Shown: one piece after another, positions 1-64,000 of the stretch
Numbering within the stretch: the first letter of the stretch is position 1
Layout of the letters: every line of letters begins with the position of its first letter
Assembly (NCBI RefSeq): GCF_900099735.1
Contig: NZ_FNDT01000001.1
Span: 551,722 to 615,721 of the forward strand
From: Arthrobacter subterraneus
Lineage (GTDB): Bacteria; Actinomycetota; Actinomycetes; Actinomycetales; Micrococcaceae
Direction: 5' to 3'
Length of the DNA stretch: 64,000 nt
The notes under the pieces: model-generated
Databases searched by the model: none
Seen by the model: only the letters and a program-made list of their open reading frames with translations
Told to the model about the DNA's origin: nothing
Position numbers and translations under genes: made by a program

Positions 1-1159
1 AAACCGTCTCGGTGAGATCCGCCGCCTGCTCGACGACGGGGCGAAGCTCGTCGAGTGTGAGTGCATAACCAACCGGTACATCTGCGGTGGACTTGGCGAA
101 GATCAGGCCTGCAACCCGCCCCTGCATATCCAGCAGCGGCCCGCCGGAGTTCCCCTGCTGCACGTTCGCGGCGAGGGTGTAGACGTCGACTGCCGTCGGA
201 TCCGCTCCATAGATGTTTTCGACGAGTACATCGGAACGGTTTTGGACGCTGGCGGGCTGAATCTGGAACGGCCCGCCTGCCGGGTAACCTGCGAATGCGG
301 CGGTGTCTCCCGTTTCCAGCCCCTCACCGAGCGCGAGCGGTGCGCGGTCAAGTCCGTCCACCGCCAGAACCGCGATGTCCCTGACCGGGTCGAAGTAGAC
401 CACATTCGCAGGTACGGCGCCGTTGCCGGGGTACTCGACCACCGGCTGGTTCACTCCCGCCACGACGTGGGCGTTGGTGACGACCCGGCCGGGTGCGACG
501 ACGAACCCCGATCCTGTCTGGTTCTGGCCGCACTGGAACGCGGTGCCCGCGATCCGCAGAACGGAGGCCGATGCAGCCGCCAGTTCCGGGGTGTCCACCG
601 ACGCATCGGGAATGGGCGCCGGAGTTGCGGGCGCTACAGACTCCAGGAGCGTGGGAATGCCGTCGGCGACAGCGATGGAGCGGATCTGTGCCATCCAGGT
701 GCGCACCGGCGACGGCGTCAGCGTATCAATGGTGCCCAGCACCTTCGACGACGCGATGGACTGGGACAGGAACGGCACACCCATGGTGCTCATACTGAAT
801 GCCAGCATGGCCAGGACCAGGGCAGCGACGACGACGTTGGTGGCGCCTCCCAGCAGACGGTCGATCACGCGGACCGGCACCGAGCCCGTCCTGCTGCTGA
901 GCGCACGTCCGAGGCCGGCGCCGAGGGCCTGTCCGATAATGACAAGAAGCAGCGCTGTGGCGATGACCGCGGCCAGTCTCCAGTTGTCCTCGGACACCCA
1001 GGCGCTCACCAGGGGGATGGCGAAGAACGCGGCTACGGCGCCTGCGCCGAATCCGATGATCCCTCCGAGCGTGACGAGGAACCCGTTCTTCAAGCCGGCG
1101 ATCAGGTATCCGATCAGCATCAGGACCAGGAGGATATCCAGGAACGTCAAGCCGAGCAC
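1..1159 (-). CDS. MarP-like membrane serine protease (CvpA + trypsin domain), 3' end outside window
   Basis: The reading frame stays open to the window edge, so the C-terminus is missing; 386 codons are present. The N-terminal ~170 residues are hydrophobic and CvpA/colicin V production-like, with about four membrane segments. A trypsin-like protease domain follows with a complete triad: His in NAHVVAG (about residue 231), Asp in DPVRDIAVL (about 261) and Ser in GNSGGP (about 338). This is the architecture of mycobacterial MarP (Rv3671c), a periplasmic protease needed for acid and oxidative resistance. The GTG start was chosen because AGGGGAG lies about 6 nt upstream and the hydrophobic segment begins immediately. 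It is divergent from the Crp gene across 212 bp. Family assignment is firm; substrate is unknown. Confidence 0.9.
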   Translation of the reverse strand, partial: MLGLTFLDILLVLMLIGYLIAGLKNGFLVTLGGIIGFGAGAVAAFFAIPLVSAWVSEDNWRLAAVIATALLLVIIGQALGAGLGRALSSRTGSVPVRVIDRLLGGATNVVVAALVLAMLAFSMSTMGVPFLSQSIASSKVLGTIDTLTPSPVRTWMAQIRSIAVADGIPTLLESVAPATPAPIPDASVDTPELAAASASVLRIAGTAFQCGQNQTGSGFVVAPGRVVTNAHVVAGVNQPVVEYPGNGAVPANVVYFDPVRDIAVLAVDGLDRAPLALGEGLETGDTAAFAGYPAGGPFQIQPASVQNRSDVLVENIYGADPTAVDVYTLAANVQQGNSGGPLLDMQGRVAGLIFAKSTADVPVGYALTLDELRPVVEQAADLTETV

Positions 1160-1272
1160 GTCACTCCCCTTTCAGGAAGCGCCGTACTTCCCCAACAGGT
1201 TCAATTCTACGTTCCCGGTCCGACAGTCCCCCGACGGGAACGTGATTTACCTTTCCCCTCGGCGAACATGCG

Positions 1273-1288
1273 TGTAGCAGGTGTCACA
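1273..1288. promoter_or_regulatory. Candidate Crp/GlxR operator upstream of crp
   Basis: The 16-mer TGTAGCAGGTGTCACA resembles the Crp/GlxR consensus TGTGA-N6-TCACA: the right half is perfect and the left half matches three of five positions. It lies 84 bp before the crp ATG, in the marP-crp intergenic region, where autoregulation is common in this family. Inferred from motif only. Confidence 0.35.
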
Positions 1289-1371
1289 ACGTCCCCGCGT
1301 ACGGCAAGATGGGGAAAGACGGTAATCTGGCCAGTTTTCATCATGCAGTTGCATTACACCGAGGAGATTTC

Positions 1372-2049
1372 ATGGATATTGAGGTACTGCGCAGGGCGCC
1401 CCTGTTCGCTTCGCTGGGTGACGAGGTCTTTGCGGCACTCACTGATGAGTTGACCGAAGTGGATCTCTCCCGCGGCGCATCAGTCTTCCGGGAGGGAGAT
1501 CAGGGCGACCAGCTCTACTTCATCGTCTCCGGCAAAATCAAGCTTGGCCGCACCGCACAGGACGGCCGCGAGAACCTGCTGGCAATCCTCGGCCCCGGCG
1601 AACTCTTCGGCGAAATGGCACTGTTCGATCCGAGCCCGCGTACCGCAACAGCTACCGCAGTGTCAGAGACCCGGCTCGCAGGCCTGAAGAATGAAAACCT
1701 CCGTGCGCTTCTCGAGACCCGCCCTGAGGTGTCAGCCCAGCTTCTGCAGGCCCTCGCGCGCAGGTTGCGCCGCACCAACGAGTCGCTGGCGGACCTGGTG
1801 TTCTCGGACGTTCCGGGCCGCGTTGCCAAGGCGCTGCTCGACCTCGCGGACCGCTTCGGCAGGCCCGCGACCGACGGCATCCTGGTGGCGCACGAGCTCA
1901 CCCAGGAGGAACTGGCGCAACTCGTCGGCGCTTCCCGCGAAACCGTGAACAAGGCCCTCGCCGAGTTTGTGCAGCGCGGCTGGCTCCGCCTTGAGGCCCG
2001 CGCCGTCGTCATTCTCGACATCCAGCGGCTGCGCCAGCGGAGCCGCTGA
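1372..2049 (+). CDS. crp: Crp/Fnr-family transcriptional regulator (GlxR type)
   Basis: A 225-residue cytoplasmic regulator. The N-terminal cyclic-nucleotide-binding domain carries FREGDQGDQLYFI and the phosphate-binding-cassette-like GELFGEMALFD with PRTATA. The C-terminal winged helix has the recognition helix in TQEELAQLVGASRETVNKAL. It is close in length and motifs to Corynebacterium GlxR and Mtb Crp (Rv3676), global cAMP-responsive regulators of carbon and energy metabolism. The ATG at 1372 was preferred over an upstream in-frame start at 1309 because GAGGAG lies just before it and MDIEV is the usual family N-terminus. It is monocistronic and divergent from the MarP gene. Effector and regulon here are inferred from the family. 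Confidence 0.93.
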   Translation: MDIEVLRRAPLFASLGDEVFAALTDELTEVDLSRGASVFREGDQGDQLYFIVSGKIKLGRTAQDGRENLLAILGPGELFGEMALFDPSPRTATATAVSETRLAGLKNENLRALLETRPEVSAQLLQALARRLRRTNESLADLVFSDVPGRVAKALLDLADRFGRPATDGILVAHELTQEELAQLVGASRETVNKALAEFVQRGWLRLEARAVVILDIQRLRQRSR

Positions 2050-2067
2050 CCCATCCCACTCTTCCCC

Positions 2068-2130
2068 GAACTTTTGCGCATGTCTGGTGGCTTAACCGGC
2101 CGACACGTCGCCGGACGTGCACAAGTGCTC
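2068..2130. repeat. Decayed copy of family-I hairpin repeat
   Basis: The left arm is intact and starts GAACTTTTGCGCATGTCTGG, the same core as the copies at 2152 and 3202. The expected right arm is recognisable only as a degenerate stretch around 2105-2130, where most differences from the ideal complement are transitions. It lies just after the crp stop codon. Probably an old member of the same interspersed family. Confidence 0.5.
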
Positions 2131-2151
2131 CGGGAAGTTACGCACCTCCCC

Positions 2152-2214
2152 GAACTTTTGCGCAGATCAGGCGGGTTCTCGTCGTGGCAAGCCACCCGAG
2201 CTGCGCAGAAGTTC
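2152..2214. repeat. Family-I hairpin repeat (imperfect inverted repeat) at the 3' end of the DUF559 gene
   Basis: Two 26-nt arms (2152-2177 and 2189-2214) pair with about five mismatches around an 11-nt loop. Both outer ends read GAACTT-TGCGCAG. The last codons and stop codon of the neighbouring DUF559 gene lie inside the left arm and loop, so the repeat forms part of the coding sequence and may act as its terminator. Same family as 3202-3264 and 19344-19406. Confidence 0.8.
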
Positions 2215-3150
2215 CGGGATTCCCTGGCGCCAGCCCTGACGTAAGAGCGTCTTCCTGACCTTCGCAACGATCCGCCAGCCACCTTCCTGCAGATCGAGCC
2301 GGTTCAGCTTCACCTGAGCCCACCCGACTTCGGCGACCTTGGCGTCGCGAGCCATATCCCGGGCCTGCTGTTCCGGCGTCAGGTGATGTTCACCGTCGTA
2401 TTCGATGCAGGTTTGGAATGCCTCGCAGCCGAGATCCGTCCACGCGACAATCGATCCATGCCGGTCTCGCAACGGGTAGTTGACCGCAAATTCCGGCAAG
2501 CCGGCGTCTTCCAGAGTCAGGCGAACCAGCGTCTCGGGAGGCGAGTCCACGCCGACCCGCAGGCGGTCTAAAGCCAGCCGCGCCTTCTGGATTCCCCAAC
2601 TCCGTCCGTGTGTCGCCACAAATGCGGACAGTTCGTGCCTGGGCACCATAGCTGTCGTCGGCGGGCCAAAAGAGCGGACGTGCTCGCTCACAATCTGGTC
2701 GCCCGCAACAATCAGATCCTCAAGAGGGAGCACTGTTGCAAGGTCAAGCCAGGTTCGAGAGACGGCAGTAACCGCCACCCCGTCAAACTCGACGACATCA
2801 CCGTCAGAGACATCGAGCCGGTGGCCTGTCACGCCTTTCCTTCGCGGTGCAGCTGACTGCCTGCCGCGTGACAGGTGAAGGCGCTCGCAGGAAATCCAGG
2901 ATGGCAGGTGAATCCCGTGAACCTCTGCCGCAGTCGTATGCGATACGAAACTCCCCGGGAGCAGTTCCACATAGGGCCTGCAACGCGACAGCACCGGTTG
3001 CGCAACGCCGACCGGAACGCGCACTTCGCGGCTCGGGGTCACCAGATCCCTGGCACGCGTTCGGCTCCTGGTCAGGTCCACGTCGAGTGCCTGCCGCAAA
3101 GTGAAGGACCGACCATGAAGTTCCTCGGGCAACTGAGCGTATCGGGGCAT
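2167..3150 (-). CDS. DUF559 endonuclease-like protein
   Basis: A 327-residue protein. The first ~200 residues resemble the helix-rich N-terminal part seen in many actinobacterial DUF559 proteins, with a start like MPRYAQLPEELHGRSF. The C-terminal part (about 220-310) fits DUF559, a Vsr/PD-(D/E)XK-like nuclease fold, with the acidic motifs WTDLG and IEYDGEHH and downstream R and W residues. No adjacent methylase or partner is visible. The gene is bracketed by family-I hairpin repeats: its 5' end lies 52 bp from the perfect hairpin at 3202-3264, and its last 16 codons lie inside the hairpin at 2152-2214. The ATG at 3150 is preferred because longer frames would run through the upstream hairpin. 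Catalytic activity and target are unknown. Confidence 0.75.
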   Translation of the reverse strand: MPRYAQLPEELHGRSFTLRQALDVDLTRSRTRARDLVTPSREVRVPVGVAQPVLSRCRPYVELLPGSFVSHTTAAEVHGIHLPSWISCERLHLSRGRQSAAPRRKGVTGHRLDVSDGDVVEFDGVAVTAVSRTWLDLATVLPLEDLIVAGDQIVSEHVRSFGPPTTAMVPRHELSAFVATHGRSWGIQKARLALDRLRVGVDSPPETLVRLTLEDAGLPEFAVNYPLRDRHGSIVAWTDLGCEAFQTCIEYDGEHHLTPEQQARDMARDAKVAEVGWAQVKLNRLDLQEGGWRIVAKVRKTLLRQGWRQGIPELLRSSGGLPRREPA

Positions 3151-3201
3151 GCTCCATCTCAGCGCATTCCCCGTACGTCTGCGTCCGGTATCCACAGCCC
3201 C

Positions 3202-3264
3202 GAACTTTTGCGCATTTATGGCGGCTTCCCGTGCGGAGAAGCCGCCATAAATGCGCAAAAGTTC
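3202..3264. repeat. Family-I hairpin repeat, perfect 27-bp inverted repeat
   Basis: The arms 3202-3228 and 3238-3264 are exact reverse complements, with a 9-nt loop. The outer end is GAACTTTTGCGCA, shared with copies at 2068, 2152 and 19344; the inner end is TGGCGGCTT. It sits in the gap between the DUF559 gene and the end of the NUDIX gene, both on the minus strand. Perfect arms suggest it is the youngest or most constrained copy in the window. Confidence 0.9.
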
Positions 3265-3328
3265 CGGGAGGTGGAAGGGGCGGAGGACAGAAGGGACGGA
3301 GGCTGGACCTCGACGACGACGGCGGCGG

Positions 3329-4240
3329 CTACCGCCCCCGCTGTTCGGAACCTTCCGTGGCGGTGGAGCATTCCACTTCGACCTGCGGTCCGTCATCGGC
3401 CTCGACCAGTCGGGGCGAGAAAACCTTCATGGGCCGCTTGTGGGACAGGTAGGCGATGCAGCCGCGCGAGGATCCGATCTTTTCAAGGATCAGTTCGACG
3501 GCGGGCACGGTCAGTTCATTCAGGGTGCGGCCGACAGTATTCGGCTGGCCGACCTCGTCGCCGAGCTTTGTGGTATCCCGCTGCCTGATTTCCTCGGCCG
3601 ACCACCGCCACTGCCCCCACACACCCTTGCTGGAAAGGAGGGTCGGTTCCTGGTTGACCGGTTGCGCAGCCGCGAAGTAGCGCGTGTCGAAACGGCGATG
3701 CGCAAAGTCCGGGCTCAGCCACGCCGAGAGCGGCTTGATCAGATCGGTGCGCAACCCGAGAGCACGCTTCGACAGGATCTCCGCGAAGGTCTTCTCACCG
3801 GCAGCGATCGCCTCGCGGGCTTCCATCCACTGCGGGTGACGGGTTCCCTCGACAAGGCTGGAGGCATCCGGACCGGCCAGCAGCACCCCTGTTTCCTCAA
3901 ACAGTTCGCGGATGGCGGCAACAACAAAACGCCGCGCCACGTGGTGATCCTCAGTGGCAAGCGCCGCCGCCCACTGGGCAGGTGAGGGACCAAACCAGGT
4001 GACGGGGTCGTCGTCGTGCTCTTCCACGCTGCCGCCGGGGAAGGCGACGACGCCCAGCGGAGACTCCCCGCGGCGGTAGGAGAGGTAGACCTCCGTGCCC
4101 GCCGGGGCATCACGGATCAGCACGACCGACGACGCCGGCCGAGGCTTTACGGGGGTACGCTCGCCATGGTCGATCCAACTGCGGGCGGCGCCCTGCTGCT
4201 CTTCCGGGACTGGGAAGAGCCTGGTGCTTGAGCGATTCAC
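3329..4240 (-). CDS. NUDIX hydrolase (NUDT7/8/19-like)
   Basis: A 303-residue hydrolase. The Nudix box is split: FPGGSVEEHD at about 67-76 and RELFEETGVLL at about 111-121, separated by a roughly 35-residue insertion. That spacing is typical of CoA- or acyl-CoA-diphosphatase-like members, in which the REx2EExG part supplies the metal-binding glutamates. All key acidic residues are present. The gene ends 4 bp after the RidA gene and is probably co-transcribed with RidA and DUF4177. Mtb has a NUDIX gene in the same general neighbourhood (MarP to PonA2). The substrate is not determined by sequence. Confidence 0.88.
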   Translation of the reverse strand: MNRSSTRLFPVPEEQQGAARSWIDHGERTPVKPRPASSVVLIRDAPAGTEVYLSYRRGESPLGVVAFPGGSVEEHDDDPVTWFGPSPAQWAAALATEDHHVARRFVVAAIRELFEETGVLLAGPDASSLVEGTRHPQWMEAREAIAAGEKTFAEILSKRALGLRTDLIKPLSAWLSPDFAHRRFDTRYFAAAQPVNQEPTLLSSKGVWGQWRWSAEEIRQRDTTKLGDEVGQPNTVGRTLNELTVPAVELILEKIGSSRGCIAYLSHKRPMKVFSPRLVEADDGPQVEVECSTATEGSEQRGR

Positions 4241-4244
4241 GAAA

Positions 4245-4727
4245 CTAGATGAACTCCGCGATTATTTCGACTTCGACGGGCGCATCCAATGGTAGTACGG
4301 CAACACCCACCGCGGAACGGGCGTGGGCACCCGCTTCACCGAACACCTGGCCGAGGAGCTCGGATGCACCGTTGATGACGCCGGGCTGGCCGGTGAAAGA
4401 CGGGTCCGAGGCCACGAAACCGACCACCTTGACGATGCGGCTCACGCGATCCAGGTCACCGATCTGGGACTTCACCGCGGCCATGGCATTGACTGCGCAG
4501 GTGGCCGCATACTCCTTGGCCTGCTCCGCGCTTATATCACTGCCGACCTTGCCCGTAGCTGGGAGTTCGCCATTAATAAACGGAAGTTGACCAGAGGTGT
4601 AAACGTAGTTGCCGGACACCACGGCCGGGATGTAGGCCGCTACCGGCGCTGCCACCTCCGGGAGCGTAATTCCCAGGTCCTGAAGCCTGCTCTCAACGGC
4701 TGACACCGCTTCATTGGCGCTGGTCAC
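4245..4727 (-). CDS. RidA/YjgF/YER057c/UK114-family protein
   Basis: A 160-residue cytoplasmic protein of the RidA superfamily. It shows the N-terminal stretch SGNYVYTSGQLPF, the central DLDRVSRIVKVVGFVASDPSF and the C-terminal VEVEIIAEF. RidA members hydrolyse reactive enamine/imine intermediates of PLP enzymes, but this longer actinobacterial subgroup (like Rv3678c) is not well characterised and the catalytic arginine of classical RidA is not obvious here. The GTG start overlaps the DUF4177 stop codon by 4 nt (GTGA), showing translational coupling. Confidence 0.9.
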   Translation of the reverse strand: MTSANEAVSAVESRLQDLGITLPEVAAPVAAYIPAVVSGNYVYTSGQLPFINGELPATGKVGSDISAEQAKEYAATCAVNAMAAVKSQIGDLDRVSRIVKVVGFVASDPSFTGQPGVINGASELLGQVFGEAGAHARSAVGVAVLPLDAPVEVEIIAEFI

Positions 4728-4885
4728 GACGCGTTTTTCTCCCTCTTAAGATAAGCAACGAGACCGTTGCCGTCGGGGCCGGGAACTACCTGCACCAGTT
4801 CCCAGCCGTCCTCACCCCACTGGTCAAGGATCTGCTTGGTGGCGTGGATGATGAGCGGAATTGTGGCGTACTCCCATTTGGTCAT
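4724..4885 (-). CDS. Small DUF4177-family protein
   Basis: A 53-residue protein beginning MTKWEYATIPL and containing GEDGWELVQVVPG, the hallmark of DUF4177, then ending shortly after AYLKREK. No membrane segment is visible. It is the first gene of the small operon DUF4177-RidA-NUDIX on the minus strand, and its stop overlaps the RidA start. The same pair (Rv3678A-Rv3678c) is adjacent in Mycobacterium. Function is unknown. Confidence 0.85.
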   Translation of the reverse strand: MTKWEYATIPLIIHATKQILDQWGEDGWELVQVVPGPDGNGLVAYLKREKNAS

Positions 4886-4922
4886 GACTCACAGGGTAGC
4901 GCGTGCTTGTAAACTGGAGTAC

Positions 4923-7253
4923 ATGGCTGCTCGTAAATCTCCTTTCTTTGACACGGCAACCACCCTGGGGAAAATCATTGCATTTCTTGGAATCAGTGGA
5001 TTGAGTGGGGTGCTTGCTGCGGGTCTTCTGGTGCCCGTGGCTGCTGCCGCCGGCACTGGCGCGTCGGCGTCCATTCAGTTCTTCGAGAATCTTCCGGCTG
5101 AGCTGGAGCGCGGTGCGCTCGCCCAGCCGTCCAAGATCGTCGCCTCCGACGGCTCGCTGATCGCGACGCTGTACGAGGAGAACCGTCAGCCCGTCACGCT
5201 GGACCAGGTCTCCGAAAACATGACGGATGCGCTGATCGCCATCGAAGACGACGCGTTCTACGAGCACGGCGGCGTGGATCTGCAGGGCATCATCAGCGCC
5301 GCCATCAGCAACATCAGCAGCGACACCACGCGCGGGGCCTCCACCATTACCCAGCAGTACGTCAACAACGTCCTGATTGACGCGAGCATGCGCACCGGCG
5401 GCGACATCACCTTCAGCGGCCAGAAGACCCTGGGCGACAAGCTGCGCGAGGCCAAGCTTGCCATTGCAGTGGAGAAGGAGCTGAGCAAGGACGAAATCCT
5501 CGCCGGCTACCTCAACATCGTGCCGTTCACGGGCAATACCTACGGCGTCCAGGCTGCCTCCAAGTACTTCTTCAACGTCGAGGCGAAAGACCTCAACATC
5601 CAGCAGGCTGCGCTCCTCGCCGGTGTGGTCAACGGCCCCACCTTCTACAGCCCGGAGCTCTACCCGGAGCGCTCGCTGGAGCGCCGCAACCTCGTGATCG
5701 GCCGCATGCTCGAGACCGGCAAGATCACGCAGGAAGAGTACGACGCCGCCGTCGCGTCCGATCTCGGACTGAACATCACGCCCGTCCTCAACGGCTGTGT
5801 CGGTGCCGAGCAGGCACCCTACTTCTGTGACTACGTCACCCATCTGGTCCTCAACGATCCGGCGTACGGAGAGACCCGCGAGGATCGAGAAAACCTGCTC
5901 TACCGGGGCGGCCTCACCATCAAGACCACCCTGGACGCACGGGCCCAGGCGGCCGCGCAGACCGCCGTCAACGAGACAGCCAACCGCGAAACCACGGACG
6001 CCGCCGTGGGCCACTCGATGGTGAGCCTGCAGCCGGGCACCGGCAACATCCTCGTCATGGCGCAGAACACCCGGTTCATGCCGGGAGAGACGGCCGGCGA
6101 TTCCGTCCTGAACTTCAACGTCGACCAGTACGCCGGCGGTGACCCCAACAAGCCGGTGGGCGGGCTGGGCGGATACCAGCCGGGATCGACCTTCAAGCCA
6201 TTTGTCGTGGCGGCCTGGCTTGAGGATGGCCGCTCCCTGAACGCCATGGTCGACGGCAGCAAGAAGAAGTATGAACAGGGTGAAACCTGGGAAGCCAGCT
6301 GCCTGCCCGGCGGGGAGTACGTCCTCCCCGACGAGGAAGGCTACGAGCCGCAGAACTACGGCGACATCAACTACGGCAACTACACCGTGCTCGAAGGTCT
6401 TGCTCAGTCCTACAACACAGTCACCATGTACACCGCAAAAGAGGTGGATCTCTGCAAGCCCTTCGAGATCGCCTCGAAGCTTGGAGTCCACGACGGCAAG
6501 AGCGCCAGCGGGGAATACACGCCGCTCCAGGTGCAGCCGTCCGCACTGATCGGCGGCGGCAGCGAAGTTGCCCCGATGTCCATGGCTACCGCGTTCGCTG
6601 CACTGGGAGCCGAGGGTCTCACGTGCGAGCCCCGGGCACTCACCGAGGTCACCGCCGTCGACGGAAGCACCTTCCCCGTCCCGCAGCCGGAATGCGAGCA
6701 GGTCATTCCCAAGGAGCTTGCACGCGGAGTCAACTACGCGACCCAGGAAGTGATGGAGCGCGGCTCAGGCCAGCTGCTGGAGTTCGGCGACATTCCGATG
6801 GCAGGCAAGACAGGCACCAACGACGCCCGGTCACAGACCTGGTTTGTGGGTTACAACTCGGCCATGGCCACGGCCAGTTGGGTGGGCAACTGGAAGGAGA
6901 ACAGCACCTCGCTGTCCGCCCTCCGGATCGGCGGACGGGTCTACGAGGAGATCGACGGCGCATTCGTCGCCGCACCCTCATGGGCCCGCTACATGCAGCA
7001 GATCCAGGGTTCGTATCAGCCGGAACCTTTTGCCGACCCGCCGTCCAACATGCTGGTCCAGCGCCCCCTGCAGCCTTCGCCGAACCAGCCGACGCCGCAG
7101 CCGACCGCGCCCGGGCAGCCGCTGAACAACAACGGCTTCCAGCAGTTCGTTCCGGCGCCGCCTGCAGGCAACACCCTGCCCGTCACCCCGCCGGACAATT
7201 CGGGGAACAATGGGAACGGTAATGGCAACGGCAACGGTGGAGGCAATGGCTGA
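4923..7253 (+). CDS. Class A penicillin-binding protein (glycosyltransferase + transpeptidase)
   Basis: A 776-residue bifunctional peptidoglycan synthase. A membrane anchor at about 15-45 is followed by a GT51 domain with the catalytic motif EDDAFYEHGGVD, then GASTITQQY and KLREAKLAIAVEKELSK. The transpeptidase domain has PGSTFKPF (Ser about 422, Lys about 425), SYN and KTGTND. The tail is rich in Pro, Gln, Asn and Gly and looks unstructured. ATG 4923 is chosen over an upstream in-frame start because GGAG lies about 6 nt before it and the longer N-terminus is non-homologous. The gene is followed 2 bp later by a metallophosphoesterase, as with ponA2-Rv3683 in Mtb. No C-terminal PASTA repeat is visible. 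Confidence 0.95.
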   Translation: MAARKSPFFDTATTLGKIIAFLGISGLSGVLAAGLLVPVAAAAGTGASASIQFFENLPAELERGALAQPSKIVASDGSLIATLYEENRQPVTLDQVSENMTDALIAIEDDAFYEHGGVDLQGIISAAISNISSDTTRGASTITQQYVNNVLIDASMRTGGDITFSGQKTLGDKLREAKLAIAVEKELSKDEILAGYLNIVPFTGNTYGVQAASKYFFNVEAKDLNIQQAALLAGVVNGPTFYSPELYPERSLERRNLVIGRMLETGKITQEEYDAAVASDLGLNITPVLNGCVGAEQAPYFCDYVTHLVLNDPAYGETREDRENLLYRGGLTIKTTLDARAQAAAQTAVNETANRETTDAAVGHSMVSLQPGTGNILVMAQNTRFMPGETAGDSVLNFNVDQYAGGDPNKPVGGLGGYQPGSTFKPFVVAAWLEDGRSLNAMVDGSKKKYEQGETWEASCLPGGEYVLPDEEGYEPQNYGDINYGNYTVLEGLAQSYNTVTMYTAKEVDLCKPFEIASKLGVHDGKSASGEYTPLQVQPSALIGGGSEVAPMSMATAFAALGAEGLTCEPRALTEVTAVDGSTFPVPQPECEQVIPKELARGVNYATQEVMERGSGQLLEFGDIPMAGKTGTNDARSQTWFVGYNSAMATASWVGNWKENSTSLSALRIGGRVYEEIDGAFVAAPSWARYMQQIQGSYQPEPFADPPSNMLVQRPLQPSPNQPTPQPTAPGQPLNNNGFQQFVPAPPAGNTLPVTPPDNSGNNGNGNGNGNGGGNG

Positions 7254-7255
7254 TC

Positions 7256-8191
7256 GTGGCGACAACTAGAGACGGCGCCCGCACCGCCGCAGCGCTCACC
7301 CTTGGTGCAACCGCGGCGGCGGGCGTCGCCACTGTGGGGTACGCAGCGTTCATTGAGCGGAACCTCTTCGGCCTTCGCGAGGAGTCGCTTGCGATCCTGC
7401 CGCCGCGTAGCCGCCCCCTCCGGGTGCTGCACCTTTCCGATATCCACATGGTGCCAAGGCAATCCGCGAAGTCAAAGTGGCTGCGGGGACTTGCCGATCT
7501 GAAGCCCGATCTGGTGGTCAACACCGGCGACAACCTCAGCCATCCCAAGGCGCTCGCTCCCCTGCTTGACGCTCTGGAGCCGCTGCTCGATTTCCCGGGA
7601 GTATTTGTTCCCGGCTCCAACGACTACTACGCCCCGCGGATGCTCAACCCCTTCCGGTACCTGAGCGGACCGTCCTCCACCAACGGATCAAAGCCGCTCA
7701 AGGAACTGCCGTGGCAGCAGATGTTCGCCCGGTTCGGCTCGGCCGGCTGGGTTGACCTCACCAACCGCTCCCAGTCCGTCGCTCTTCGCGGCCTGCGGCT
7801 GGATTTCAGCGGCGTGGATGACCCGCATCTGAACCGGGACCGATTTGCCGGGTTCCCGGCCGGGAGCAGCACCGCAGCCGAGGCACCGCACCTTCGGGTC
7901 GGCGTCGCGCATGCTCCGTACCAGCGTGTTCTGGACACCTTCACCGACGCCGGGGCACACCTCATCCTTGCAGGCCACACCCACGGCGGTCAGGTGTGCA
8001 TTCCCGGGTATGGGGCGCTCGTCAGTAACTGTGATCTGCCCACCTGGCGCGCCCGCGGCCTGACCCAGTGGGAGCACAACGGCAGCACCGTTCCGCTGAA
8101 TGTGTCCGCAGGTATCGGTACGTCCCGGTTCGCACCAGTCCGTTTTGCCTGCCGCCCCGAAGCAGTATTGCTGACGCTCACGTCCCGCTGA
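7256..8191 (+). CDS. Metallophosphoesterase (calcineurin-like)
   Basis: A 311-residue protein with a short N-terminal hydrophobic segment (about 10-32), suggesting membrane association. It has the full set of binuclear metal motifs: LSDIH (about 60-64), NTGDN (about 89-93), GSNDYY in place of the usual GNHD, and GHTHGG near residue 245. The GTG start lies 2 bp after the ponA stop, so the pair is translationally coupled. The conserved ponA-phosphoesterase linkage across actinobacteria suggests a cell-envelope role, perhaps on a lipid-linked phosphate, but the substrate is not known. Confidence 0.9.
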   Translation: MATTRDGARTAAALTLGATAAAGVATVGYAAFIERNLFGLREESLAILPPRSRPLRVLHLSDIHMVPRQSAKSKWLRGLADLKPDLVVNTGDNLSHPKALAPLLDALEPLLDFPGVFVPGSNDYYAPRMLNPFRYLSGPSSTNGSKPLKELPWQQMFARFGSAGWVDLTNRSQSVALRGLRLDFSGVDDPHLNRDRFAGFPAGSSTAAEAPHLRVGVAHAPYQRVLDTFTDAGAHLILAGHTHGGQVCIPGYGALVSNCDLPTWRARGLTQWEHNGSTVPLNVSAGIGTSRFAPVRFACRPEAVLLTLTSR

Positions 8192-8307
8192 GTTCCCGGG
8201 TCCACCGGAACGCAAAAACGCGCGCGCCATGCACTCCCTGACATAGGATAGTTGCTGGGGGACACGAAATTTCGGCTCCCTCACGTCTCCAACTTCGAGA
8301 GAAGAGC

Positions 8308-10134
8308 ATGCCGACGCAATCTACACTGTGGGAGTCCCTCAGGCGTCTCTACCCGCACCTCCGACCAATCCTGCCGCGGCTGGTACTGGGGCTGTTTGCC
8401 GCGCTCGGGGCCAGCATCATGGTCCTGGCGATCCCGCAGGTGTTCCGGGTGCTCGTCAATGACGCACTCGCCGAGGGCCAGTCCGCCGCGACGGTGTGGA
8501 TAGCTTCCGGGATTGTCCTCATGCTCGGTGTGCTGGAGGCTGCCTTCGTGGCCATGCGCCGCTTCTTCGTCATCAATCCAGCCACCACCGTGGAAACCAA
8601 CCTGCGGACGTCCTTCTACCGGCACCTGCAGAACCTTGCCATAGCCTTCCACGACCGCTGGGGCAGCGGCCAGCTGTTGTCCCGCGCCATGACCGACCTG
8701 AACCTCATGCGGCGCTGGATGGCCTTCGGCGCCATCATGCTGGTGGTCGACTCGATCACCGTGACCGCCGGGGTGGCCATCATGTTCTTCATGAGCTGGC
8801 CGCTCGCGCTCATCTTCCTCGCTGCAGCAGTCCCGGTCATGATTTATGGCTTCCGTTTCCGGACTTCCTACAGCCGGGTCTCCCGCAAGAGCCAGGACCA
8901 GGCGGGTGACCTCGCGACCACCGTGGAGGAGTCCGTCCACGGGATCCGCGTCCTGAAGGCGTTCGGCCGGAGCCGCGAGGCTCTCGACGCGTTCAGCGAC
9001 CAGGCCGAGGAACTCCGCGAAACCGAGATTCACAAGGCGAAGAGCCTTGCCACCTTCTCCCTGATCGTCACGCTCCTCCCCGAACTGGCGCTCGGGGCAT
9101 CGCTGGTCACCGGCATCGTGCTTGCGGCAAACGATGCCGTGACCATCGGCAGCCTCGTCGCATTCTTCGCCACCGCGGGGGTGGTGGCCGGGCGCGTGGA
9201 ATTCATCGGTCCGCTCCTGGCCATGACCTTCACCGCCAAAACGGCGATCGACCGCCACTACGAGGTCATGGAGTCTGAAAACACCATCACCGATCCGGCA
9301 AGAGCCCGGAGCCTCACCGACCCGCGTGGAGAGGTGACGTTCGACGACGTCCACTTCCGCTACCCGGACGCGGTAGATACCTCCGCATCCGTCATCAACG
9401 GTGTGGACCTGACACTGCGGGCCGGAGAGACCATGGCACTGGTGGGGATCACGGGATGCGGCAAGAGCACGCTGCTGCAGTTGGTGCCCCGGCTCTACGA
9501 CGTCACCGGGGGCGCCATACGCATCGACGGCATCGACCTGCGCGAGTTCAGCCTCTCCGAACTGCGCCGCCACGTGGCCGTGGCCTTCGAGGACACCACG
9601 CTGTTCTCGAACTCGGTCCGCGAAAACGTCCTGATGGGTGCGGATCCCCGGAACGACGACGACGCCGAGGCAATCCTTGCGGAGGCCCTGGACGTGGCGC
9701 AGGCACACTTTGTGTATTCACTCCCCGACGGCGTTGACACCCTGATCGGCGAAGAAGGCCTGAGCCTTTCCGGCGGGCAGCGGCAGCGCCTGGCCCTGGC
9801 ACGCGCCATCGCCGCGAAGCCGAAGGTGCTCGTGCTCGATGACCCGCTGTCCGCACTCGACGTTCGCACCGAGGAGCTGGTGGAAGAGCGGCTCCGTGAG
9901 CTCCTGGCGGACACCACCACCCTGATCGTCGCGCACCGGCCCTCGACCGTTGCACTGGCGGACCGGGTGGCGCTGATGGAGAACGGCCGGATCGCCGACG
10001 TCGGCACCCACACCGAGCTGCTGGCGCGCAGCGATCATTACCGTTACGTCATCGCCAGCCTGTCCGATGAGCCAGTCGACCTGGACAGTGAGCTGGAAGA
10101 GCTCGGCCGCAATGACCAGGAGGCGCGCGCATGA
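8308..10134 (+). CDS. ABC exporter half-transporter, subunit with degenerate ATPase site
   Basis: A 608-residue fused permease/ATPase. Six membrane helices fall in about residues 20-320 and the nucleotide-binding domain in about 345-590. Walker A is GITGCGKST, the signature is LSGGQRQR, and Walker B is [12 protein letters not shown], where the usual catalytic Glu is Asp. The stop overlaps the next gene by ATGA. An Asp at the catalytic position combined with an intact signature is characteristic of the first subunit of heterodimeric exporters such as TM287/288, in which one composite site is non-hydrolytic. Substrate is unknown; multidrug or lipid export is typical. Confidence 0.92.
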
Positions 10135-11993
10135 GCACCGAACCGAAGGAGAACAGCCGTGTGACGACCGACCGGCCGTCGTCGTCGGGCATTTCCTCGG
10201 GCGTCACCAACGAGGACGAGGTGATGCTGGACCGCGCGCAGAACAAGTCGGTGCGGTCCCGGTCCTTCAGGCTGCTCGGTTCGCTGATCCGACCCAACCG
10301 CAGGCAGTTCATCTGGACGGCCTTCCTGGTGGTCTTCTCGCAGATTGCCCGGGTGGCAGGGCCCGCCATCATTGCCTTCGGGATCGACCACGCTCTGCCC
10401 TCGCTGCTGCAGGGCGATCCGGCGCTGCTCTGGGCTGCCGGCATCACCTACCTCGTAGCCGCTGTGCTCGCGGCTACGCTGACGGCCGGCTACGTTCTCG
10501 CCGCCGCCCGGTTGAGCCAGGCGATGCTTCTGGATCTCCGTCTGCGGGTCTTCCGGCACACCCAGCGGCTCAGCCTCGAATTCCACGAGAAGTACACGTC
10601 GGGACGCATCATTTCCCGCCAGACTTCAGACCTTGAAGCGCTGCGCGAGCTGCTTGACTCCGGCGTGAGTTCACTGGCATCCGGCCTGATGTACATGATC
10701 TTCACTGCCGTCACCATCTTTGTGCTGGACTGGCCTACCGGGCTGCTGATCCTCGTCGCGGCCATCCCCATGACGTTTCTGGCCCGCTGGTACCAGAAGC
10801 ACTCGCAGATCGCATACCGGTCATCGCGGGTGGTATCGGCCAGGCTGATCGTCCACTTCATTGAGACCATGACCGGCATCCGCGCGGTCAAGGCGTTCCG
10901 CCGCGAGAAGGTCAACGCCGACCGCTACGACGAGCTCGCCGAGGATTACCGCAAGGTGACGGTGCGCTCGATCAACCTGAACGGTGTCTTCCAGCCCGGC
11001 CTGGTGCTGATCGGCAATGTAACCGTGGCCGCTGTGCTGCTGTTCGGCGGGTTCCGCGTCCTGGGCGGGTCCCTCGAGGTCGGCGCGCTGCTGGCCCTGC
11101 TGCTCTACAGCAAGCGGTTCTTCCAGCCGGTGGACCAGATGGCCATGTTCTACAACTCGTTCCAGTCCGCTGCCGCGGCGCTGGAGAAGGTCTCCGGACT
11201 GCTGCAGGAAGTTCCGACCGTGCGTCCGCCGAAGAACCCGGTGCCGCTGAAGAATGCCCAGGGCCGGATCGAGTTCGACGGCGTGGAGTTCCGCTATGGG
11301 GACGGTCCCGTCATCCTGCCGCGCCTGGATCTCACCCTTCCCGCGGGTCAGACCGTGGCCCTCGTCGGCCAGACCGGTGCGGGAAAGTCAACACTCGCCA
11401 AGGTGATCGCGCGGTTCTATGACGTCTCGGAAGGCCGTGTGACCCTGGACGGGGTGGATCTGCGCCAGCTGGCGCCGCAGGACCTGCGCCGCGCCGTCGT
11501 CATGGTCACCCAGGAGGCCTTCCTGTTCAGCGGGAGCGTGGCGGACAACATTGCGCTCGGCAAACCGGAAGCCAGCCGTGAGGAGATCGAAGGCGCTGCG
11601 CGGGCCGTGGGTGCGCATGAGTTCATCACCTCGCTGCCGGAAGGTTACGACACCGACGTGAACAAGCGGGGCGGGCGCGTTTCTTCCGGCCAGCGGCAGC
11701 TGATCAGCTTCGCGCGGGCCTTCCTCGCCGATCCGGCGGTACTGATTCTCGACGAGGCGACGTCATCACTGGACATCCCCAGTGAGCGCCTGGTCCAGCA
11801 GGGACTGCAGAAACTGCTGGGCAACCGGACTGCGCTCATCATCGCCCACCGGCTCTCGACGGTGGAGATCGCCGACCGCGTGCTGGTGATGCACGACGGC
11901 GCCGTGGTGGAGGACGGCACGCCCGCCGACCTGATCAGCGGTACGGGCCGTTTCGCGACACTCCACGCTGCCTGGCGGGACTCACTGGTGTAG
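10131..11993 (+). CDS. ABC exporter half-transporter, subunit with canonical ATPase site
   Basis: A 620-residue fused permease/ATPase. A hydrophilic N-terminal extension of about 45 residues precedes six membrane helices and the ATPase domain. Walker A is GQTGAGKST, Walker B is [12 protein letters not shown] with the catalytic Glu, but the signature is VSSGQRQ instead of LSGGQ. This is complementary to the upstream subunit, so each heterodimer would have one consensus and one degenerate site. Start and upstream stop overlap by 4 bp. It is followed by tRNA-Pro on the same strand. No regulator is adjacent, so the inducing substrate cannot be guessed. Confidence 0.92.
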
Positions 11994-12062
11994 TTCGTCA
12001 CCGGCACATTTGTCCGTTATCCTTGAGAGGTTGCTTTCGCGGCTTGCCCGGGACAGCACAAT

Positions 12063-12139
12063 CGGGGTGTGGCGCAGCTTGGTAGCGCGCGTCGTTCGGG
12101 ACGACGAGGCCGCAGGTTCAAATCCTGTCACCCCGACCA
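12063..12139 (+). tRNA. tRNA-Pro (anticodon CGG)
   Basis: 77 nt including an encoded CCA. The acceptor stem CGGGGTG pairs with CACCCCG. The anticodon stem CGTCG/CGACG encloses loop TTCGGGA with anticodon CGG, and the T arm contains GGTTCAAATCC. The cloverleaf is complete. A strong terminator begins about 10 nt later. Confidence 0.95.
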
Positions 12140-12148
12140 CACACGAAA

Positions 12149-12226
12149 ACAAAAGCTGCCCACCGAGTTGCACTACTCGGTGGGCAGCTTTTGTGTATGC
12201 CCACTGAGCTGCTCAACCCAGTGGGC
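12149..12226. terminator. Double-hairpin bidirectional terminator between tRNA-Pro and purC
   Basis: A perfect 20-bp inverted repeat (12149-12168 with 12174-12193, core GCTGCCCACCGAGT) ends in TTTTGT on the plus strand and has AAAA on the other side, so it can end transcription from both directions. A second 8-bp hairpin (GCCCACTG at 12199 with CAGTGGGC at 12219) follows. The two genes are convergent. Confidence 0.85.
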
Positions 12227-12242
12227 AATCGGTGTCTATTTA

Positions 12243-13109
12243 TCAGCTGAACGTCCGCCCCGTCAGCCGCTCGTAGGCCTCGATGTACCGGGCGCGGGTT
12301 TTCTCGACCACCTCGGCCGGCAGGGCAGGCGGGGCTGACACGCGGTCCCAGCCGGCGTCGTCGGACGTGAGCCAGTCCCGGACAAACTGCTTGTCGAAGG
12401 AGGGCTGCGCCTTGCCCGGAGAGTACAGCTCAGCATCCCAGAACCTCGAGGAATCCGGCGTCAGCACCTCGTCCCCGAGGGTTACCTCGCCGGAGCTGGA
12501 CATCCCGAACTCCACCTTGGTGTCCGCGAGGATGATCCCACGCTCCCGCGCAATGGACTCCGCCCGGGCGTAGATATCGAGTGTCAGGGACCGGAGCTTT
12601 GCCGCGAGGTCATCGCCGACCATCATGACCACGGCGTCGTAGGTGATGTTCTCGTCATGCTCGCCCACTTCGGCCTTGGCTGACGGCGTGAACAGGGGCT
12701 TGTCCAGCCGCGATCCGTCCACCAGGCCGTCCGGCAACGGCAATTCACACACCGTCCGCGACTCGTTGTATTCGGCCAGCCCGGAACCGGTCAGGTACCC
12801 GCGGGCGATGCACTCGACCGGATACATCTCCAGCCGTTGGCAGATCATGGCGCGACCGGCCACCTCGGCCGGAACATCGGTGGACAACACATGGTTGGGG
12901 ATCCCCGTGAGCTGCTCGAACCACCACAGGCTCAACTGGGTGAGGACCCGGCCCTTGTCCGGGATCTCGGATGACAGCACAAAGTCATAGGCGCTGATCC
13001 GGTCACTGGCTACCACCAGTACGCGGTCGTCCTCCCCTGTCACTGGTTCGTAGAGGTCCCGGACCTTGCCCGAGTAGATGTGTTGCCAGCCGGCAAGTTC
13101 CTGTGCCAT
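12243..13109 (-). CDS. purC: Phosphoribosylaminoimidazole-succinocarboxamide synthase
   Basis: A 288-residue enzyme that joins aspartate to CAIR to give SAICAR, with ATP hydrolysis, in purine synthesis. Seen directly: the N-terminal YSGKVRDLYE nucleotide-binding loop, ASDRISAYDFVL, ECIARGYLTGSG and LADTKVEFG. Length is as expected for the long PurC form used by actinobacteria. It starts 2 bp after the purD stop, so the two form an operon read leftwards. The shared terminator at 12149-12226 ends it. Confidence 0.96.
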   Translation of the reverse strand: MAQELAGWQHIYSGKVRDLYEPVTGEDDRVLVVASDRISAYDFVLSSEIPDKGRVLTQLSLWWFEQLTGIPNHVLSTDVPAEVAGRAMICQRLEMYPVECIARGYLTGSGLAEYNESRTVCELPLPDGLVDGSRLDKPLFTPSAKAEVGEHDENITYDAVVMMVGDDLAAKLRSLTLDIYARAESIARERGIILADTKVEFGMSSSGEVTLGDEVLTPDSSRFWDAELYSPGKAQPSFDKQFVRDWLTSDDAGWDRVSAPPALPAEVVEKTRARYIEAYERLTGRTFS

Positions 13110-13111
13110 TC

Positions 13112-14401
13112 CTACGCTCCGCCCGTCGCCGAAACAACCACTTCACCGCGCGCGGCCTTCGCAGCGATGTCCGTGCGGTACTGGCCGCCTTCGAGCGTCA
13201 GGCGACTCACGCCGTCGTACGCCCTGTCGCGCGCCTCCGCAAGGTCGGAACCGAGCCCGACGACGGCGAGCACCCGCCCGCCGGACGACACCACTGCGCC
13301 GTCCCCGGCAAGCGCGGTGCCGGCATGGAGTACGGATACCCCCTCGAGGGCGGCGGCATCCTCCAGCCCGGAGATCGGATCGCCGGTGCGCGGTGCGTCC
13401 GGGTAATTCGCGGAAGCAAGCACGACGGCGACAGCAGCTTCGGAGGACCAGTGCAGGTTGTCGACGGTCTCCAGTTCGCCCTTCGCGGCAGCGAGGAGAA
13501 CCCCGCCCAGCGGGGTCCTGAGCCGGGCGAGGACCGCCTGGGTCTCCGGATCACCGAAGCGTGCGTTGAACTCGATAACCCGCAGCCCACGGGAGGTCAG
13601 GGCCAGCCCGCAGTAGAGAACGCCGGTGAACGGCGTGCCGCGGCGCGCCATCTCGTCAATGGTGGGCTGCGCCACGCGCTCAAGAACCTCATCCACCAGA
13701 CCGGCGGGAACCCATTCCAGGGGTGAATAGGCGCCCATGCCGCCGGTGTTGGGGCCCTCGTCATTGTCGAAGATGCGCTTGAAATCCTGGGCCGGGGCGA
13801 GCGGCACTACGGTGGAGCCGTCCGAGAGGACAAAGAGCGAGACCTCCGGGCCGTCAAGGTACTCCTCGATGACCACGGTGCCGCCGGCGTCGAAGCACGC
13901 CTGCGCATGGTTCAGGGCTGCGGTGCGGTCGGAGGTCACCACCACTCCCTTGCCCGCCGCGAGCCCGTCATCCTTGACGACGTAGGGTGCACCGAAGGAA
14001 TCCAGTGCCTCTTCGGCTTCGGCCGCTGTGGAGGCGACCTTCGCCATCGCCGTGGGAACCCCGGCGGCAGCCATGACCTGCTTCGCGAACGCCTTCGACG
14101 CCTCGAGCTGAGCAGCCGCCTTCGTGGGACCGAAAACGGGGATCCCCGCCTCGATCAATGCGTCCGCAACACCCGCAGCCAATGGAGCTTCCGGACCCAC
14201 CACCACCAGGTCGGAGCCTAGCGAGACGGCCAGCTCCGTGACGGCTGCCGGGTTGTTCGCATCGATGCTGTGCGCCGGGACGTCCTGGGCCATTCCGGCG
14301 TTTCCCGGTGCTGCATGCACCTCGCTCACAAAGGGATCGGCGAGGAGAGCTCGGACAATGGCGTGTTCGCGGCCTCCGGGGCCAATCACAAGAACCTTCA
14401 C
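13112..14401 (-). CDS. purD: Phosphoribosylamine-glycine ligase
   Basis: A 429-residue ATP-grasp ligase converting phosphoribosylamine and glycine to GAR. The N-terminal MKVLVIGPGGREHAI, the ATP-grasp region with PYVVKDDGLAAGKGV, and the signature RFGDPETQ are all present. The family's usual length is 420-430. First gene of the purD-purC operon; no upstream operator was recognised in the 150-bp gap shared with the oxidoreductase gene, which contains a hairpin repeat instead. Confidence 0.96.
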   Translation of the reverse strand: MKVLVIGPGGREHAIVRALLADPFVSEVHAAPGNAGMAQDVPAHSIDANNPAAVTELAVSLGSDLVVVGPEAPLAAGVADALIEAGIPVFGPTKAAAQLEASKAFAKQVMAAAGVPTAMAKVASTAAEAEEALDSFGAPYVVKDDGLAAGKGVVVTSDRTAALNHAQACFDAGGTVVIEEYLDGPEVSLFVLSDGSTVVPLAPAQDFKRIFDNDEGPNTGGMGAYSPLEWVPAGLVDEVLERVAQPTIDEMARRGTPFTGVLYCGLALTSRGLRVIEFNARFGDPETQAVLARLRTPLGGVLLAAAKGELETVDNLHWSSEAAVAVVLASANYPDAPRTGDPISGLEDAAALEGVSVLHAGTALAGDGAVVSSGGRVLAVVGLGSDLAEARDRAYDGVSRLTLEGGQYRTDIAAKAARGEVVVSATGGA

Positions 14402-14451
14402 AGTAGTTCAGGGTACTGGCTGACTCCTGTGCCAAAGTAATGACTACGGAA

Positions 14452-14510
14452 GTTTTTGTCGCGGTTCTGCTGCCAAGACGCCTGGATAACAGCAGAACGG
14501 CGACAAAAAC
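14452..14510. repeat. Family-II hairpin repeat (21-bp inverted repeat)
   Basis: Arms 14452-14472 and 14490-14510 pair with one mismatch around a 17-nt loop. The outer end is GTTTTTGTCGC and the inner end is GTTCTGCTG. It lies between the divergent purD and oxidoreductase genes, so it is not a terminator for either. Its layout (two ~21-27-nt arms, poly-T-like outer part) resembles family I, but the sequence differs. Confidence 0.8.
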
Positions 14511-14552
14511 TGCAACACCAATACGTGAAGCCGCCCTCTCCGAACACTTGGT

Positions 14553-16160
14553 ATGAAAGCCGTCCGCACCTCCCGCCGCAGCGCCCCGTCGCTGCGTGCA
14601 CTCCCGATGCTCGCCGGAATCCTCGCGGCGGGCCTGGTCCTCGGCGTGGCCGAGCTGGTCGGTGCGTTTTTCTCGACGCGGTCAGCACCCCTCATTGCGC
14701 TGGGATCGACCTTCATCGACTTCACGCCGTCATGGTTGAAGGACTTCGCGATCGACACCTTCGGGACCAATGACAAACTCGCCCTCTTTGTCGGCATGGC
14801 TGTCACGATCGTCTTCCTGGCCGCCCTCCTGGGGTTGGTCGCCTGGCGTCGCTGGGTCCTTGGGGTGGCGGGGGTCCTCTACATGGGGGCGGTCATGGTT
14901 GCCGCCGTCGTCTCCCGTGCCGGCGCAACAGTCCTTGACGCGGTGCCGTCAGTCATCGGAACGCTGGCCGGACTGGCCGCGCTCCGGTGGATGATCCAGA
15001 AGCTCCGCGCTGCCCGGCCCACTGCTGCCGAAGCAGCCGACGACGACGGCGCCTTCAGCACCGCTGACAACCCACCCGAGCGCGCACGTACCGGGGTCAG
15101 CAGGCGCGGGTTCTTCGCTGCGGCGGGGGTGACCGCCGTCGTCGCCGCTGCAACCGCGGCGGGTGGGGCCGTGGTCAGCGGTATCCGCAACACCGTGAAT
15201 GTCACCCGGGAGCGGCTGAAGTTCCCGGCGCCGGCCAGCACCGCGATGCCGGTCCCGGACGGTGTGGACGTGGACCTCGACGGCGTTGAGCCGTGGGTCA
15301 CCCCGAACAAGGATTTCTACCGTATCGACACCGCCCTGCAGGTCCCCACCATCGACGTGGACACCTGGGAACTGCGGATCCACGGGATGGTCGAGGAGGA
15401 GGTCCGGGTTACCTTCCAGGAGCTGCTGGAGTCCGATCTGATCGAGCGGCACATCACGCTCACCTGTGTGTCCAACCCGGTGGGCGGGGACCTCGCGGGC
15501 AACGCGAAGTGGCTCGGCTATCCCATCCGCGAGCTGCTCAAGCGCGCCCGGCCCACCGCTGGTGCGGACATGGTGCTCTCCACGAGCACCGACGGCTTCA
15601 GCGCCTCCACTCCCCTGCCCATCCTGCAGGACGAGCGCGATGCTATCCTCGCCGTCGCCATGAATGATGAACCGCTTCCGCTGGAACACGGCTACCCGGT
15701 GCGCATGGTGGTCCCGGGGCTGTACGGCTACGTCTCGGCAACCAAGTGGGTGGTCGATCTCGAAGTGACCCGGTTCGCGGACGCCACCGCCTACTGGACA
15801 GACCGCGGCTGGGCGGAAGAGGGCCCCATCAAGACGCAGTCACGCGTCGAGGTTCCCCGGGCCTTCGCCAAGGTAGCCCCCGGGACCGTCCGGGTGGGCG
15901 GTACTGCATGGGCCCAGACCCGCGGCATCGACAGGGTGGAGGTGCAGGTCGACGACGGACCCTGGGAGGAAGCCACCCTCGCCGCCGAATACACCGTGGA
16001 CACCTGGCGGCAGTGGACGCATGAAGTGCAGCTGGAGCCGGGATCCCACCGGATCCGTTCCCGGGCCTATGACCCGGACGGCGTCCAGACCGAGGAGCGC
16101 GCCGACAGCGTCCCCGACGGCGCGTCCGGCTGGCACACCGTCCAGTTCTCCGCGGAGTAG
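14553..16160 (+). CDS. Membrane-anchored molybdopterin-dependent oxidoreductase (sulfite oxidase family)
   Basis: A 535-residue protein. The N-terminal ~150 residues form about four membrane helices. Then comes an internal twin-arginine-like motif VSRRGFF (Arg 184-185) with a fifth hydrophobic stretch. The Moco domain follows, with the ligand Cys at about 305 in TLTCVSNPVGG. The last ~100 residues are the Ig-like dimerisation domain. This is a sulfite-oxidase-fold enzyme exposed outside the membrane. No heme domain or partner subunit is adjacent. Substrate could be sulfite, or methionine-sulfoxide-like compounds as in YedY/MsrP; sequence alone does not decide. Confidence 0.88.
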   Translation: MKAVRTSRRSAPSLRALPMLAGILAAGLVLGVAELVGAFFSTRSAPLIALGSTFIDFTPSWLKDFAIDTFGTNDKLALFVGMAVTIVFLAALLGLVAWRRWVLGVAGVLYMGAVMVAAVVSRAGATVLDAVPSVIGTLAGLAALRWMIQKLRAARPTAAEAADDDGAFSTADNPPERARTGVSRRGFFAAAGVTAVVAAATAAGGAVVSGIRNTVNVTRERLKFPAPASTAMPVPDGVDVDLDGVEPWVTPNKDFYRIDTALQVPTIDVDTWELRIHGMVEEEVRVTFQELLESDLIERHITLTCVSNPVGGDLAGNAKWLGYPIRELLKRARPTAGADMVLSTSTDGFSASTPLPILQDERDAILAVAMNDEPLPLEHGYPVRMVVPGLYGYVSATKWVVDLEVTRFADATAYWTDRGWAEEGPIKTQSRVEVPRAFAKVAPGTVRVGGTAWAQTRGIDRVEVQVDDGPWEEATLAAEYTVDTWRQWTHEVQLEPGSHRIRSRAYDPDGVQTEERADSVPDGASGWHTVQFSAE

Positions 16161-16190
16161 CACTTCAGCCGGATGCGCAATACTTGAAGC

Positions 16191-17195
16191 ATGCCCTCCA
16201 TTTTCCCCTCGTCCAGCGCGGTTGACCTCGCGGTCCTGGAGCGTAACGGCTTCATCGAGTCCCGCCACATCGGCTCCGCCGTGGTGCTCGCGGCTGACGG
16301 CTCCACGGTCACGGAACTCGGCGACGTGAATGCGCCCATCTTCCCGCGCTCCACCCTGAAACCGTTCCAGGCCCTTGCCGCCATGCAGGCCGGAGTCCCG
16401 CTGCGGGGCGCGCAGGTAGCCCTCGCGGCGGCGAGCCATGTGGGCAGCCACGAGCACATGGATGTGGTGAAGTCCATGCTGAGCGCGGCGGGCGTCACGG
16501 AGGATGACCTGCAGTGCCCCGCCGACTGGCCGCAGGACGAGGAAGCCCGCAACTGGCTCATCCGCACCGACAAGGGGCGCCGGCGGGTGGCGTTCAACTG
16601 CTCCGGTAAGCACGCCGCCTTCCTCTGGGCCTGCACCGAGAATTCGTGGGACCACAAGACGTACCTCGACCGGGCCCACCCGCTGCAGCAGCGCATCGCC
16701 GCCGTCATCGAGGAATACACCGAAGAGACGGTGGAGCACTGGGCGGTGGACGGCTGCGGCGCCCCGCTCGGCGCAGTCTCCCTCACCGGGCTGGCCCGCG
16801 GCATCGGCAAGATCGCCAAGGCACCGGGTGACAAGAACGCCGATGCCCGCGCAGCCACCATCGCCACGGCCATGCTCGACTACCCGTGGGCGGTCCACGG
16901 CCACGGCCGCGAGAACTCCGTGGTCATGGAAGACCTCGGGATCCTGGCCAAGAACGGCGCCGAGGGCGTCCTCGTGATGGCCGCTCCCACCGGCGTCTCG
17001 ATGGCGCTCAAGATCCTGGACGGAAACATCCGCGCCACCACCCTGGTGGGCCTGACCCTCCTTGCCGCCTCCGGCGCCCTCGACGCCGAGGACGTGGCAC
17101 CCGTGCTGGAGAAGGTTGTGCAGCCCGTGCTGGGCGGCGGTGTTCCCGTCGGCAGGCTGCGTCTCGCCGCTCCGGTCATGGCGCTGCTGGACTGA
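16191..17195 (+). CDS. L-asparaginase II family protein (Rhizobium etli type)
   Basis: A 334-residue enzyme of the COG4448 asparaginase group, unrelated in fold to E. coli AnsB. The serine-lysine motif RSTLKPFQ (about residues 52-59), the central AFNCSGKHAAFL and the VDGCGAPLGAVSL motif match the ReAII family, whose members hydrolyse L-asparagine. The fold is of the beta-lactamase type. It has no signal peptide, so it should act in the cytoplasm. The next gene begins 2 bp after its stop, suggesting an operon with the SCP2-like and DUF2079 genes. Confidence 0.88.
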   Translation: MPSIFPSSSAVDLAVLERNGFIESRHIGSAVVLAADGSTVTELGDVNAPIFPRSTLKPFQALAAMQAGVPLRGAQVALAAASHVGSHEHMDVVKSMLSAAGVTEDDLQCPADWPQDEEARNWLIRTDKGRRRVAFNCSGKHAAFLWACTENSWDHKTYLDRAHPLQQRIAAVIEEYTEETVEHWAVDGCGAPLGAVSLTGLARGIGKIAKAPGDKNADARAATIATAMLDYPWAVHGHGRENSVVMEDLGILAKNGAEGVLVMAAPTGVSMALKILDGNIRATTLVGLTLLAASGALDAEDVAPVLEKVVQPVLGGGVPVGRLRLAAPVMALLD

Positions 17196-17197
17196 CC

Positions 17198-17581
17198 ATG
17201 GCACGACGGCGTATCCCTGCGGCCGCGGGCAGCGCTGCGGTCCGCGCGGTGGTCGCCGGCAGCACAGACCGCACCGAACGCGCGACGGCGGTGCGCTACT
17301 CCCTGGAGGAGCTCGCCGCCCGCGCACCCGGCAACACCGTGGAGGTGCGCGTCCCGCCGCTGGGGGTCACCCAGTGCGTGGAGGGCCCGCGCCATACCCG
17401 CGGCACCCCGCCGAACGTCATTGAAACCAGCGCCGACACCTGGCTTGCCCTGATCATCGGGGAGGTGGACTGGGCCCAGGCAGTGGCATCGGGTGCCGTC
17501 TCCGCCTCCGGCCAGCGCGCGGACCTGTCCGCGCTGCTGCCGCTCTTCCCCCAGGCGCCGCAGCCACCGGGCCCGGCATGA
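17198..17581 (+). CDS. Sterol-carrier (SCP2-like) family protein
   Basis: A 127-residue protein. The start is MARRRIPAAAG; the middle contains LEELAARAPGNTVEVRVPPLGVTQ, and the C-terminal half has ETSADTWLALIIG and the acidic-to-hydrophobic pattern of actinobacterial sterol-carrier family proteins. Such domains bind hydrophobic ligands in a groove. ATG 17198 lies 2 bp after the asparaginase stop and its own stop overlaps the next start by ATGA. The ligand is unknown and function is by family only. Confidence 0.75.
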   Translation: MARRRIPAAAGSAAVRAVVAGSTDRTERATAVRYSLEELAARAPGNTVEVRVPPLGVTQCVEGPRHTRGTPPNVIETSADTWLALIIGEVDWAQAVASGAVSASGQRADLSALLPLFPQAPQPPGPA

Positions 17582-19023
17582 TCCTCGAGCGTGATGGCAG
17601 CAGGCAAACCTTCCTGGTCCGCGGACTACGCGGCGCCGGCAGCGCCCTGCGCCGCCAGCCGGTGGAAGCCTGGGCGGTGGCGGCCGCCGCCGCCGCGCTG
17701 TACACGGTCTTCTCGATCACCCAGTGGCACAGGTTCGACATCCCGTCCTGGGACCTCGGCATCTTCACCCAGCTCGCAAAGGCATACGCCGGCCTGGATG
17801 CGCCGATCGTTCCGATCAAGGGTCACGGGTTCAATCTCCTCGGCGACCATTTCCACCCGCTGCTAGTCCTCCTCGGGCCCGCCTATGCATTCTTCCCGTC
17901 CGCGCTCACGCTCCTGGTGGTGCAGAACCTGCTGGTGGGCTGGTCGGCCCTAGTGCTCACCCGGCTTGCCGTGAGGCACGTCGGCCGGATGCCCGGGCTG
18001 TTCCTCGGGGGCGCCTACGCCCTCTCCTGGGGCATCCAGTCCGCGGTTGCGGTGCAGTTCCACGAAGTGGCGCTCGCGCTGCCTCTGCTGGCGCTGGCAA
18101 TGGAGGCGTACATCGAAGGCAGGCTGCGCACCGCCGTCGTCGTCAGTGGGCTCCTGGTGTTCGTGAAGGAGGACATGGGGCTCACCGTGTTCGCGTTCGG
18201 GCTGGTGCTGGCCTGGCGCTTCCGGAGCCGTTACCTGGCCGGCCTGGGACTGGCTCTGTGGGGGCTCGCCTGGGTGGCGCTGTCCGTCGGCGTCATCCTG
18301 CCGGCGCTGAACAGCGGAGGCACCTACGACTATTCCGACCGTATCGACATAGACGCTCTCCTGGCGGACCCGCTTCCTACGCTGTTCGCCATGCTGACCG
18401 CCGAACAGAAATACGAGACGCTCTGGCTGCTGCTGCTCGCCGGCGGGTTCCTGTTCCTGCGTTCACCGCTCGCGTGGGTGATGCTGCCCACGCTGCTGTG
18501 GCGCTTCGCGGCAGCGAACGAGTCCTACTGGGGGCCCGGCTGGCACTACAACGCCGTGCTCATGCCCGTCCTGTTCGGTGCGTTGATCCACGCCATCCTG
18601 CTGGCCCGCCGCAGCAACCGCAGCTGGCTGCGGTCCTATAGCGCCGCCGTCGTGCCGGTTGTCACCGTGGTGGCGCTGATGCTTCTGCCGGGCCAGCCTC
18701 TCGCGGCGCTGTCAAAGCCGGAGACGTTCCAGCAGTCGCCGCGCTGGGATGCGGCGCACCGGATGATGGACCGGATCCCCGCAGGCTCGACCGTGGAGAC
18801 CGGCGTAGTGCTGATGCCGTACCTGGTGCCGGACACCGAGGTGTACTGGATCGGGAATGAGAACCCCGCGCCGGACTACCTCGTGGTGGACGCGGAGGAC
18901 TGGAGCTGGGGGCCCGTCCGCCCCGCCAGCGCCGAGCAGCATGCCGAAGAGACCTGGCCGGGCGAGGACTACACGCTGGTGTCCGATGAGGACGGTTACC
19001 AGCTGGTCCGGCGGGCGGGCTGA
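17578..19023 (+). CDS. DUF2079 polytopic membrane protein
   Basis: A 481-residue integral membrane protein with about nine to ten hydrophobic helices. It begins with a short cytosolic tail, and a loop early on has SWDLGIFTQLAKAYA and GDHFHPLLVLL, typical of DUF2079. The C-terminal ~120 residues form a soluble extracytoplasmic domain. The family is distantly related to GT-C glycosyltransferases using lipid-linked sugars; conserved Asp and His in the first loop fit that idea but activity is unproven. It overlaps the preceding gene by 4 bp. Confidence 0.8.
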   Translation: MILERDGSRQTFLVRGLRGAGSALRRQPVEAWAVAAAAAALYTVFSITQWHRFDIPSWDLGIFTQLAKAYAGLDAPIVPIKGHGFNLLGDHFHPLLVLLGPAYAFFPSALTLLVVQNLLVGWSALVLTRLAVRHVGRMPGLFLGGAYALSWGIQSAVAVQFHEVALALPLLALAMEAYIEGRLRTAVVVSGLLVFVKEDMGLTVFAFGLVLAWRFRSRYLAGLGLALWGLAWVALSVGVILPALNSGGTYDYSDRIDIDALLADPLPTLFAMLTAEQKYETLWLLLLAGGFLFLRSPLAWVMLPTLLWRFAAANESYWGPGWHYNAVLMPVLFGALIHAILLARRSNRSWLRSYSAAVVPVVTVVALMLLPGQPLAALSKPETFQQSPRWDAAHRMMDRIPAGSTVETGVVLMPYLVPDTEVYWIGNENPAPDYLVVDAEDWSWGPVRPASAEQHAEETWPGEDYTLVSDEDGYQLVRRAG

Positions 19024-19042
19024 TGCCCGGTAGCCTTGAATC

Positions 19043-19336
19043 ATGAGTTCGCAGCAACCTCCCGAGCGCCGTCAGGTCACCATCCGGCGGGCACCGAAGT
19101 TCGCCCCGTTCATGGGTCTGGGAGCGCTGATCGGGTTTATCGCCGCGCTGGTGATCGCCTACACCGGGCCGGCTGACCCGACCCTGACCCGCGAGTCCGT
19201 GCTGGGGTTCTTCACGGTGGTCCTCGCGCTGCCCGGGCTGCTGCTGGGCGGGCTGGTGGTGCTGCTGCTCGACTGGATCAGCGTCCGCCGCATGAAGGAA
19301 GCGACGGCGGAGCGCACCGACGACGACGACGCCTGA
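19043..19336 (+). CDS. Small two-helix membrane protein
   Basis: A 97-residue protein. A basic N-terminus (RRQVTIRRAPKFAPF) precedes a membrane helix at about 23-42, and a second helix lies at about 55-78. The C-terminus is charged and ends in an acidic run. It lies 19 bp after the DUF2079 gene and 123 bp before purF. The arrangement next to purF is common in Arthrobacter, but I do not recognise a function. Confidence 0.7.
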   Translation: MSSQQPPERRQVTIRRAPKFAPFMGLGALIGFIAALVIAYTGPADPTLTRESVLGFFTVVLALPGLLLGGLVVLLLDWISVRRMKEATAERTDDDDA

Positions 19337-19343
19337 CCCTCCG

Positions 19344-19406
19344 GAACTTTTGCGTACCTTTGGCGGCTTCGACCGTGCGCAACCCACCAGAGCTACACGA
19401 AAGTTC
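19344..19406. repeat. Family-I hairpin repeat upstream of purF
   Basis: Arms 19344-19369 and 19381-19406 pair with six differences in 26 positions, two of which allow G-U pairing in plus-strand RNA and two more in minus-strand RNA. Outer GAACTTTTGCGTA and inner TGGCGGCTT match the copies at 2152 and 3202, about 16 kb away. It follows the small membrane protein gene and may terminate it. Confidence 0.8.
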
Positions 19407-19459
19407 GCAACATAGCGCATCAGGAAGAGACCCCCGGTACGCCGTGAGAGAATGTAGCA

Positions 19460-21019
19460 ATGGTGCGCGGTGACGGACAGCTTTCCCACGATCTACTTCC
19501 CGGCGAAAAAGGCCCCCAGGATGCCTGTGGCGTCTTCGGCGTCTGGGCCCCCGGCGAGGAAGTCGCCAAACTCACGTATTACGGCCTGTATGCGCTGCAA
19601 CACCGTGGCCAGGAGTCCGCGGGCATAGCCACGAGCGACGGCACCCGCATCAACGTCTACAAGGACATGGGCCTGGTCTCCCAGGTTTTCGACGAAGCCA
19701 CGCTGAACACGCTCACCGGCCACATCTCCGTGGGTCATTGCCGTTACTCCACCACCGGGTCCTCGAACTGGGCCAACGCGCAGCCCACGCTCGGCGCCAC
19801 CGCCGCCGGAACCGTGGCCCTTGCCCATAACGGCAACCTCACCAACTCCGCCGAGCTGTACCAGATGGTCCTCAAACGCCACGGCAAGCCCCGCTCCGGC
19901 GAGATGGCGCAGGGCAACACCTCGGACACCGCGCTGGTCACCACCCTGCTCGACGGCGACGACGGCCGCTCGCTTGAAGACACTGCACTGGAGCTCCTGC
20001 CCACCATCGAGGGCGCATTCTGTTTCGTGTTCATGGATGAGGGCACGCTGTACGCGGCACGGGATCCGCACGGCGTCCGCCCGCTGGTGCTCGGCCGGCT
20101 GGAGCGCGGCTGGGTTGTCGCATCCGAGCAGGCTGCACTCGCCACGGTCGGCGCCAGCTTCATCCGGGAAATCGAACCGGGCGAGTTCATCGCCATCGAC
20201 GAGGGCGGTGTCCGCTCCCGCCGCTTCGCGCCGACCACGCGCGCCGGCTGCGTCTTCGAGTACGTGTACCTCGCCCGTCCCGACGCCGCCATCTCAGGCC
20301 GCTCGGTGTACGACTCACGGGTGGAGATGGGCCGCCAGCTGGCCCGGGAAAACCAGGCAGAGGCCGACGTCGTCATTCCCGTTCCCGAGTCAGGCACCCC
20401 TGCCGCTGTCGGTTTCGCGGAAGAGTCCGGAATTCCCTTTGCCCACGGCTTCGTCAAGAACGCCTACGTAGGGCGCACCTTCATCCAGCCCAGCCAGACG
20501 CTGCGCCAGCTCGGCATCCGGCTGAAGCTCAACGCGCTGGAGTCGGTGATCCGCGGCAAGCGGATTGTCGTCGTCGACGATTCGATTGTCCGCGGCAACA
20601 CCCAGCGCGCCGTGGTGCGCATGCTGCGCGAGGCCGGTGCCGCGGAAGTGCACGTGAAGATCTCCTCCCCGCCGGTGCGGTGGCCCTGCTTCTACGGCAT
20701 CGACTTCGCCTCCCGTGCCGAGCTGATCGCCAACGGCGCCGCCGTTGATGAGATCAGCAAGTCCATCGGAGCGGACAGCCTGGCCTATATCTCCGAAGAC
20801 GGAATGATCAACGCCACCCGGCAACCACGCGAGAAGCTGTGCACGGCCTGCTTCACCGGCGACTACCCCATCCAGTTGCCCGAGGAAGACCGCCGCGGCA
20901 AAAACCTCCTCGAGCGGGTTGATCCCGCCGAGAAATCCGGGGCCAACGGGTGCGATCCGGGTCCCGGCAACGAGCTCGAGACCCTCCTGACCGACGTAGA
21001 CAAGAAAGAGCGGGTATGA
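19460..21019 (+). CDS. purF: Amidophosphoribosyltransferase
   Basis: A 519-residue enzyme catalysing the first committed step of purine synthesis (PRPP + glutamine to phosphoribosylamine). A propeptide precedes the nucleophilic Cys 23 in DACGVFG. The PRPP loop is VVVDDSIVRGNTQ. The cysteines in CVFEYVYL, RWPCFYG and KLCTACF match the Fe-S-containing, propeptide-processed (Bacillus-type) form. The stop overlaps purM by 4 bp, so the two are coupled. Binding of nucleotide inhibitors is expected from the family. Confidence 0.96.
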   Translation: MVRGDGQLSHDLLPGEKGPQDACGVFGVWAPGEEVAKLTYYGLYALQHRGQESAGIATSDGTRINVYKDMGLVSQVFDEATLNTLTGHISVGHCRYSTTGSSNWANAQPTLGATAAGTVALAHNGNLTNSAELYQMVLKRHGKPRSGEMAQGNTSDTALVTTLLDGDDGRSLEDTALELLPTIEGAFCFVFMDEGTLYAARDPHGVRPLVLGRLERGWVVASEQAALATVGASFIREIEPGEFIAIDEGGVRSRRFAPTTRAGCVFEYVYLARPDAAISGRSVYDSRVEMGRQLARENQAEADVVIPVPESGTPAAVGFAEESGIPFAHGFVKNAYVGRTFIQPSQTLRQLGIRLKLNALESVIRGKRIVVVDDSIVRGNTQRAVVRMLREAGAAEVHVKISSPPVRWPCFYGIDFASRAELIANGAAVDEISKSIGADSLAYISEDGMINATRQPREKLCTACFTGDYPIQLPEEDRRGKNLLERVDPAEKSGANGCDPGPGNELETLLTDVDKKERV

Positions 21020-22143
21020 CCTCTTCCGACCCCATCACCTATGCAAGCGCCGGAGTGGACGTCGAAGCCGGCGACCGGGCGGTGGAGCTCATGAAGGACG
21101 CCGTCAAGGCCACCCACACGTCCAGCGTGGTGGGCGGCGTCGGCGGTTTCGCAGGTCTCTACGACGTGTCGCGGCTGCTCACCTACCGACGGCCGCTGCT
21201 CGCCACCTCCACCGACGGCGTGGGCACCAAGGTGGCCATCGCCCAGGCGATGGACATCCATGACACCATCGGCTTCGACCTCGTGGGCATGGTGGTGGAT
21301 GACATTGTGGTGGTCGGCGCGGAACCGCTGTACATGACCGACTACATCGCCTGCGGCAAAGTGGTACCGGAGCGGATCGCCGGGATTGTCCGGGGCATCG
21401 CAGCAGCCTGCTCGGTAGCGGGCACAGCCCTGGTGGGCGGCGAAACGGCCGAGCATCCGGGCCTCCTCGGCGAACACGAGTACGACGTCGCCGGCGCAGC
21501 TACCGGAGTGGTGGAAGCCGACGCACTGCTGGGCCCCGACCGCGTCCGGGAAGGCGACGTGATCATCGGCATGGCTTCCTCCGGGCTGCACTCCAACGGC
21601 TATTCCCTGGTCCGCCGGGTGATCAACCAGGCCGGTTGGGCACTGGACCGGCAGGTGTCGGAGCTGGGACGCACCCTGGGTGAGGAACTCCTGGAGCCCA
21701 CCCGCGTCTACGCCTCCGATTGCCTTGACCTTGCCCGGCACTTCCCTCTCGATTCCGACGGCGCCGTCCATGGTTTCAGCCACGTCACCGGCGGCGGTCT
21801 CGCTGCGAACCTCGCCCGGGTGCTGCCCCGCGGACTCGAAGCAACCGTGGACCGCTCAACGTGGTCACTCCCCCCGATCTTCAGCCTGGTTTCCGAGCTG
21901 GGCAGCGTGCCGCTGCCGGACCTTGAGCGCACGCTCAATCTCGGTGTCGGGATGGTCGCGGTGGTTTCCGCCGCAGGAGCCGACGACGCCGTTGCCCGCC
22001 TGAACGAGCGCGGCGTCCCTGCGTGGGTTATGGGCCAGGTAGGACAGGCTTCCGGCGAAGACACCGACGGCCCGGATTACGTACAGGGCGCCAAGGGCGT
22101 TGACGGCGGTGCGGTTCGGCTCGTCGGCGCATACGCGTCCTGA
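21016..22143 (+). CDS. purM: Phosphoribosylformylglycinamidine cyclo-ligase
   Basis: A 375-residue AIR synthase making aminoimidazole ribotide from FGAM with ATP. Motifs include GGFAGLYDV, TSTDGVGTKV, the ALVGGETAEHPG glycine-rich loop and GMASSGLHSNGYSLVRR. ATG 21016 is chosen because it overlaps the purF stop (ATGA) and the protein then starts MTSSDPITYASAGVD, as in homologues; a longer frame is spurious. A bidirectional terminator follows. Confidence 0.96.
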   Translation: MTSSDPITYASAGVDVEAGDRAVELMKDAVKATHTSSVVGGVGGFAGLYDVSRLLTYRRPLLATSTDGVGTKVAIAQAMDIHDTIGFDLVGMVVDDIVVVGAEPLYMTDYIACGKVVPERIAGIVRGIAAACSVAGTALVGGETAEHPGLLGEHEYDVAGAATGVVEADALLGPDRVREGDVIIGMASSGLHSNGYSLVRRVINQAGWALDRQVSELGRTLGEELLEPTRVYASDCLDLARHFPLDSDGAVHGFSHVTGGGLAANLARVLPRGLEATVDRSTWSLPPIFSLVSELGSVPLPDLERTLNLGVGMVAVVSAAGADDAVARLNERGVPAWVMGQVGQASGEDTDGPDYVQGAKGVDGGAVRLVGAYAS

Positions 22144-22180
22144 CCTGGTCCGGTACGCCCCGGACTTCCCCGACACAACA

Positions 22181-22222
22181 AGAACCAGCGGCCTGACAGA
22201 TTCTGTCCGGGCCGCTGGTTCT
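22181..22222. terminator. Bidirectional terminator between purM and DUF3073 gene
   Basis: A 13-bp perfect stem (AGAACCAGCGGCC at 22181 with its complement at 22210) encloses a 16-nt loop that contains a second small palindrome, GACAGA-TTCTGTC. The flanking genes are convergent. There is no long U-tract, so efficiency is uncertain. Confidence 0.75.
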
Positions 22223-22262
22223 CAAAGTATGGTGCGAGCCTTCAGCTCACAGGGAAGGGGAC

Positions 22263-22490
22263 TCAGCCGATGCGGCGGGTGCCGCCGTCGTCCTCTTCAT
22301 CATCAAACTGGTCCGCGTACTTGTCCTCATACGCCGAATAATCCGGCTCTACCGGATCATCATGGCGGGAGGCGCGACTACCGGGGCCCGTGAGCTCACG
22401 CTGGAGCGCCGAGTAGTCTGTGGACGGGCTGAAGTACTTCATGTCCCGTGCCTGCTTGGTGGCTTTCGCCTTCTGACGGCCGCGCCCCAT
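22263..22490 (-). CDS. DUF3073-family small acidic protein
   Basis: A 75-residue protein beginning MGRGRQKAKATKQARDMKYF, the diagnostic DUF3073 start, followed by an acidic tail with DDEEDDGG. The basic head and acidic tail suggest a nucleic-acid- or ribosome-associated role, but this is inference. The gene next to purM is conserved in many actinobacteria. It is convergent with purM. Confidence 0.88.
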   Translation of the reverse strand: MGRGRQKAKATKQARDMKYFSPSTDYSALQRELTGPGSRASRHDDPVEPDYSAYEDKYADQFDDEEDDGGTRRIG

Positions 22491-22765
22491 GGCGTGACCC
22501 CCTTTTTGCGTCGATCCGGAGGTGGTCGCGGAGCCTTCAGAGTTAAAGGCGCAGCGAGGCCCCGGAGTATCCGGTCAATGTGTCGTACCTATAGATTACA
22601 TGGTTTAACCGGTCCGTCGTGCGGAGCGGACCGGCGCGATCCGGCAACACGTGACAGACAATTCACCCATCATGCGGGAAGGCCCCATTGTTGACTAGAG
22701 TCGAGGGGTAATTTGGGAGAAAAAGCCGGCCCGTCACCCGGCAGGCCACGAGGGGGCAGTTCACT

Positions 22766-24304
22766 ATGAGCGATCAGCCGGACAAGCCGGAGGACGGCGA
22801 TGCCGCGCCGGGTGAACCGTCCACGTCGGAACCGCTCCTCAGCGCCGACGACGTTCATCTCCCGGAACCCGATGTTTCCCCCGAGGCTGTCGAGCCGGAA
22901 CTGAGCACTCCCGCCGACCAACTGCGCCTGGACGAGCCGACGCTTGGCGCCGCCGAGATCAGCGAGAACTCAGCGCAGGCCACGTCGCTGGACGAGGTGG
23001 CGGCAGAAGCCCGGTCGGTCGCCCGGGAAGCCGAAGAGGCAGGCACGCTTGCCACCGGCGCGCGAACGGGGGATGACCCCGCGGAGGCCGCCGCACCCGC
23101 CGGCACGGCTCCGGCCGGAGGGACTGCGGGTGATGTGGCGGAGCAGCAGGACGAGGCGGACTTGCCCGGCCCGGTTGAAGCAGCGGATGAGACGGAAGTA
23201 GCCGGCCCGGCTGGTCGGGTCGATTCGCACGATTCGGTTGAGGCGCCGGACCCGGCTGGCGCGCCCGAGGCACCGGCCCCGAAGGAGAACGACGGCGGGC
23301 AGAGCGACACCCCTCCTGGACTGGCCAGCCTCGCGGCGTCCGGCAGTGAACCAGCGTGAACGGGACAGGAACAGGACCAGTCCCGCTGGGATGCCCTGTT
23401 CGACGCCGGCCGGCATTCTGCGGCAACCGGCCTGCCGGTTGTCGCTGAGAGCACCCGTGAGCCGGCAGCCGACCCCGCGGACCTGCCGGCCGGTCTCCCC
23501 GCCGAGCCTGCCGCAGCCCCAGAGTCAGCAGCGAAAGGCGCCGAAGCTTCCGCCGCAGCCCGCAAGGCCACTGAAACCGCTGACGCGGCGCCTGAAACAC
23601 CCCCGGCAGCTCCTGACGCGGCACCCGAAACACCCTGGGCGCAGCCGTTCCCCGTCCAGGGGCCGCAGACTCCCGGCAGTCCTGTGCCACCGGTCGGCGG
23701 GCCCTATGGCCTTCCGCCGGCCGGCACGGAGCAGGCGTCGCCCACCCGGATTCGTGCACGGGCAGCTGACCGGTCCGTATCCGGCTCGAACCGCAAAAAG
23801 CTGCTCATCCTCGGCGCGGCAGGCCTGCTGCTGCTTGCGCTGCTGATTTTCGCCATCGTGAGCATTGTCAACGCACTGCGTGGGGACGACACCGGTAGGG
23901 GGGCAACCCCCGGCAGCACGCCCGGTGCCGACGGAATCATCGCCGAGAACATCTCGCCGCTGGAATTGGAGGCCGGTGCCTGCATCCTCGGCTTCGATGC
24001 GGCCAACGTCAGCGCGGACGTCACGACCGTCACCTGCACCACACCGCACAACGCCCAGCTGCTGGCGACCACAAGCCTGCCCGAGGACGCCGACTTCCCC
24101 GGCGAAGCCGCACTCAACGCCAGCGGCGACGAGCTGTGCAATTCAGTGCCGATCGACGAGGATGCGGCTGCCGGCTACTCCGGATTGACGCTGACACAGG
24201 TCACGCCTACCTCCGGAACCTGGGCGGAGGGCGACCGGCGCATCGACTGCTTCGTGGTATCCGACGAAGGCAACGTCATCACGGACACCCTCCTGGCTGA
24301 GTAA
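22766..24304 (+). pseudogene. Septum-formation-family membrane protein interrupted by one in-frame TGA
   Basis: A single reading frame of 513 codons is broken only at 23357-23359 (TGA). The first part (197 codons) is an acidic, Ala/Pro/Glu-rich region. The same composition continues in the same frame without another stop for about 145 codons after the TGA. A membrane helix follows (starting about 23797, LLILGAAGLLLLALLIF), then an extracytoplasmic domain resembling the Septum_form domain (PF13845), with Cys in GACILGFD, VTCTTPHN, DELCNS and RIDCFV. The only in-frame start after the TGA is a GTG at 23684, with no clear ribosome site. It could be a recent nonsense mutation, readthrough, a re-start product of 206 residues, or a sequencing error. 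Convergent with clpB. Confidence 0.75.
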
Positions 24305-24324
24305 ACCGGCCCCGGTCGCACCCC

Positions 24325-26922
24325 TTACGCGGGAACGCTGGAAACGCTCAGCGCCTCCGAACCATCCGCCGCGCGGTCCACCCGTACCTTGTCGCCGTCG
24401 TTGATTTCTCCGGAAAGCAGGCCGCGGGCAAGCCGGTCGCCGATCTCCCGCTGTACGAGCCTGCGCAGCGGACGGGCGCCGTACGCTGGGTCGAACCCGG
24501 TGAGCGCCAGCCACTCCCGCGCGGCGTCCGTCACGTCGAGTGTGAGCCTGCGTTCCTGGAGACGGGCGGCGAGCGACTGCACCTGCAGGTTCACGATCTG
24601 TGAAAGCTCCTCCAGGCTCAGTGCGTCAAACATGATGACATCATCGAGCCGGTTGAGGAACTCGGGCTTGAAGCTGATGTTCACCACCGACATGACGGCG
24701 TCCCTCCGGGCCGACTCGTCCAGCGTCGGGTCCACGAGGAACTGCGAACCGAGGTTCGAGGTCATCACGAGGATCACGTTGCGGAAGTCGACCGTGCGGC
24801 CCTGGCCGTCGGTGAGCCGACCGTCGTCGAGCACCTGGAGGAGGATGTCGAAGGCTTCCGGGTGCGCCTTCTCCACCTCATCGAGCAGCACCACGCTGTA
24901 CGGCCGGCGGCGGACAGCTTCGGTGAGCTGACCTCCCTCCTCGTAGCCGACGTAACCGGGAGGCGCACCGACCAGCCGCGCAACTGCATGCTTCTCCGAG
25001 TACTCCGACATATCGATCCGGACCATCGCCCGTTCATCGTCGAAGAGGAAATCGGCAAGTGCCTTTGCGAGCTCGGTCTTGCCCACGCCGGTCGGTCCAA
25101 GGAACAGGAAGGATCCGGTGGGGCGGTCCGGATCCGAGATTCCGGCGCGTGCCCGGCGGACCGCATCCGAGACGGAGGCGACAGCCTTCTTCTGGCCGAT
25201 CAGGCGGTTCCCGATGTTCTCCTCCATGTGCAGCAGCTTCTGGCTTTCGCCCTGCAGCATGCGTCCGGCCGGAATGCCCGTCCACGCCGAGATGACCTCC
25301 GCGATGTCCGACGCCGTGACCTCCTCCGCCACCATCAGCTCCGGCGAATCGGCCGAGCCTTCCTCCTCGGCCTGCGCCGTCTCGAGCTCGCGCTGCAGCT
25401 GCGGGATCTCACCGTAAAGAATGCGTGAAGCGTGTTCCAGATCTCCCTCACGCTGTGCGCGGTCAGCCTCCGAGCGCAGCTCGTCCAGCTTCGCCTTGAG
25501 GTCACCGACCCGGTTCAGCCCCGCCTTCTCCGCTTCCCAGCGGGCGTTGAGCGCGGCAAGTTCCTCCTTGCGGTCCGCCATGTCGGCACGCAGGGCCGCC
25601 AGTCGCTCCACTGACGCTTCATCGGATTCGCCCTCGAGCGCCAGTTCCTCCATGGTCAACCGGTCGACGGCGCGGCGCAGCTGATCGATTTCCTCCGGTG
25701 CGGAGTCGATTTCCATCCGCAACCGCGAGGCCGCCTCATCCACGAGGTCGATCGCCTTGTCCGGCAGCTGCCGGCCGGTGATGTACCGGTTGGACAGCGT
25801 GGCCGCGGCAACCAGGGCGGAGTCGGCAATGGAAACCTTGTGGTGCGCTTCGTAGCGCTCCTTGAGACCGCGCAGGATGCCGATCGTGTCCTGGACGCTC
25901 GGCTCGCCGATGTACACCTGCTGGAAGCGGCGCTCCAGGGCAGCATCCTTCTCGATATTCTCGCGGTACTCATCGAGCGTGGTGGCGCCGATCAGGCGGA
26001 GTTCCCCGCGGGCAAGCATGGGCTTGAGCATGTTGCCCGCGTCCATTGAACCTTCAGAGGCGCCGGCCCCGACGACGGTGTGCAGCTCATCGATGAAGGT
26101 GACAATCTGGCCGTTGGACGCCTTGATCTCCTCAAGGACGGCCTTGAGCCGCTCCTCGAACTCGCCGCGGTATTTCGCGCCGGCGATCATGGACCCGAGG
26201 TCGAGGCTGATGAGCGTCTTTCCCCGCAGGGACTCCGGCACGTCACCGGCGACCATCCGCTGGGCGAGGCCCTCAACCACGGCGGTCTTGCCGACGCCGG
26301 GCTCACCGATCAGTACCGGGTTGTTCTTGGTCCGCCGCGAGAGGACCTGGACCACGCGACGGATTTCGGTATCACGGCCGATGACCGGGTCCAGCTTCCC
26401 CGAACGCGCAATTTCGGTCAGGTCAACGCCGAACTTCTCGAGTGCCTGGAACGTGTTTTCGGGATCAGGGCTGGTGACACGCCGATCACCCCGCACGCCG
26501 GGAAGCGCCGCAAGCAGCGCCTCCCGTGAGGCGCCCTCCTCGCGGAGGATCCGCCCCGCGGCGCCGGAGTCCGCTGCGATGCCAAGGAGGAGGTGCTCCG
26601 TGGAGACATAGGTGTCACCGAGTGACTCCGCTTCCTGCTGGGCGGCGGCGATGACCTGCAGCATGGGGCGCGAGAACTGGGCCTGCGCGACGGAGGAGCC
26701 GGACGACGCCGGCATTGCCTTGATCGCGGTACTCGCCTTGACACTGACACTGTCCGCGCCCACTCCGGTAGCCGTGAGCAGCGCGACGGCCACGCCGTCG
26801 CGCTGGTCCATCAGGGCTTTGAGCAGATGCGCGGGCTCCACCTGCGGGTTGCCCGCGGTGGAGGCATTCGTAGCGGAAGCGGACAGCGCTTCCTGACTCT
26901 TGGTGGTGAACTTGGTGTCCAT
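24325..26922 (-). CDS. clpB: ATP-dependent disaggregase ClpB
   Basis: An 865-residue AAA+ chaperone that resolves protein aggregates with DnaK/DnaJ/GrpE. The N-terminal Clp repeat domain is followed by AAA1 ([21 protein letters not shown]), a coiled-coil middle domain at about 400-530, and AAA2 ([19 protein letters not shown]). ATG 26922 is chosen over an upstream start because GGAGG lies about 6 nt before it and [13 protein letters not shown] is the family start. A HspR-type inverted repeat lies about 30-55 bp upstream, linking it to the dnaK operon at 36-40 kb. Confidence 0.96.
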
Positions 26923-26945
26923 GGTGGCCTCCTGCGATAACACAA

Positions 26946-26980
26946 CGACTAAATTGAGTGTACTACGCTCAACTTAGTCG
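26946..26980 (-). promoter_or_regulatory. HspR operator (HAIR element) upstream of clpB
   Basis: ATTGAGT-N7-GCTCAAC at 26953-26973 matches the HAIR consensus CTTGAGT-N7-ACTCAAG with three differences. It lies inside a longer imperfect inverted repeat: CGACTAAATTGAG at 26946 pairs with CTCAACTTAGTCG at 26968, with one mismatch. Location upstream of a heat-shock gene and the presence of hspR in this window support the call. Confidence 0.8.
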
Positions 26981-27038
26981 CATAGAGCCATTCGACCCTT
27001 TTCTCTTCAGGCGAACCGCTCCGGCCATAGACAGCCCT

Positions 27039-28037
27039 TCAGGCCTCTCTCCCCTTCGACACCCAGGCAGGATCCGCGCTCCGCTCCCCCACCACAAGGT
27101 CCGCGGCCGCATCCAGCACATCGCAGTCCGCATCCGACAACCGCACCTCCAGCGCACCGACATTCTCATCAATACGTTCCGGTTTGCGGGTGCCGGGAAT
27201 CGGCACCACGGGCAGACCGAACTTCACTCCCTGCACCGCAAGCCAGGCCAGCGCCACCTGCGCGGGCGTGGCACCGGTGCGGGCCGCCACCGACTGGACA
27301 GCTTCCACTACGGCGGCATTGGCTTTGATCGCGTCCGCGCTGAACCGCGGGACACGATGGCGGAAATCACCGGCGGAGAGCGATTGCGACTGGACCGTGC
27401 CGGTGAGGAATCCGCGGCCGAGCGGTGAGTAGGGAACAAACCCGACTCCGAGCCTGGCGGCTGTCGGCACCACCTGCCGTTCCACATCCCGGCTCCAGAT
27501 CGACCATTCGCTCTGTACCGCGGCGATCGGATGCACCGCGTGCGCTGCGGCCAGTTCATCCGCGGTCACCTCCGAAAGGCCCAGATGGCGCACCTTTCCA
27601 GCCGACACCAGGTCCGCCATTGCGCCCACGGTCTCTTCAAGGGGTACCGACTCGTCCCTCCGGTGCATGTAGTAAAGGTCGATGACGTCGGTGCCCAGCC
27701 GCCGCAGACTCGCCTCCGCCGCACTCCGGACATAGGCGGCATCGCCGCGGACCCCGGTATAGCCGGCGGCCGGACTCCCCTGGATGCCGAACTTGGTGGC
27801 CACCTCGACCTCGTCCCGCCGTGCGGCCAGCAGCCGGCCCACCAGTTCCTCGTTGGTTCCCGCCCCGTAGATGTCCGCAGTGTCGATGAACGTCACACCG
27901 GCATCGACGGCGTGACGAAGAGTCTGCAGCGCCTGCTCCTGGTCAAGACCGCCGTAGACCTCGGTCAGCGCCATGCCGCCGAAACCCTGCGCGCTCACGG
28001 TGAAACCTGCTGCCAATTCAGTACGGGTCAGAGTCAT
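27039..28037 (-). CDS. Aldo/keto reductase
   Basis: A 332-residue NADPH-dependent oxidoreductase. The (beta/alpha)8 family motifs are seen: FIDTADIYG with catalytic Asp and Tyr, EVATKFG with Lys, and YYMHR with His. The C-terminal part has the GTRKPERIDENVGAL cofactor-binding region. This belongs to the AKR11/13-like group, reducing small aldehydes or ketones. It is monocistronic, downstream of nothing on its strand, and divergent from the transpeptidase gene. Substrate is unknown. Confidence 0.9.
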   Translation of the reverse strand: MTLTRTELAAGFTVSAQGFGGMALTEVYGGLDQEQALQTLRHAVDAGVTFIDTADIYGAGTNEELVGRLLAARRDEVEVATKFGIQGSPAAGYTGVRGDAAYVRSAAEASLRRLGTDVIDLYYMHRRDESVPLEETVGAMADLVSAGKVRHLGLSEVTADELAAAHAVHPIAAVQSEWSIWSRDVERQVVPTAARLGVGFVPYSPLGRGFLTGTVQSQSLSAGDFRHRVPRFSADAIKANAAVVEAVQSVAARTGATPAQVALAWLAVQGVKFGLPVVPIPGTRKPERIDENVGALEVRLSDADCDVLDAAADLVVGERSADPAWVSKGREA

Positions 28038-28127
28038 GTCTCCGATGGTATGCCGGTGGCGGTCAACCCGGACAGGGTGTGCCTGTGCTGTGGACAGAGA
28101 ACGCGGGTTCAGGAAGCGGTCGGCATA

Positions 28128-30080
28128 ATGGAGCGCATGGGGAAAACCGGAACGTCTCTGATCCTGACCGCCGCCATGGTGCTGTCTGTGTCTGCCTGCA
28201 CGCAGGCAGGTCCGAATCCGGAAGATGCCGCAGCACAGCTTGCCGAAGGCTTGACCAACCAGGACCTCAGCGGCATCGCCTTCTCGTCCGTTTCCGGCGA
28301 GGAAGCCACCGTACAGCTCGAAGAGATCAGCGCAGCCCTCGAACCGGTCTCACCCACGGTCTCCGTCGCGTCCGTCGAATCCACGGGTGATGACACCGCG
28401 ACAGCCCAGCTCAGTCACGTGTGGGACGTCGATCCGGGAGAAAGCGACTGGGCCTACACCACCACCGCGGAGCTGACCCTGGTCGATGACGTCTGGCAGG
28501 TGGCCTGGGACCCCTCCATCGCGGTCGACGGGCTGGGTGCCGACGCCTCCCTCGCTGTGTCGCGAGCACCCGCCGAACGCGCCGAGATTCTCGGTGCCGG
28601 CGGTGAGGTCCTTGTGACCGACCGCCCTGTCATTCGGGTGGGAATCGACAAGACGCTTGTTGAAGCGTCCGCCCTGGAATCGTCGGCGGCGGCACTGGCG
28701 GAACTGGTCGGAGTGGACGCCGCTACCTATACCGAACAGGTGCTCGGTGCCGGCGCGGAGGCGTTCGTTGAGGCGATCGTGCTCCGCGACAACGGGGACC
28801 GGCCCGTTTCGGACGCTGAGCTGGAGGCCATCCCGGGTGCCACCGGCATTCCCGACAGCCTCCCCCTGGCACCAACACGCAGCTTCGCGCGAGAGCTTCT
28901 GGGATCCGTGGGACCGGTGACCGCAGAGCTGGTGGAGCAGTCGGAGGGACGTCTGGAGGCCGGGGACTTAGCCGGGCTCTCCGGCCTCCAGCTGCAGTAC
29001 GACCAGCAGTTGGGCGGCACTCCCGGGATAGTCATCGAGGCCGTGACCGGCGAAGGTGAAACCCGTACCGGTGAGGTCCTGTTCGAGAAGGCTGCCGTGC
29101 CCGGCGAACCGCTCGAACTCACCCTCGACGCGGGCCTGCAGACACTCGCCGAGGAAGTGCTCGCCGAGGAGCCCTCCGCCTCCTCGATCGTTGCCATCCG
29201 GCCCTCCACCGGCGAGATCCTCACGGTGGCAAACGGTCCTGGCTCGGAAGGACTGCAGACGGCCCTGCTCGGTCAGTATCCTCCCGGGTCGACGTTCAAG
29301 GTGGCCACCTCGCTGGCCCTGCTCAAGAGCGGCTTCACCCCGGAGACAATCACCAATTGCCCTCCGGAGCTGGAGGTCGATGGCCGTACATTCACCAACG
29401 TACCCGGGTACCCTGTCGGGTTCACCGGGGAGATCCCCCTCCTCCAGGCTCTTGCACAGTCGTGTAACACCGGTTTCATCTCGCAGCGGGATACCGTGTC
29501 GCAGGAAGATCTGGCCTCCGCGGCGGCGGATCTCGGGATCGGGGTCGATGTTCCGATCGGCACCCCGGCCTTCTTCGGTTCGGTTCCGGCGGAGGCGGAC
29601 GGCACCACCCATGCCGCGTCCATGATCGGTCAGGGCGAGGTCCTTGTCTCTCCCCTCTCGCTGGCCATCATGGCGGCGTCGGTGGGAGCCGGGGAGCGGG
29701 TGGCTCCCACGCTCCTGGCCGGGGGCGGGGAGGAGTCGGTCGCGCCGTCGTCGTCCGCTTCAGCCCAGCCGTCTGCGGAGGCGACGGAAACGCCCGCCCC
29801 CAGTAACCTCACCGCGGACGAGGCGGCAGCGCTGCGCGAGATGATGGGAGCTGTGGTCACCGTGGGAGGTGCGCAACTGCTGGCTGATGTGCCGGGTGAA
29901 CCGGTCCTCGCCAAGACCGGTACTGCCGAGTTCGGTACGGAGGATCCGCCGCGGACCCACGCCTGGGTGGTGGCGCTGCAGGGTGACCTCGCCGTCGCCG
30001 TCTTTGTCGGGGAAGGCGAGCGCGGGTCCATTTCCGGCGGACCGCTGATGGAGGAGTTCCTGCGCGGGGCGGCTCAGTAG
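28128..30080 (+). CDS. Penicillin-binding transpeptidase lipoprotein with MecA_N-like domain
   Basis: A 650-residue secreted protein with a lipobox (LSVSAC, Cys near residue 24). An NTF2/MecA_N-like domain (about 30-150) and a PBP dimerisation domain follow. The transpeptidase domain has PGSTFKVA, SCNTG and KTGTAEFG. A Ser/Ala/Pro-rich insertion is present before the KTG region. It resembles mycobacterial PbpA-like or PBPb-lipo proteins rather than FtsI. Either ATG 28128 or ATG 28137 could start it: AGGAAG lies 11 nt before the first and GGAG only 3 nt before the second. No cell-division genes are adjacent. Confidence 0.9.
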   Translation: MERMGKTGTSLILTAAMVLSVSACTQAGPNPEDAAAQLAEGLTNQDLSGIAFSSVSGEEATVQLEEISAALEPVSPTVSVASVESTGDDTATAQLSHVWDVDPGESDWAYTTTAELTLVDDVWQVAWDPSIAVDGLGADASLAVSRAPAERAEILGAGGEVLVTDRPVIRVGIDKTLVEASALESSAAALAELVGVDAATYTEQVLGAGAEAFVEAIVLRDNGDRPVSDAELEAIPGATGIPDSLPLAPTRSFARELLGSVGPVTAELVEQSEGRLEAGDLAGLSGLQLQYDQQLGGTPGIVIEAVTGEGETRTGEVLFEKAAVPGEPLELTLDAGLQTLAEEVLAEEPSASSIVAIRPSTGEILTVANGPGSEGLQTALLGQYPPGSTFKVATSLALLKSGFTPETITNCPPELEVDGRTFTNVPGYPVGFTGEIPLLQALAQSCNTGFISQRDTVSQEDLASAAADLGIGVDVPIGTPAFFGSVPAEADGTTHAASMIGQGEVLVSPLSLAIMAASVGAGERVAPTLLAGGGEESVAPSSSASAQPSAEATETPAPSNLTADEAAALREMMGAVVTVGGAQLLADVPGEPVLAKTGTAEFGTEDPPRTHAWVVALQGDLAVAVFVGEGERGSISGGPLMEEFLRGAAQ

Positions 30081-30087
30081 GCGCCGC

Positions 30088-30492
30088 TCACCGCAGCTGC
30101 TGGGGGAACCGTGTGCCCGACGTCGGTACGATTTCCTTCCCGAGCGGCATCAGTGACACCGGGATGAGCTTGATGTTCGCGATGCCCAGGGGAATCCCGA
30201 TGATGCTGAGGAACATCGGGATGGACGTCAGTACGTGGCCGATGGCAATCCAGATGCCCGCGACCAGCACCCAGACCACGTTTCCGAGGGTTGAGAAGAA
30301 ATAGGTGCGGCCGCCGCGGTCCACCACAGACCGGCCAAACGGCCAGAGCGCGTAGGCACCGATGCGGAACGAGGCGATCCCAAAGGGGATGGTGACCACC
30401 AGCAGGCAGCACACGATGCCCGCCAGGAAGTAGCCGATCGCGAGCCAGATTCCGCCGAACAAAAGCCAAATGACATTCAGGAGTGCGTTCAT
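30088..30492 (-). CDS. YccF-domain inner membrane protein
   Basis: A 134-residue membrane protein with two YccF repeats: VTIPFGIASFRIGAYALWPFGR in the first half (given by its positions, about 34-54) and a matching IGIPLGIANIKL...MPLGKEIV in the second (about 98-126). Each half has a membrane helix pair. Function is unknown. ATG 30492 is chosen because the family begins MNALLNVIWLLFGG; an upstream in-frame start adds an unrelated hydrophilic extension. It is convergent with the transpeptidase gene and downstream of the helicase gene terminator. Confidence 0.88.
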   Translation of the reverse strand: MNALLNVIWLLFGGIWLAIGYFLAGIVCCLLVVTIPFGIASFRIGAYALWPFGRSVVDRGGRTYFFSTLGNVVWVLVAGIWIAIGHVLTSIPMFLSIIGIPLGIANIKLIPVSLMPLGKEIVPTSGTRFPQQLR

Positions 30493-30550
30493 GGTTCCAT
30501 TCTTCCCATCGTGGGCGGTCAAAGGCCATCAGGGGCTTCCCTGAAATGTC

Positions 30551-30612
30551 AGGAACCGGCAGAAATGCCACTGCCCACCGGGCTGTTGGGCTCGGTGGGC
30601 AGCGTGGTTCCT
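30551..30612. terminator. Two-tier hairpin after the DEAD-box helicase gene
   Basis: The core stem is CTGCCCACCG (30571) with CGGTGGGCAG (30593), flanked by an outer AGGAACC (30551) pairing with GGTTCCT (30606). It begins 12 bp after the helicase stop on the minus strand. No U-run is present. The core resembles the tRNA-Pro terminator core (GCCCACCG). Confidence 0.65.
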
Positions 30613-30624
30613 GCGGCGTACTGC

Positions 30625-32280
30625 CTAGCGGCCGCGGCGCTCGTTCGAAGCCGGTGCACTGGCCCGGCGTGAACCGGATGCACGGTTGCCGGACGGCCGG
30701 CCCGACGACGACGGCGCCAAAGCGCGCTGCCCCGAACTCCGCTGCCCGGAACCGGTCTGGGCCCCTCCACTGCGCGCGCCGCCGGCGCTGTGCGCGGCGA
30801 CGTCACCGGAGCGGGCCGAACGCGGCCGGCGGGTACGGTCGCCGCCTGCGGCAGCGCCCTCGCCCGTCCGACGGCGGTCGCTGTCCGTACCGAAGCGGGC
30901 AGCCTGCGGCTGGTCCTTGCGCCGCTCCGCGCGGTTGCCCTGGGGCTCCGCGGCGGCAACGCGCCCGCGGCCGCCACGGCCGCCGCGTCCACCTGCGGCA
31001 GGAGCGGCGCGACGGGCGCGCTTGCGCTGGGCGTTGGCGCCGGTCGATGACCCGCCGCCGCTGGACTCGCGCTGGGCCTGGAGTGCGGCGCGGGTCCGCG
31101 GATCGATCTTTTCCGCTACATCGCCGACGAGCTTGCCCACCAGCGGGGAGGTAGCGGAGACGTTTTCGAATGCGACATCGACGCCGGCCGCCCGCATGAG
31201 CTTCTGCACCTCACCCTTCTGCTCGGGCAGGGTGATGGTCACAACGGTGCCGTCCGACCCGGCGCGGGCCGTACGGCCGGAGCGGTGCAGGTACGCCTTG
31301 TGCTCTGTGGGCGGATCGACGTGGACCACCAGTTCAACATCATCCACGTGGACACCGCGGGCAGCGACATCGGTTGCGACGAGCACCCGCACATCACCGG
31401 TGGAGAACTCCGCGAGGTTCCGGTCGCGGGCATTCTGCGACAGGTTGCCGTGCAGATCGACGGCGGGGATACCGGCGTCGGTCAGGGTCTTGGCGAGCTT
31501 GCGCGCATGGTGCTTGGTGCGCATGAAGAGCACGCGCTTGCCCTTGCCCGAAGCGAGCTGGACGATGAGCTGCTTCTTCTGGGTCTGGTCACCGATGAGC
31601 AGGACGTGGTGCTCCATGGTGGTGACGGAGGCCTGGGTTGTGTCCACGGAGTGGGTCAGCGGGTTGGACAGGTAGCGCTGCACGATCTTGTCGACACCGT
31701 TGTCCAGTGTGGCGGAGAACAGCATGCGCTGGCCCTCGGCCGGTGTGGTGTCGAGGATCCGCTTCACTACGGGGAGGAAGCCGAGGTCGGCCATGTGGTC
31801 GGCCTCGTCGAGCACGGTGATCTCAACCGACTCAAGGGTGAGCAGCTTCTGGCCCATCAGGTCTTCGAGCCGGCCGGGGCAGGCAATGACAATGTCGACG
31901 CCGGCGCGCAGCGCCTTTTCCTGCCGGGCCTGTGACACTCCGCCGTAGATGACAGTGGTGTTGAGGCCGAGCTCCTGGGCCAGCGGTTCAACGGTGGCGT
32001 TGATCTGCGTGGCAAGTTCACGGGTAGGGGCCAGGATCAGCGCCAGCGGACGCCCGGGCTTGCGGCGGTAGGCCGCTTCACGCTCGGCGAGGCGGGACAC
32101 CATCGGCAGGGCAAACGCGAGGGTCTTTCCGGAGCCGGTGCGGCCGCGGCCCAGGACATCCCGGCCCGCGAGGGTGTCCGGGAGGGTCTTCACCTGGATG
32201 GGGAACGGTTCGGTGATTCCCTGGTCGGTAAGGGAACGAACCAGCGCTGTAGGCACGCCAAGGGCAGCAAAAGTAGTCAT
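30625..32280 (-). CDS. DEAD-box RNA helicase
   Basis: A 551-residue RNA helicase. Q motif, motif I (GRTGSGKT), PTRELA, DEAD (VLDEADHM), SAT and HRSGRTARAG are present in the first ~380 residues. The last ~170 residues are a low-complexity tail rich in Gly, Arg, Ser and Ala with RGGRGGRG runs, typical of actinobacterial RhlE-type helicases and expected to bind RNA or promote condensates. MTTFAALG at 32280 is the probable start; an in-frame start at 32364 is possible. Cold-shock or RNA-decay roles are family inference. Confidence 0.92.
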   Translation of the reverse strand: MTTFAALGVPTALVRSLTDQGITEPFPIQVKTLPDTLAGRDVLGRGRTGSGKTLAFALPMVSRLAEREAAYRRKPGRPLALILAPTRELATQINATVEPLAQELGLNTTVIYGGVSQARQEKALRAGVDIVIACPGRLEDLMGQKLLTLESVEITVLDEADHMADLGFLPVVKRILDTTPAEGQRMLFSATLDNGVDKIVQRYLSNPLTHSVDTTQASVTTMEHHVLLIGDQTQKKQLIVQLASGKGKRVLFMRTKHHARKLAKTLTDAGIPAVDLHGNLSQNARDRNLAEFSTGDVRVLVATDVAARGVHVDDVELVVHVDPPTEHKAYLHRSGRTARAGSDGTVVTITLPEQKGEVQKLMRAAGVDVAFENVSATSPLVGKLVGDVAEKIDPRTRAALQAQRESSGGGSSTGANAQRKRARRAAPAAGGRGGRGGRGRVAAAEPQGNRAERRKDQPQAARFGTDSDRRRTGEGAAAGGDRTRRPRSARSGDVAAHSAGGARSGGAQTGSGQRSSGQRALAPSSSGRPSGNRASGSRRASAPASNERRGR

Positions 32281-32598
32281 GTAAGGTACACGAACTTTCT
32301 TCTCATCTTCCCTGCGCACCGGTTGGTGCCCAGAGTCCGCCGAAGGAAAGTCAGACAGTGTCAACCGCTCTCACGATCTTGGGAGATAGCGCGGGACAAA
32401 AGAATGCGTTCATCGACGCAGGCTGCAGCTGTTCGGCTTCAAAGAAGCAACACGTGCCGCAGACAAGTGTTCCTAGCCTATCAGCAGTCCGGTTGCACAC
32501 CCGCCGCCGGACGGTGAGGATTGGGATTGTGTGAGCAAGCCCACCAGGTTCGCCGCACCGGAATCCCATCACGATCCCTTCCGCGAGCAGGAGAAACC
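32281..32598. other. 318-bp divergent intergenic region (helicase / M20 hydrolase)
   Basis: No gene or RNA family was recognised. On the minus strand a perfect TTGACA lies near 32355 but lacks a convincing -10 box. The helicase may have a leader of up to about 200 nt, as is common for cold-induced RNA helicases. An AGGAG ribosome site for the plus-strand M20 gene ends the region. Confidence 0.5.
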
Positions 32599-33828
32599 AT
32601 GTCCGACGCCGGCGCTGTCCGTTCCCACGCAACAGACCTTGCAGGGGAGGTAACCGAACTCCGCCACCGGCTGCACCAGGAACCGGAGATCGGCCTGCAC
32701 CTTCCGCGGACCCAGGAAAAGGTACTGGAGGCACTCGACGGACTCCCCTACGAGATCAGCGTCGGCCGGGACACCACGTCCGTGACGGCCGTGCTCCGCG
32801 GGACGGCGCCCGGTAACGGCGCACGGAAGCCCGTGGCGCTGCTGCGCGGTGACATGGACGCTCTGCCAGTGCAGGAGCAGACGGGAGTTTCCTACACCTC
32901 GCGTATCGATGGAGCCATGCATGCCTGCGGCCATGATCTGCACACGGCAATGCTCGCCGGGGCTGCCCGGCTCCTCGCCGACCGTCAGGAGGAGCTGGCC
33001 GGCGACGTCGTACTGATGTTCCAGCCGGGTGAGGAGGGTTTCGACGGCGCAGGGGTGATGATCCGCGAAGGCGTGCTGGAAGCCGCCGGGCGGCGGCCGG
33101 ATGCGGCCTACGGCATCCATGTGGTGTCCTCACTGCTGCCCAACGGACTGTTCGCCAGCAGGCCCGGCACGCTGATGTCGGCGTCCGACGGGCTCTACGT
33201 CACCGTTCACGGGGCCGGCGGTCATGGTTCCGCGCCGCACCGCGCCAAGGATCCGGTAACTGTTGCAGCGGAAATCGTGACGAGTCTGCAGACAATGATC
33301 ACTCGGCAGTTCGACATGTTCGATCCCGTGGTGCTCACCGTGGGCTTGCTGCACGCGGGAACCAAGCGGAACGTCATCCCCGAGTCGGCCCGTATCGAGG
33401 CAACCATCCGGACCTTCTCCGAGCAGAACAGGGACCTGATGCGCACCGCGATCCCGCGCCTGGTGAACGGCATCGCCGAGGCGCACGGGCTCTACGCAAC
33501 GGTCGAGTACGAAACCGAGTACCCGCTGACCGTGACAGATCCGGCCGAAACCTCGAACATCGAAAAGCACGTCCGGGACCTGTTCGGTGACGAGCGGTAC
33601 ACGCAGATGGTAAATCCGCTCAGCGGCTCCGAGGACTTCTCCCGGGTGCTGGCCGCCGTCCCCGGGAGCTTTGTGTTCCTCTCCGCCGTTCGGCCGGGTG
33701 CCGACCCGGCGGACACCGCCTTCAACCACTCGCCCTACGCCGCGTTTGACGACAGCATCCTGGCCGACGGCACGGCCCTCTACGCGCAACTGGCCCTGTC
33801 GCGGATCGCTGAACTGGCCTGCGCCTGA
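32599..33828 (+). CDS. M20-family amidohydrolase/peptidase
   Basis: A 409-residue metallo-hydrolase. Metal-binding motifs are GDMDALPVQEQTG, HACGHDLHTAML and QPGEEG; a dimerisation domain with GGHGSAPHRAKDP follows, and SGSEDFS near the C-terminus supplies the last ligand region. This is the IAA-amino-acid hydrolase/carboxypeptidase/hippurate hydrolase group (AmhX/AbgB-like). ATG 32599 has AGGAG upstream. It probably removes an acyl group from an N-acyl amino acid in the cytoplasm; the exact substrate is unknown. trmB follows 34 bp later. Confidence 0.9.
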   Translation: MSDAGAVRSHATDLAGEVTELRHRLHQEPEIGLHLPRTQEKVLEALDGLPYEISVGRDTTSVTAVLRGTAPGNGARKPVALLRGDMDALPVQEQTGVSYTSRIDGAMHACGHDLHTAMLAGAARLLADRQEELAGDVVLMFQPGEEGFDGAGVMIREGVLEAAGRRPDAAYGIHVVSSLLPNGLFASRPGTLMSASDGLYVTVHGAGGHGSAPHRAKDPVTVAAEIVTSLQTMITRQFDMFDPVVLTVGLLHAGTKRNVIPESARIEATIRTFSEQNRDLMRTAIPRLVNGIAEAHGLYATVEYETEYPLTVTDPAETSNIEKHVRDLFGDERYTQMVNPLSGSEDFSRVLAAVPGSFVFLSAVRPGADPADTAFNHSPYAAFDDSILADGTALYAQLALSRIAELACA

Positions 33829-33862
33829 TCCTGCTTTGGCGCCGCTCGGTACGCTGGTACCG

Positions 33863-34732
33863 ATGAGCACGCACCCTGATCCCCAGCCCTTCCCCGCCCA
33901 GCCCGTCTCCTTTGTGCGCCGCGGCTCCCGCCTGCAGGGCCGCCGTCGTGATGCCTGGGCCGAGCTGTCCGAGGGCCTGGTGGTCGAGGTGCCGCGCAGT
34001 TCTGCGGCGGACACCTCCGTGGATCCTTCCTGGGAGTACGACGCCGGAGCCTCCTTTGGCCGCGATGCTCCCCTCGTGATCGAAATCGGATCGGGCCTGG
34101 GCGAGGCGGTGGCGCACGCCGCCGCCGAAAACCCGGACCGCAACTTCCTCGCACTCGAGGTGTACAAACCGGGGCTCGCCCAGACCCTGCTGCGGATCGA
34201 TCAGCGGGGCCTGACCAACGTCCGGGTGGCGCAGGTCAACGCCGCCGAGGCACTGGCCACGATGATCCGCCCTGCCTCGGTCACCGAGCTCTGGGTGTTC
34301 TTCCCGGACCCGTGGCACAAGACCCGCCATCACAAGCGGCGGCTGGTCAAGGACTCATTTATCGAGCTGGCCGGGCGGGTGCTGGAACCCGGCGGCTTCC
34401 TGCGCCTTGCCACCGACTGGTCCGACTACGCCGCCCAGATGCGCGCCGCAGCGGAGAAATCCCCGCTGTTCGAGAACCTGCACGCAGGTGTTCGGGCGGG
34501 CGCGGAGAGCCCCCTCACCCAGGTGTGGGCCAGCGGTGTGGAGCACGAGGTCGGAGGCACTCCCCGCAGGGAGGGACGCGAGCCCGCCGGTACAGCCTCG
34601 CTGAACGAGGGCGAGGTGGACGCCCTCGGCGGCTGGGCTCCCCGGTTCGAGGGCCGCATCCTCACAAGCTTCGAGAACAAGGCGCATGACGCCGGCCGCA
34701 TGATCTTCGACCTGGCATACCGCCGCGTCTGA
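33863..34732 (+). CDS. trmB: tRNA (guanine-N7)-methyltransferase
   Basis: A 289-residue SAM-dependent enzyme making m7G46 in tRNA. Motif I is IEIGSGLGEAVA, and the tRNA-binding signature FFPDPWHKTRHHKRRLV is intact. The N-terminal extension of about 60 residues is common in actinobacterial homologues. ATG 33863 is chosen as the family start (MSTHPDPQPF); a longer frame overlapping the M20 gene is spurious. Convergent with the PspA-like gene. Confidence 0.94.
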   Translation: MSTHPDPQPFPAQPVSFVRRGSRLQGRRRDAWAELSEGLVVEVPRSSAADTSVDPSWEYDAGASFGRDAPLVIEIGSGLGEAVAHAAAENPDRNFLALEVYKPGLAQTLLRIDQRGLTNVRVAQVNAAEALATMIRPASVTELWVFFPDPWHKTRHHKRRLVKDSFIELAGRVLEPGGFLRLATDWSDYAAQMRAAAEKSPLFENLHAGVRAGAESPLTQVWASGVEHEVGGTPRREGREPAGTASLNEGEVDALGGWAPRFEGRILTSFENKAHDAGRMIFDLAYRRV

Positions 34733-34743
34733 GCGACGGTTCT

Positions 34744-34762
34744 CCAGAGGCTGCTGCCTTGG
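34744..34762. terminator. Weak hairpin between trmB and the PspA-like gene
   Basis: CCAGAGGC pairs with GCCTTGG around a TGCT loop (7 bp with one bulge) in the 36-bp convergent gap. Short and without a U-run, so only a possible terminator. Confidence 0.35.
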
Positions 34763-34768
34763 CGCTAC

Positions 34769-35455
34769 CTAGCCCTGCCCGCGTTGCTCAGCCCGGGCCT
34801 TCAGTTGGCGCAGCTCCTGCTCGGCCGCCTCGCGGGCTTCCAGCTCGCTGAACGCCTCCTCAAGCTTCCCGGCTGTTGGGTCGGACCAGGAGAGTTCCTC
34901 CTGCGCTGTCTGCAGGTGCCGCAGGCGCCGTGCTTCCTGTTCCGCTTCGCGGGCCGCACGCGCTGTTTCAGCGCTGTTCCCCGCCGAAGCTGAGACCGCG
35001 CCGCGGACGTTCAGTTCTGCCTGGGTTGCGCCGTGCTGGGCCTTCAGGGATTCATATCGAACCGCGTTCTCCTGCAGTGAAGTCTCCAACCGGTACAGGT
35101 CGGCTTCCAGCGAGTGGAACTGCCGGTCGACGTCGTCGCGCTGGCGGGTCAGCGAGTCCAGTCTCTTCTGCACCTCCAGTGCGCGGCGCAGCGCTGAGCG
35201 TGCAGCGTCGTCGTTGTTTTGCGCGACTGCGCGCTCCGCCTCCCGGTTGCACTGGTCCAGATCCGAGGCAGCCTGCCGCGCCAGAGTGTCGACGCGGTGC
35301 CGGACAGCGGCGAGATCCGCCACGCTCCGCCGGGCGCGATCAAGGTTCTCCTCCTGCTGGCGCTGGGAATCCCCGAGCGCTGCAATGGGATCGACCGGCT
35401 CGGCGGCGTTGCGGCGGGAGGAGATGATGCGTGAGATGCGGCGCCGGACAGACAC
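34769..35455 (-). CDS. PspA/IM30-like coiled-coil protein
   Basis: A 228-residue, almost wholly helical, charged protein. The start SVRRRISRII is amphipathic and basic, as in PspA/Vipp1 proteins that bind membranes, and the body has heptad-rich Arg/Glu/Gln/Leu repeats (e.g. LEVQKRLDSLTRQRDDV). The GTG start lies 5 nt after the stop of the upstream membrane protein gene, so the pair is co-translated. This supports a membrane-stress protein with a dedicated membrane partner. Assignment is by fold pattern; similarity to classical PspA is modest. Confidence 0.7.
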   Translation of the reverse strand: MSVRRRISRIISSRRNAAEPVDPIAALGDSQRQQEENLDRARRSVADLAAVRHRVDTLARQAASDLDQCNREAERAVAQNNDDAARSALRRALEVQKRLDSLTRQRDDVDRQFHSLEADLYRLETSLQENAVRYESLKAQHGATQAELNVRGAVSASAGNSAETARAAREAEQEARRLRHLQTAQEELSWSDPTAGKLEEAFSELEAREAAEQELRQLKARAEQRGQG

Positions 35456-35460
35456 TGGGG

Positions 35461-36066
35461 CTATGCCCGCCTGCTACCGGTGCCGTAGGCGGTGCTCCAG
35501 GTGTTGAGTGCCCCGATCTCCATAGTCAGGCGCGAGGTTGCCCGGTCCAACTGCCTGCTACCCGCTGCCTGGTGCACCTCGAGCAGGGTCCGCCGCAGTT
35601 GGGCGGAGAGATCACACAGGGAACTGACCTGTCGGGCGATGTCCCGGGCAAGCTCCTCACGCAGCGGCCGGTTCGGCTCCCGTTCGGCAAGGGCGAGACG
35701 CTCGCAGAGCACTGCCTCGGCCCGGGCGAGATCGTCTGCGGTGGCAGCCAGGTCGCCGGTCGGCGCGCCCTGGGCGATTGCCGCCGCAACCGAGCGGCGC
35801 GTCGCATCAGTGGAACGCTCAAGCTGCAGGCGGAGCCGCGCGAGCTCGCGTGATGACGCGTCAGTCGAGAAGGTCCGCAGGCGGCTTGAACCCCGCTCGA
35901 TCCTGCGGCGGAGAATTCCCGAGCGGCGGACTCGGCGGACGATCAGCCAGGTGCCTGTCGCTGCACCGATGGCGAGGACGCCAAGGACTGCGCCCCCGAA
36001 CAGTAGGAGCTGGAGAATGCCCTCCAGCAGGAATCCCGCGGCGTCTTCGAACTCTGAGTCAGGCAT
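35461..36066 (-). CDS. Single-pass membrane protein with cytoplasmic coiled coil (PspA-like partner)
   Basis: A 201-residue protein. After a short acidic head comes one long hydrophobic helix (about 12-43, LLLFGGAVLGVLAIGAATG), then a basic stop-transfer segment (RRVRRSGILRRRIERG). The remaining ~140 residues are helical and charged. I recognise no domain. It directly precedes the PspA-like gene and is likely its partner, perhaps recruiting it to the membrane as PspB/PspC do in Proteobacteria, but there is no sequence similarity to those. hspR lies downstream-independent, 49 bp upstream on the same strand. Confidence 0.7.
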   Translation of the reverse strand: MPDSEFEDAAGFLLEGILQLLLFGGAVLGVLAIGAATGTWLIVRRVRRSGILRRRIERGSSRLRTFSTDASSRELARLRLQLERSTDATRRSVAAAIAQGAPTGDLAATADDLARAEAVLCERLALAEREPNRPLREELARDIARQVSSLCDLSAQLRRTLLEVHQAAGSRQLDRATSRLTMEIGALNTWSTAYGTGSRRA

Positions 36067-36114
36067 GTATCAAGTGTGCCGTGGAATCCGGCTGCGCGCC
36101 ACGTGGGGGTGGGT

Positions 36115-36537
36115 TTAGCGGGTGGGATCGCCCCGCCAGATCATGAGCGCCTGGCTGCGCGGCCGGGGCCGCTGCCCCCGCGCCAGGGTCACGACGTCGC
36201 CTGCGAGACCCGCAGCGAACACCCGGCTGGTCTCGGACCTGCGGCGCTGGGACAGCTCCTCCGTGAGCTCACTCACCCGATGCTGGAGGGCCATGACCTG
36301 GTTCTCCAGTTCCAGGATGCGCCGGATGCCCTCGAGCGAGATGCCCTCCTGGGACAGCCGCTGGACCTCACGCAGGACGTTGACGTCCCGCTGCGAGTAG
36401 CGGCGGGCGCGTCCCGGTGCCCTGCTCGGGGTCACGAGGCCGAGCCGGTCATACTGACGCAGCGTCTGGGGGTGCATGTCCGCCAGCTCCGCCGCTACGG
36501 AGATGACGTAGATCGGCATATTGATGTCAACAGACAT
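36115..36537 (-). CDS. hspR: MerR-family heat-shock repressor HspR
   Basis: A 140-residue repressor. The MerR helix-turn-helix is seen in YVISVAAELADMHPQTLRQYDRLGLV, followed by RRYSQRDVNVLREVQRLSQE and a coiled-coil dimerisation helix (about 75-100). HspR represses the dnaK operon and often clpB in actinobacteria, with DnaK as co-repressor. It is last in the dnaK-grpE-dnaJ-hspR operon, as in Streptomyces. HAIR sites upstream of dnaK and clpB in this window are its expected targets. Confidence 0.95.
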   Translation of the reverse strand: MSVDINMPIYVISVAAELADMHPQTLRQYDRLGLVTPSRAPGRARRYSQRDVNVLREVQRLSQEGISLEGIRRILELENQVMALQHRVSELTEELSQRRRSETSRVFAAGLAGDVVTLARGQRPRPRSQALMIWRGDPTR

Positions 36538-36574
36538 GGTGTTTCTCCCCTCTGCTGCCTAGATTGCCCACACC

Positions 36575-37564
36575 CTACAGCCGCGCCTTCTCGGCCAGGC
36601 TGGCGCGTGGGTCAGCGTCCTTCGTGGCGTTGGCGAACGCCTCGACCGCGGCTGCCGCGTCCTTGTTGAGATTCTGGGGAACGACGACGTCGATGGTCAC
36701 CAGCAGATCACCAGTTACCTTCGAAGTCTTCACCCCGCGCCCCTTCACCCGCAGCGTCCTGCCGGACGGGGTACCCGCCGGCACCTTGACCGTGACCTTC
36801 TCACCGTCGAGGGTGGGGACCTCGATCTGCGCTCCCAGCGTGGCCTCCGGGAAGGTGACCGGCACGTGCACCCGGATGTTGTCGCCGTCGCGCTGGAAGA
36901 ACGGATGCGGCTTCACATTGACGGTGACCATCAGGTCCCCGCTTCCAGCCGGGCCGTTCTGGCCCTTGCCGCGCACCCGGACCTTCTGTCCGTCCCGGAT
37001 GCCGGCCGGAATCCGCACATCGATGACCTCACCGGACGGTTCCCGCAGACCGATGGTGGTCCCGCGGATTGACCCCGCGAAAGAGATGGTGGTGCTGGCG
37101 GTGCGGTCCGCTCCCTTGCGGGGCGGTGCCTGGTAGCCGGGGAATCCGCCGCCGGAGGAGTAGCCGCCGCCGCCGAACAGGTCGGCGAATTCGGGGGGCA
37201 AATTACTGCCGCCGCCGAAGCCGCCGCGCTGGCGGCCCGCGGACTGGCCGAAAAGATTGCCGAACACATCCTCGAATCCTGCGCCGCCGGCTGCCCCGCC
37301 GGGCCCGCCCGCTGTGAACCGGGCCCCGCTTCCCATGGCCCGGATGGCGTCGTACTGCTGGCGCTCCTCGGGATCGGACAGCACCGAATAGGCCTCGGAA
37401 ATGTCCTTGAACATCCTGTCCGAGCCGCCTGTGCTCTGGTTCTGGTCCGGGTGGTGTTTCCGGGCGAGTTTCCGGTAGGCCTTCTTGATGTCGGCGTCGG
37501 AGGCGTCCTTGGGCACGCCAAGGATCTTGTAGAAGTCCTTGTCGACCCAATCCTGACTAGCCAT
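36575..37564 (-). CDS. dnaJ: DnaJ-family co-chaperone lacking the zinc-finger domain
   Basis: A 329-residue J protein. The J domain has the HPD motif (KHHPDQN, about 39-45), followed by a Gly/Phe-rich linker with [11 protein letters not shown] and two C-terminal substrate-binding domains. No CxxCxGxG repeats are found, so this is a type II (DnaJ-B/CbpA-like) member. It stimulates DnaK ATPase. ATG 37564 is chosen as the family start ([12 protein letters not shown]); a longer frame is spurious. It lies in the heat-shock operon between grpE and hspR. Confidence 0.94.
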
Positions 37565-37651
37565 CTGACTCCTCCTCTCGTTCAAATCTTCATGGTGTCC
37601 GGTGGGGGACGAAGGGAGCCCCCGAACGGGGGCTCCCTGCATCCATCCTGT

Positions 37652-38332
37652 TTACTCCGGTACCGCTACGATCACCTGGGCGGCGCGCAGGACGCGGTCT
37701 CCCTTTTTGTAGCCCGTGCGGAGGATCTGGCTGACGCTGTCGAACTGCACCTCGGCACTCGGCTGCTGGATGAGCGCCTCGTGGATGTTCGGATCGAACT
37801 CCACCCCGGTCTCATCGATGCGGGAAAGGCCGTAGGTCTTCAGCGCGTTCTCCAGCTTCGTGGAAATCGCCGCAAACGGCCCGTCCGCAAGGTCGCCGTG
37901 CTGGCGGGCGGCGTCGATGTCATCCAGTACCGGCATAAGGGAGTTCAGTACCCCGATCACTGCCATGTCCCGTGCCACGTCGCGGTCCCGCTCCACCCGC
38001 TTCCGGTAGTTGACGTACTCGGCCTGGAGCCGCAGGAGGTCATTCCGGAGCTCAGCCTCAACGTCGGTCGACGCCGCGGGAATCTCCTCCCCGCCGCCGG
38101 CCTCGTTGAGGATGGCCTCGGCCTGCGCCAGGGCGTCCACACCGCCGTCCGGGTCTTCCGCGGGCGCGGGCTCCTGCCCGGTACCCGCTGAGGGTTCCGG
38201 GTCAGGATTGCCCGCGCCGGCGTCCTGCTGCTGCTCCTGCCCACGGACCTTGCCCGTTTCCGGATCAATCTTCCGGTTGTCCCGGAAGCTGACCGGCTCG
38301 GAGTGCTCTTCTTCGTTTCCGTGGTGAGGCAT
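37652..38332 (-). CDS. grpE: Nucleotide exchange factor GrpE
   Basis: A 226-residue protein with an acidic, Pro/Ala/Gln-rich N-terminal third, a long coiled coil (RLQAEYVNYRKRVERDR) and the C-terminal beta domain ending in GDRVLRAAQVIVA, the GrpE signature. It releases ADP from DnaK. ATG lies 2 bp after the dnaK stop. The 87-bp gap to dnaJ has no obvious promoter. Confidence 0.95.
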   Translation of the reverse strand: MPHHGNEEEHSEPVSFRDNRKIDPETGKVRGQEQQQDAGAGNPDPEPSAGTGQEPAPAEDPDGGVDALAQAEAILNEAGGGEEIPAASTDVEAELRNDLLRLQAEYVNYRKRVERDRDVARDMAVIGVLNSLMPVLDDIDAARQHGDLADGPFAAISTKLENALKTYGLSRIDETGVEFDPNIHEALIQQPSAEVQFDSVSQILRTGYKKGDRVLRAAQVIVAVPE

Positions 38333-38334
38333 GG

Positions 38335-40360
<2,026 letters not shown>

Positions 40361-40383
40361 GGGGTACGACGTCGGGAGATCCC

Positions 40384-41229
40384 TTAGAGGCAGCGCGGCT
40401 GGAAGGCCGGGTCCGCCGGCCCTTCCTGCGTCAGCGCATGGGACACCAGCCGGTGCACCACCGGATCATTCGGCGCCTGGTCATGCTCAATCAGGTCCAG
40501 CGCGCATTTGTCCTGGATGGTGATGTTGGTGACCTGCCTGGCCGGTCCGTCGAGGAACTGGCTGGTGTACGGCGTGACCACCTCGTCATATTTGGTGCTG
40601 ATGACGGTATAGGCGGGTCCGTTGACGGTGTCGCCGATGGAGTTCAGCTCAGTCAGGAACGGTGAGCCGGCCTCCTGATCCGCGCACGCCTGGCACAGGA
40701 AGCCGGAATCAGAGGTTGTCACGGGTCCGTCCCCGGAAGGCACGAGGACACCTTCGGTCCCGTGGTTGGACGGAGCAATTCCCACCAGGTGGTTGACCTT
40801 CTTTGCGCCTCCGAGGAAACCGATGTAGTAGCGCGGCATCATGCCGCCCTGGCTGTGGCCCACCAGATCCACCTTCCGCGCCCCCGTGGCGCCGAGGACA
40901 GCGTCAACAAAGGAGCCCAGTTCAGCGGCGGAGTCAGCCACCGGGCCGGTGGCGTCGATGCCGTTGGTGGTTCCGTAGTTGAGGGCAAAAACGCAGTATC
41001 CCTGCCCGGCGAGGACCGGCGAGAGCGTGGACCAGTTCTTCAGCATGCTCTCGAAAGTTCCGGGCACGAGGATGACGGGATACGGGTGTTCCGCACTCGG
41101 TTTGCAGGACCAGTTGTTTGCGCCGGGCGGGGAAATGTCCTCGGTATCGGCTGCGGCGGGTGCTGCCCCGGCCAGGCTTCCGCCAAGCAGGGCCGCAGTG
41201 GCAAGGATTGTCGACAGGCGGTGTGGCAT
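40384..41229 (-). CDS. Secreted lipase/esterase (class 2 alpha/beta hydrolase)
   Basis: A 281-residue exported enzyme. The signal peptide (about 1-27) is followed by an AADT cleavage region. The oxyanion-hole segment is VILVPGTFES and the nucleophile elbow is VGHSQGG; a C-terminal His in DPVVHRLVSHAL region is a candidate third triad member. It belongs with actinobacterial triacylglycerol lipases of PF01674. Six cysteines could form disulfides. Substrate chain length is unknown. It is read toward dnaK and ends at the hairpin described above. Confidence 0.88.
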   Translation of the reverse strand: MPHRLSTILATAALLGGSLAGAAPAAADTEDISPPGANNWSCKPSAEHPYPVILVPGTFESMLKNWSTLSPVLAGQGYCVFALNYGTTNGIDATGPVADSAAELGSFVDAVLGATGARKVDLVGHSQGGMMPRYYIGFLGGAKKVNHLVGIAPSNHGTEGVLVPSGDGPVTTSDSGFLCQACADQEAGSPFLTELNSIGDTVNGPAYTVISTKYDEVVTPYTSQFLDGPARQVTNITIQDKCALDLIEHDQAPNDPVVHRLVSHALTQEGPADPAFQPRCL

Positions 41230-41360
41230 GCGTTGAAACCTCTTCGTATCATCGAAGCTCCCCGGGCGGGAGCGGGCATCGCACAGACGCTAGCTACTCG
41301 CCGGTAACCTGCGCAACACGAATGGGAATATGTGCACGCTTCGGCGGCTGCCCACCGCAG

Positions 41361-43538
41361 CTATGCCCGGTGGGCGGGCTCTTTCCGCTCCTCCTGCTCA
41401 CTTTCAGCCTCCCGGCCAAGGGTGGCTCCGCCGTCGTGCCGCGCCAGTGCCGACGGCCACCAGATCTTCGGGCCGATGTCATACGCGAGGGCCGGGACGA
41501 GCAGGGACCGGACAATCACCGTGTCCAGCAGCACGCCGAATGCCACAATGAACGCAATCTGGGCAAGGAAGAGGATCGGGATGACCCCGAGGGCCGCGAA
41601 GGTTGCCGCCAGCACGATCCCCGCGGAGGTGATCACGCCGCCGGTAACGCCGAGGCCGCGGAGGATGCCCGGGCGCGTACCGATACGCAGTGACTCCTCC
41701 CGCACGCGGGTCATCAGGAAGATGTTGTAGTCGACCCCGAGTGCCACGAGGAACACAAAGCCGAAAAGCGGCACGGAGGCATCGGCGCCGTCGAACCCGA
41801 GAACGTTGTTGAACACCAGGGCCGAGACGCCAAGCGCCGTCGCGTAGGACAGCACCACGGAGGCGATGAGCAGCAGGGGCGCCAGCACCGACCGCAGCAG
41901 CAGCATCAGGACGGCCAGGATGACCACCAGGACGATCGGAATGATCTTCGCCAGGTCCGCCTGGGCGGTCACATTGGTGTCCAGGGCCACCGCGGTCACG
42001 CCGCCCACCAGCACCTCCGGGCTCACCGTATCGAGGTCCGTGCGCAACTGCCGGACGAGTTCCTCAGCCTCCGCGGAGTCGGCCTGGAAGTCGAGGGTGG
42101 CACGGACCAGGACATTACCCCCGCGAACGACGACGTCGCCTCCCTGTTCCGCGACCACGGTCGCCTCGGTGACACCCTCCTGCCGGTCGAGCACGTCGAG
42201 CACGCCGTCCTGCTGCCCTTCCGGCACGATGATCGTGACCGGGCTGCCGGCGCCGGCGTCGAAGTGGCGCGCCAGCGCGTCCTGTCCGTCCACCGCATTG
42301 GACGGCGCCAGGATCAGCGAGGACTGGGGCACTCCGGAGGCCTGCAGCTGCAGGAGGCCGAGGGAACCCGCCCCGAGCACCACCAGCGAGACGATCCACA
42401 CCGGCCGCGAGGACCGTGAAATCACGCGGCCGACGCGCTTCCAGATTCCGCGCAACCCCTCAAGCCCGGTGACGTTCCGGCCATGCACGCCGGCCGGGTG
42501 GGTGCCCGCCTTCGGCCGAAGCGGCCAGAACGCGCTCCGGCCGAAGAGAAGGAGGAGCGCCGGCAGGAGTGTCAGAGCCGCAAGCAGCGAGAAGACAATG
42601 CCGATGGCGGCGATGGGACCAAGACTCCGGTTTGAGTTCAGGTCCGAGAAGAGCAGGCACAGCAGCGCGAGGATCACCGTTGCGCCGGAGGCCACGATCG
42701 GCTCCACCGAAGCCCGGTAGGCTACCCGCATGGCATCCCACTTTGAGCTGAACTCGGTGAGCGTTTCCCGGTAGCGTGCCACCAGCAGCAGTGCATAGTC
42801 CGTGGCCGCGCCGATCACGAGGATGGACAGGATGCCCTGGCTCTGGCCGCTCAGCTCGATCCAGCCCCACAGCGCGAAGGCGTAGACCAGCAGGATCGAC
42901 GTGGCGAGCGCAAACACAGAGGTGAACAGGACGAGGAACGGCAGGATGAGCGCGCGGTAAACGCCCAGCAGGATCACGAAGACCGCGGCGAGCGCAACGG
43001 CGAGCAGGATTCCGTCAATACCGCCGAAGGCGCTGACCAGGTCGGCCGTGAATCCGGCGGGGCCGGTGACGTAACCTTCCGCACCGTCGGGCAGTTGGGC
43101 CTCCAGCACCTCGCGGAGTTCCGCCACCACCTCACCCAGCTCGGCGTCGTCGGATACGGAAGCAATGAACTGGATGGCGAGCCCGTCCTCCGAGGGAATG
43201 GGACCGAGCAGTGCAGGCTGCCCCTCGGCAGCCGGCTCAAGCCCGTCAACCTCCGCCAGCTCGCCGGCAATGTCCTGGTACAGCGCGAGTTCCTGCGGCG
43301 GAATTTCCGTCTCTGATTCGACGACAATGACGGCGGGCAGTGCCGTCGACTCGGTGAATGCCTTCTGCAGCTCTCCCGCCGCCGTGGACTCGGCGCCTGC
43401 GGGCAGGAAGGAGGCCTGGTCATTGCTCGAGACTTCCTCCAGCTTCCCGAAGGTGGGCCCGCCGAAGCCTGCACCGATGAACCACAGCACCACGATGAAC
43501 GCGGGGATGACCGCCCGAGCCCACTTCCTGTTGAACAT
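41361..43538 (-). CDS. MMPL/RND-family transporter
   Basis: A 725-residue protein with about twelve membrane helices in two halves, each with a large extracytoplasmic loop: helix 1 at about 15-30, helices 2-6 at about 180-330, helix 7 at about 350-375, then the second loop and helices 8-12. Motifs such as GAATDYALLLVARYRE and ALGVDYNIFLMTRVREE, with conserved Asp-Tyr pairs for proton coupling, match MMPL proteins, which export lipids or drugs. ATG 43538 has GGAAAGG just upstream. It is divergent from a MarR regulator, its probable repressor. Confidence 0.93.
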   Translation of the reverse strand: MFNRKWARAVIPAFIVVLWFIGAGFGGPTFGKLEEVSSNDQASFLPAGAESTAAGELQKAFTESTALPAVIVVESETEIPPQELALYQDIAGELAEVDGLEPAAEGQPALLGPIPSEDGLAIQFIASVSDDAELGEVVAELREVLEAQLPDGAEGYVTGPAGFTADLVSAFGGIDGILLAVALAAVFVILLGVYRALILPFLVLFTSVFALATSILLVYAFALWGWIELSGQSQGILSILVIGAATDYALLLVARYRETLTEFSSKWDAMRVAYRASVEPIVASGATVILALLCLLFSDLNSNRSLGPIAAIGIVFSLLAALTLLPALLLLFGRSAFWPLRPKAGTHPAGVHGRNVTGLEGLRGIWKRVGRVISRSSRPVWIVSLVVLGAGSLGLLQLQASGVPQSSLILAPSNAVDGQDALARHFDAGAGSPVTIIVPEGQQDGVLDVLDRQEGVTEATVVAEQGGDVVVRGGNVLVRATLDFQADSAEAEELVRQLRTDLDTVSPEVLVGGVTAVALDTNVTAQADLAKIIPIVLVVILAVLMLLLRSVLAPLLLIASVVLSYATALGVSALVFNNVLGFDGADASVPLFGFVFLVALGVDYNIFLMTRVREESLRIGTRPGILRGLGVTGGVITSAGIVLAATFAALGVIPILFLAQIAFIVAFGVLLDTVIVRSLLVPALAYDIGPKIWWPSALARHDGGATLGREAESEQEERKEPAHRA

Positions 43539-43573
43539 GCCGATCCTTTCCAAAGTATCTCTGCAGGCTACTA

Positions 43574-43590
43574 TATCCATCATGGAGATA
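43574..43590. promoter_or_regulatory. Candidate MarR operator in the MMPL/MarR intergenic region
   Basis: TATCCATCATGGAGATA is a near-palindrome with a perfect TCCATCATGGA-type core (one odd central base). On the minus strand it overlaps a TATAGT sequence (43570-43575) that could be the -10 box for the MMPL gene. No experimental motif is known for this regulator, so this is inference. Confidence 0.35.
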
Positions 43591-43630
43591 ATTGGGTACT
43601 GGCTAATCTTGAGTTGAGCAAGGGAGGACC

Positions 43631-44101
43631 ATGGCCGCCGCACCCCGTGAACTGCTGGCCCTGCTGCAGCAGTTCACCGTCGAGACCGACCGTTACGTGG
43701 ATACCGTCAGCGTGCGGGATGACCTGCACAGGACGGACCTCAACGCGCTCGGAATCATGATGGGAGCCGCCCGGGCCGGCGTAACGGTGACGCCGGGGAT
43801 GCTGCGCCAGGCGCTCAACCTCAGTTCGCCGGCCACCACCGCGCTCATCGACCGGCTGGGCCAGGCAGGCCATGTCCGGCGCTCCCGCAGTTCGGTTGAC
43901 CGCCGGCAGGTCCACCTGGAAATGACGGAGAAAGCCCTGGATACCGGGTCCCGGCTGTTTGCGCCGCTGGCCCGTGAAGTGGAGGCTGCGCTGTCCGGGT
44001 ACTCCCCCACTCAGATCGAGCTGCTCAGCGACATGATGCGCAAGGTCACCGCTGCCACCGTGCAGGCACGCCAGCAGGCGCTCGGCGGTCCGCCGGAGTA
44101 A
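43631..44101 (+). CDS. MarR-family transcriptional regulator
   Basis: A 156-residue winged-helix regulator. The DNA-binding region contains TPGMLRQALNLSSPATTALIDRLGQAGHVRRSRSSVDRRQVHLEMT, the MarR recognition helix and wing (within about 52-98). Helical N- and C-termini would dimerise. Divergent from the MMPL transporter, so probably a repressor of it and of itself. The following methyltransferase begins 1 bp after its stop, so the two are co-transcribed. Confidence 0.92.
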   Translation: MAAAPRELLALLQQFTVETDRYVDTVSVRDDLHRTDLNALGIMMGAARAGVTVTPGMLRQALNLSSPATTALIDRLGQAGHVRRSRSSVDRRQVHLEMTEKALDTGSRLFAPLAREVEAALSGYSPTQIELLSDMMRKVTAATVQARQQALGGPPE

Positions 44102-44102
44102 C

Positions 44103-44909
44103 GTGTCGATCATGAGCGATGAGGTCTACTCCCACGGTCATCACACCAGCGTGACCAGCGCGCACGCCACGCGCCGCGCCTCCGACTCCGCCGGCTACCT
44201 CCTCGAGCATCTTTCCTCCGGGATGGACCTCCTCGACGTCGGCTGCGGACCCGGAAGCATCACCGCAGACTTCGCGGCGCTGCTGGACCCCGGCCGGGTG
44301 ATCGGCATGGACCGGTCGGAGGACGTCGTGGCCCTGGCTGAACGGACCTACGCCGGAGTGGAGAACCTGCACTTCCGCACGGGCAACGTCTATGACCTCG
44401 ATCTTGAAGACGAGTCCGTCGACGTGGTCCACGCCCACCAGGTGCTGCAGCACCTCACCGATCCGGTAGCCGCGCTGCGTGAAATGCACCGCGTCACGCG
44501 GCCGGGAGGGATCATCGCCGTCCGTGACGCCGACTTCCACGCCATGGCCTGGTACCCGCCCACCCCGGAACTCGACGAGTGGATGGAAACCTACCAGCGG
44601 CTCGCCCGCAGCAACAGGGCAGAGCCCGACGCCGGCCGCCACCTCCTCGCCTGGGCGCACGAGGCGGGCCTCGCCGAGGTGGAGGCGTCGTCGTCGAACT
44701 GGTTGTATGCCACGGCCGAGCGGCGCCGCTGGCACGCGGACACCTGGGCCGAGCGGGTACTCAGCTCCGCCTTCGCCGACCAGACGCTCGAGCGTGGACT
44801 GGCAGACCGGGCCGCGCTGGAACGGATGGCCGCGGGCTGGCGGCGCTGGGGCGAGTCACCGGATGGCTGGTTCCTCATCCCCTGCGGCGAACTCATCATC
44901 CGGGTGTGA
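44103..44909 (+). CDS. Class I SAM-dependent methyltransferase
   Basis: A 268-residue enzyme of the Methyltransf_11/ubiE-like type. Motif I is LLDVGCGPGSIT; the acidic residue of motif II is in VIGMDRSE, and LDLEDESVDVVHAHQVLQHL is motif IV and beyond. The GTG at 44103 is favoured because GGAG lies 5 nt before it; ATG 44112 is an alternative start. Co-transcription with MarR suggests it modifies or detoxifies the same class of small molecule that the MMPL pump handles, but no substrate is indicated. Confidence 0.85.
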   Translation: MSIMSDEVYSHGHHTSVTSAHATRRASDSAGYLLEHLSSGMDLLDVGCGPGSITADFAALLDPGRVIGMDRSEDVVALAERTYAGVENLHFRTGNVYDLDLEDESVDVVHAHQVLQHLTDPVAALREMHRVTRPGGIIAVRDADFHAMAWYPPTPELDEWMETYQRLARSNRAEPDAGRHLLAWAHEAGLAEVEASSSNWLYATAERRRWHADTWAERVLSSAFADQTLERGLADRAALERMAAGWRRWGESPDGWFLIPCGELIIRV

Positions 44910-44926
44910 AGTTATAGGGTGAGGCG

Positions 44927-46546
44927 ATGATGAGCCGGCCCCGACTCCAGGATCCTGACCACTTCGACGTTGTTGTGGTGGGCGGTGGCCACAACGGACT
45001 GGTGGCGGCGGCGTACCTGGCCCGGGCCGGCAGATCCGTGGTCGTCCTTGAGCGCCAGGACCATGTGGGCGGCGCCGCGGTCTCTGCGGAGGCCTTCCCC
45101 GGCACCGGCGCCCGGCTGTCCCGCTACTCCTACCTGGTGAGCCTGCTTCCGCAGCAGATCATCAAGGACCTTGACCTTGACCTGCAGCTGGTACGACGCC
45201 GGTATTCCTCCTATACGCCGGTGCCGGGTTCGGATGCGGGCCTGCTGGTCGACAATCTCGACGGCGAGGCCACGCGAGCGGGCTTTGAACGGATCGGCGC
45301 CGGGGAGGATGCGGCCGGCTTCGCATCCTTCTACCGGAGCACGGCCCTGCTGGCGAGGAAACTGTGGCCCACCGTCACTGCCCCGCTGCTGCGCCGGTCC
45401 GAGGCCCGGGCGCTGGTCGGCGATGACGAGGTGTGGGAAAGCTTTCTTGAACGCCCGGTCGGCGAAGTGATCGAGCGCACTGTCAAGGATGACCTGGTGC
45501 GTGGCGTGCTGCTGACCGACGCACTGATCAGTACCTTTGCCAGCGCTCATGATCAGGACCTGCAGCAGAACAAGTGCCTGCTCTACCACGTGATCGGCGG
45601 CGGAACCGGCGACTGGGACGTGCCTGTCGGCGGGATGGGTGCCGTCTCCGGCGCCCTGGAACGTGCGGCCCGGGAGGCCGGCGTGGTGATCCGGACCGGA
45701 GCGGAGGTGACCGCCGTGGCGCCCAACGGCGTCGTCCATTATGGCGGTGGCGCTCCGCACCGTGTGAGCGGTGAATTTGTCCTCGCCAATGTGACACCCG
45801 CTGTGCTGGGCCGGCTGATGGGGGGGCCGGAAGCGTCCGGGTTCACGGCGCCGCAGCATCACGCTCCGGAGGGAGCGCAGGTAAAGGTGAACATGCTGCT
45901 CTCGCGGCTGCCCCGGCTGAAGGATCCCGAAGTAAGCCCGGAGCAGGCATTCGGCGGAACGCTCCACATCAACGAGACCTACTCGCAGCTGGAGAGTGCC
46001 CATGCCGCGGCGTCCTCCGGCCGGGTTCCCAGTCCGCTGCCGATCGAGATCTACTGCCACTCCCTGGCGGATTCCTCGATCCTCTCGCCGGAACTGCGGG
46101 AATCGGGCGCGCATACACTGACTGTTTTCTCCCTGCAGACTCCGCACCGGCTGGTGGTGGGCGGGGACCATGACGCCCACCGGGCGGCGCTGCAGGCGGC
46201 CGTCCTGGAATCACTGAACAGCGTGCTGGCTGAGCCCATCGAGGACTGCCTCCTTGCGGGGCCGTCGGGCGATCCCTGCATCGAAACCAAGACCACCCTC
46301 GATCTCGAGGAAACCCTGGGCCTGACCGGCGGAAATATCTTCCACGGCCCGCTCTCCTGGCCCTTCGCGGACGACGACGACCCCCTCGACACCCCCGCCC
46401 GGCGGTGGGGCGTGGCGACGGACCATCCGCGCGTCCTGTTGTGCGGCGCGGGCTCCCGTCGCGGCGGAGGCGTCAGCGGACTCGGCGGGCACAGCGCCGC
46501 AATGGCGTTGCTTGAGGACGAGCAGGACGCAGCGACCTACGATTGA
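44927..46546 (+). CDS. FAD-dependent oxidoreductase (phytoene desaturase/PYROXD2-like)
   Basis: A 539-residue flavoprotein. The N-terminal dinucleotide-binding site is VVVVGGGHNGLVAAAYLARAG with VVVLE, followed by a GGAAVSAEAFPG segment, and the C-terminal FAD motif near GAGSRRGGGVSGLGGHSAAM. This is the NAD(P)/FAD-dependent group related to carotenoid desaturases and human PYROXD2. No carotenoid genes are adjacent, so a role in pigment synthesis is not supported. It follows the methyltransferase by 17 bp and precedes the phosphatase by 3 bp. Confidence 0.88.
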   Translation: MMSRPRLQDPDHFDVVVVGGGHNGLVAAAYLARAGRSVVVLERQDHVGGAAVSAEAFPGTGARLSRYSYLVSLLPQQIIKDLDLDLQLVRRRYSSYTPVPGSDAGLLVDNLDGEATRAGFERIGAGEDAAGFASFYRSTALLARKLWPTVTAPLLRRSEARALVGDDEVWESFLERPVGEVIERTVKDDLVRGVLLTDALISTFASAHDQDLQQNKCLLYHVIGGGTGDWDVPVGGMGAVSGALERAAREAGVVIRTGAEVTAVAPNGVVHYGGGAPHRVSGEFVLANVTPAVLGRLMGGPEASGFTAPQHHAPEGAQVKVNMLLSRLPRLKDPEVSPEQAFGGTLHINETYSQLESAHAAASSGRVPSPLPIEIYCHSLADSSILSPELRESGAHTLTVFSLQTPHRLVVGGDHDAHRAALQAAVLESLNSVLAEPIEDCLLAGPSGDPCIETKTTLDLEETLGLTGGNIFHGPLSWPFADDDDPLDTPARRWGVATDHPRVLLCGAGSRRGGGVSGLGGHSAAMALLEDEQDAATYD

Positions 46547-46549
46547 TGC

Positions 46550-47059
46550 ATGTACCGGATTGTCACTGTCTGCACCGGCAATATCTGCCGGTCTCCCATG
46601 GCCGAGATCATGCTGACCCAGGCTTTCGAGGAAGCCGGGCTGGGCGGCGAGGTGCTCGTGGATTCGGCAGGCACCACGGGCTGGGAGAGCGGCAACCCGA
46701 TCGACGAGCGTGCCGCCGCGAAGCTGACGGAACTGGGCCTGGCCAGTGAGGCCCACCGTGCACGGCAGTTCGATCCGGGCTGGTACGCGGAGCGGGACCT
46801 CATCCTCGCACTGGACGTGGACCACTACGAGGATCTCAAACTCGAGGCACCCGACGCCGAGAGCCGGGGCAGGGTGCGCATGCTGCGCGAGTTCGATCCC
46901 TCCGCAGCCGGCACCCCGGTCTCGGAACTCGGCATCTATGACCCCTGGTACGGCGACCGCGCCGACTTTGAGGCGACCTGGCAGATGATCCACGACGCCG
47001 TTCCGGGCATTGTGCAGTACGTCCAGGATGAGCTGGCGCGCCGGCGCGCGTCCCGGTGA
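46550..47059 (+). CDS. Low-molecular-weight protein-tyrosine phosphatase
   Basis: A 169-residue phosphatase with the P-loop C8-TGNIC-R14-S at the N-terminus and the general-acid loop DPWYGD near residue 125-130. Both catalytic elements are intact. Such enzymes dephosphorylate bacterial tyrosine kinases or act in arsenate/stress pathways; no kinase is adjacent. It begins 3 bp after the FAD oxidoreductase gene. Confidence 0.92.
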   Translation: MYRIVTVCTGNICRSPMAEIMLTQAFEEAGLGGEVLVDSAGTTGWESGNPIDERAAAKLTELGLASEAHRARQFDPGWYAERDLILALDVDHYEDLKLEAPDAESRGRVRMLREFDPSAAGTPVSELGIYDPWYGDRADFEATWQMIHDAVPGIVQYVQDELARRRASR

Positions 47060-47202
47060 CTTCCCCTCCACAGCGTGGGGATCGTTAGAGGGTTATCCAC
47101 ATAGTGGCCGGTTGAGTCTCTCGAGGCCATCCCGCTTCGTACCGTTGCTGCATGACCGCATTCGACGCCCACGAATATTGGGCTGAACCGTACACAGCAG
47201 AG

Positions 47203-47226
47203 GTTGACCAACTAGACTTGGTCAAC
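47203..47226. promoter_or_regulatory. Perfect inverted repeat abutting the antitoxin start codon (operator candidate)
   Basis: GTTGACCAA (47203) and TTGGTCAAC (47218) are exact complements with a 6-nt spacer, and the repeat ends one base before the antitoxin ATG. The spacer holds TAGACT, a possible -10 box, which would place transcription start at or next to the ATG (a leaderless mRNA). Such a site fits autorepression by a Phd-type antitoxin. Confidence 0.65.
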
Positions 47227-47463
47227 ATGGGCCAGTACAACGTCCAAGAGGCGAAAACCCGGTTGTCGGAGTTACTTCATATGGTCGAGAAGGGCGACGA
47301 GGTCGTAATTGCCCGCGGCGGCAGACCGGTAGCGAAGCTCGTCAAGATCGAAAGACCCCTGAAACGGACTCTGGGTTTTCTGGGCCCGCTCGATGTGCCT
47401 GCGGAGGCGTTCGAACCGATGAGCAGGGAGGAGTTGGAGGCGTGGGAGCAACCGCTTATTTGA
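47227..47463 (+). CDS. Type II antitoxin, Phd/YefM family
   Basis: A 78-residue protein beginning MGQYNVQEAKTRLSELLHMVEKGDEVVIARGG (residues 1-32 contain the Phd/YefM DNA-binding fold), followed by PVAKLVKIE and an acidic C-terminal toxin-binding tail. ATG 47227 is chosen over an upstream ATG at 47152: the extra 25 residues do not fit the family, and a perfect inverted repeat would fall inside the coding region. No Shine-Dalgarno precedes 47227, consistent with leaderless translation. It overlaps the toxin gene by 22 bp. Confidence 0.88.
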   Translation: MGQYNVQEAKTRLSELLHMVEKGDEVVIARGGRPVAKLVKIERPLKRTLGFLGPLDVPAEAFEPMSREELEAWEQPLI

Positions 47464-47840
47464 TCGACTCGCAGGCCCTGCTCTTCGCGATGGCCAGTCC
47501 GCGCTCTCTCTCAGCCAAGGCGCGCCGGATCATCAGCAGCATGGATGAGACACTGTATGCCTCCGCCGCGACCGCCTACGAACTCGCGTACAAGTTCCGC
47601 AAGGGGAAACTTCCCGGCCTGGACAAGGTCTTCGTGGGCTACGAGCACCATGTCCGGCGGGTGGCTCCGCTGACCATCCCCATTACCTCCGAGCACGCGC
47701 TCACCGCCGCGTCACTGGACTGGCACCACGGCGATCCCTTCGACCGACTGATTGCTGCGCAGGCCCTGATAGAGGGTGCCACGGTCATTACCAGCGATGC
47801 CGCAATGCAGGGCTTCGAGCCCCTCAGCACTCTCTGGTGA
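47442..47840 (+). CDS. PIN-domain toxin (VapC-like)
   Basis: A 132-residue putative ribonuclease. The PIN acidic residues are all present: Asp 9 (YLIDSQ), Glu 47 (AYELAYK), Asp 98 and Asp 101 (GDPFDR) and Asp 119 (TSDAAM). The GTG start lies inside the antitoxin gene. Phd-type antitoxin with PIN toxin is a common hybrid TA pairing. The cognate RNA target cannot be read from the sequence. The pair lies between a phosphatase gene and a LysE exporter gene. Confidence 0.9.
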   Translation: MGATAYLIDSQALLFAMASPRSLSAKARRIISSMDETLYASAATAYELAYKFRKGKLPGLDKVFVGYEHHVRRVAPLTIPITSEHALTAASLDWHHGDPFDRLIAAQALIEGATVITSDAAMQGFEPLSTLW

Positions 47841-47892
47841 TCAACACGGATGCCCGGCGCGGCAGACTTCCCGCCGCCCCTAAGATTGTTCA

Positions 47893-48510
47893 GTGACTCT
47901 TTCGCTTTGGCTGGCACTGGTCGGTGCCCAGGCGCTCATCAGCTTTACCCCCGGAGCCGGTGCCGTGAACACTATGAGCAACGCGCTCACGGTGGGTTTC
48001 CGCCGTTCCATGTGGGGCATCCTCGGCCAGCAGACGGCGCTGCTCGTACATATCGCCGTTGTGGCCGCCGGGGTAGGCCTGCTGGTGGCCGGGTCACCGG
48101 TGGCGTTCAATATCATCCGGTATGCGGGCGCCGCCTACTTGGTCTACCTCGGGATCCGGAAATTCCTGGAGCCTCCCGTGCCGGCTGAGCAGGCTGCCAC
48201 CCTCTACGCGGAAGGCGCCGCCTCGATGTTCCGCCGGGGCCTCTGGGTGAACCTGCTCAACCCCAAGGCCATCGTGTTCTTCCTCGCCTTCATCCCCCAG
48301 TTCATCCGCCCCGACCAGGAGTTCCTGGGCCAGTACGGCGTGCTGGCGGGGACCGTCGTCGTCATCGATGTCATGGTGATGTGGCTGTTTTTCGCCGCCG
48401 CGGCGCGCTCGTTCAGCCGGTTCACCAGCGGGCCGCGCGGACAACGCCTGCTCAACCGCATCTTCGGCAGTCTCTTCGTTGCCGTGGGCGCTCTGCTGGC
48501 CTTCGCCTGA
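47893..48510 (+). CDS. LysE/RhtB-family amino-acid exporter
   Basis: A 205-residue membrane protein with about six helices. The family start SFTPGAGAVNTMSNAL and the central RYAGAAYLVYLGIRKF and NLLNPKAIVFFLAFIPQF are diagnostic of LysE/RhtB exporters, which pump out basic amino acids, homoserine or homoserine lactone. GTG start. It ends 3 bp before pabB. Substrate is unknown. Confidence 0.92.
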   Translation: MTLSLWLALVGAQALISFTPGAGAVNTMSNALTVGFRRSMWGILGQQTALLVHIAVVAAGVGLLVAGSPVAFNIIRYAGAAYLVYLGIRKFLEPPVPAEQAATLYAEGAASMFRRGLWVNLLNPKAIVFFLAFIPQFIRPDQEFLGQYGVLAGTVVVIDVMVMWLFFAAAARSFSRFTSGPRGQRLLNRIFGSLFVAVGALLAFA

Positions 48511-48513
48511 CCC

Positions 48514-50553
48514 ATGGCACACAAGCCAGCCAACGCCGTCGTCCCGCTGCTGATTGCCGTGGACGGCCGTTCCGGCGCCGGCAAGACAACCCTTGCCGTA
48601 GAACTGGCTGCGCTCCTGCGCGAACACCATACCGTCAGCCTGTTCCACCTCGAGGACATCTACCCCGGCTGGGACGGCCTCGCCGACGGCCTGGAACGGT
48701 ATGTCCGGAGCGTGCTGACTCCGCTTGCCGCCGGGGAGCCAGCCCGATGGACAGCCTGGGACTGGTCCGCGAACGACGACGGCGCCGCCCGCCTCACGCA
48801 GCCCGCCGACATTGTGGTGGTCGAGGGAGTCGGTGCGGCCTGCTCCGCCGCCCGTGACCTCCTCGATGTGGTGATCTGGATCGACGCCGACGACGACCTG
48901 CGCCGGACCAGCGCCCTGGCCCGCGACGGCGACACCTACGCACCATTCTGGCAGCGCTGGTCTGACCAGGAAGACCGCTGGCTGGCGTCCGACCGGCCCG
49001 CAGATCATGCCGACCTCCTCGTCCAGGGCCATCGGGGGAACGCCGTCCCGGATCAGCTCCGCCGTGCGCTGACCGGCCTGCCGCAGTGCGAGTCGTTGAT
49101 GTCAATGGAACGGGCTGCGCGGCGCGGGCTCACCCTTCAGGTCGAGATGCTCCACGCTTTACCGGGCGCTGAAGCGGTATTCCGCGAGCTCTACGCCGGC
49201 TCGGGGTCCGCTGCCTGGCTGGACAGCTCCGCCGCCGAAGATCCCCAGGGCAGAAGCCGGTTCTCCATCCTCGCCGATGACGGCGGCCGGTACGGGCAGC
49301 TTGCCCAGCATTCCGGCGGGACTACCCTCGTCACCAGCGGCCCGGTCACCGCGCGCATGGCCGGTCCGTTCTTCCGCTGGCTCGACGGGGTCTGGGGCCG
49401 GCGTGCCGTCCGGTCGCCCGATATCTATCCCGGGCCGTTTGCCCTCGGCTGGCTCGGTTACCTGGGCTACGAGCTGAAGCGCGAAACCGGCGGCCGCACT
49501 GATATGCCTTCCCCGGTGCCGGATGCCTCACTGCTCTTCGCGGGCCGTGCCGTTGTCCTCGATCACCGGGAGAAGCGCACCTACCTGCTCACCCTGCGCG
49601 ACGGCTTCCGCGACGATGACGCCGATGCCTGGCTGGACCGTGCACGCGCCGTGATTCTGTCCGGCGGCCGTCCCGCTGCGCCGGCCGCTTCCCTGCCGGC
49701 CCCACGCTTTACCGCTCGGGATACGAGGGAGCAGTACCTGAGGAACATCCGTTCGGCAGCGGCCGAGATTGCGGACGGCAATTCCTACGAGGTCTGCCTG
49801 ACCACAGCGCTGACGGCCCGCGAAGACACCGGGCTGGACCCGCTCGAGGCCTACCTCGCACTCCGCCGGTCCAATCCGGCGCCCTTTGCCCACTTCCTCG
49901 CGTTCCCCGGGCTTGCGGTTGCGAGCACCTCCCCGGAACGGTTCCTCCGGCTCGATTCAACCGGTGGAATGCGCGCCGAACCGATCAAGGGAACCCGGCG
50001 CCGGTCCCCGGACCCCGGCAAGGACGCCGCCCTGCAGGAAGACCTGCGCACCAGCACCAAGGACCGCGCGGAAAACATCATGATCGTGGATCTCCTGCGC
50101 AACGACCTCTCCCATCTGGCGATCCCCGGCACCGTGACGGTGAGCCGCCTGTGTGACATCGAAACGTACGCGACCGTCCATCAGATGGTGAGTACCATCG
50201 ACGCCCGGCTACGCCCCGGGTCCTCCCGTGCCGAGGCCATTGCCGCCGCGTTCCCTGCCGGTTCGATGACCGGCGCGCCAAAAATCAGCACCATGGCGAT
50301 CCTCGACCGGCTCGAGGGTGCCCCCCGCGGCATCTATTCCGGCGCGGCCGGCTACTTTTCACTCGATGGGGCGGCGGACCTCGCCGTCGTCATCCGCACC
50401 CTCGTGCTGGAGGACGACGACGGCGGCACCCGCCTCACGCTCGGCGTGGGCGGTGCGATTACCGCCGATTCCGATCCTGCCGACGAGTGGGAGGAAGTGC
50501 GGACAAAGGCTTTCGGCGTGCTGTCGGCGCTCGGAACGGCGTTCCCGGACTGA
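48514..50553 (+). CDS. pabB: Aminodeoxychorismate synthase component I with fused P-loop kinase-like domain
   Basis: A 679-residue fusion. Residues 1-190 form a nucleoside/uridine-kinase-like P-loop domain with Walker A GRSGAGKT (18-25), VVVEGVGAACS as probable Walker B region, and a lid with RTSALARDGD. Residues ~200-679 are the chorismate-binding (PabB) domain: FLAFPGLAVASTSPERFL, PIKGT with the catalytic Lys near residue 492, IMIVDLLRNDL and AAFPAGSMTGAPK. PabB makes 4-amino-4-deoxychorismate for folate. The pabC-type lyase lies downstream. Role of the kinase-like domain is unknown. Confidence 0.92.
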   Translation: MAHKPANAVVPLLIAVDGRSGAGKTTLAVELAALLREHHTVSLFHLEDIYPGWDGLADGLERYVRSVLTPLAAGEPARWTAWDWSANDDGAARLTQPADIVVVEGVGAACSAARDLLDVVIWIDADDDLRRTSALARDGDTYAPFWQRWSDQEDRWLASDRPADHADLLVQGHRGNAVPDQLRRALTGLPQCESLMSMERAARRGLTLQVEMLHALPGAEAVFRELYAGSGSAAWLDSSAAEDPQGRSRFSILADDGGRYGQLAQHSGGTTLVTSGPVTARMAGPFFRWLDGVWGRRAVRSPDIYPGPFALGWLGYLGYELKRETGGRTDMPSPVPDASLLFAGRAVVLDHREKRTYLLTLRDGFRDDDADAWLDRARAVILSGGRPAAPAASLPAPRFTARDTREQYLRNIRSAAAEIADGNSYEVCLTTALTAREDTGLDPLEAYLALRRSNPAPFAHFLAFPGLAVASTSPERFLRLDSTGGMRAEPIKGTRRRSPDPGKDAALQEDLRTSTKDRAENIMIVDLLRNDLSHLAIPGTVTVSRLCDIETYATVHQMVSTIDARLRPGSSRAEAIAAAFPAGSMTGAPKISTMAILDRLEGAPRGIYSGAAGYFSLDGAADLAVVIRTLVLEDDDGGTRLTLGVGGAITADSDPADEWEEVRTKAFGVLSALGTAFPD

Positions 50554-50556
50554 CGT

Positions 50557-50708
50557 CCCACGCCTCGCTTCGCTCACCGCGGGGCCCTCGGTCGCTAGCG
50601 CCTACCGCCCTCCCACGCCTCGCTTCGCTCGCCGCGGGGCCCTCGGTCGCTAGCGCCTACCGCCCTCCCACGCCTCGCTTCGCTCACCGCGGGGCCCTCG
50701 GTCGCTAG
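50557..50708. repeat. Three tandem copies of a 55-bp repeat between pabB and pabC
   Basis: Copies begin at 50557, 50612 and 50667; the last is truncated at about 50708. They are nearly identical (one A/G difference seen). The unit contains GCCTCGCTTCGCTC and GGGGCCCTCGGTCGCTAG, which can form short hairpins. The array fills the whole pabB-pabC gap and begins 4 bp after the pabB stop. No homology to CRISPR or to the hairpin families elsewhere. Confidence 0.9.
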
Positions 50709-50718
50709 GCTTGGGCGC

Positions 50719-51573
50719 ATGACTGTTCTGGTGTTCCTGGATCCCGACTACCCCGACGGACGGATCGCTGACGCGTCCCAGCCCCAGCTCAAGGTCACGG
50801 ACACGGGAGTCACGCGCGGAGACGGGATTTTCGAGACCATGCTTGCCGTCAGCGGCACACCGCGGAAGCTCCGGGCGCACCTGGCCCGGCTGGCGACGTC
50901 CGCCGAGGCGATGGAACTGGACGTCCCGGCGTCGGACGTCTGGGAACGTGCCATCTCCACCGCACTGACGGTAACCGACGACGACGGCGACCTGGTGGTC
51001 AAGCTCGTGGCTACCCGCGGGGAAGAGGGAGCGGGCGCGACCGCCTGGGTGCTGGTCTCTCCCGTGCCTGGGGGCCTGCGCGGGCGGCGCCTGGCCGTCC
51101 TCCTGCTTGACCGCGGGTACGACAGCACTGTGGGACAGCGCGCGCCGTGGCTGCTGATGGGGGCTAAAACTCTCTCCTACGCCGTGAATATGGCAGCCCT
51201 GCGCCATGCACGGTCCCACGGCGCCGACGACGTCATCTTCACCTCATCCGATGGGAAGGTGCTGGAGGGCCCTACGTCGACCGTCCTGATCGCCCGCGTC
51301 CGCGACGGCGTCAAGCACCTCATCACGCCGCAGCTGGAAAGCGGGATCCTGCCCGGCACCTCGCAGGGCGCGCTGTTCACCGCTGCCCGCAGCGCCGGCT
51401 GGGAACTCGGCTATGGACCGCTGGTGCCAGCGGATCTCTTCGCCTCCGACGGCGTCTGGCTGATTTCCAGCGTCCGTTTGCTCGCCGAGGTGGAGTCGAT
51501 CGACGGCAAGCCCGTGACAGTCTCGCCGGAGCTTACGGCCGAGCTGGGTGCGCTCGTCGACTCGGTGTCCTAG
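50719..51573 (+). CDS. pabC: Aminotransferase class IV (4-amino-4-deoxychorismate lyase)
   Basis: A 284-residue PLP enzyme of fold type IV. The catalytic lysine is in LLMGAKTLSYAVNMAALRHA (about residue 154), and the phosphate-binding/substrate motifs GDGIFET and EGPTSTVLI are present. Linked to pabB, it most likely releases pyruvate from aminodeoxychorismate to give p-aminobenzoate; D-amino acid transaminase is an alternative class IV role. The ATG lies 10 bp after the tandem repeat. Confidence 0.88.
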   Translation: MTVLVFLDPDYPDGRIADASQPQLKVTDTGVTRGDGIFETMLAVSGTPRKLRAHLARLATSAEAMELDVPASDVWERAISTALTVTDDDGDLVVKLVATRGEEGAGATAWVLVSPVPGGLRGRRLAVLLLDRGYDSTVGQRAPWLLMGAKTLSYAVNMAALRHARSHGADDVIFTSSDGKVLEGPTSTVLIARVRDGVKHLITPQLESGILPGTSQGALFTAARSAGWELGYGPLVPADLFASDGVWLISSVRLLAEVESIDGKPVTVSPELTAELGALVDSVS

Positions 51574-51684
51574 CTCTTCGTCCCAAGCACGTCCGGGAGG
51601 ACCAGGCGTTACCGCAGCTTCAGGCGTTACCGCACGTTACGGCTCGGCGTGGCAGCGGGGGCGCCGCCGGTGCTACGTTTCAGT

Positions 51685-51805
51685 CCGGAGTAACGAGCGC
51701 CAGCGCCAAGCCCTGACTTGCTGGCCGGCAACCCTCTTTCACGGCGGGGTGCCTCAGGTGACTACTCGGCACACCGATCAGGATCCACGATCACCAGCGT
51801 GCACA
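51685..51805 (+). promoter_or_regulatory. SAM riboswitch (SAM-I/IV clan, likely SAM-IV)
   Basis: The leader of the rhodanese-metZ pair contains the conserved pieces GCCAGCGCCAAGCCCTGACT, GCTGGCCGGCAACCCTC and GGCGGGGTGCCTCAGGTGA. A closing P1 pairs GAGTA (51688) with TACTC (51773). Core arrangement is that of actinobacterial SAM-IV elements. Genes downstream make methionine precursors, as expected. 3' limit is approximate. Confidence 0.85.
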
Positions 51806-51820
51806 GCGTGAGGAGACACA

Positions 51821-52363
51821 GTGTCACAGCATTCCATTCCCCATTCCCATCCCGCCGACGGCTATGCCGGCAACATCACACCCCGCGAAGCGGTGGAGCG
51901 GGTGAGCAAGGGCGCCGTCCTCGTGGACGTCCGCACGGTGGAGGAGTGGCGCAGCGTCGGTGTCCCCGACCTCACCGACGCCGGCACGGTGCCGCTCTTC
52001 CTTGAATGGAACCGTTCCGACGGCTCCCGCAATGTCTCCTTCCTCAACCAGTTGAACGGCCTCAAGGGCAGGGAACTGCTGTTCCTGTGCCGCTCCGGCG
52101 TCCGTTCGGTTGCTGCCGCACAGAGCGCCGCGGCTGCCGGTCACACGGCGTTCAACGTGCTGCACGGTTTTGAGGCCGACGGCGGCTGGCGCTCCAGCGG
52201 CCTCGCCACCGCTGTGCACTCAGAAACCGCAGTGCACTCAGAAACCGCAGTGCACTCAGAAACCGCCACGGGCCCAGAAACCAGCGCTTCTGAAGCGAAC
52301 CCAGGTACCGCCGGGCGCGGCTCTGACCAGCCGACGGACAGCCACGGCCACGCCGGTGAGTGA
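51821..52363 (+). CDS. Rhodanese-like sulfurtransferase
   Basis: A 180-residue protein. The rhodanese domain (about 18-128) has AVLVDVRTVEEW and active-site Cys in FLCRSGVRSVAA. After it comes a low-complexity tail with three AVHSET repeats encoded by 18-bp DNA repeats. GTG start preceded by GAGGAG. It directly follows a SAM riboswitch and overlaps metZ by 8 bp, so it probably supplies or channels sulfur (persulfide) for homocysteine formation by MetZ. This functional link is inference from co-regulation. Confidence 0.9.
   Translation: MSQHSIPHSHPADGYAGNITPREAVERVSKGAVLVDVRTVEEWRSVGVPDLTDAGTVPLFLEWNRSDGSRNVSFLNQLNGLKGRELLFLCRSGVRSVAAAQSAAAAGHTAFNVLHGFEADGGWRSSGLATAVHSETAVHSETAVHSETATGPETSASEANPGTAGRGSDQPTDSHGHAGE
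52211..52264. repeat. Three 18-bp in-frame repeats in the rhodanese tail
   Basis: GC(T/A)GTGCACTCAGAAACC occurs three times in a row (52211, 52229, 52247), encoding AVHSET three times. The second and third are identical. Likely product of replication slippage; copy number could vary between strains. Confidence 0.9.
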
Positions 52364-53639
52364 GCCGACGCCGTCGTCGTTCTCCCCGGCAGCCGGCCGC
52401 GAACCCATCGCCGGCAACGGGGGATACCCCCGCATTCAACGGCCGGACGACGACGTCGCCGGCTGGTCGCCGGACACGCTGGCGGTTCGCGGCGGGCTGG
52501 CCCGGTCAAACTTCGAGGAAACCTCCGAGGCTCTCTTCCTGAACTCGGGTTTTGTCTATTCCTCCGCGGCGGCGGCGGAGGCCGCGTTCACCGGGGACGT
52601 CGACCGCTTCGTCTACTCCCGGTACGGCAACCCCACCGTCGCCATGTTCCAGGAACGCCTGCGGCTGCTGGAAGGCGCTGAAGCGTGCTTCGCCACTGCG
52701 AGCGGCATGTCCGCAGTCTTCACCGCTTTGGGTGCACTTCTGGCTGCCGGCGACCGGGTGGTCGCATCCCGGAGTCTCTTCGGTTCCTGCTTTGTGATCC
52801 TCAACGAAATCCTGCCGCGCTGGGGTGTGGAGACGGTCTTTGTGGACGGCTGGGACCTTTCGCAGTGGGAGGAGGCGCTCAGCGTCCCCACCACGGCTGT
52901 GTTCTTCGAGTCACCGTCCAACCCGATGCAGGAGATCGTGGACATTGGCGGGGTCGTGAAACTGGGCCACGCGGCCGGTGCGCAGGTTGTGGTCGACAAT
53001 GTCTTCGCCACACCGCTGCTGCAGCGGTGCACCGATCTGGGCGCCGACGTCGTCGTTTATTCCGGCACCAAGCACATGGACGGCCAGGGCAGGGTGCTGG
53101 GCGGAGCGATCCTCGGGCGCCGGGAATTCATCGAGGGCCCGGTCAAAACGCTCATGCGGCACACCGGCCCGGCTCTGTCATCCTTCAACGCGTGGACCCT
53201 GCTCAAGGGGCTGGAGACCATGTCGCTGCGGGTGAACCACGCGTCCTCCTCGGCGCTGACGCTGGCCAGGTGGCTTGAGGCGCAGCCGGCGGTGAGCTGG
53301 GTACGGTACCCGCTACTGGAATCGCACCCGCAGTTCGATCTCGCTGCCGCGCAGATGACCGCCGGGGGAACAGTGGTGACCTTCGAACTGGATGCGCCCG
53401 CGGACAGGGGCAAGGAACACGCCTTCGCGCTCCTCGACGCCCTTGAGATCATCGACATCTCGAACAACCTGGGCGATTCGAAGACGCTGATCACCCACCC
53501 CGCAACCACAACCCACCGCGCCATGGGCCCCGACGGGCGTGCGGCGATTGGCCTGTCCGACGGCGTCGTGCGGCTTTCGGTGGGCCTTGAGGATGTGAGC
53601 GACCTGCAGTCCGACCTCCGAAAGGCGCTTGCTTCCTGA
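52356..53639 (+). CDS. metZ: O-succinylhomoserine sulfhydrylase
   Basis: A 427-residue PLP enzyme of the Cys/Met metabolism family. The PLP-binding lysine is in VVYSGTKHMDGQGR, and the active-site tyrosine pattern FVYSRYGNPT is present. MetZ makes homocysteine from activated homoserine and sulfide. The GTG at 52356 overlaps the rhodanese stop by 8 bp and gives the usual N-terminal length; a longer frame would run through the rhodanese gene. Regulated by the SAM riboswitch. The acyl donor (succinyl or acetyl) cannot be told from sequence alone. Confidence 0.92.
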   Translation: MSEPTPSSFSPAAGREPIAGNGGYPRIQRPDDDVAGWSPDTLAVRGGLARSNFEETSEALFLNSGFVYSSAAAAEAAFTGDVDRFVYSRYGNPTVAMFQERLRLLEGAEACFATASGMSAVFTALGALLAAGDRVVASRSLFGSCFVILNEILPRWGVETVFVDGWDLSQWEEALSVPTTAVFFESPSNPMQEIVDIGGVVKLGHAAGAQVVVDNVFATPLLQRCTDLGADVVVYSGTKHMDGQGRVLGGAILGRREFIEGPVKTLMRHTGPALSSFNAWTLLKGLETMSLRVNHASSSALTLARWLEAQPAVSWVRYPLLESHPQFDLAAAQMTAGGTVVTFELDAPADRGKEHAFALLDALEIIDISNNLGDSKTLITHPATTTHRAMGPDGRAAIGLSDGVVRLSVGLEDVSDLQSDLRKALAS

Positions 53640-53818
53640 CCCGTAGGAGGTTCGGGGTTCCGTCGGGTAAGGAAAACGATCGTCCAAGGTTTCTCCAAGC
53701 ACCCAGGAGCATCCTTGTCAGCTGAGACCACATCGAGAACGGAGTCTGGGGCAGGCGTCTGATACGCCTCCCGATGCGCGTCCCGCCAAGAGAAAATCTT
53801 TGGAAAGGGATGGCAGCA

Positions 53819-55420
53819 ATGTCTATCAGCAGGCGCAATTTTCTTGCGATGGGTGGTTTCGGCGCGCTCGCCGCCGCAACTCTCACCGCTCCTCTCTCCT
53901 CCATCAGTGCCAAGTCCGCACCGGTTCTGGACGGCTCGAAACTGAAGCCGTACCTCCTTGCATTCACGCGGCCGCCGTTCCTGGCCCCGTACCGGACCGG
54001 CATCAATCCCCTCGACGGAAAGCCACAGAATTTCTACCGGATCACGCAGCAGGCCGCAGTAGCGTCCCTGGTACCCGGGCTGAAAACCCGGATCCTCGGG
54101 TATAACGGGATCTTCCCCGGCCCCACCATCAGCATCAACCAGGGCACCCACGCCGTAGTGACCATGCGGAACCAGCTTCCCCAGTCGCACCCGGACTTCG
54201 GCACACCGCTGGCGACCTCCACGCACCTCCACGGATCGGCATCGCTGCCGCAGTACGACGGCTATGCCTCCGACACCACGCTTCCCGGGTTCCGGAAGGA
54301 CTACCTCTACCCCAATTTCCAGCCGGCCCGGACACTCTGGTACCACGACCACGGCGTCCACTACACGGCGCAGAACGCGTATTCCGGGCTGGTCGCGATG
54401 TACCAGATCCACGACCCGGTGGAGCGGGCGCTCCTCCCCCAGGGCGAGTTCGACGTGCCTCTCATGGTGAGCGACATCCAGCTCCGCGCGGACGGAAACC
54501 CCTACTACGATGACCGCGGGCACAGCGGTCTGTGGGGTGACATCAACCTGGTGAACGGGGTGCCCTGGCCTGTCATGAAGGTCAAGCGCCGGATCTACCG
54601 CTTCCGTGTGCTGGTCTGCGGAATCTCACGCGCTTTCAAATTCAGGCTCAGCACCGGAGAGCCGTTGACCGTTGTTGCGACCGACGGAGGGCTCACGCCC
54701 CGGGCGATTCCTGTGGGGCAGTACCGGCACGCGAATTCGGAGCGCTACGAGGTCCTGATCGACTTCTCCCGCTACCGCGCCGGCCAACGGGTCGAGCTGC
54801 AGAACCTGCCGCTGGACAACAACACCGAGTACGGCAACACCAGGCGCGTCATGGCGTTCGACGTCACGGATGACGCGTTTGACCGGAACGATCCCACAGC
54901 GCTCAGGCTTCCCACCGTGCTCGCCAACAGCGAGCCCATGACCCTCACCCGTGCCATGGCGAAGACCACGCGACGGCTCCGCGTCGAGCGCCAGAACGGG
55001 GATTGGAAGATCAACGGGAAGAGCTGGGCGGATGTCATCGCCAGCAACTTCCAGTGGGCCGTGGCCAACCCCGGCGTGAACGACGTCGAGATCTGGGAGA
55101 TCGAGAACAAGTCCGGCGGATGGTTCCATCCCCTGCACATCCACCTTGTTGACTTTCACATCATCAGCCGGAACGGACAGCGGGCGTTCAGCTACGAGGA
55201 GGGGCCCAAGGACGTCATGTATGTCGGCGAGAACGAGACGGTCCAGGCGATCATGCGCTTCACACCGCACAAGGGCCGCTACATGGTTCACTGCCACAAC
55301 CTGCCCCACGAGGACCATGACATGATGCTGCAGTTCCGGGTTGGTCTGAAGGAGGGCGAGGCGGATCCCAATGATCCCATCACGTCCGCCCGCCCCGTCT
55401 GGGATGCCCCTGCCGCATAG
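53819..55420 (+). CDS. Tat-exported multicopper oxidase (CotA/bilirubin-oxidase type)
   Basis: A 533-residue secreted laccase-like enzyme. The Tat signal SISRRNFLAMGGFGAL is at the N-terminus. All four copper motifs are intact: HLHG, WYHDHG, HPLHIHL and HCHNLPHEDHDMM, with an axial Met. Three cupredoxin domains fit the length. ATG 53819 has GGAAAGGG at an acceptable spacing; an ATG 9 bp earlier is less likely. It would oxidise phenols, bilirubin or metals such as Mn/Cu outside the cell. The following lipoprotein and ECF sigma factor may form part of the same envelope-redox region, but direct regulation is not shown. Confidence 0.92.
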   Translation: MSISRRNFLAMGGFGALAAATLTAPLSSISAKSAPVLDGSKLKPYLLAFTRPPFLAPYRTGINPLDGKPQNFYRITQQAAVASLVPGLKTRILGYNGIFPGPTISINQGTHAVVTMRNQLPQSHPDFGTPLATSTHLHGSASLPQYDGYASDTTLPGFRKDYLYPNFQPARTLWYHDHGVHYTAQNAYSGLVAMYQIHDPVERALLPQGEFDVPLMVSDIQLRADGNPYYDDRGHSGLWGDINLVNGVPWPVMKVKRRIYRFRVLVCGISRAFKFRLSTGEPLTVVATDGGLTPRAIPVGQYRHANSERYEVLIDFSRYRAGQRVELQNLPLDNNTEYGNTRRVMAFDVTDDAFDRNDPTALRLPTVLANSEPMTLTRAMAKTTRRLRVERQNGDWKINGKSWADVIASNFQWAVANPGVNDVEIWEIENKSGGWFHPLHIHLVDFHIISRNGQRAFSYEEGPKDVMYVGENETVQAIMRFTPHKGRYMVHCHNLPHEDHDMMLQFRVGLKEGEADPNDPITSARPVWDAPAA

Positions 55421-55461
55421 ATGCTCCAAGCTGGGATTCACCTGTGAGTTCGCCTGACCGT

Positions 55462-55488
55462 TGAACCATCAGGGGCGGTCGGTGCGTC
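55462..55488 (+). promoter_or_regulatory. Candidate ECF sigma promoter of the secreted-repeat lipoprotein
   Basis: TGAACC at 55462, 17 bp, then CGTC at 55485. This resembles mycobacterial SigL-type promoters (TGAACC-N16-18-CGT). The gene starts 73 bp downstream, and an ECF sigma gene lies convergently next door. Pattern only; no such site was found before the sigma gene itself. Confidence 0.4.
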
Positions 55489-55560
55489 TTCCCAGCAGAG
55501 GGGTCGAGTGGCCACTCCCATCCCCCGGGTGTCCAGGGGGTGATTACGGGAGGAATCAAG

Positions 55561-56118
55561 ATGAGTAAAGCAATGCGCGTCCTGTTCGCCATCCTCGCCA
55601 TCTGCCTGCTGGCGCTGACCGGCTGTGGCGGGTCTGGCGAGACCGAGGCGCCACCGGCCGAGGAAACGGCGGCGGAGGAACCGGCAAGCGAGGAACCGGC
55701 GAGCGAGGAACCCACCGAGGGTGAATCCGAGGAACCGACGGAGGGTGCCGCCGGCGGCGGGACCGTCGGAACGCCGCTCGCTGTGGCTGAAACCGACCTG
55801 GGCGAGATCGTCGTCGACGCCGAGGGAATGGTCGTCTACTACTTCACCAATGACGAGCCGGATTCAGGGGTGAGCGCCTGCGAGGGCGGTTGCCTTGAGG
55901 CCTGGCCGCCGGTGCTGAGTGACAGCGAGACCCCCGAGGCTGAGGGCGTTACCGGAGAACTGGGCACGATCGAAACCCCGGACGGTGAACTCCAGGTCAC
56001 CATTAACGGCATGCCGATCTACTACTTCGCCGAGGATGAGGCCCCGGGCGACACCAACGGCCAGGGCGTGAACGAGGTCTGGTACGTGGTGGCACCTGAC
56101 GGCACCATGATCCAGTAA
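55561..56118 (+). CDS. Secreted-repeat lipoprotein (Lipoprotein_15/COG4315)
   Basis: A 185-residue lipoprotein. Signal peptide with lipobox LTGC, then an acidic low-complexity linker (repeats of EEPAS and EEPTE), then two copies of the secreted-repeat domain: VVDAEGMVVYYFTNDEPDSG with CEGGCLEAWPPVL, and a second around MPIYYFAEDEAPGD. The family is often found near redox and heme proteins but has no established function. ATG 55561 has GGGAGGAA just before it. Next to a convergent ECF sigma factor, which may control it. Confidence 0.9.
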   Translation: MSKAMRVLFAILAICLLALTGCGGSGETEAPPAEETAAEEPASEEPASEEPTEGESEEPTEGAAGGGTVGTPLAVAETDLGEIVVDAEGMVVYYFTNDEPDSGVSACEGGCLEAWPPVLSDSETPEAEGVTGELGTIETPDGELQVTINGMPIYYFAEDEAPGDTNGQGVNEVWYVVAPDGTMIQ

Positions 56119-56136
56119 GCCGCGCACTGAGCTGAG

Positions 56137-56649
56137 CTAGCTGCCCGAGGCGACGTCCCGGGCAGCAAGCGCGTTCCGCAGGGAACGCAGGGCATAGTGC
56201 AGGCGGGATTTCACGGTCCCCTCCGGTATCGAGAGGGCCCGTGCAATTTCCGCCGCTGTTTCGCCGCGGAAGTAGAAGTGCAGCACCACGTCGCGGTGGT
56301 CGGGTGAGAGTTCGTTGAGCGCGTCCGTCAGCAGCCAGGACGTCAGTAACTGCTCGACGTCGTCGTCCGAGGGCACTTCCGGGAGTTCATCGACGTCGAA
56401 CTCGTGGCGGCGGAAACCGCTGCGGTACGAGTCGGTGAGGATGTTCCTGGCCACCACAAAAAGCCAGGCCCGGATCTCGAGTTCGCTGTGTCCGCGCATG
56501 ACCGGGTGTTCCCAGGCACGCAGCAGGGTCAGCTGGACAACGTCATCGGCCAGGAAGACATCGGAGGTGAGCCGGCGGACAAACCGCCGCAGCGCACGCA
56601 GGTGGTGGTCCCTGATGACGCTGAGCCACTCCGCCTGTCCCTCGGCCAT
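56137..56649 (-). CDS. ECF sigma factor
   Basis: A 170-residue RNA polymerase sigma factor of the extracytoplasmic-function group. Region 2 includes DVFLADDVVQLTLLRAWEHP and AWLFVVARNILTDSYRS; region 4 includes ELSPDHRDVVLHFYF and IPEGTVKSRLHYALRSL. It resembles SigL. ATG 56649 (GGGGAACG upstream) is preferred to a GTG at 56664. No anti-sigma gene is adjacent on either side, which is unusual for this class; control must come from elsewhere or by another mechanism. Convergent with the lipoprotein gene. Confidence 0.93.
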   Translation of the reverse strand: MAEGQAEWLSVIRDHHLRALRRFVRRLTSDVFLADDVVQLTLLRAWEHPVMRGHSELEIRAWLFVVARNILTDSYRSGFRRHEFDVDELPEVPSDDDVEQLLTSWLLTDALNELSPDHRDVVLHFYFRGETAAEIARALSIPEGTVKSRLHYALRSLRNALAARDVASGS

Positions 56650-56793
56650 GTTCGTTCCCCACACTCGACATTCAAGCCATCGCTACCGCGTTACCTACCC
56701 ATTGACGCCGTGCAAGGTTGGGAAAAGCCTGCGGCTTCTCGAAACACTGTCCCTCCAGTGTGCTCCTCCGCGGCGTCTTCGGAACAGGTGCTG

Positions 56794-57591
56794 CTAGCCG
56801 AGAATGAAGTTCCAGGTGCCCGCCGCCACCGCTGCGGTGACGGCAAGCGCCGCGATCAGCGTCCCCACCAGGACAACGACGACGTCGATCCGGCTGAAGG
56901 TGCTCTCCCTCGCCCACGTGCGTGGACCCGCCCCGAAACCACGCGCTTCCATCGCGACCGCAAGCCGGGTGGCCCGGCGGATGGCCTGGACCATGAGCCC
57001 GAACGCCTGCCCCAGGAAGTTCCCGAACCGCGCCGCCGGGTTGCCTTCGTGGGCAACGCCGCGGGCATGCCGCGCAAGCCCCAGGGTCCGCCACTCGTCA
57101 AACAGCAGGCCCACCAGACGCATGCCCGCCAGTGCACCGAGCACAAACCGGTGCGGCGCCTTCAGCCATTGGGCGAGGGCGTCTGCCAGGTCGGTGGGAT
57201 CTGTGCTTGCCAGCAGGAAGAGCCCTGGGAGTGCAATGGCGAGCCCGCGCAGCCCGATGGCGAGTCCGGCGTTGACCGAGTCCTCGGTGAACAGCACGGG
57301 GCCCAGCTCAAAAAGGACCCTCCCCGTCTTGTCCGCCAGCAGCGCGGTGCCGTACGCGGCGACTATAGCGGCGACCACGAACGGCCAGGTGCGGAACAGC
57401 AGCCGGCGCACACTGATGCCCAGCAGCGGGAGCAGCAGCAGTTCACTGACCAGGACGACGCCGGCGCTCACCCAGTCCACGCTGAGCATCACCACCACGG
57501 TGATCAGCACCGCGGCGAAGAGCTTGGAGAGCGGGTTGGCCCTGGGCAGCACCTTCCCGGTGATCTCTGGATTCAGCACATCGACGCTCAC
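56794..57591 (-). CDS. Energy-coupling factor transporter transmembrane subunit (EcfT)
   Basis: A 265-residue membrane protein with about five to six helices. The two coupling Ala-Arg-Gly motifs (ARHARG about 175-180 and AMEARGFG about 213-220) that contact the ATPases are present. It is the third gene of the ykoE-ecfA-ecfT operon, overlapping the ATPase stop by 4 bp. With YkoE it probably imports a thiamine precursor. Confidence 0.92.
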   Translation of the reverse strand: MSVDVLNPEITGKVLPRANPLSKLFAAVLITVVVMLSVDWVSAGVVLVSELLLLPLLGISVRRLLFRTWPFVVAAIVAAYGTALLADKTGRVLFELGPVLFTEDSVNAGLAIGLRGLAIALPGLFLLASTDPTDLADALAQWLKAPHRFVLGALAGMRLVGLLFDEWRTLGLARHARGVAHEGNPAARFGNFLGQAFGLMVQAIRRATRLAVAMEARGFGAGPRTWARESTFSRIDVVVVLVGTLIAALAVTAAVAAGTWNFILG

Positions 57592-59060
57592 GCGGCCACC
57601 TCCAGCGTTGCGGACGTGCCGTCGACGGCAAGAACCCGGCTTCCGAGTGCGGCGGTGTAGTCACGGTCGTGGGTCACAGAGACAACGCACGTGCCGGCGT
57701 GGATGAGCTCGGCGAGGAGCGCCACCAGTTCCGCCCAGGTGTGCGCGTCCTGGCCGAAGGTCGGCTCATCGAGGATCAGGATTTCCGGGCCGGTGGCCAG
57801 CATTGTCGCCACCGACAGCCGCCGCTTCTCACCGCCCGAGAGGGTGAACGGATTCGCCTTCAACAGGCCGGTAAGGCGCAGCCGCTCAGCGAGGGGGTCG
57901 ACGCGACGCCGCACTTCCGCCTCGTCCTGGCGGGCAACCCTGCGGGGCCCGAATTCCAGCTCGTCCAGCACGGTATGGGTCAGGAACTGGTGTTCCGGTT
58001 CCTGGAAGACGGTGCCGATGCGGCTGACCAGTTCAGCGGACTTCCAACCCGCAGGGCTGGTTCCGGCCCCGCGCGCAAGCGGAGGCCGGGCGGCAAGTTC
58101 ACCGCTGCGGGGCCGGAGCAGCCCGCCAAGCGTGAGTGCGAGCGTCGATTTGCCGGACCCGTTGGGGCCCAGCACGCTGAGAGCTTCCCCGCCGCGGAGG
58201 GTGAGGTCAACGTCGTCGAGCACTGCATTTCCGCGCCTGGTCCGCGCGACGGCGAGCCCGGCTGCGTGCAGCAGGTCGGCGCCGGGCCGGGCGCTGACGG
58301 CGGGGGTTTCCGGACGGTAGCCCGGCACCCAGACGCCGGCTTCGATCAGCCGGGCCCTCGTACCTTCCTGCCGGAGCACCACCGAGGGCGCACCGTCGGC
58401 GAGGATCCCGCCGTCGGAATCGAGCACCACCACGCGGTCGACGACGTCGGCCCAGACGTCGACGCGGTGCTCCACCACCACCAGCGTGGCTAAGGTCCGT
58501 TCGAGCACGCGCACCACGGCGTCCCGCACATCGATGACGCCTGCCGGGTCCAGGTTGGCAGTCGGTTCGTCGAGCAGGAGCAGTCCGGGCTGCATGGCGA
58601 GGACGGCTGCCAGGGCGAGCCGTTGCTTCTGGCCGCCGGAGAGCGCCGTGGTGGGGTGGTCCAGCGGGACGTCCAGGCCGACGTCGTCGAGCGCGCGGTG
58701 CACTCGCGGCCAGATTTCGGCGCGCGGCACGGCAAGGTTCTCGGCCCCGAACGCCACTTCGTCACCGACGCGCGCCAGTACCAGCTGGGTATCCGGATCC
58801 TGGAGGACCAGACCGGAACGGCCGCGGGCATCGGCCGGGCTGACGCCGTCGACCGTGAGGTGGCCTGCCTGCTCCCCCTCTTCCTGATCTCCCAGGACAC
58901 CGGCCAGTCCGTGCAGAAGCGTGGACTTGCCGGCACCCGAGGCGCCGAGAAGCAGCACCCGCTCACCGGCTTCAACCGTCAGGTCGATGTCCCGGACTGC
59001 CCAGCGTACGCGCCCGGGATGGCGCCAGCCCCAGCCCCGGGCGGTGATCGGCGAACCCAT
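57588..59060 (-). CDS. Fused double ATPase of ECF transporter (EcfA1-EcfA2)
   Basis: A 490-residue protein with two complete ABC ATPase domains. Domain 1 (about 15-230): GASGAGKST, LSGGQKQR, LLLLDEPTANLD. Domain 2 (about 260-485): GPNGSGKST, LSGGEKRR, ILILDEPTFGQD. Both have catalytic Glu and look active. ATG 59060 is chosen, 2 bp after the YkoE stop; an upstream frame is spurious. It powers the EcfT/YkoE importer. Confidence 0.94.
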   Translation of the reverse strand: MGSPITARGWGWRHPGRVRWAVRDIDLTVEAGERVLLLGASGAGKSTLLHGLAGVLGDQEEGEQAGHLTVDGVSPADARGRSGLVLQDPDTQLVLARVGDEVAFGAENLAVPRAEIWPRVHRALDDVGLDVPLDHPTTALSGGQKQRLALAAVLAMQPGLLLLDEPTANLDPAGVIDVRDAVVRVLERTLATLVVVEHRVDVWADVVDRVVVLDSDGGILADGAPSVVLRQEGTRARLIEAGVWVPGYRPETPAVSARPGADLLHAAGLAVARTRRGNAVLDDVDLTLRGGEALSVLGPNGSGKSTLALTLGGLLRPRSGELAARPPLARGAGTSPAGWKSAELVSRIGTVFQEPEHQFLTHTVLDELEFGPRRVARQDEAEVRRRVDPLAERLRLTGLLKANPFTLSGGEKRRLSVATMLATGPEILILDEPTFGQDAHTWAELVALLAELIHAGTCVVSVTHDRDYTAALGSRVLAVDGTSATLEVAA

Positions 59061-59061
59061 G

Positions 59062-59673
59062 CTAGACGTCGGCCGTACGGCCCGCAGCGAAGGAGGACAA
59101 TGCGCCGGTCTTTGCGAGTCCCCGGGTGGCGAGCCAGGGCAGCAGCCCCGCCAGGACCACACCGGAAATGGCGGCGAACACGCCGTACATCAGCTTGAAC
59201 TCGAGGGCCCATTCGACGTTGTACATGATGTTTTCGCTGACCGCCAGGAAAATGCCCGCACTGAGGCCGGCAAGCAGCGCCACGCCGATGTTCCAGCGGC
59301 GATACAGGAACAGCGCGAACACCAGTTCCGCACCGATGCCCTGGACCAGGCCGGAGAGCAGGACGGCCATGCCGAACTGGGTGCCGATCAGCGCCGATAC
59401 CGCCGCTGCGAGGACCTCACAGTAGATGGCCGCGCCCGGCTTGCGGATGATGAGTCCGCCGAGAACGCCGGCAATCAGCCAGCCGCCGGAGTAGAGGCCT
59501 GCCAGCGGTGGGTAGGCCGCAGTGACGGCGGCGATTCCGCTGTAGCCTGCCGACCAGGCGAAGAAGATGACGCCGACGGCCACCGAAATCACGGAAGCGA
59601 CCACAATATCCACCACCCGCCATTCATAACGGCGCCGGGATGTGGCCGGGGTAGGGCCCTTTGTTTCAGTCAT
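59062..59673 (-). CDS. ykoE: ECF substrate-binding subunit, YkoE family (thiamine precursor)
   Basis: A 203-residue membrane protein with about five to six helices, e.g. VVASVISVAVGVIFFAW and YPPLAGLYSGGWLIAGVLGG, diagnostic of YkoE. YkoE-containing ECF systems take up hydroxymethylpyrimidine or thiamine. ATG 59673 starts at MTETKGPTP; a longer frame is not supported. The gene is preceded by a TPP riboswitch 70 bp upstream, which supports the substrate assignment. Confidence 0.92.
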   Translation of the reverse strand: MTETKGPTPATSRRRYEWRVVDIVVASVISVAVGVIFFAWSAGYSGIAAVTAAYPPLAGLYSGGWLIAGVLGGLIIRKPGAAIYCEVLAAAVSALIGTQFGMAVLLSGLVQGIGAELVFALFLYRRWNIGVALLAGLSAGIFLAVSENIMYNVEWALEFKLMYGVFAAISGVVLAGLLPWLATRGLAKTGALSSFAAGRTADV

Positions 59674-59741
59674 GGTGTTTGATCCTCCTGGGTACAGGAG
59701 GGGAAGGCACACCGGCAGGACGCCGGTTGCCCTGAGAACTC

Positions 59742-59835
59742 GACTCCCTTCGCCGGTACTAGCCGGATCAGGTTCGAGGGTCTGCGGTGGTCCGCACTCT
59801 CAGCGCCCACCACCTACGTGGCTGCGCTCCCCTGT
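59742..59835 (-). promoter_or_regulatory. TPP riboswitch (THI element) upstream of ykoE
   Basis: On the minus strand: GGGGAGC, then GGGCGCTGAGAGTG, CCCTCGAACCTGATCCGGCT, AGTACCGGCG and AGGGA in the canonical order of the TPP aptamer. About 70 nt separate it from the ykoE ATG. It would reduce import when thiamine diphosphate is abundant. Confidence 0.95.
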
Positions 59836-59957
59836 CGTTGTTTTGAGCGATACCAACTCTACACCCGCCGCTCCCGTCTCCGCCGTCGTCGCGTCATCTA
59901 TCGCCGCGGTGATAACGCTAGGCTGGGACCAAGCACAAGCCGACTGAAAGAGGCACC

Positions 59958-60218
59958 ATGAACACGATCTTCAAACTGATGGGCGTTGGACTGGGCATTG
60001 GAGCGGGGCTCGTAGGCACACAGCTGGTCGACTTCATCTGGAAGCGGGTTACCGGAAACGAGCCCCCCAAGGACAAGGAGGGCCTGGAGAACAGCCTGCG
60101 GTCGGCCTTGGCATTTGCGGTCATTTCCGGAACGGTGAGCACCACTATCCGCGTCCTCACGAACCGGACCACGCAGCAGGCCATCCGCCGCTACGAGCGC
60201 ACCCGCCACATCACCTAG
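59958..60218 (+). CDS. DUF4235 small membrane protein
   Basis: An 86-residue protein. An N-terminal helix (about 4-25, LMGVGLGIGAGLVGTQ) leads to VDFIWKRVTGNEPP, the family signature, and a second helix is around LAFAVISGTVSTTIRVL. GAAAGAGG precedes the ATG. Widespread in actinobacteria; function unknown. Divergent from the YkoE operon. Confidence 0.88.
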   Translation: MNTIFKLMGVGLGIGAGLVGTQLVDFIWKRVTGNEPPKDKEGLENSLRSALAFAVISGTVSTTIRVLTNRTTQQAIRRYERTRHIT

Positions 60219-60380
60219 GAATTGCCCGGGTACGTTGGCGACATCCCTCTCTGCGTGTGATCCCTGTTCCTGCTTCGCGTATGATCCCCGTCTGCGTGTG
60301 TGGATATGTTGTGGGTGACTGCTCCTCCACATTGCCGGGTTTCGGTCGGTATTAGTACGTGTCTTCGATAATATTTTGGT

Positions 60381-61931
60381 ATGGCCGTCGCATTGCTCGA
60401 ACACCATGGGGTAGATGATTCTCTCCTGCGTGCAGTGCGTTCGGATTTGCTGGCTTTCGCGGAGCACTTCGAATCGGGTTATCTCCTCCTGGGGCGGGAG
60501 GAGGTTGTTGCGGCTCTTGTCGGGGTGGAGGAGATCTCCAGGGTGGTGGATCACCTTCAGACCCTGGTTGCCCGGGCCGCCGAAGACCATTCACTTGCCG
60601 CCACGGACGGTCAGGAAGCCCATAAGGGCACGGCTGAGTACCTGCGGGCGAAGCTCGGGGTCAGCCGTTCCGAGGCGAACCGCCGGTTGCGGCTGGGCCA
60701 GGACGTGCTTCCCGCGGTTCCGGGGCCGGGTGCACCGGTCCAGGCTCCGCTGCCTGCCCTGGCCGCTGCAACCCGTGCCGGAGTACTCAGCACCCGGGCG
60801 GCGATGGTGGTCAGGGACGCCGTTCACCGTGTCCGGGCTGTCGCGACCGGCCGCCAGGTGGAGGCCATGGAGGAACACCTGGTCCGCCAGGCCGTGGAGT
60901 CCGATGAGGACGTCCTGCGGGTCCTAGCCCGGCGTTGGGAAAGCGTGCTCGACCAGGACGGCGTGGAACCGACGGAGAAGGTCCTCCGGGCCAGGCAGGG
61001 CGTCTTCCTGCGCGGTAGGCGTCATGGTCTGCAGTTCCTGGAGATCGGCGCCACCGATGAACAGTTTGAGTATCTCCTGACCGTCATGAACACGGCCACC
61101 AACCCCCGAGCGAACGGCACCACCCCACCCGGAACGCGGACCGGTGGCGGGAACCAGCCGGCTGAACCGGGAACGCCGGGCAACCAGGCACCGAACAGCC
61201 AGGGACCCGGCGACCAGGGACCCGGCGACCAGGGACCCGGCGACCAGGGACCCGGCGACCAGGGACCGGGCGACCAGGGGCCGGGCGTGAACGCCCAGCC
61301 GGTACCGGGCCGCCCGACCCGCGCGCAGGAGTTGCTCGACGGGCTGGTGTCCGGGTGCCGGATCGCCCTTGCCGGTGACGGTCTGCCGGCCACCGGAGGG
61401 CACCGCCCGCAGGTGATGGTCACCATCAACTACCGCGATCTCCTGAGCGATCTGGGGCAGGACGGCCATGCGGTCTTCGCCGAACAAATGAGCGCCCGGA
61501 GCATCCGTAAACTGGCGTGCGAGGCGGACATCCTGCCGCTGGTGCTCGGAGGAAAGGGTCAGGTCCTGGACATCGGACGGGCCCAACGCCTCTTCCCGCC
61601 GCACCTTCGGCGGGCACTGGTTGCCCGTGACAAGGGCTGCGCCTTCCCGGACTGCACGGTGCCCGCCACCTGGTGCGAAGCCCACCACATCGTCCCGTGG
61701 GCAGCGGGCGGAACCACCAGCATCAGCCACGGCGTGCTGCTCTGCTCCCGGCATCACCACCTGCTCCACGAGGGCAACTGGTCGGTCGAATCGGTTCAGG
61801 GAATCCCATGGTTCCGGCCACCGAAATACATCGACCCCCACCGGAACCCCAAACGCAACCGGTACCGGCAAGTGGAAGAAGCCGTCCATCACCAACTCGC
61901 ACACACCGGACCCAGCACCGCGCCACCATGA
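60381..61931 (+). CDS. DUF222/13E12-family protein with C-terminal HNH endonuclease domain
   Basis: A 516-residue protein. The DUF222 helical region spans about 35-270. A hydrophilic spacer has five GPGDQ repeats (about 275-299). The HNH nuclease is near the C-terminus: CAFPDC, CEAHHIVPWAAGG and LLCSRHHHLLHEG, with His-Asn/His metal residues and paired cysteines for Zn. Multi-copy genes of this type are common in Arthrobacter and mycobacteria (REP13E12) and may behave as selfish elements. No flanking repeats were found here. A hairpin lies just after the stop codon. Confidence 0.9.
   Translation: MAVALLEHHGVDDSLLRAVRSDLLAFAEHFESGYLLLGREEVVAALVGVEEISRVVDHLQTLVARAAEDHSLAATDGQEAHKGTAEYLRAKLGVSRSEANRRLRLGQDVLPAVPGPGAPVQAPLPALAAATRAGVLSTRAAMVVRDAVHRVRAVATGRQVEAMEEHLVRQAVESDEDVLRVLARRWESVLDQDGVEPTEKVLRARQGVFLRGRRHGLQFLEIGATDEQFEYLLTVMNTATNPRANGTTPPGTRTGGGNQPAEPGTPGNQAPNSQGPGDQGPGDQGPGDQGPGDQGPGDQGPGVNAQPVPGRPTRAQELLDGLVSGCRIALAGDGLPATGGHRPQVMVTINYRDLLSDLGQDGHAVFAEQMSARSIRKLACEADILPLVLGGKGQVLDIGRAQRLFPPHLRRALVARDKGCAFPDCTVPATWCEAHHIVPWAAGGTTSISHGVLLCSRHHHLLHEGNWSVESVQGIPWFRPPKYIDPHRNPKRNRYRQVEEAVHHQLAHTGPSTAPP
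61203..61286. repeat. 15-bp repeats encoding GPGDQ in the HNH gene
   Basis: GGACCCGGCGACCAG is repeated in frame five times (the fifth with one C-to-G change), followed by a diverged partial copy GGGCCGGGC. It forms a flexible linker between DUF222 and HNH domains. Likely length-variable between strains. Confidence 0.9.
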
Positions 61932-61964
61932 CCGGAAGACGCCTGGGCAATTGTTGCCTACCAG

Positions 61965-61985
61965 CCGACATGAAAGTCATGTCGG
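61965..61985 (+). terminator. Hairpin after the HNH gene
   Basis: CCGACATGA pairs perfectly with TCATGTCGG across a 3-nt AAG loop, 34 bp after the HNH stop codon. Extending bases (AG...CT) lengthen the stem. No T-run follows. Also faces the end of mrpG on the other strand. Confidence 0.65.
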
Positions 61986-62014
61986 GCTCGCTGGTTGGAC
62001 GCGCGGTCAAGATT

Positions 62015-62062
62015 ACTCGTTCAACGCGCGTCAGGCTCACTCGTTCAACGCGCGTCAGGCTC
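62015..62062. repeat. 24-bp direct repeats related to the 3' end of mrpG
   Basis: ACTCGTTCAACGCGCGTCAG plus GCTC occurs twice in exact tandem (62015 and 62039). Degenerate copies flank it at about 61986 and 62063, and the last copy (about 62088-62112) is the coding end of mrpG (reverse-complement GTCGAACGAGTAA). The repeats look like duplications of the gene's last codons. Confidence 0.8.
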
Positions 62063-62085
62063 ACTCGTCCGAGGGGCGGCCCGAC

Positions 62086-62469
62086 TTACTCGTTCGACGC
62101 CCGGTCAGCCTCTTTACGACGGCGGTTGGCCGCGTGTTCCACGACTTCGTCCAACTCGTCCATGCTGAGCAGGTCCTTGCGCAGGTGCTTGGTCCGGTAA
62201 CCTGCGCGTCCCACCATGTGCGCGGAAACCGGAGCCGTCAGCAGCTGGAAGACCCAGCAAAGGACCAGCACAGGGATCACAGCCCAGGTGCGCTGCTGTA
62301 CCGCAATTGCCAGCAGGAACAGCAGCAGGCCGAGCACCTGCGGCTTGGTCGCCGCGTGCATACGGCTCAACAGGTCAGGAAAACGCAGCAGGCCGACGGC
62401 GGCGGCCAGCGACATGAGAGCCCCGCCTAGGAGCAGCACACCGGCAAGAAGATCCAGGGCCGCGTCCAT
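62086..62469 (-). CDS. mrpG: Na+/H+ antiporter subunit G
   Basis: A 127-residue membrane protein. Three helices are clear; the family motif AVGLLRFPDLLSRMHAATKPQVLG and LTAPVSAHMVGRAGY identify MrpG/MnhG. It is the last gene of the mrp operon here, 7 bp after mrpF. The C-terminal tail is charged and its final codons match the repeats downstream. Confidence 0.93.
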   Translation of the reverse strand: MDAALDLLAGVLLLGGALMSLAAAVGLLRFPDLLSRMHAATKPQVLGLLLFLLAIAVQQRTWAVIPVLVLCWVFQLLTAPVSAHMVGRAGYRTKHLRKDLLSMDELDEVVEHAANRRRKEADRASNE

Positions 62470-62476
62470 CAGCGGT

Positions 62477-62734
62477 TCACTTCCTCTCCGTGACGAACCG
62501 GGCCACCGTCACGGAAGCGATAAACCCGATGACCGAGGTCGCCACCAGGATCACCAGGCTGTTGGTGTGACCGTTGAACACCATGTCCGCCGCCAGTGCG
62601 CCGCCCACAATGGCGAGCAGCACATCGACAGCCAGTACTCGGTCAAGGATCGAGGGTCCGCGTGCCACCCGGTAGATGGCGCAGAGCGCCGAGAATCCGA
62701 GGATGACGGCCACAATGCCGAACAGGATGGTCAC
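62477..62734 (-). CDS. mrpF: Na+/H+ antiporter subunit F
   Basis: An 85-residue membrane protein with three helices. IYRVARGPSILDRVLAVDVL is the MrpF signature. GTG 62734 is chosen because it overlaps the mrpE stop by 4 bp (GTGA) and begins VTILFGIVAVILG, the expected first helix; a longer frame is not supported. Confidence 0.92.
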   Translation of the reverse strand: MTILFGIVAVILGFSALCAIYRVARGPSILDRVLAVDVLLAIVGGALAADMVFNGHTNSLVILVATSVIGFIASVTVARFVTERK

Positions 62735-63303
62735 TGGTGTCCCCTTCCGTCGAGGTGATGCGGCGCAGGCATGCCCAGCCGTGCGAGATCCTCGCGTGAG
62801 CCCATTGCCCGGATCAGCCATTCCTCGGTCCGCCGCACATTCCGGCGGACGTTCTCCGCGTCCTCGCTGGTAACGACGTTCAGGCAGTGCAGGTACAGGG
62901 TGGAGGTGGATCGGTCCACCTCCACCACGAGGGACCCGGGGATCAGCGAGAGTGCGTGCCCGGTGGCCGTCACCAGCAGGTCAGAGGGACTGCGCAGCCG
63001 CACCGCAACCACCGCGTTCTTCAGGTGGGGGCCGCGGGTGAGCGCCAGCCAGAAGACCTGGACGCTGGCGAGGACCAACTGGTAGAGGAACCTGCCGGCA
63101 AACCCGACGGCGTACAGCAGGTTGAACCGCCCGCCCAGTTCAACCGGCGGGAGGTAGAGCAGGTTGGCAACGGCGAACGCGATCAGCGCGCCGAACAGCA
63201 GGTTGCCCGGGCTGAAATCCTGCCAGAGGGCTCCCCACACCAGCACAAGCCAGACCAGCAGTGGAAGTTCAACGAGGAGCGGGATGCGTTGCCTGGTCAT
63301 CAT
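62731..63303 (-). CDS. mrpE: Na+/H+ antiporter subunit E
   Basis: A 190-residue membrane protein. The first helix pair LLVWLVLVWGALWQDFSPGNLLFGALIA and TGHALSLIPGSLVVEVD are MrpE hallmarks. The C-terminal ~60 residues are soluble, a length common in actinobacteria. Overlaps mrpD by 4 bp and mrpF by 4 bp. Confidence 0.93.
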   Translation of the reverse strand: MMTRQRIPLLVELPLLVWLVLVWGALWQDFSPGNLLFGALIAFAVANLLYLPPVELGGRFNLLYAVGFAGRFLYQLVLASVQVFWLALTRGPHLKNAVVAVRLRSPSDLLVTATGHALSLIPGSLVVEVDRSTSTLYLHCLNVVTSEDAENVRRNVRRTEEWLIRAMGSREDLARLGMPAPHHLDGRGHQ

Positions 63304-64000
63304 GGTGTGGTTCCTGCCGCTTCGGTGGCTCCCTCACCGAGGACCGCGTCAATATAGGGCGTCCGCTCCAGCATCTGCTGCGCCGCCTGGTCGCTCAGCG
63401 CGAACAGGGGCCCGCCCATGACGGTCAGGCTGACGCCGAGCAGGACCAGCCCGGCCGTGGCTCCCACCATGGTGCGCGGGAGCAGGTCCACGGCGTTCCG
63501 GCCCGCAAACTTCCCGGTGCTGTGTCCGGTGACCTTCCCCGAGGTGGTGGCGGCGGACCCGTCGTGTGAGGTGGACATCAGGATCGGGTCCGGGTGCGTA
63601 GCGTCCTCGGGCCTGCGCCAGAACGCGCGGTTCCATACCCGCGCAATCACCAGCAGGGTCAGGAGGCTGGTTGTCACGCTTGCTCCCACCAGCACAAAGG
63701 CCAGCGGCGTACCGAGCTCCACGCCTGCCTGCAGCAGGCCGAGCTTCCCGAGGAACCCGGAGAACGGCGGTATGCCTGCGAGGTTCATGCCGGGTACAAA
63801 GAACAGCAGTGCCAGGAAGGGGGAGATTTTCGCGAGCCCGCCGAGCCTGTCCATGTTGGCAGTTCCGCCGCGGCGTTCGATGAGGCCCGTCACGAGGAAC
63901 AGGCTGGTCTGCACAATGATGTGGTGCGCCACGTAGTACACCGCGGCTCCGAGACCGATGACGGTGGAGATGGCAAGCCCGAACACCATGTAGCCGATGT
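63300..64000 (-). CDS. mrpD: Na+/H+ antiporter subunit D, 5' part outside window
   Basis: The C-terminal ~233 codons of an MrpD/NuoM-like proton-translocating subunit; the frame is open to the window edge, where it reads IGYMVFGLAIST. Helices with HHIIVQTSLFLVTGLIE and FFVPGMNLAGIPPFSGFLGKLGLL carry the family's His and Lys proton path. A hydrophilic insertion at the C-terminal side has HPDPILMSTSHDGS. With mrpE, F and G it forms part of the multisubunit antiporter for pH and sodium homeostasis. Confidence 0.94.
   Translation of the reverse strand, partial: IGYMVFGLAISTVIGLGAAVYYVAHHIIVQTSLFLVTGLIERRGGTANMDRLGGLAKISPFLALLFFVPGMNLAGIPPFSGFLGKLGLLQAGVELGTPLAFVLVGASVTTSLLTLLVIARVWNRAFWRRPEDATHPDPILMSTSHDGSAATTSGKVTGHSTGKFAGRNAVDLLPRTMVGATAGLVLLGVSLTVMGGPLFALSDQAAQQMLERTPYIDAVLGEGATEAAGTTP

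Follow-up and report, generated by a model that had tools for sequence, protein, structure and literature searches.

A nuclease gene of Arthrobacter subterraneus, predicted to be of AbiEi-Vsr/EDxHD-like type, is bracketed by long hairpins of one family, and lineages of this gene have hairpin sequences of their own, diverging in step with the proteins. We interpret this as a two-part system, made up of the nuclease gene and palindromes that its product would recognise, in a partnership of the REPtron kind, a reading to which we give a probability of about 60%. The original prediction for this DNA had pointed out the bracketed gene and suggested either an actinobacterial analogue of the REP/RAYT arrangement or a passive insertion target; lineage-specific hairpin sequences that differ with the proteins were not anticipated by it.

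Results

The nuclease locus and its hairpins

The window (the whole stretch of 64,000 nucleotides that was analysed) contains the following features:

2167..3150, minus strand: nuclease gene (predicted AbiEi-Vsr/EDxHD-like; the DUF559 gene of the original prediction), an open reading frame of 327 amino acids plus stop
2151..2215, no strand: 3'-flanking family-I hairpin, holding the nuclease gene's last 15 codons and stop
3201..3265, no strand: 5'-flanking family-I hairpin, a nearly perfect palindrome with a stem reaching 3191-3275
2067..2131, no strand: decayed member of family I, with the Crp-type gene on one side and the 3' hairpin on the other (covariance model 42.5 bits, weak folding)
19343..19407, no strand: solo family-I hairpin elsewhere in the window, at a site that is empty in six compared relatives
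1309..2049, plus strand: left neighbour, a Crp-type regulator (Pfam cNMP_binding and HTH_Crp_2), used for synteny
3329..4240, minus strand: right neighbour, used for synteny, with no Pfam match at E<=1e-4; we take it to be Nudix-like

The predicted hairpins at both gene ends and the decayed third copy were all recovered by pattern search and covariance model, with cores at 2151-2215, 3201-3265 and 2067-2131. CGAACTTTTGCGCA was found on the plus strand at 2067, 2151 and 3201, with opposite arms at 2202-2215 and 3252-3265 (window pattern search), and covariance-model matches covered window positions 2064-2134, 2148-2218 and 3198-3268. The stop codon lies inside a hairpin as predicted, preceded there by 15 codons and not by the 16 that had been claimed. 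The arms of the hairpin at 3201-3265 (3191-3228/3238-3275) are 92% complementary, and its folding as single-stranded DNA reached a z score of -11.5 against shuffles, compared to -3.6 for 2151-2215. The score of the 2067 copy (-1.0) is consistent with calling it decayed, and the solo copy at 19343 (0.1) folded no better than shuffles. G021 likewise has two copies on the 3' side of the gene. The Crp-type and Nudix-like neighbours mark a conserved site and are outside the system. Two more strong stems, of 20 and 22 bp, were observed in the window at 12149-12194 and 14451-14511; the former is directly behind a tRNA, and counterparts of it were seen in the blocks of G034 and G024.

Family-I hairpins are numerous in this genome. 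In the window, the 14-mer with at most three mismatches gave 10 matches versus 4.0 expected, a number reached by none of 100 shuffles, and in the whole genome the 13-mer with at most one mismatch matched 30 times versus once for the reversed pattern. R1, a covariance model built from 19 family-I copies of this genome (G000), gave 70 strand hits, that is 35 places, on the 3.87-Mb genome and, because of its G000 origin, under-counts diverged relatives. In the aligned copies the outer approximately 13 bases per arm are nearly constant, and the inner stem varies together with its partner: both sides had changed in 13 of 28 pairs (reached by 25 of 500 shuffles), with 39 covarying cells versus 19.5 in shuffles (0/500). 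A second family of the same layout showed weaker covariation (18 cells versus 10.7, reached by 1 of 500 shuffles; 5 covarying pairs versus 4.7, 296/500). Homogenisation arm by arm could mimic this pairing signal.

The encoded protein

The predicted gene is present, with a correction to its DUF559 assignment: the Pfam match of the window protein to PF04480 was below threshold (16.3 bits; cut-off 20.6). The match to MTES_1575 was also sub-threshold (16.7 bits; cut-off 38.2), and 17 of 59 relatives matched DUF559 at E<=0.01. The PADLOC AbiEi model matched all 59 aligned members, at residues 65-140 in the window protein. The AF2 model of this protein (pLDDT 91) has fold matches to 6y8q and 3r3p, and only the tail 312-326, which is the part encoded inside the 2151-2215 hairpin, was listed with a pLDDT below 50. 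In this predicted structure an AbiEi-like half, recognised by fold and by models, is joined to a half with the catalytic-domain fold of Vsr and EDxHD homing nucleases. Residues E206, D239, H256 and D265 are invariant in the 59 sequences and, judging from their order and not from a structural alignment, are probably the Vsr/EDxHD motif residues (motif name from the available part of PMC3943268). With Foldseek alone, no PDB entry reached E<=0.001 (best 1zel, E 0.0026), the PDB sequence search gave a weak match to 3hrl (E 0.031), NCBIfam had no name for the window protein (PRK09767 in 5 of 59 relatives) and Pfam found no Y1 match in it. In G002 the nuclease gene (L069, 7534-8507) is split over two frames, yet this genome has 74 family-I strand hits.

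The AbiEi similarity would also suit a defence protein of the anti-phage or toxin-antitoxin kind, for which the hairpins would be self-marks, decoys or regulatory RNAs, and rapid turnover of the recognition sequence would be in keeping with an arms race. We regard this as very unlikely, because neither of the two adjoining genes matched an AbiEii toxin family at E<=1e-4, no Rfam family was found at the hairpins at gathering score (window 1-20000, where the only match was the tRNA at 12063-12136) and the dispersal of hairpins behind unrelated genes is left unexplained. The same Rfam search ruled out known RNA families.

Bracketing across the gene family

A protein-only scan of named genomes returned 210 encoding stretches, of which the best 80 were used; their titles point to Micrococcaceae as the presumed source of all except L137, which is from an Acidobacteria MAG. 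Duplicate genomes (the same genome under a handle and under its name) were used once where noticed, and six loci were left out. With a stem finder blind to gene position, 82 hairpins were found within 200 bp of these 80 genes (32 kb) versus 95 in the remaining 1176 kb of flanks, a 32-fold enrichment. Among these best 80 of 210 loci a hairpin was present upstream in 43, downstream in 39, on both sides in 32 and on at least one side in 50. Flanking hairpins have a median length of 61 nt (10-90%: 57-65); their centres lie 106 bp before the aligned coding start upstream (median; IQR 98-112, n=43) and 13 bp past the stop downstream (median). Background stem peaks at -4.4 kb and +1.6 kb include many terminator-like ACGACGGCGG stems.

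With a further 15 loci (95 in all, L184 left out), 50 of 95 loci had matched hairpins on both sides, compared to 0 of 357 control positions within this set of loci. The co-occurrence of gene and hairpins that the original prediction proposed to check is thus real, and together with the flanking enrichment it upholds the suggested REP/RAYT analogue; that the protein acts on the hairpin is something we infer. When the flanks were aligned to each other with no stem condition, 73 of the 95 loci exceeded the 99th percentile of 496 controls and 63 their maximum, which leaves 22 with no matched flanks above that percentile. Grouped by neighbourhood, the 95 loci form 25 sets, and a matched pair occurs in 15 of these; one set consists of nine loci that all lack a matched pair and all belong to the 22. 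Among distant relatives (26-38% identical), 8 of 20 exceeded the control maximum and 12 did not. Outside the family but within the order, L060 and L065 have paired hairpins on both sides, and most of the other loci examined there have one or none. Furthermore, no stem with a score of 12 was seen within 500 bp of L031 or L032, the DUF559 matches of this genome that are clearest above the Pfam cut-off. In L096, which belongs to the nine-locus neighbourhood, three tandem copies of one hairpin (GTACAGATAACGGGG) lie downstream of the gene, in place of a single one on either side.

According to the passive alternative, terminator-like or REP-like repeats settle behind any gene and the nuclease gene merely adjoins them, and in its favour 17 of 21 solo hairpins are at most 80 bp away from a gene end, where random placement gives 20%. 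The passive insertion target offered in the original prediction is not supported. The passive alternative as a whole is already contradicted by the 32-fold enrichment at one gene family, also upstream of the gene, by the lack of matched pairs at the controls and by the hairpin likeness that follows protein identity (see below), and we consider it hardly credible. Additionally, no terminator-like site was found in window 1900-3500 and a T or A run was present at only 4 of 83 flanking hairpins, which also rules out plain terminators.

Hairpins and proteins change together

The likeness between upstream (U) and downstream (D) hairpins was analysed in 96 loci, 52 of which have a hairpin on both sides. 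Own U-D likeness was 34.7 versus 9.7 between loci, a difference reached in none of 10,000 permutations, and the own partner ranked first in 32 of the 52 loci. In the largest orthologous neighbourhood, where 10 of 20 loci were usable, the own U-D value was 34.8, compared to 12.4 for orthologous U-U and 12.1 for orthologous D-D pairs, and the own partner was best in all 10. In two other neighbourhoods, in which orthologues are still alike, the effect was smaller: the own partner was best in 5 of 11 and 2 of 11 loci (permutations 0 and 4 of 5000), and in the window's own neighbourhood, with 3 of 7 loci usable, own U-D likeness failed to beat permutation (806/5000). The U and D loops agreed at 7 or more of 9 positions in 12 of 47 loci, versus 4% expected.

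For the co-divergence analysis, L090, L109 and L068 were dropped beforehand and 49 loci remained. Hairpin likeness rose from chance level, where proteins were less than 50% identical, to 21 at 60-70% and 38.5 at 80-90% identity. The Mantel test over the 49 loci was significant (0/2000), with a weak relation below 50% identity (88/2000).

Dispersed copies also differ between genomes. In G021, 25 of 36 arms of 18 hairpins carry TCGTGC, and TTGCGC is the commonest form in G000 (16/38), G002 (19/44) and G034 (24/36); the G021 variant was seen even though R1 came from G000. Over whole hairpins (15 places of G021, 18 of G034 and 20 of G002 plus flanking copies), identity was only 0.02 higher within genomes than between them (0/2000), and no higher within G000 than between G000 and G021.

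The orthologous site in relatives

The site between the Crp-type and Nudix-like genes was taken from 20 of the 37 genus members found; 19 were readable on both sides (20 with the window), and in G028 it is unreadable, being split between contigs. The nuclease gene is present in six genomes (G000, G002, G021, G030, G016 and G074; 1153-1573 bp between the neighbours), twelve sites lack it (41-372 bp) and two genomes (G010 and G005) have another gene there. In G010 this is a bacteriorhodopsin-like gene (L180, 1257-2126; Pfam 6e-39), and L183 of G005 is bacteriorhodopsin-like by DNA likeness to G010. This intergenic site is perhaps a preferred insertion place.

At E<=0.01, R1 found hairpins at four of the five carrier sites fetched, with a weak match in G074 (E 0.15), where the protein is 55% identical to that of the window and the flanking hairpins have different outer arms (CCGAAGAGTTAGATCTGGCG...). 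As to the check proposed with the original prediction, whether orthologous loci lacking the gene lack the hairpins too, R1 found no family-I hairpin at 13 of the 14 orthologous sites without the gene. The exception is G008, with a family-I hairpin (44 bits) at the gene-less site and its own gene elsewhere (L089). The presence or absence of the entire unit at this site, and its occurrence in 25 neighbourhoods, would also fit an IS-like element in which hairpin, gene and hairpin move as a unit of about 1.1 kb and solo hairpins are internally deleted, MITE-like derivatives; we hold this to be quite unlikely.

Dispersal and matching enzymes

Family I was found in all seven genus members with a close relative of the gene (>290 bits; 4-74 strand hits) and in 6 of 28 other members (1-58 strand hits), the other 22 having none. 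Of these six, five have 1-20 strand hits. The sixth, G034, reaches 58 (about 29 places) in a genome where no close nuclease was found, and most plausibly represents an orphan hairpin population. Two further families follow matching enzymes. For family 2, the 13 carriers of the type-A enzyme (>=60% identical) have 19-50 strand hits versus 0, 0, 0, 3, 11 and 16 in six non-carriers (p 0.0004), and for family 3 the 13 type-B carriers have 6-48 versus 0-12 (median 2) in 17 non-carriers (p 4e-6), although both p values ignore phylogeny and carriers share ancestry. Non-carriers with family-2 or family-3 hairpins include G071, G068 and G065, and both enzymes occur together with both families in G057 and G064.

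Solo hairpins are present in some species and absent from others as units. In syntenic blocks, G000, G002 and G021 have a hairpin at C24:547672 where G034, G004, G024 and G022 have an empty site. At window 19343 a hairpin is present in G000 alone, the six other genomes being empty there, and at C24:650670 G000 and G021 share one that G034 lacks. G000 and G034 share a weak copy at C24:675620, for which there was no third genome to compare; it is one of four family-I places (with one of G021 and two of G002) that gave no empty site or comparison. No target-site duplication was readable at the empty sites, where the flanks of the compared species are mostly about 80-90% alike. Of this genome's 32 solo copies 21 were examined, and 11 of these are located between the ends of two converging genes. 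We ruled out action in trans by a RAYT/IS200 enzyme, as Y1_Tnp (PF01797) at E<=0.001 matched in none of 32 genomes, that of the window included, and in 5 of 14 controls.

Other hairpins were also observed. A further dispersed family (GGCAGGACAC) brackets the L080 gene in G024 (C10:29796 and 33815) and is solo in G000 (C24:506711) and G004 (C1 ~2793112), where the window-protein search found no close L080 relative. Hairpins of the form CAAAAGTGCCGG...GGATCGTGGGG are solo in G002 (C1:9251), G022 (C95:35216), G034 (C1 ~986550) and G004 (C1 ~2705845), and also lie behind the distant (31%) gene relatives L248 and L261. Hairpins with inner GCCGGTTCGAAGCGGC occur in G000 (C24:692141 and 698599) and G021 (C1 ~2834904), and L259 of G008 is bracketed by stems with a similar centre.

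Discussion

Nuclease and palindrome are taken here as partners, and the nuclease as the spreading and homogenising agent, because the layout and habits are those of a REPtron, no Y1 enzyme was found and the palindrome has a size that would suit a dimer of such a protein. In this regard, AbiEi-type proteins bind 23-bp inverted repeats, according to the consulted part of PMC7319586, and the portion seen of PMC3943268 describes I-Bth0305I as dimerising on nearly 60 bp, so that a palindrome of 57-65 bp with arms of 24-28 bp would suit an AbiEi-EDxHD dimer. The AbiEi-like half could bind a palindrome arm, probably as a dimer on both arms, and the Vsr/EDxHD-like half could nick or cut there, whether the palindrome is a duplex, a cruciform or a folded single strand. 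Once cut, a palindrome would be repaired or copied, and this would spread copies to intergenic sites, mostly behind genes, and keep the copies of a genome alike, so that nuclease and palindromes would change together; the palindromes flanking the gene would be the source copies. Binding, cutting, copying and spread, and the order of these events, are what we infer. That a homing-type nuclease and not a transposase drives mobile palindromes in this way, with co-evolution of enzyme and repeat across Micrococcales, is a tentative proposal that we put somewhat short of even odds.

The upstream palindrome may double as an operator. Its constant distance from the coding start would also suit a purely regulatory explanation: the protein would be an AbiEi-type autorepressor and the hairpins only its binding sites, an operator upstream and regulated or buffering sites elsewhere, alike by selection without any mobility. 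In line with this, the part of PMC7319586 covered states that AbiEi and Rv2827c act as repressors by way of inverted repeats located upstream of the genes that encode them. A copy at the stop codon, dozens behind other genes and many between converging gene ends are, however, poor operator positions, U and D loops agree beyond chance in a quarter of loci, the nuclease half has retained its invariant E, D, H and D, and solo copies are present or absent as units, all of which makes a regulon without mobility unlikely.

REP-type repeats are widespread, and in the literature covered, seen in part, they are linked to no enzyme other than RAYT, a Y1 transposase. Full-text searches of open-access papers found no report of a nuclease-palindrome pairing. 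If the proposed partnership is true, an unrelated nuclease would have the same genomic habits and the partnership of enzyme and palindrome would have arisen more than once. The hairpin repeats found in Arthrobacter and its relatives would also gain an enzyme, and recognition and spread would become directly testable on dozens of natural protein/site pairs.

Among known systems, Caulobacter VsrA shares a DUF559/Vsr-like nuclease domain with the protein described here, and unlike it has a proposed role in mismatch repair tied to a cytosine methyltransferase (accessible text of PMC12907096, in whose main text no word starting with "palindrom" was found). AbiEi antitoxins and Rv2827c differ from our system in that here no toxin gene adjoins, a nuclease half is added and the repeats are also downstream and genome-wide. 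With respect to EDxHD homing endonucleases (I-Bth0305I) and Vsr, the nuclease half is joined here to an AbiEi-like half and tied to dispersed palindromes, and an unsystematic look noticed no intron or intein context at the window locus. The REPtron enzyme is a Y1/HUH transposase, whereas here it is a predicted AbiEi-Vsr/EDxHD-like protein; REP palindromes have 20-40 bp, compared to 57-65 bp with a stem of about 24-28 bp here; and the GTAG tag at the palindrome foot is not conserved: of 19 aligned copies only 4 contain GTAG or its complement, at varying positions that include a foot just once. CGTC REPs are said to be without a dedicated enzyme in the available text of PMC3733652. As far as the parts seen of PMC3733652, PMC3116915 and PMC8266576 go, the REP/REPIN-RAYT systems, best known from Gammaproteobacteria, are like the present one in having an enzyme gene with cognate palindromes beside it and dispersed between genes, in showing no sign that the gene itself moves, and in tying each enzyme to its own palindrome.
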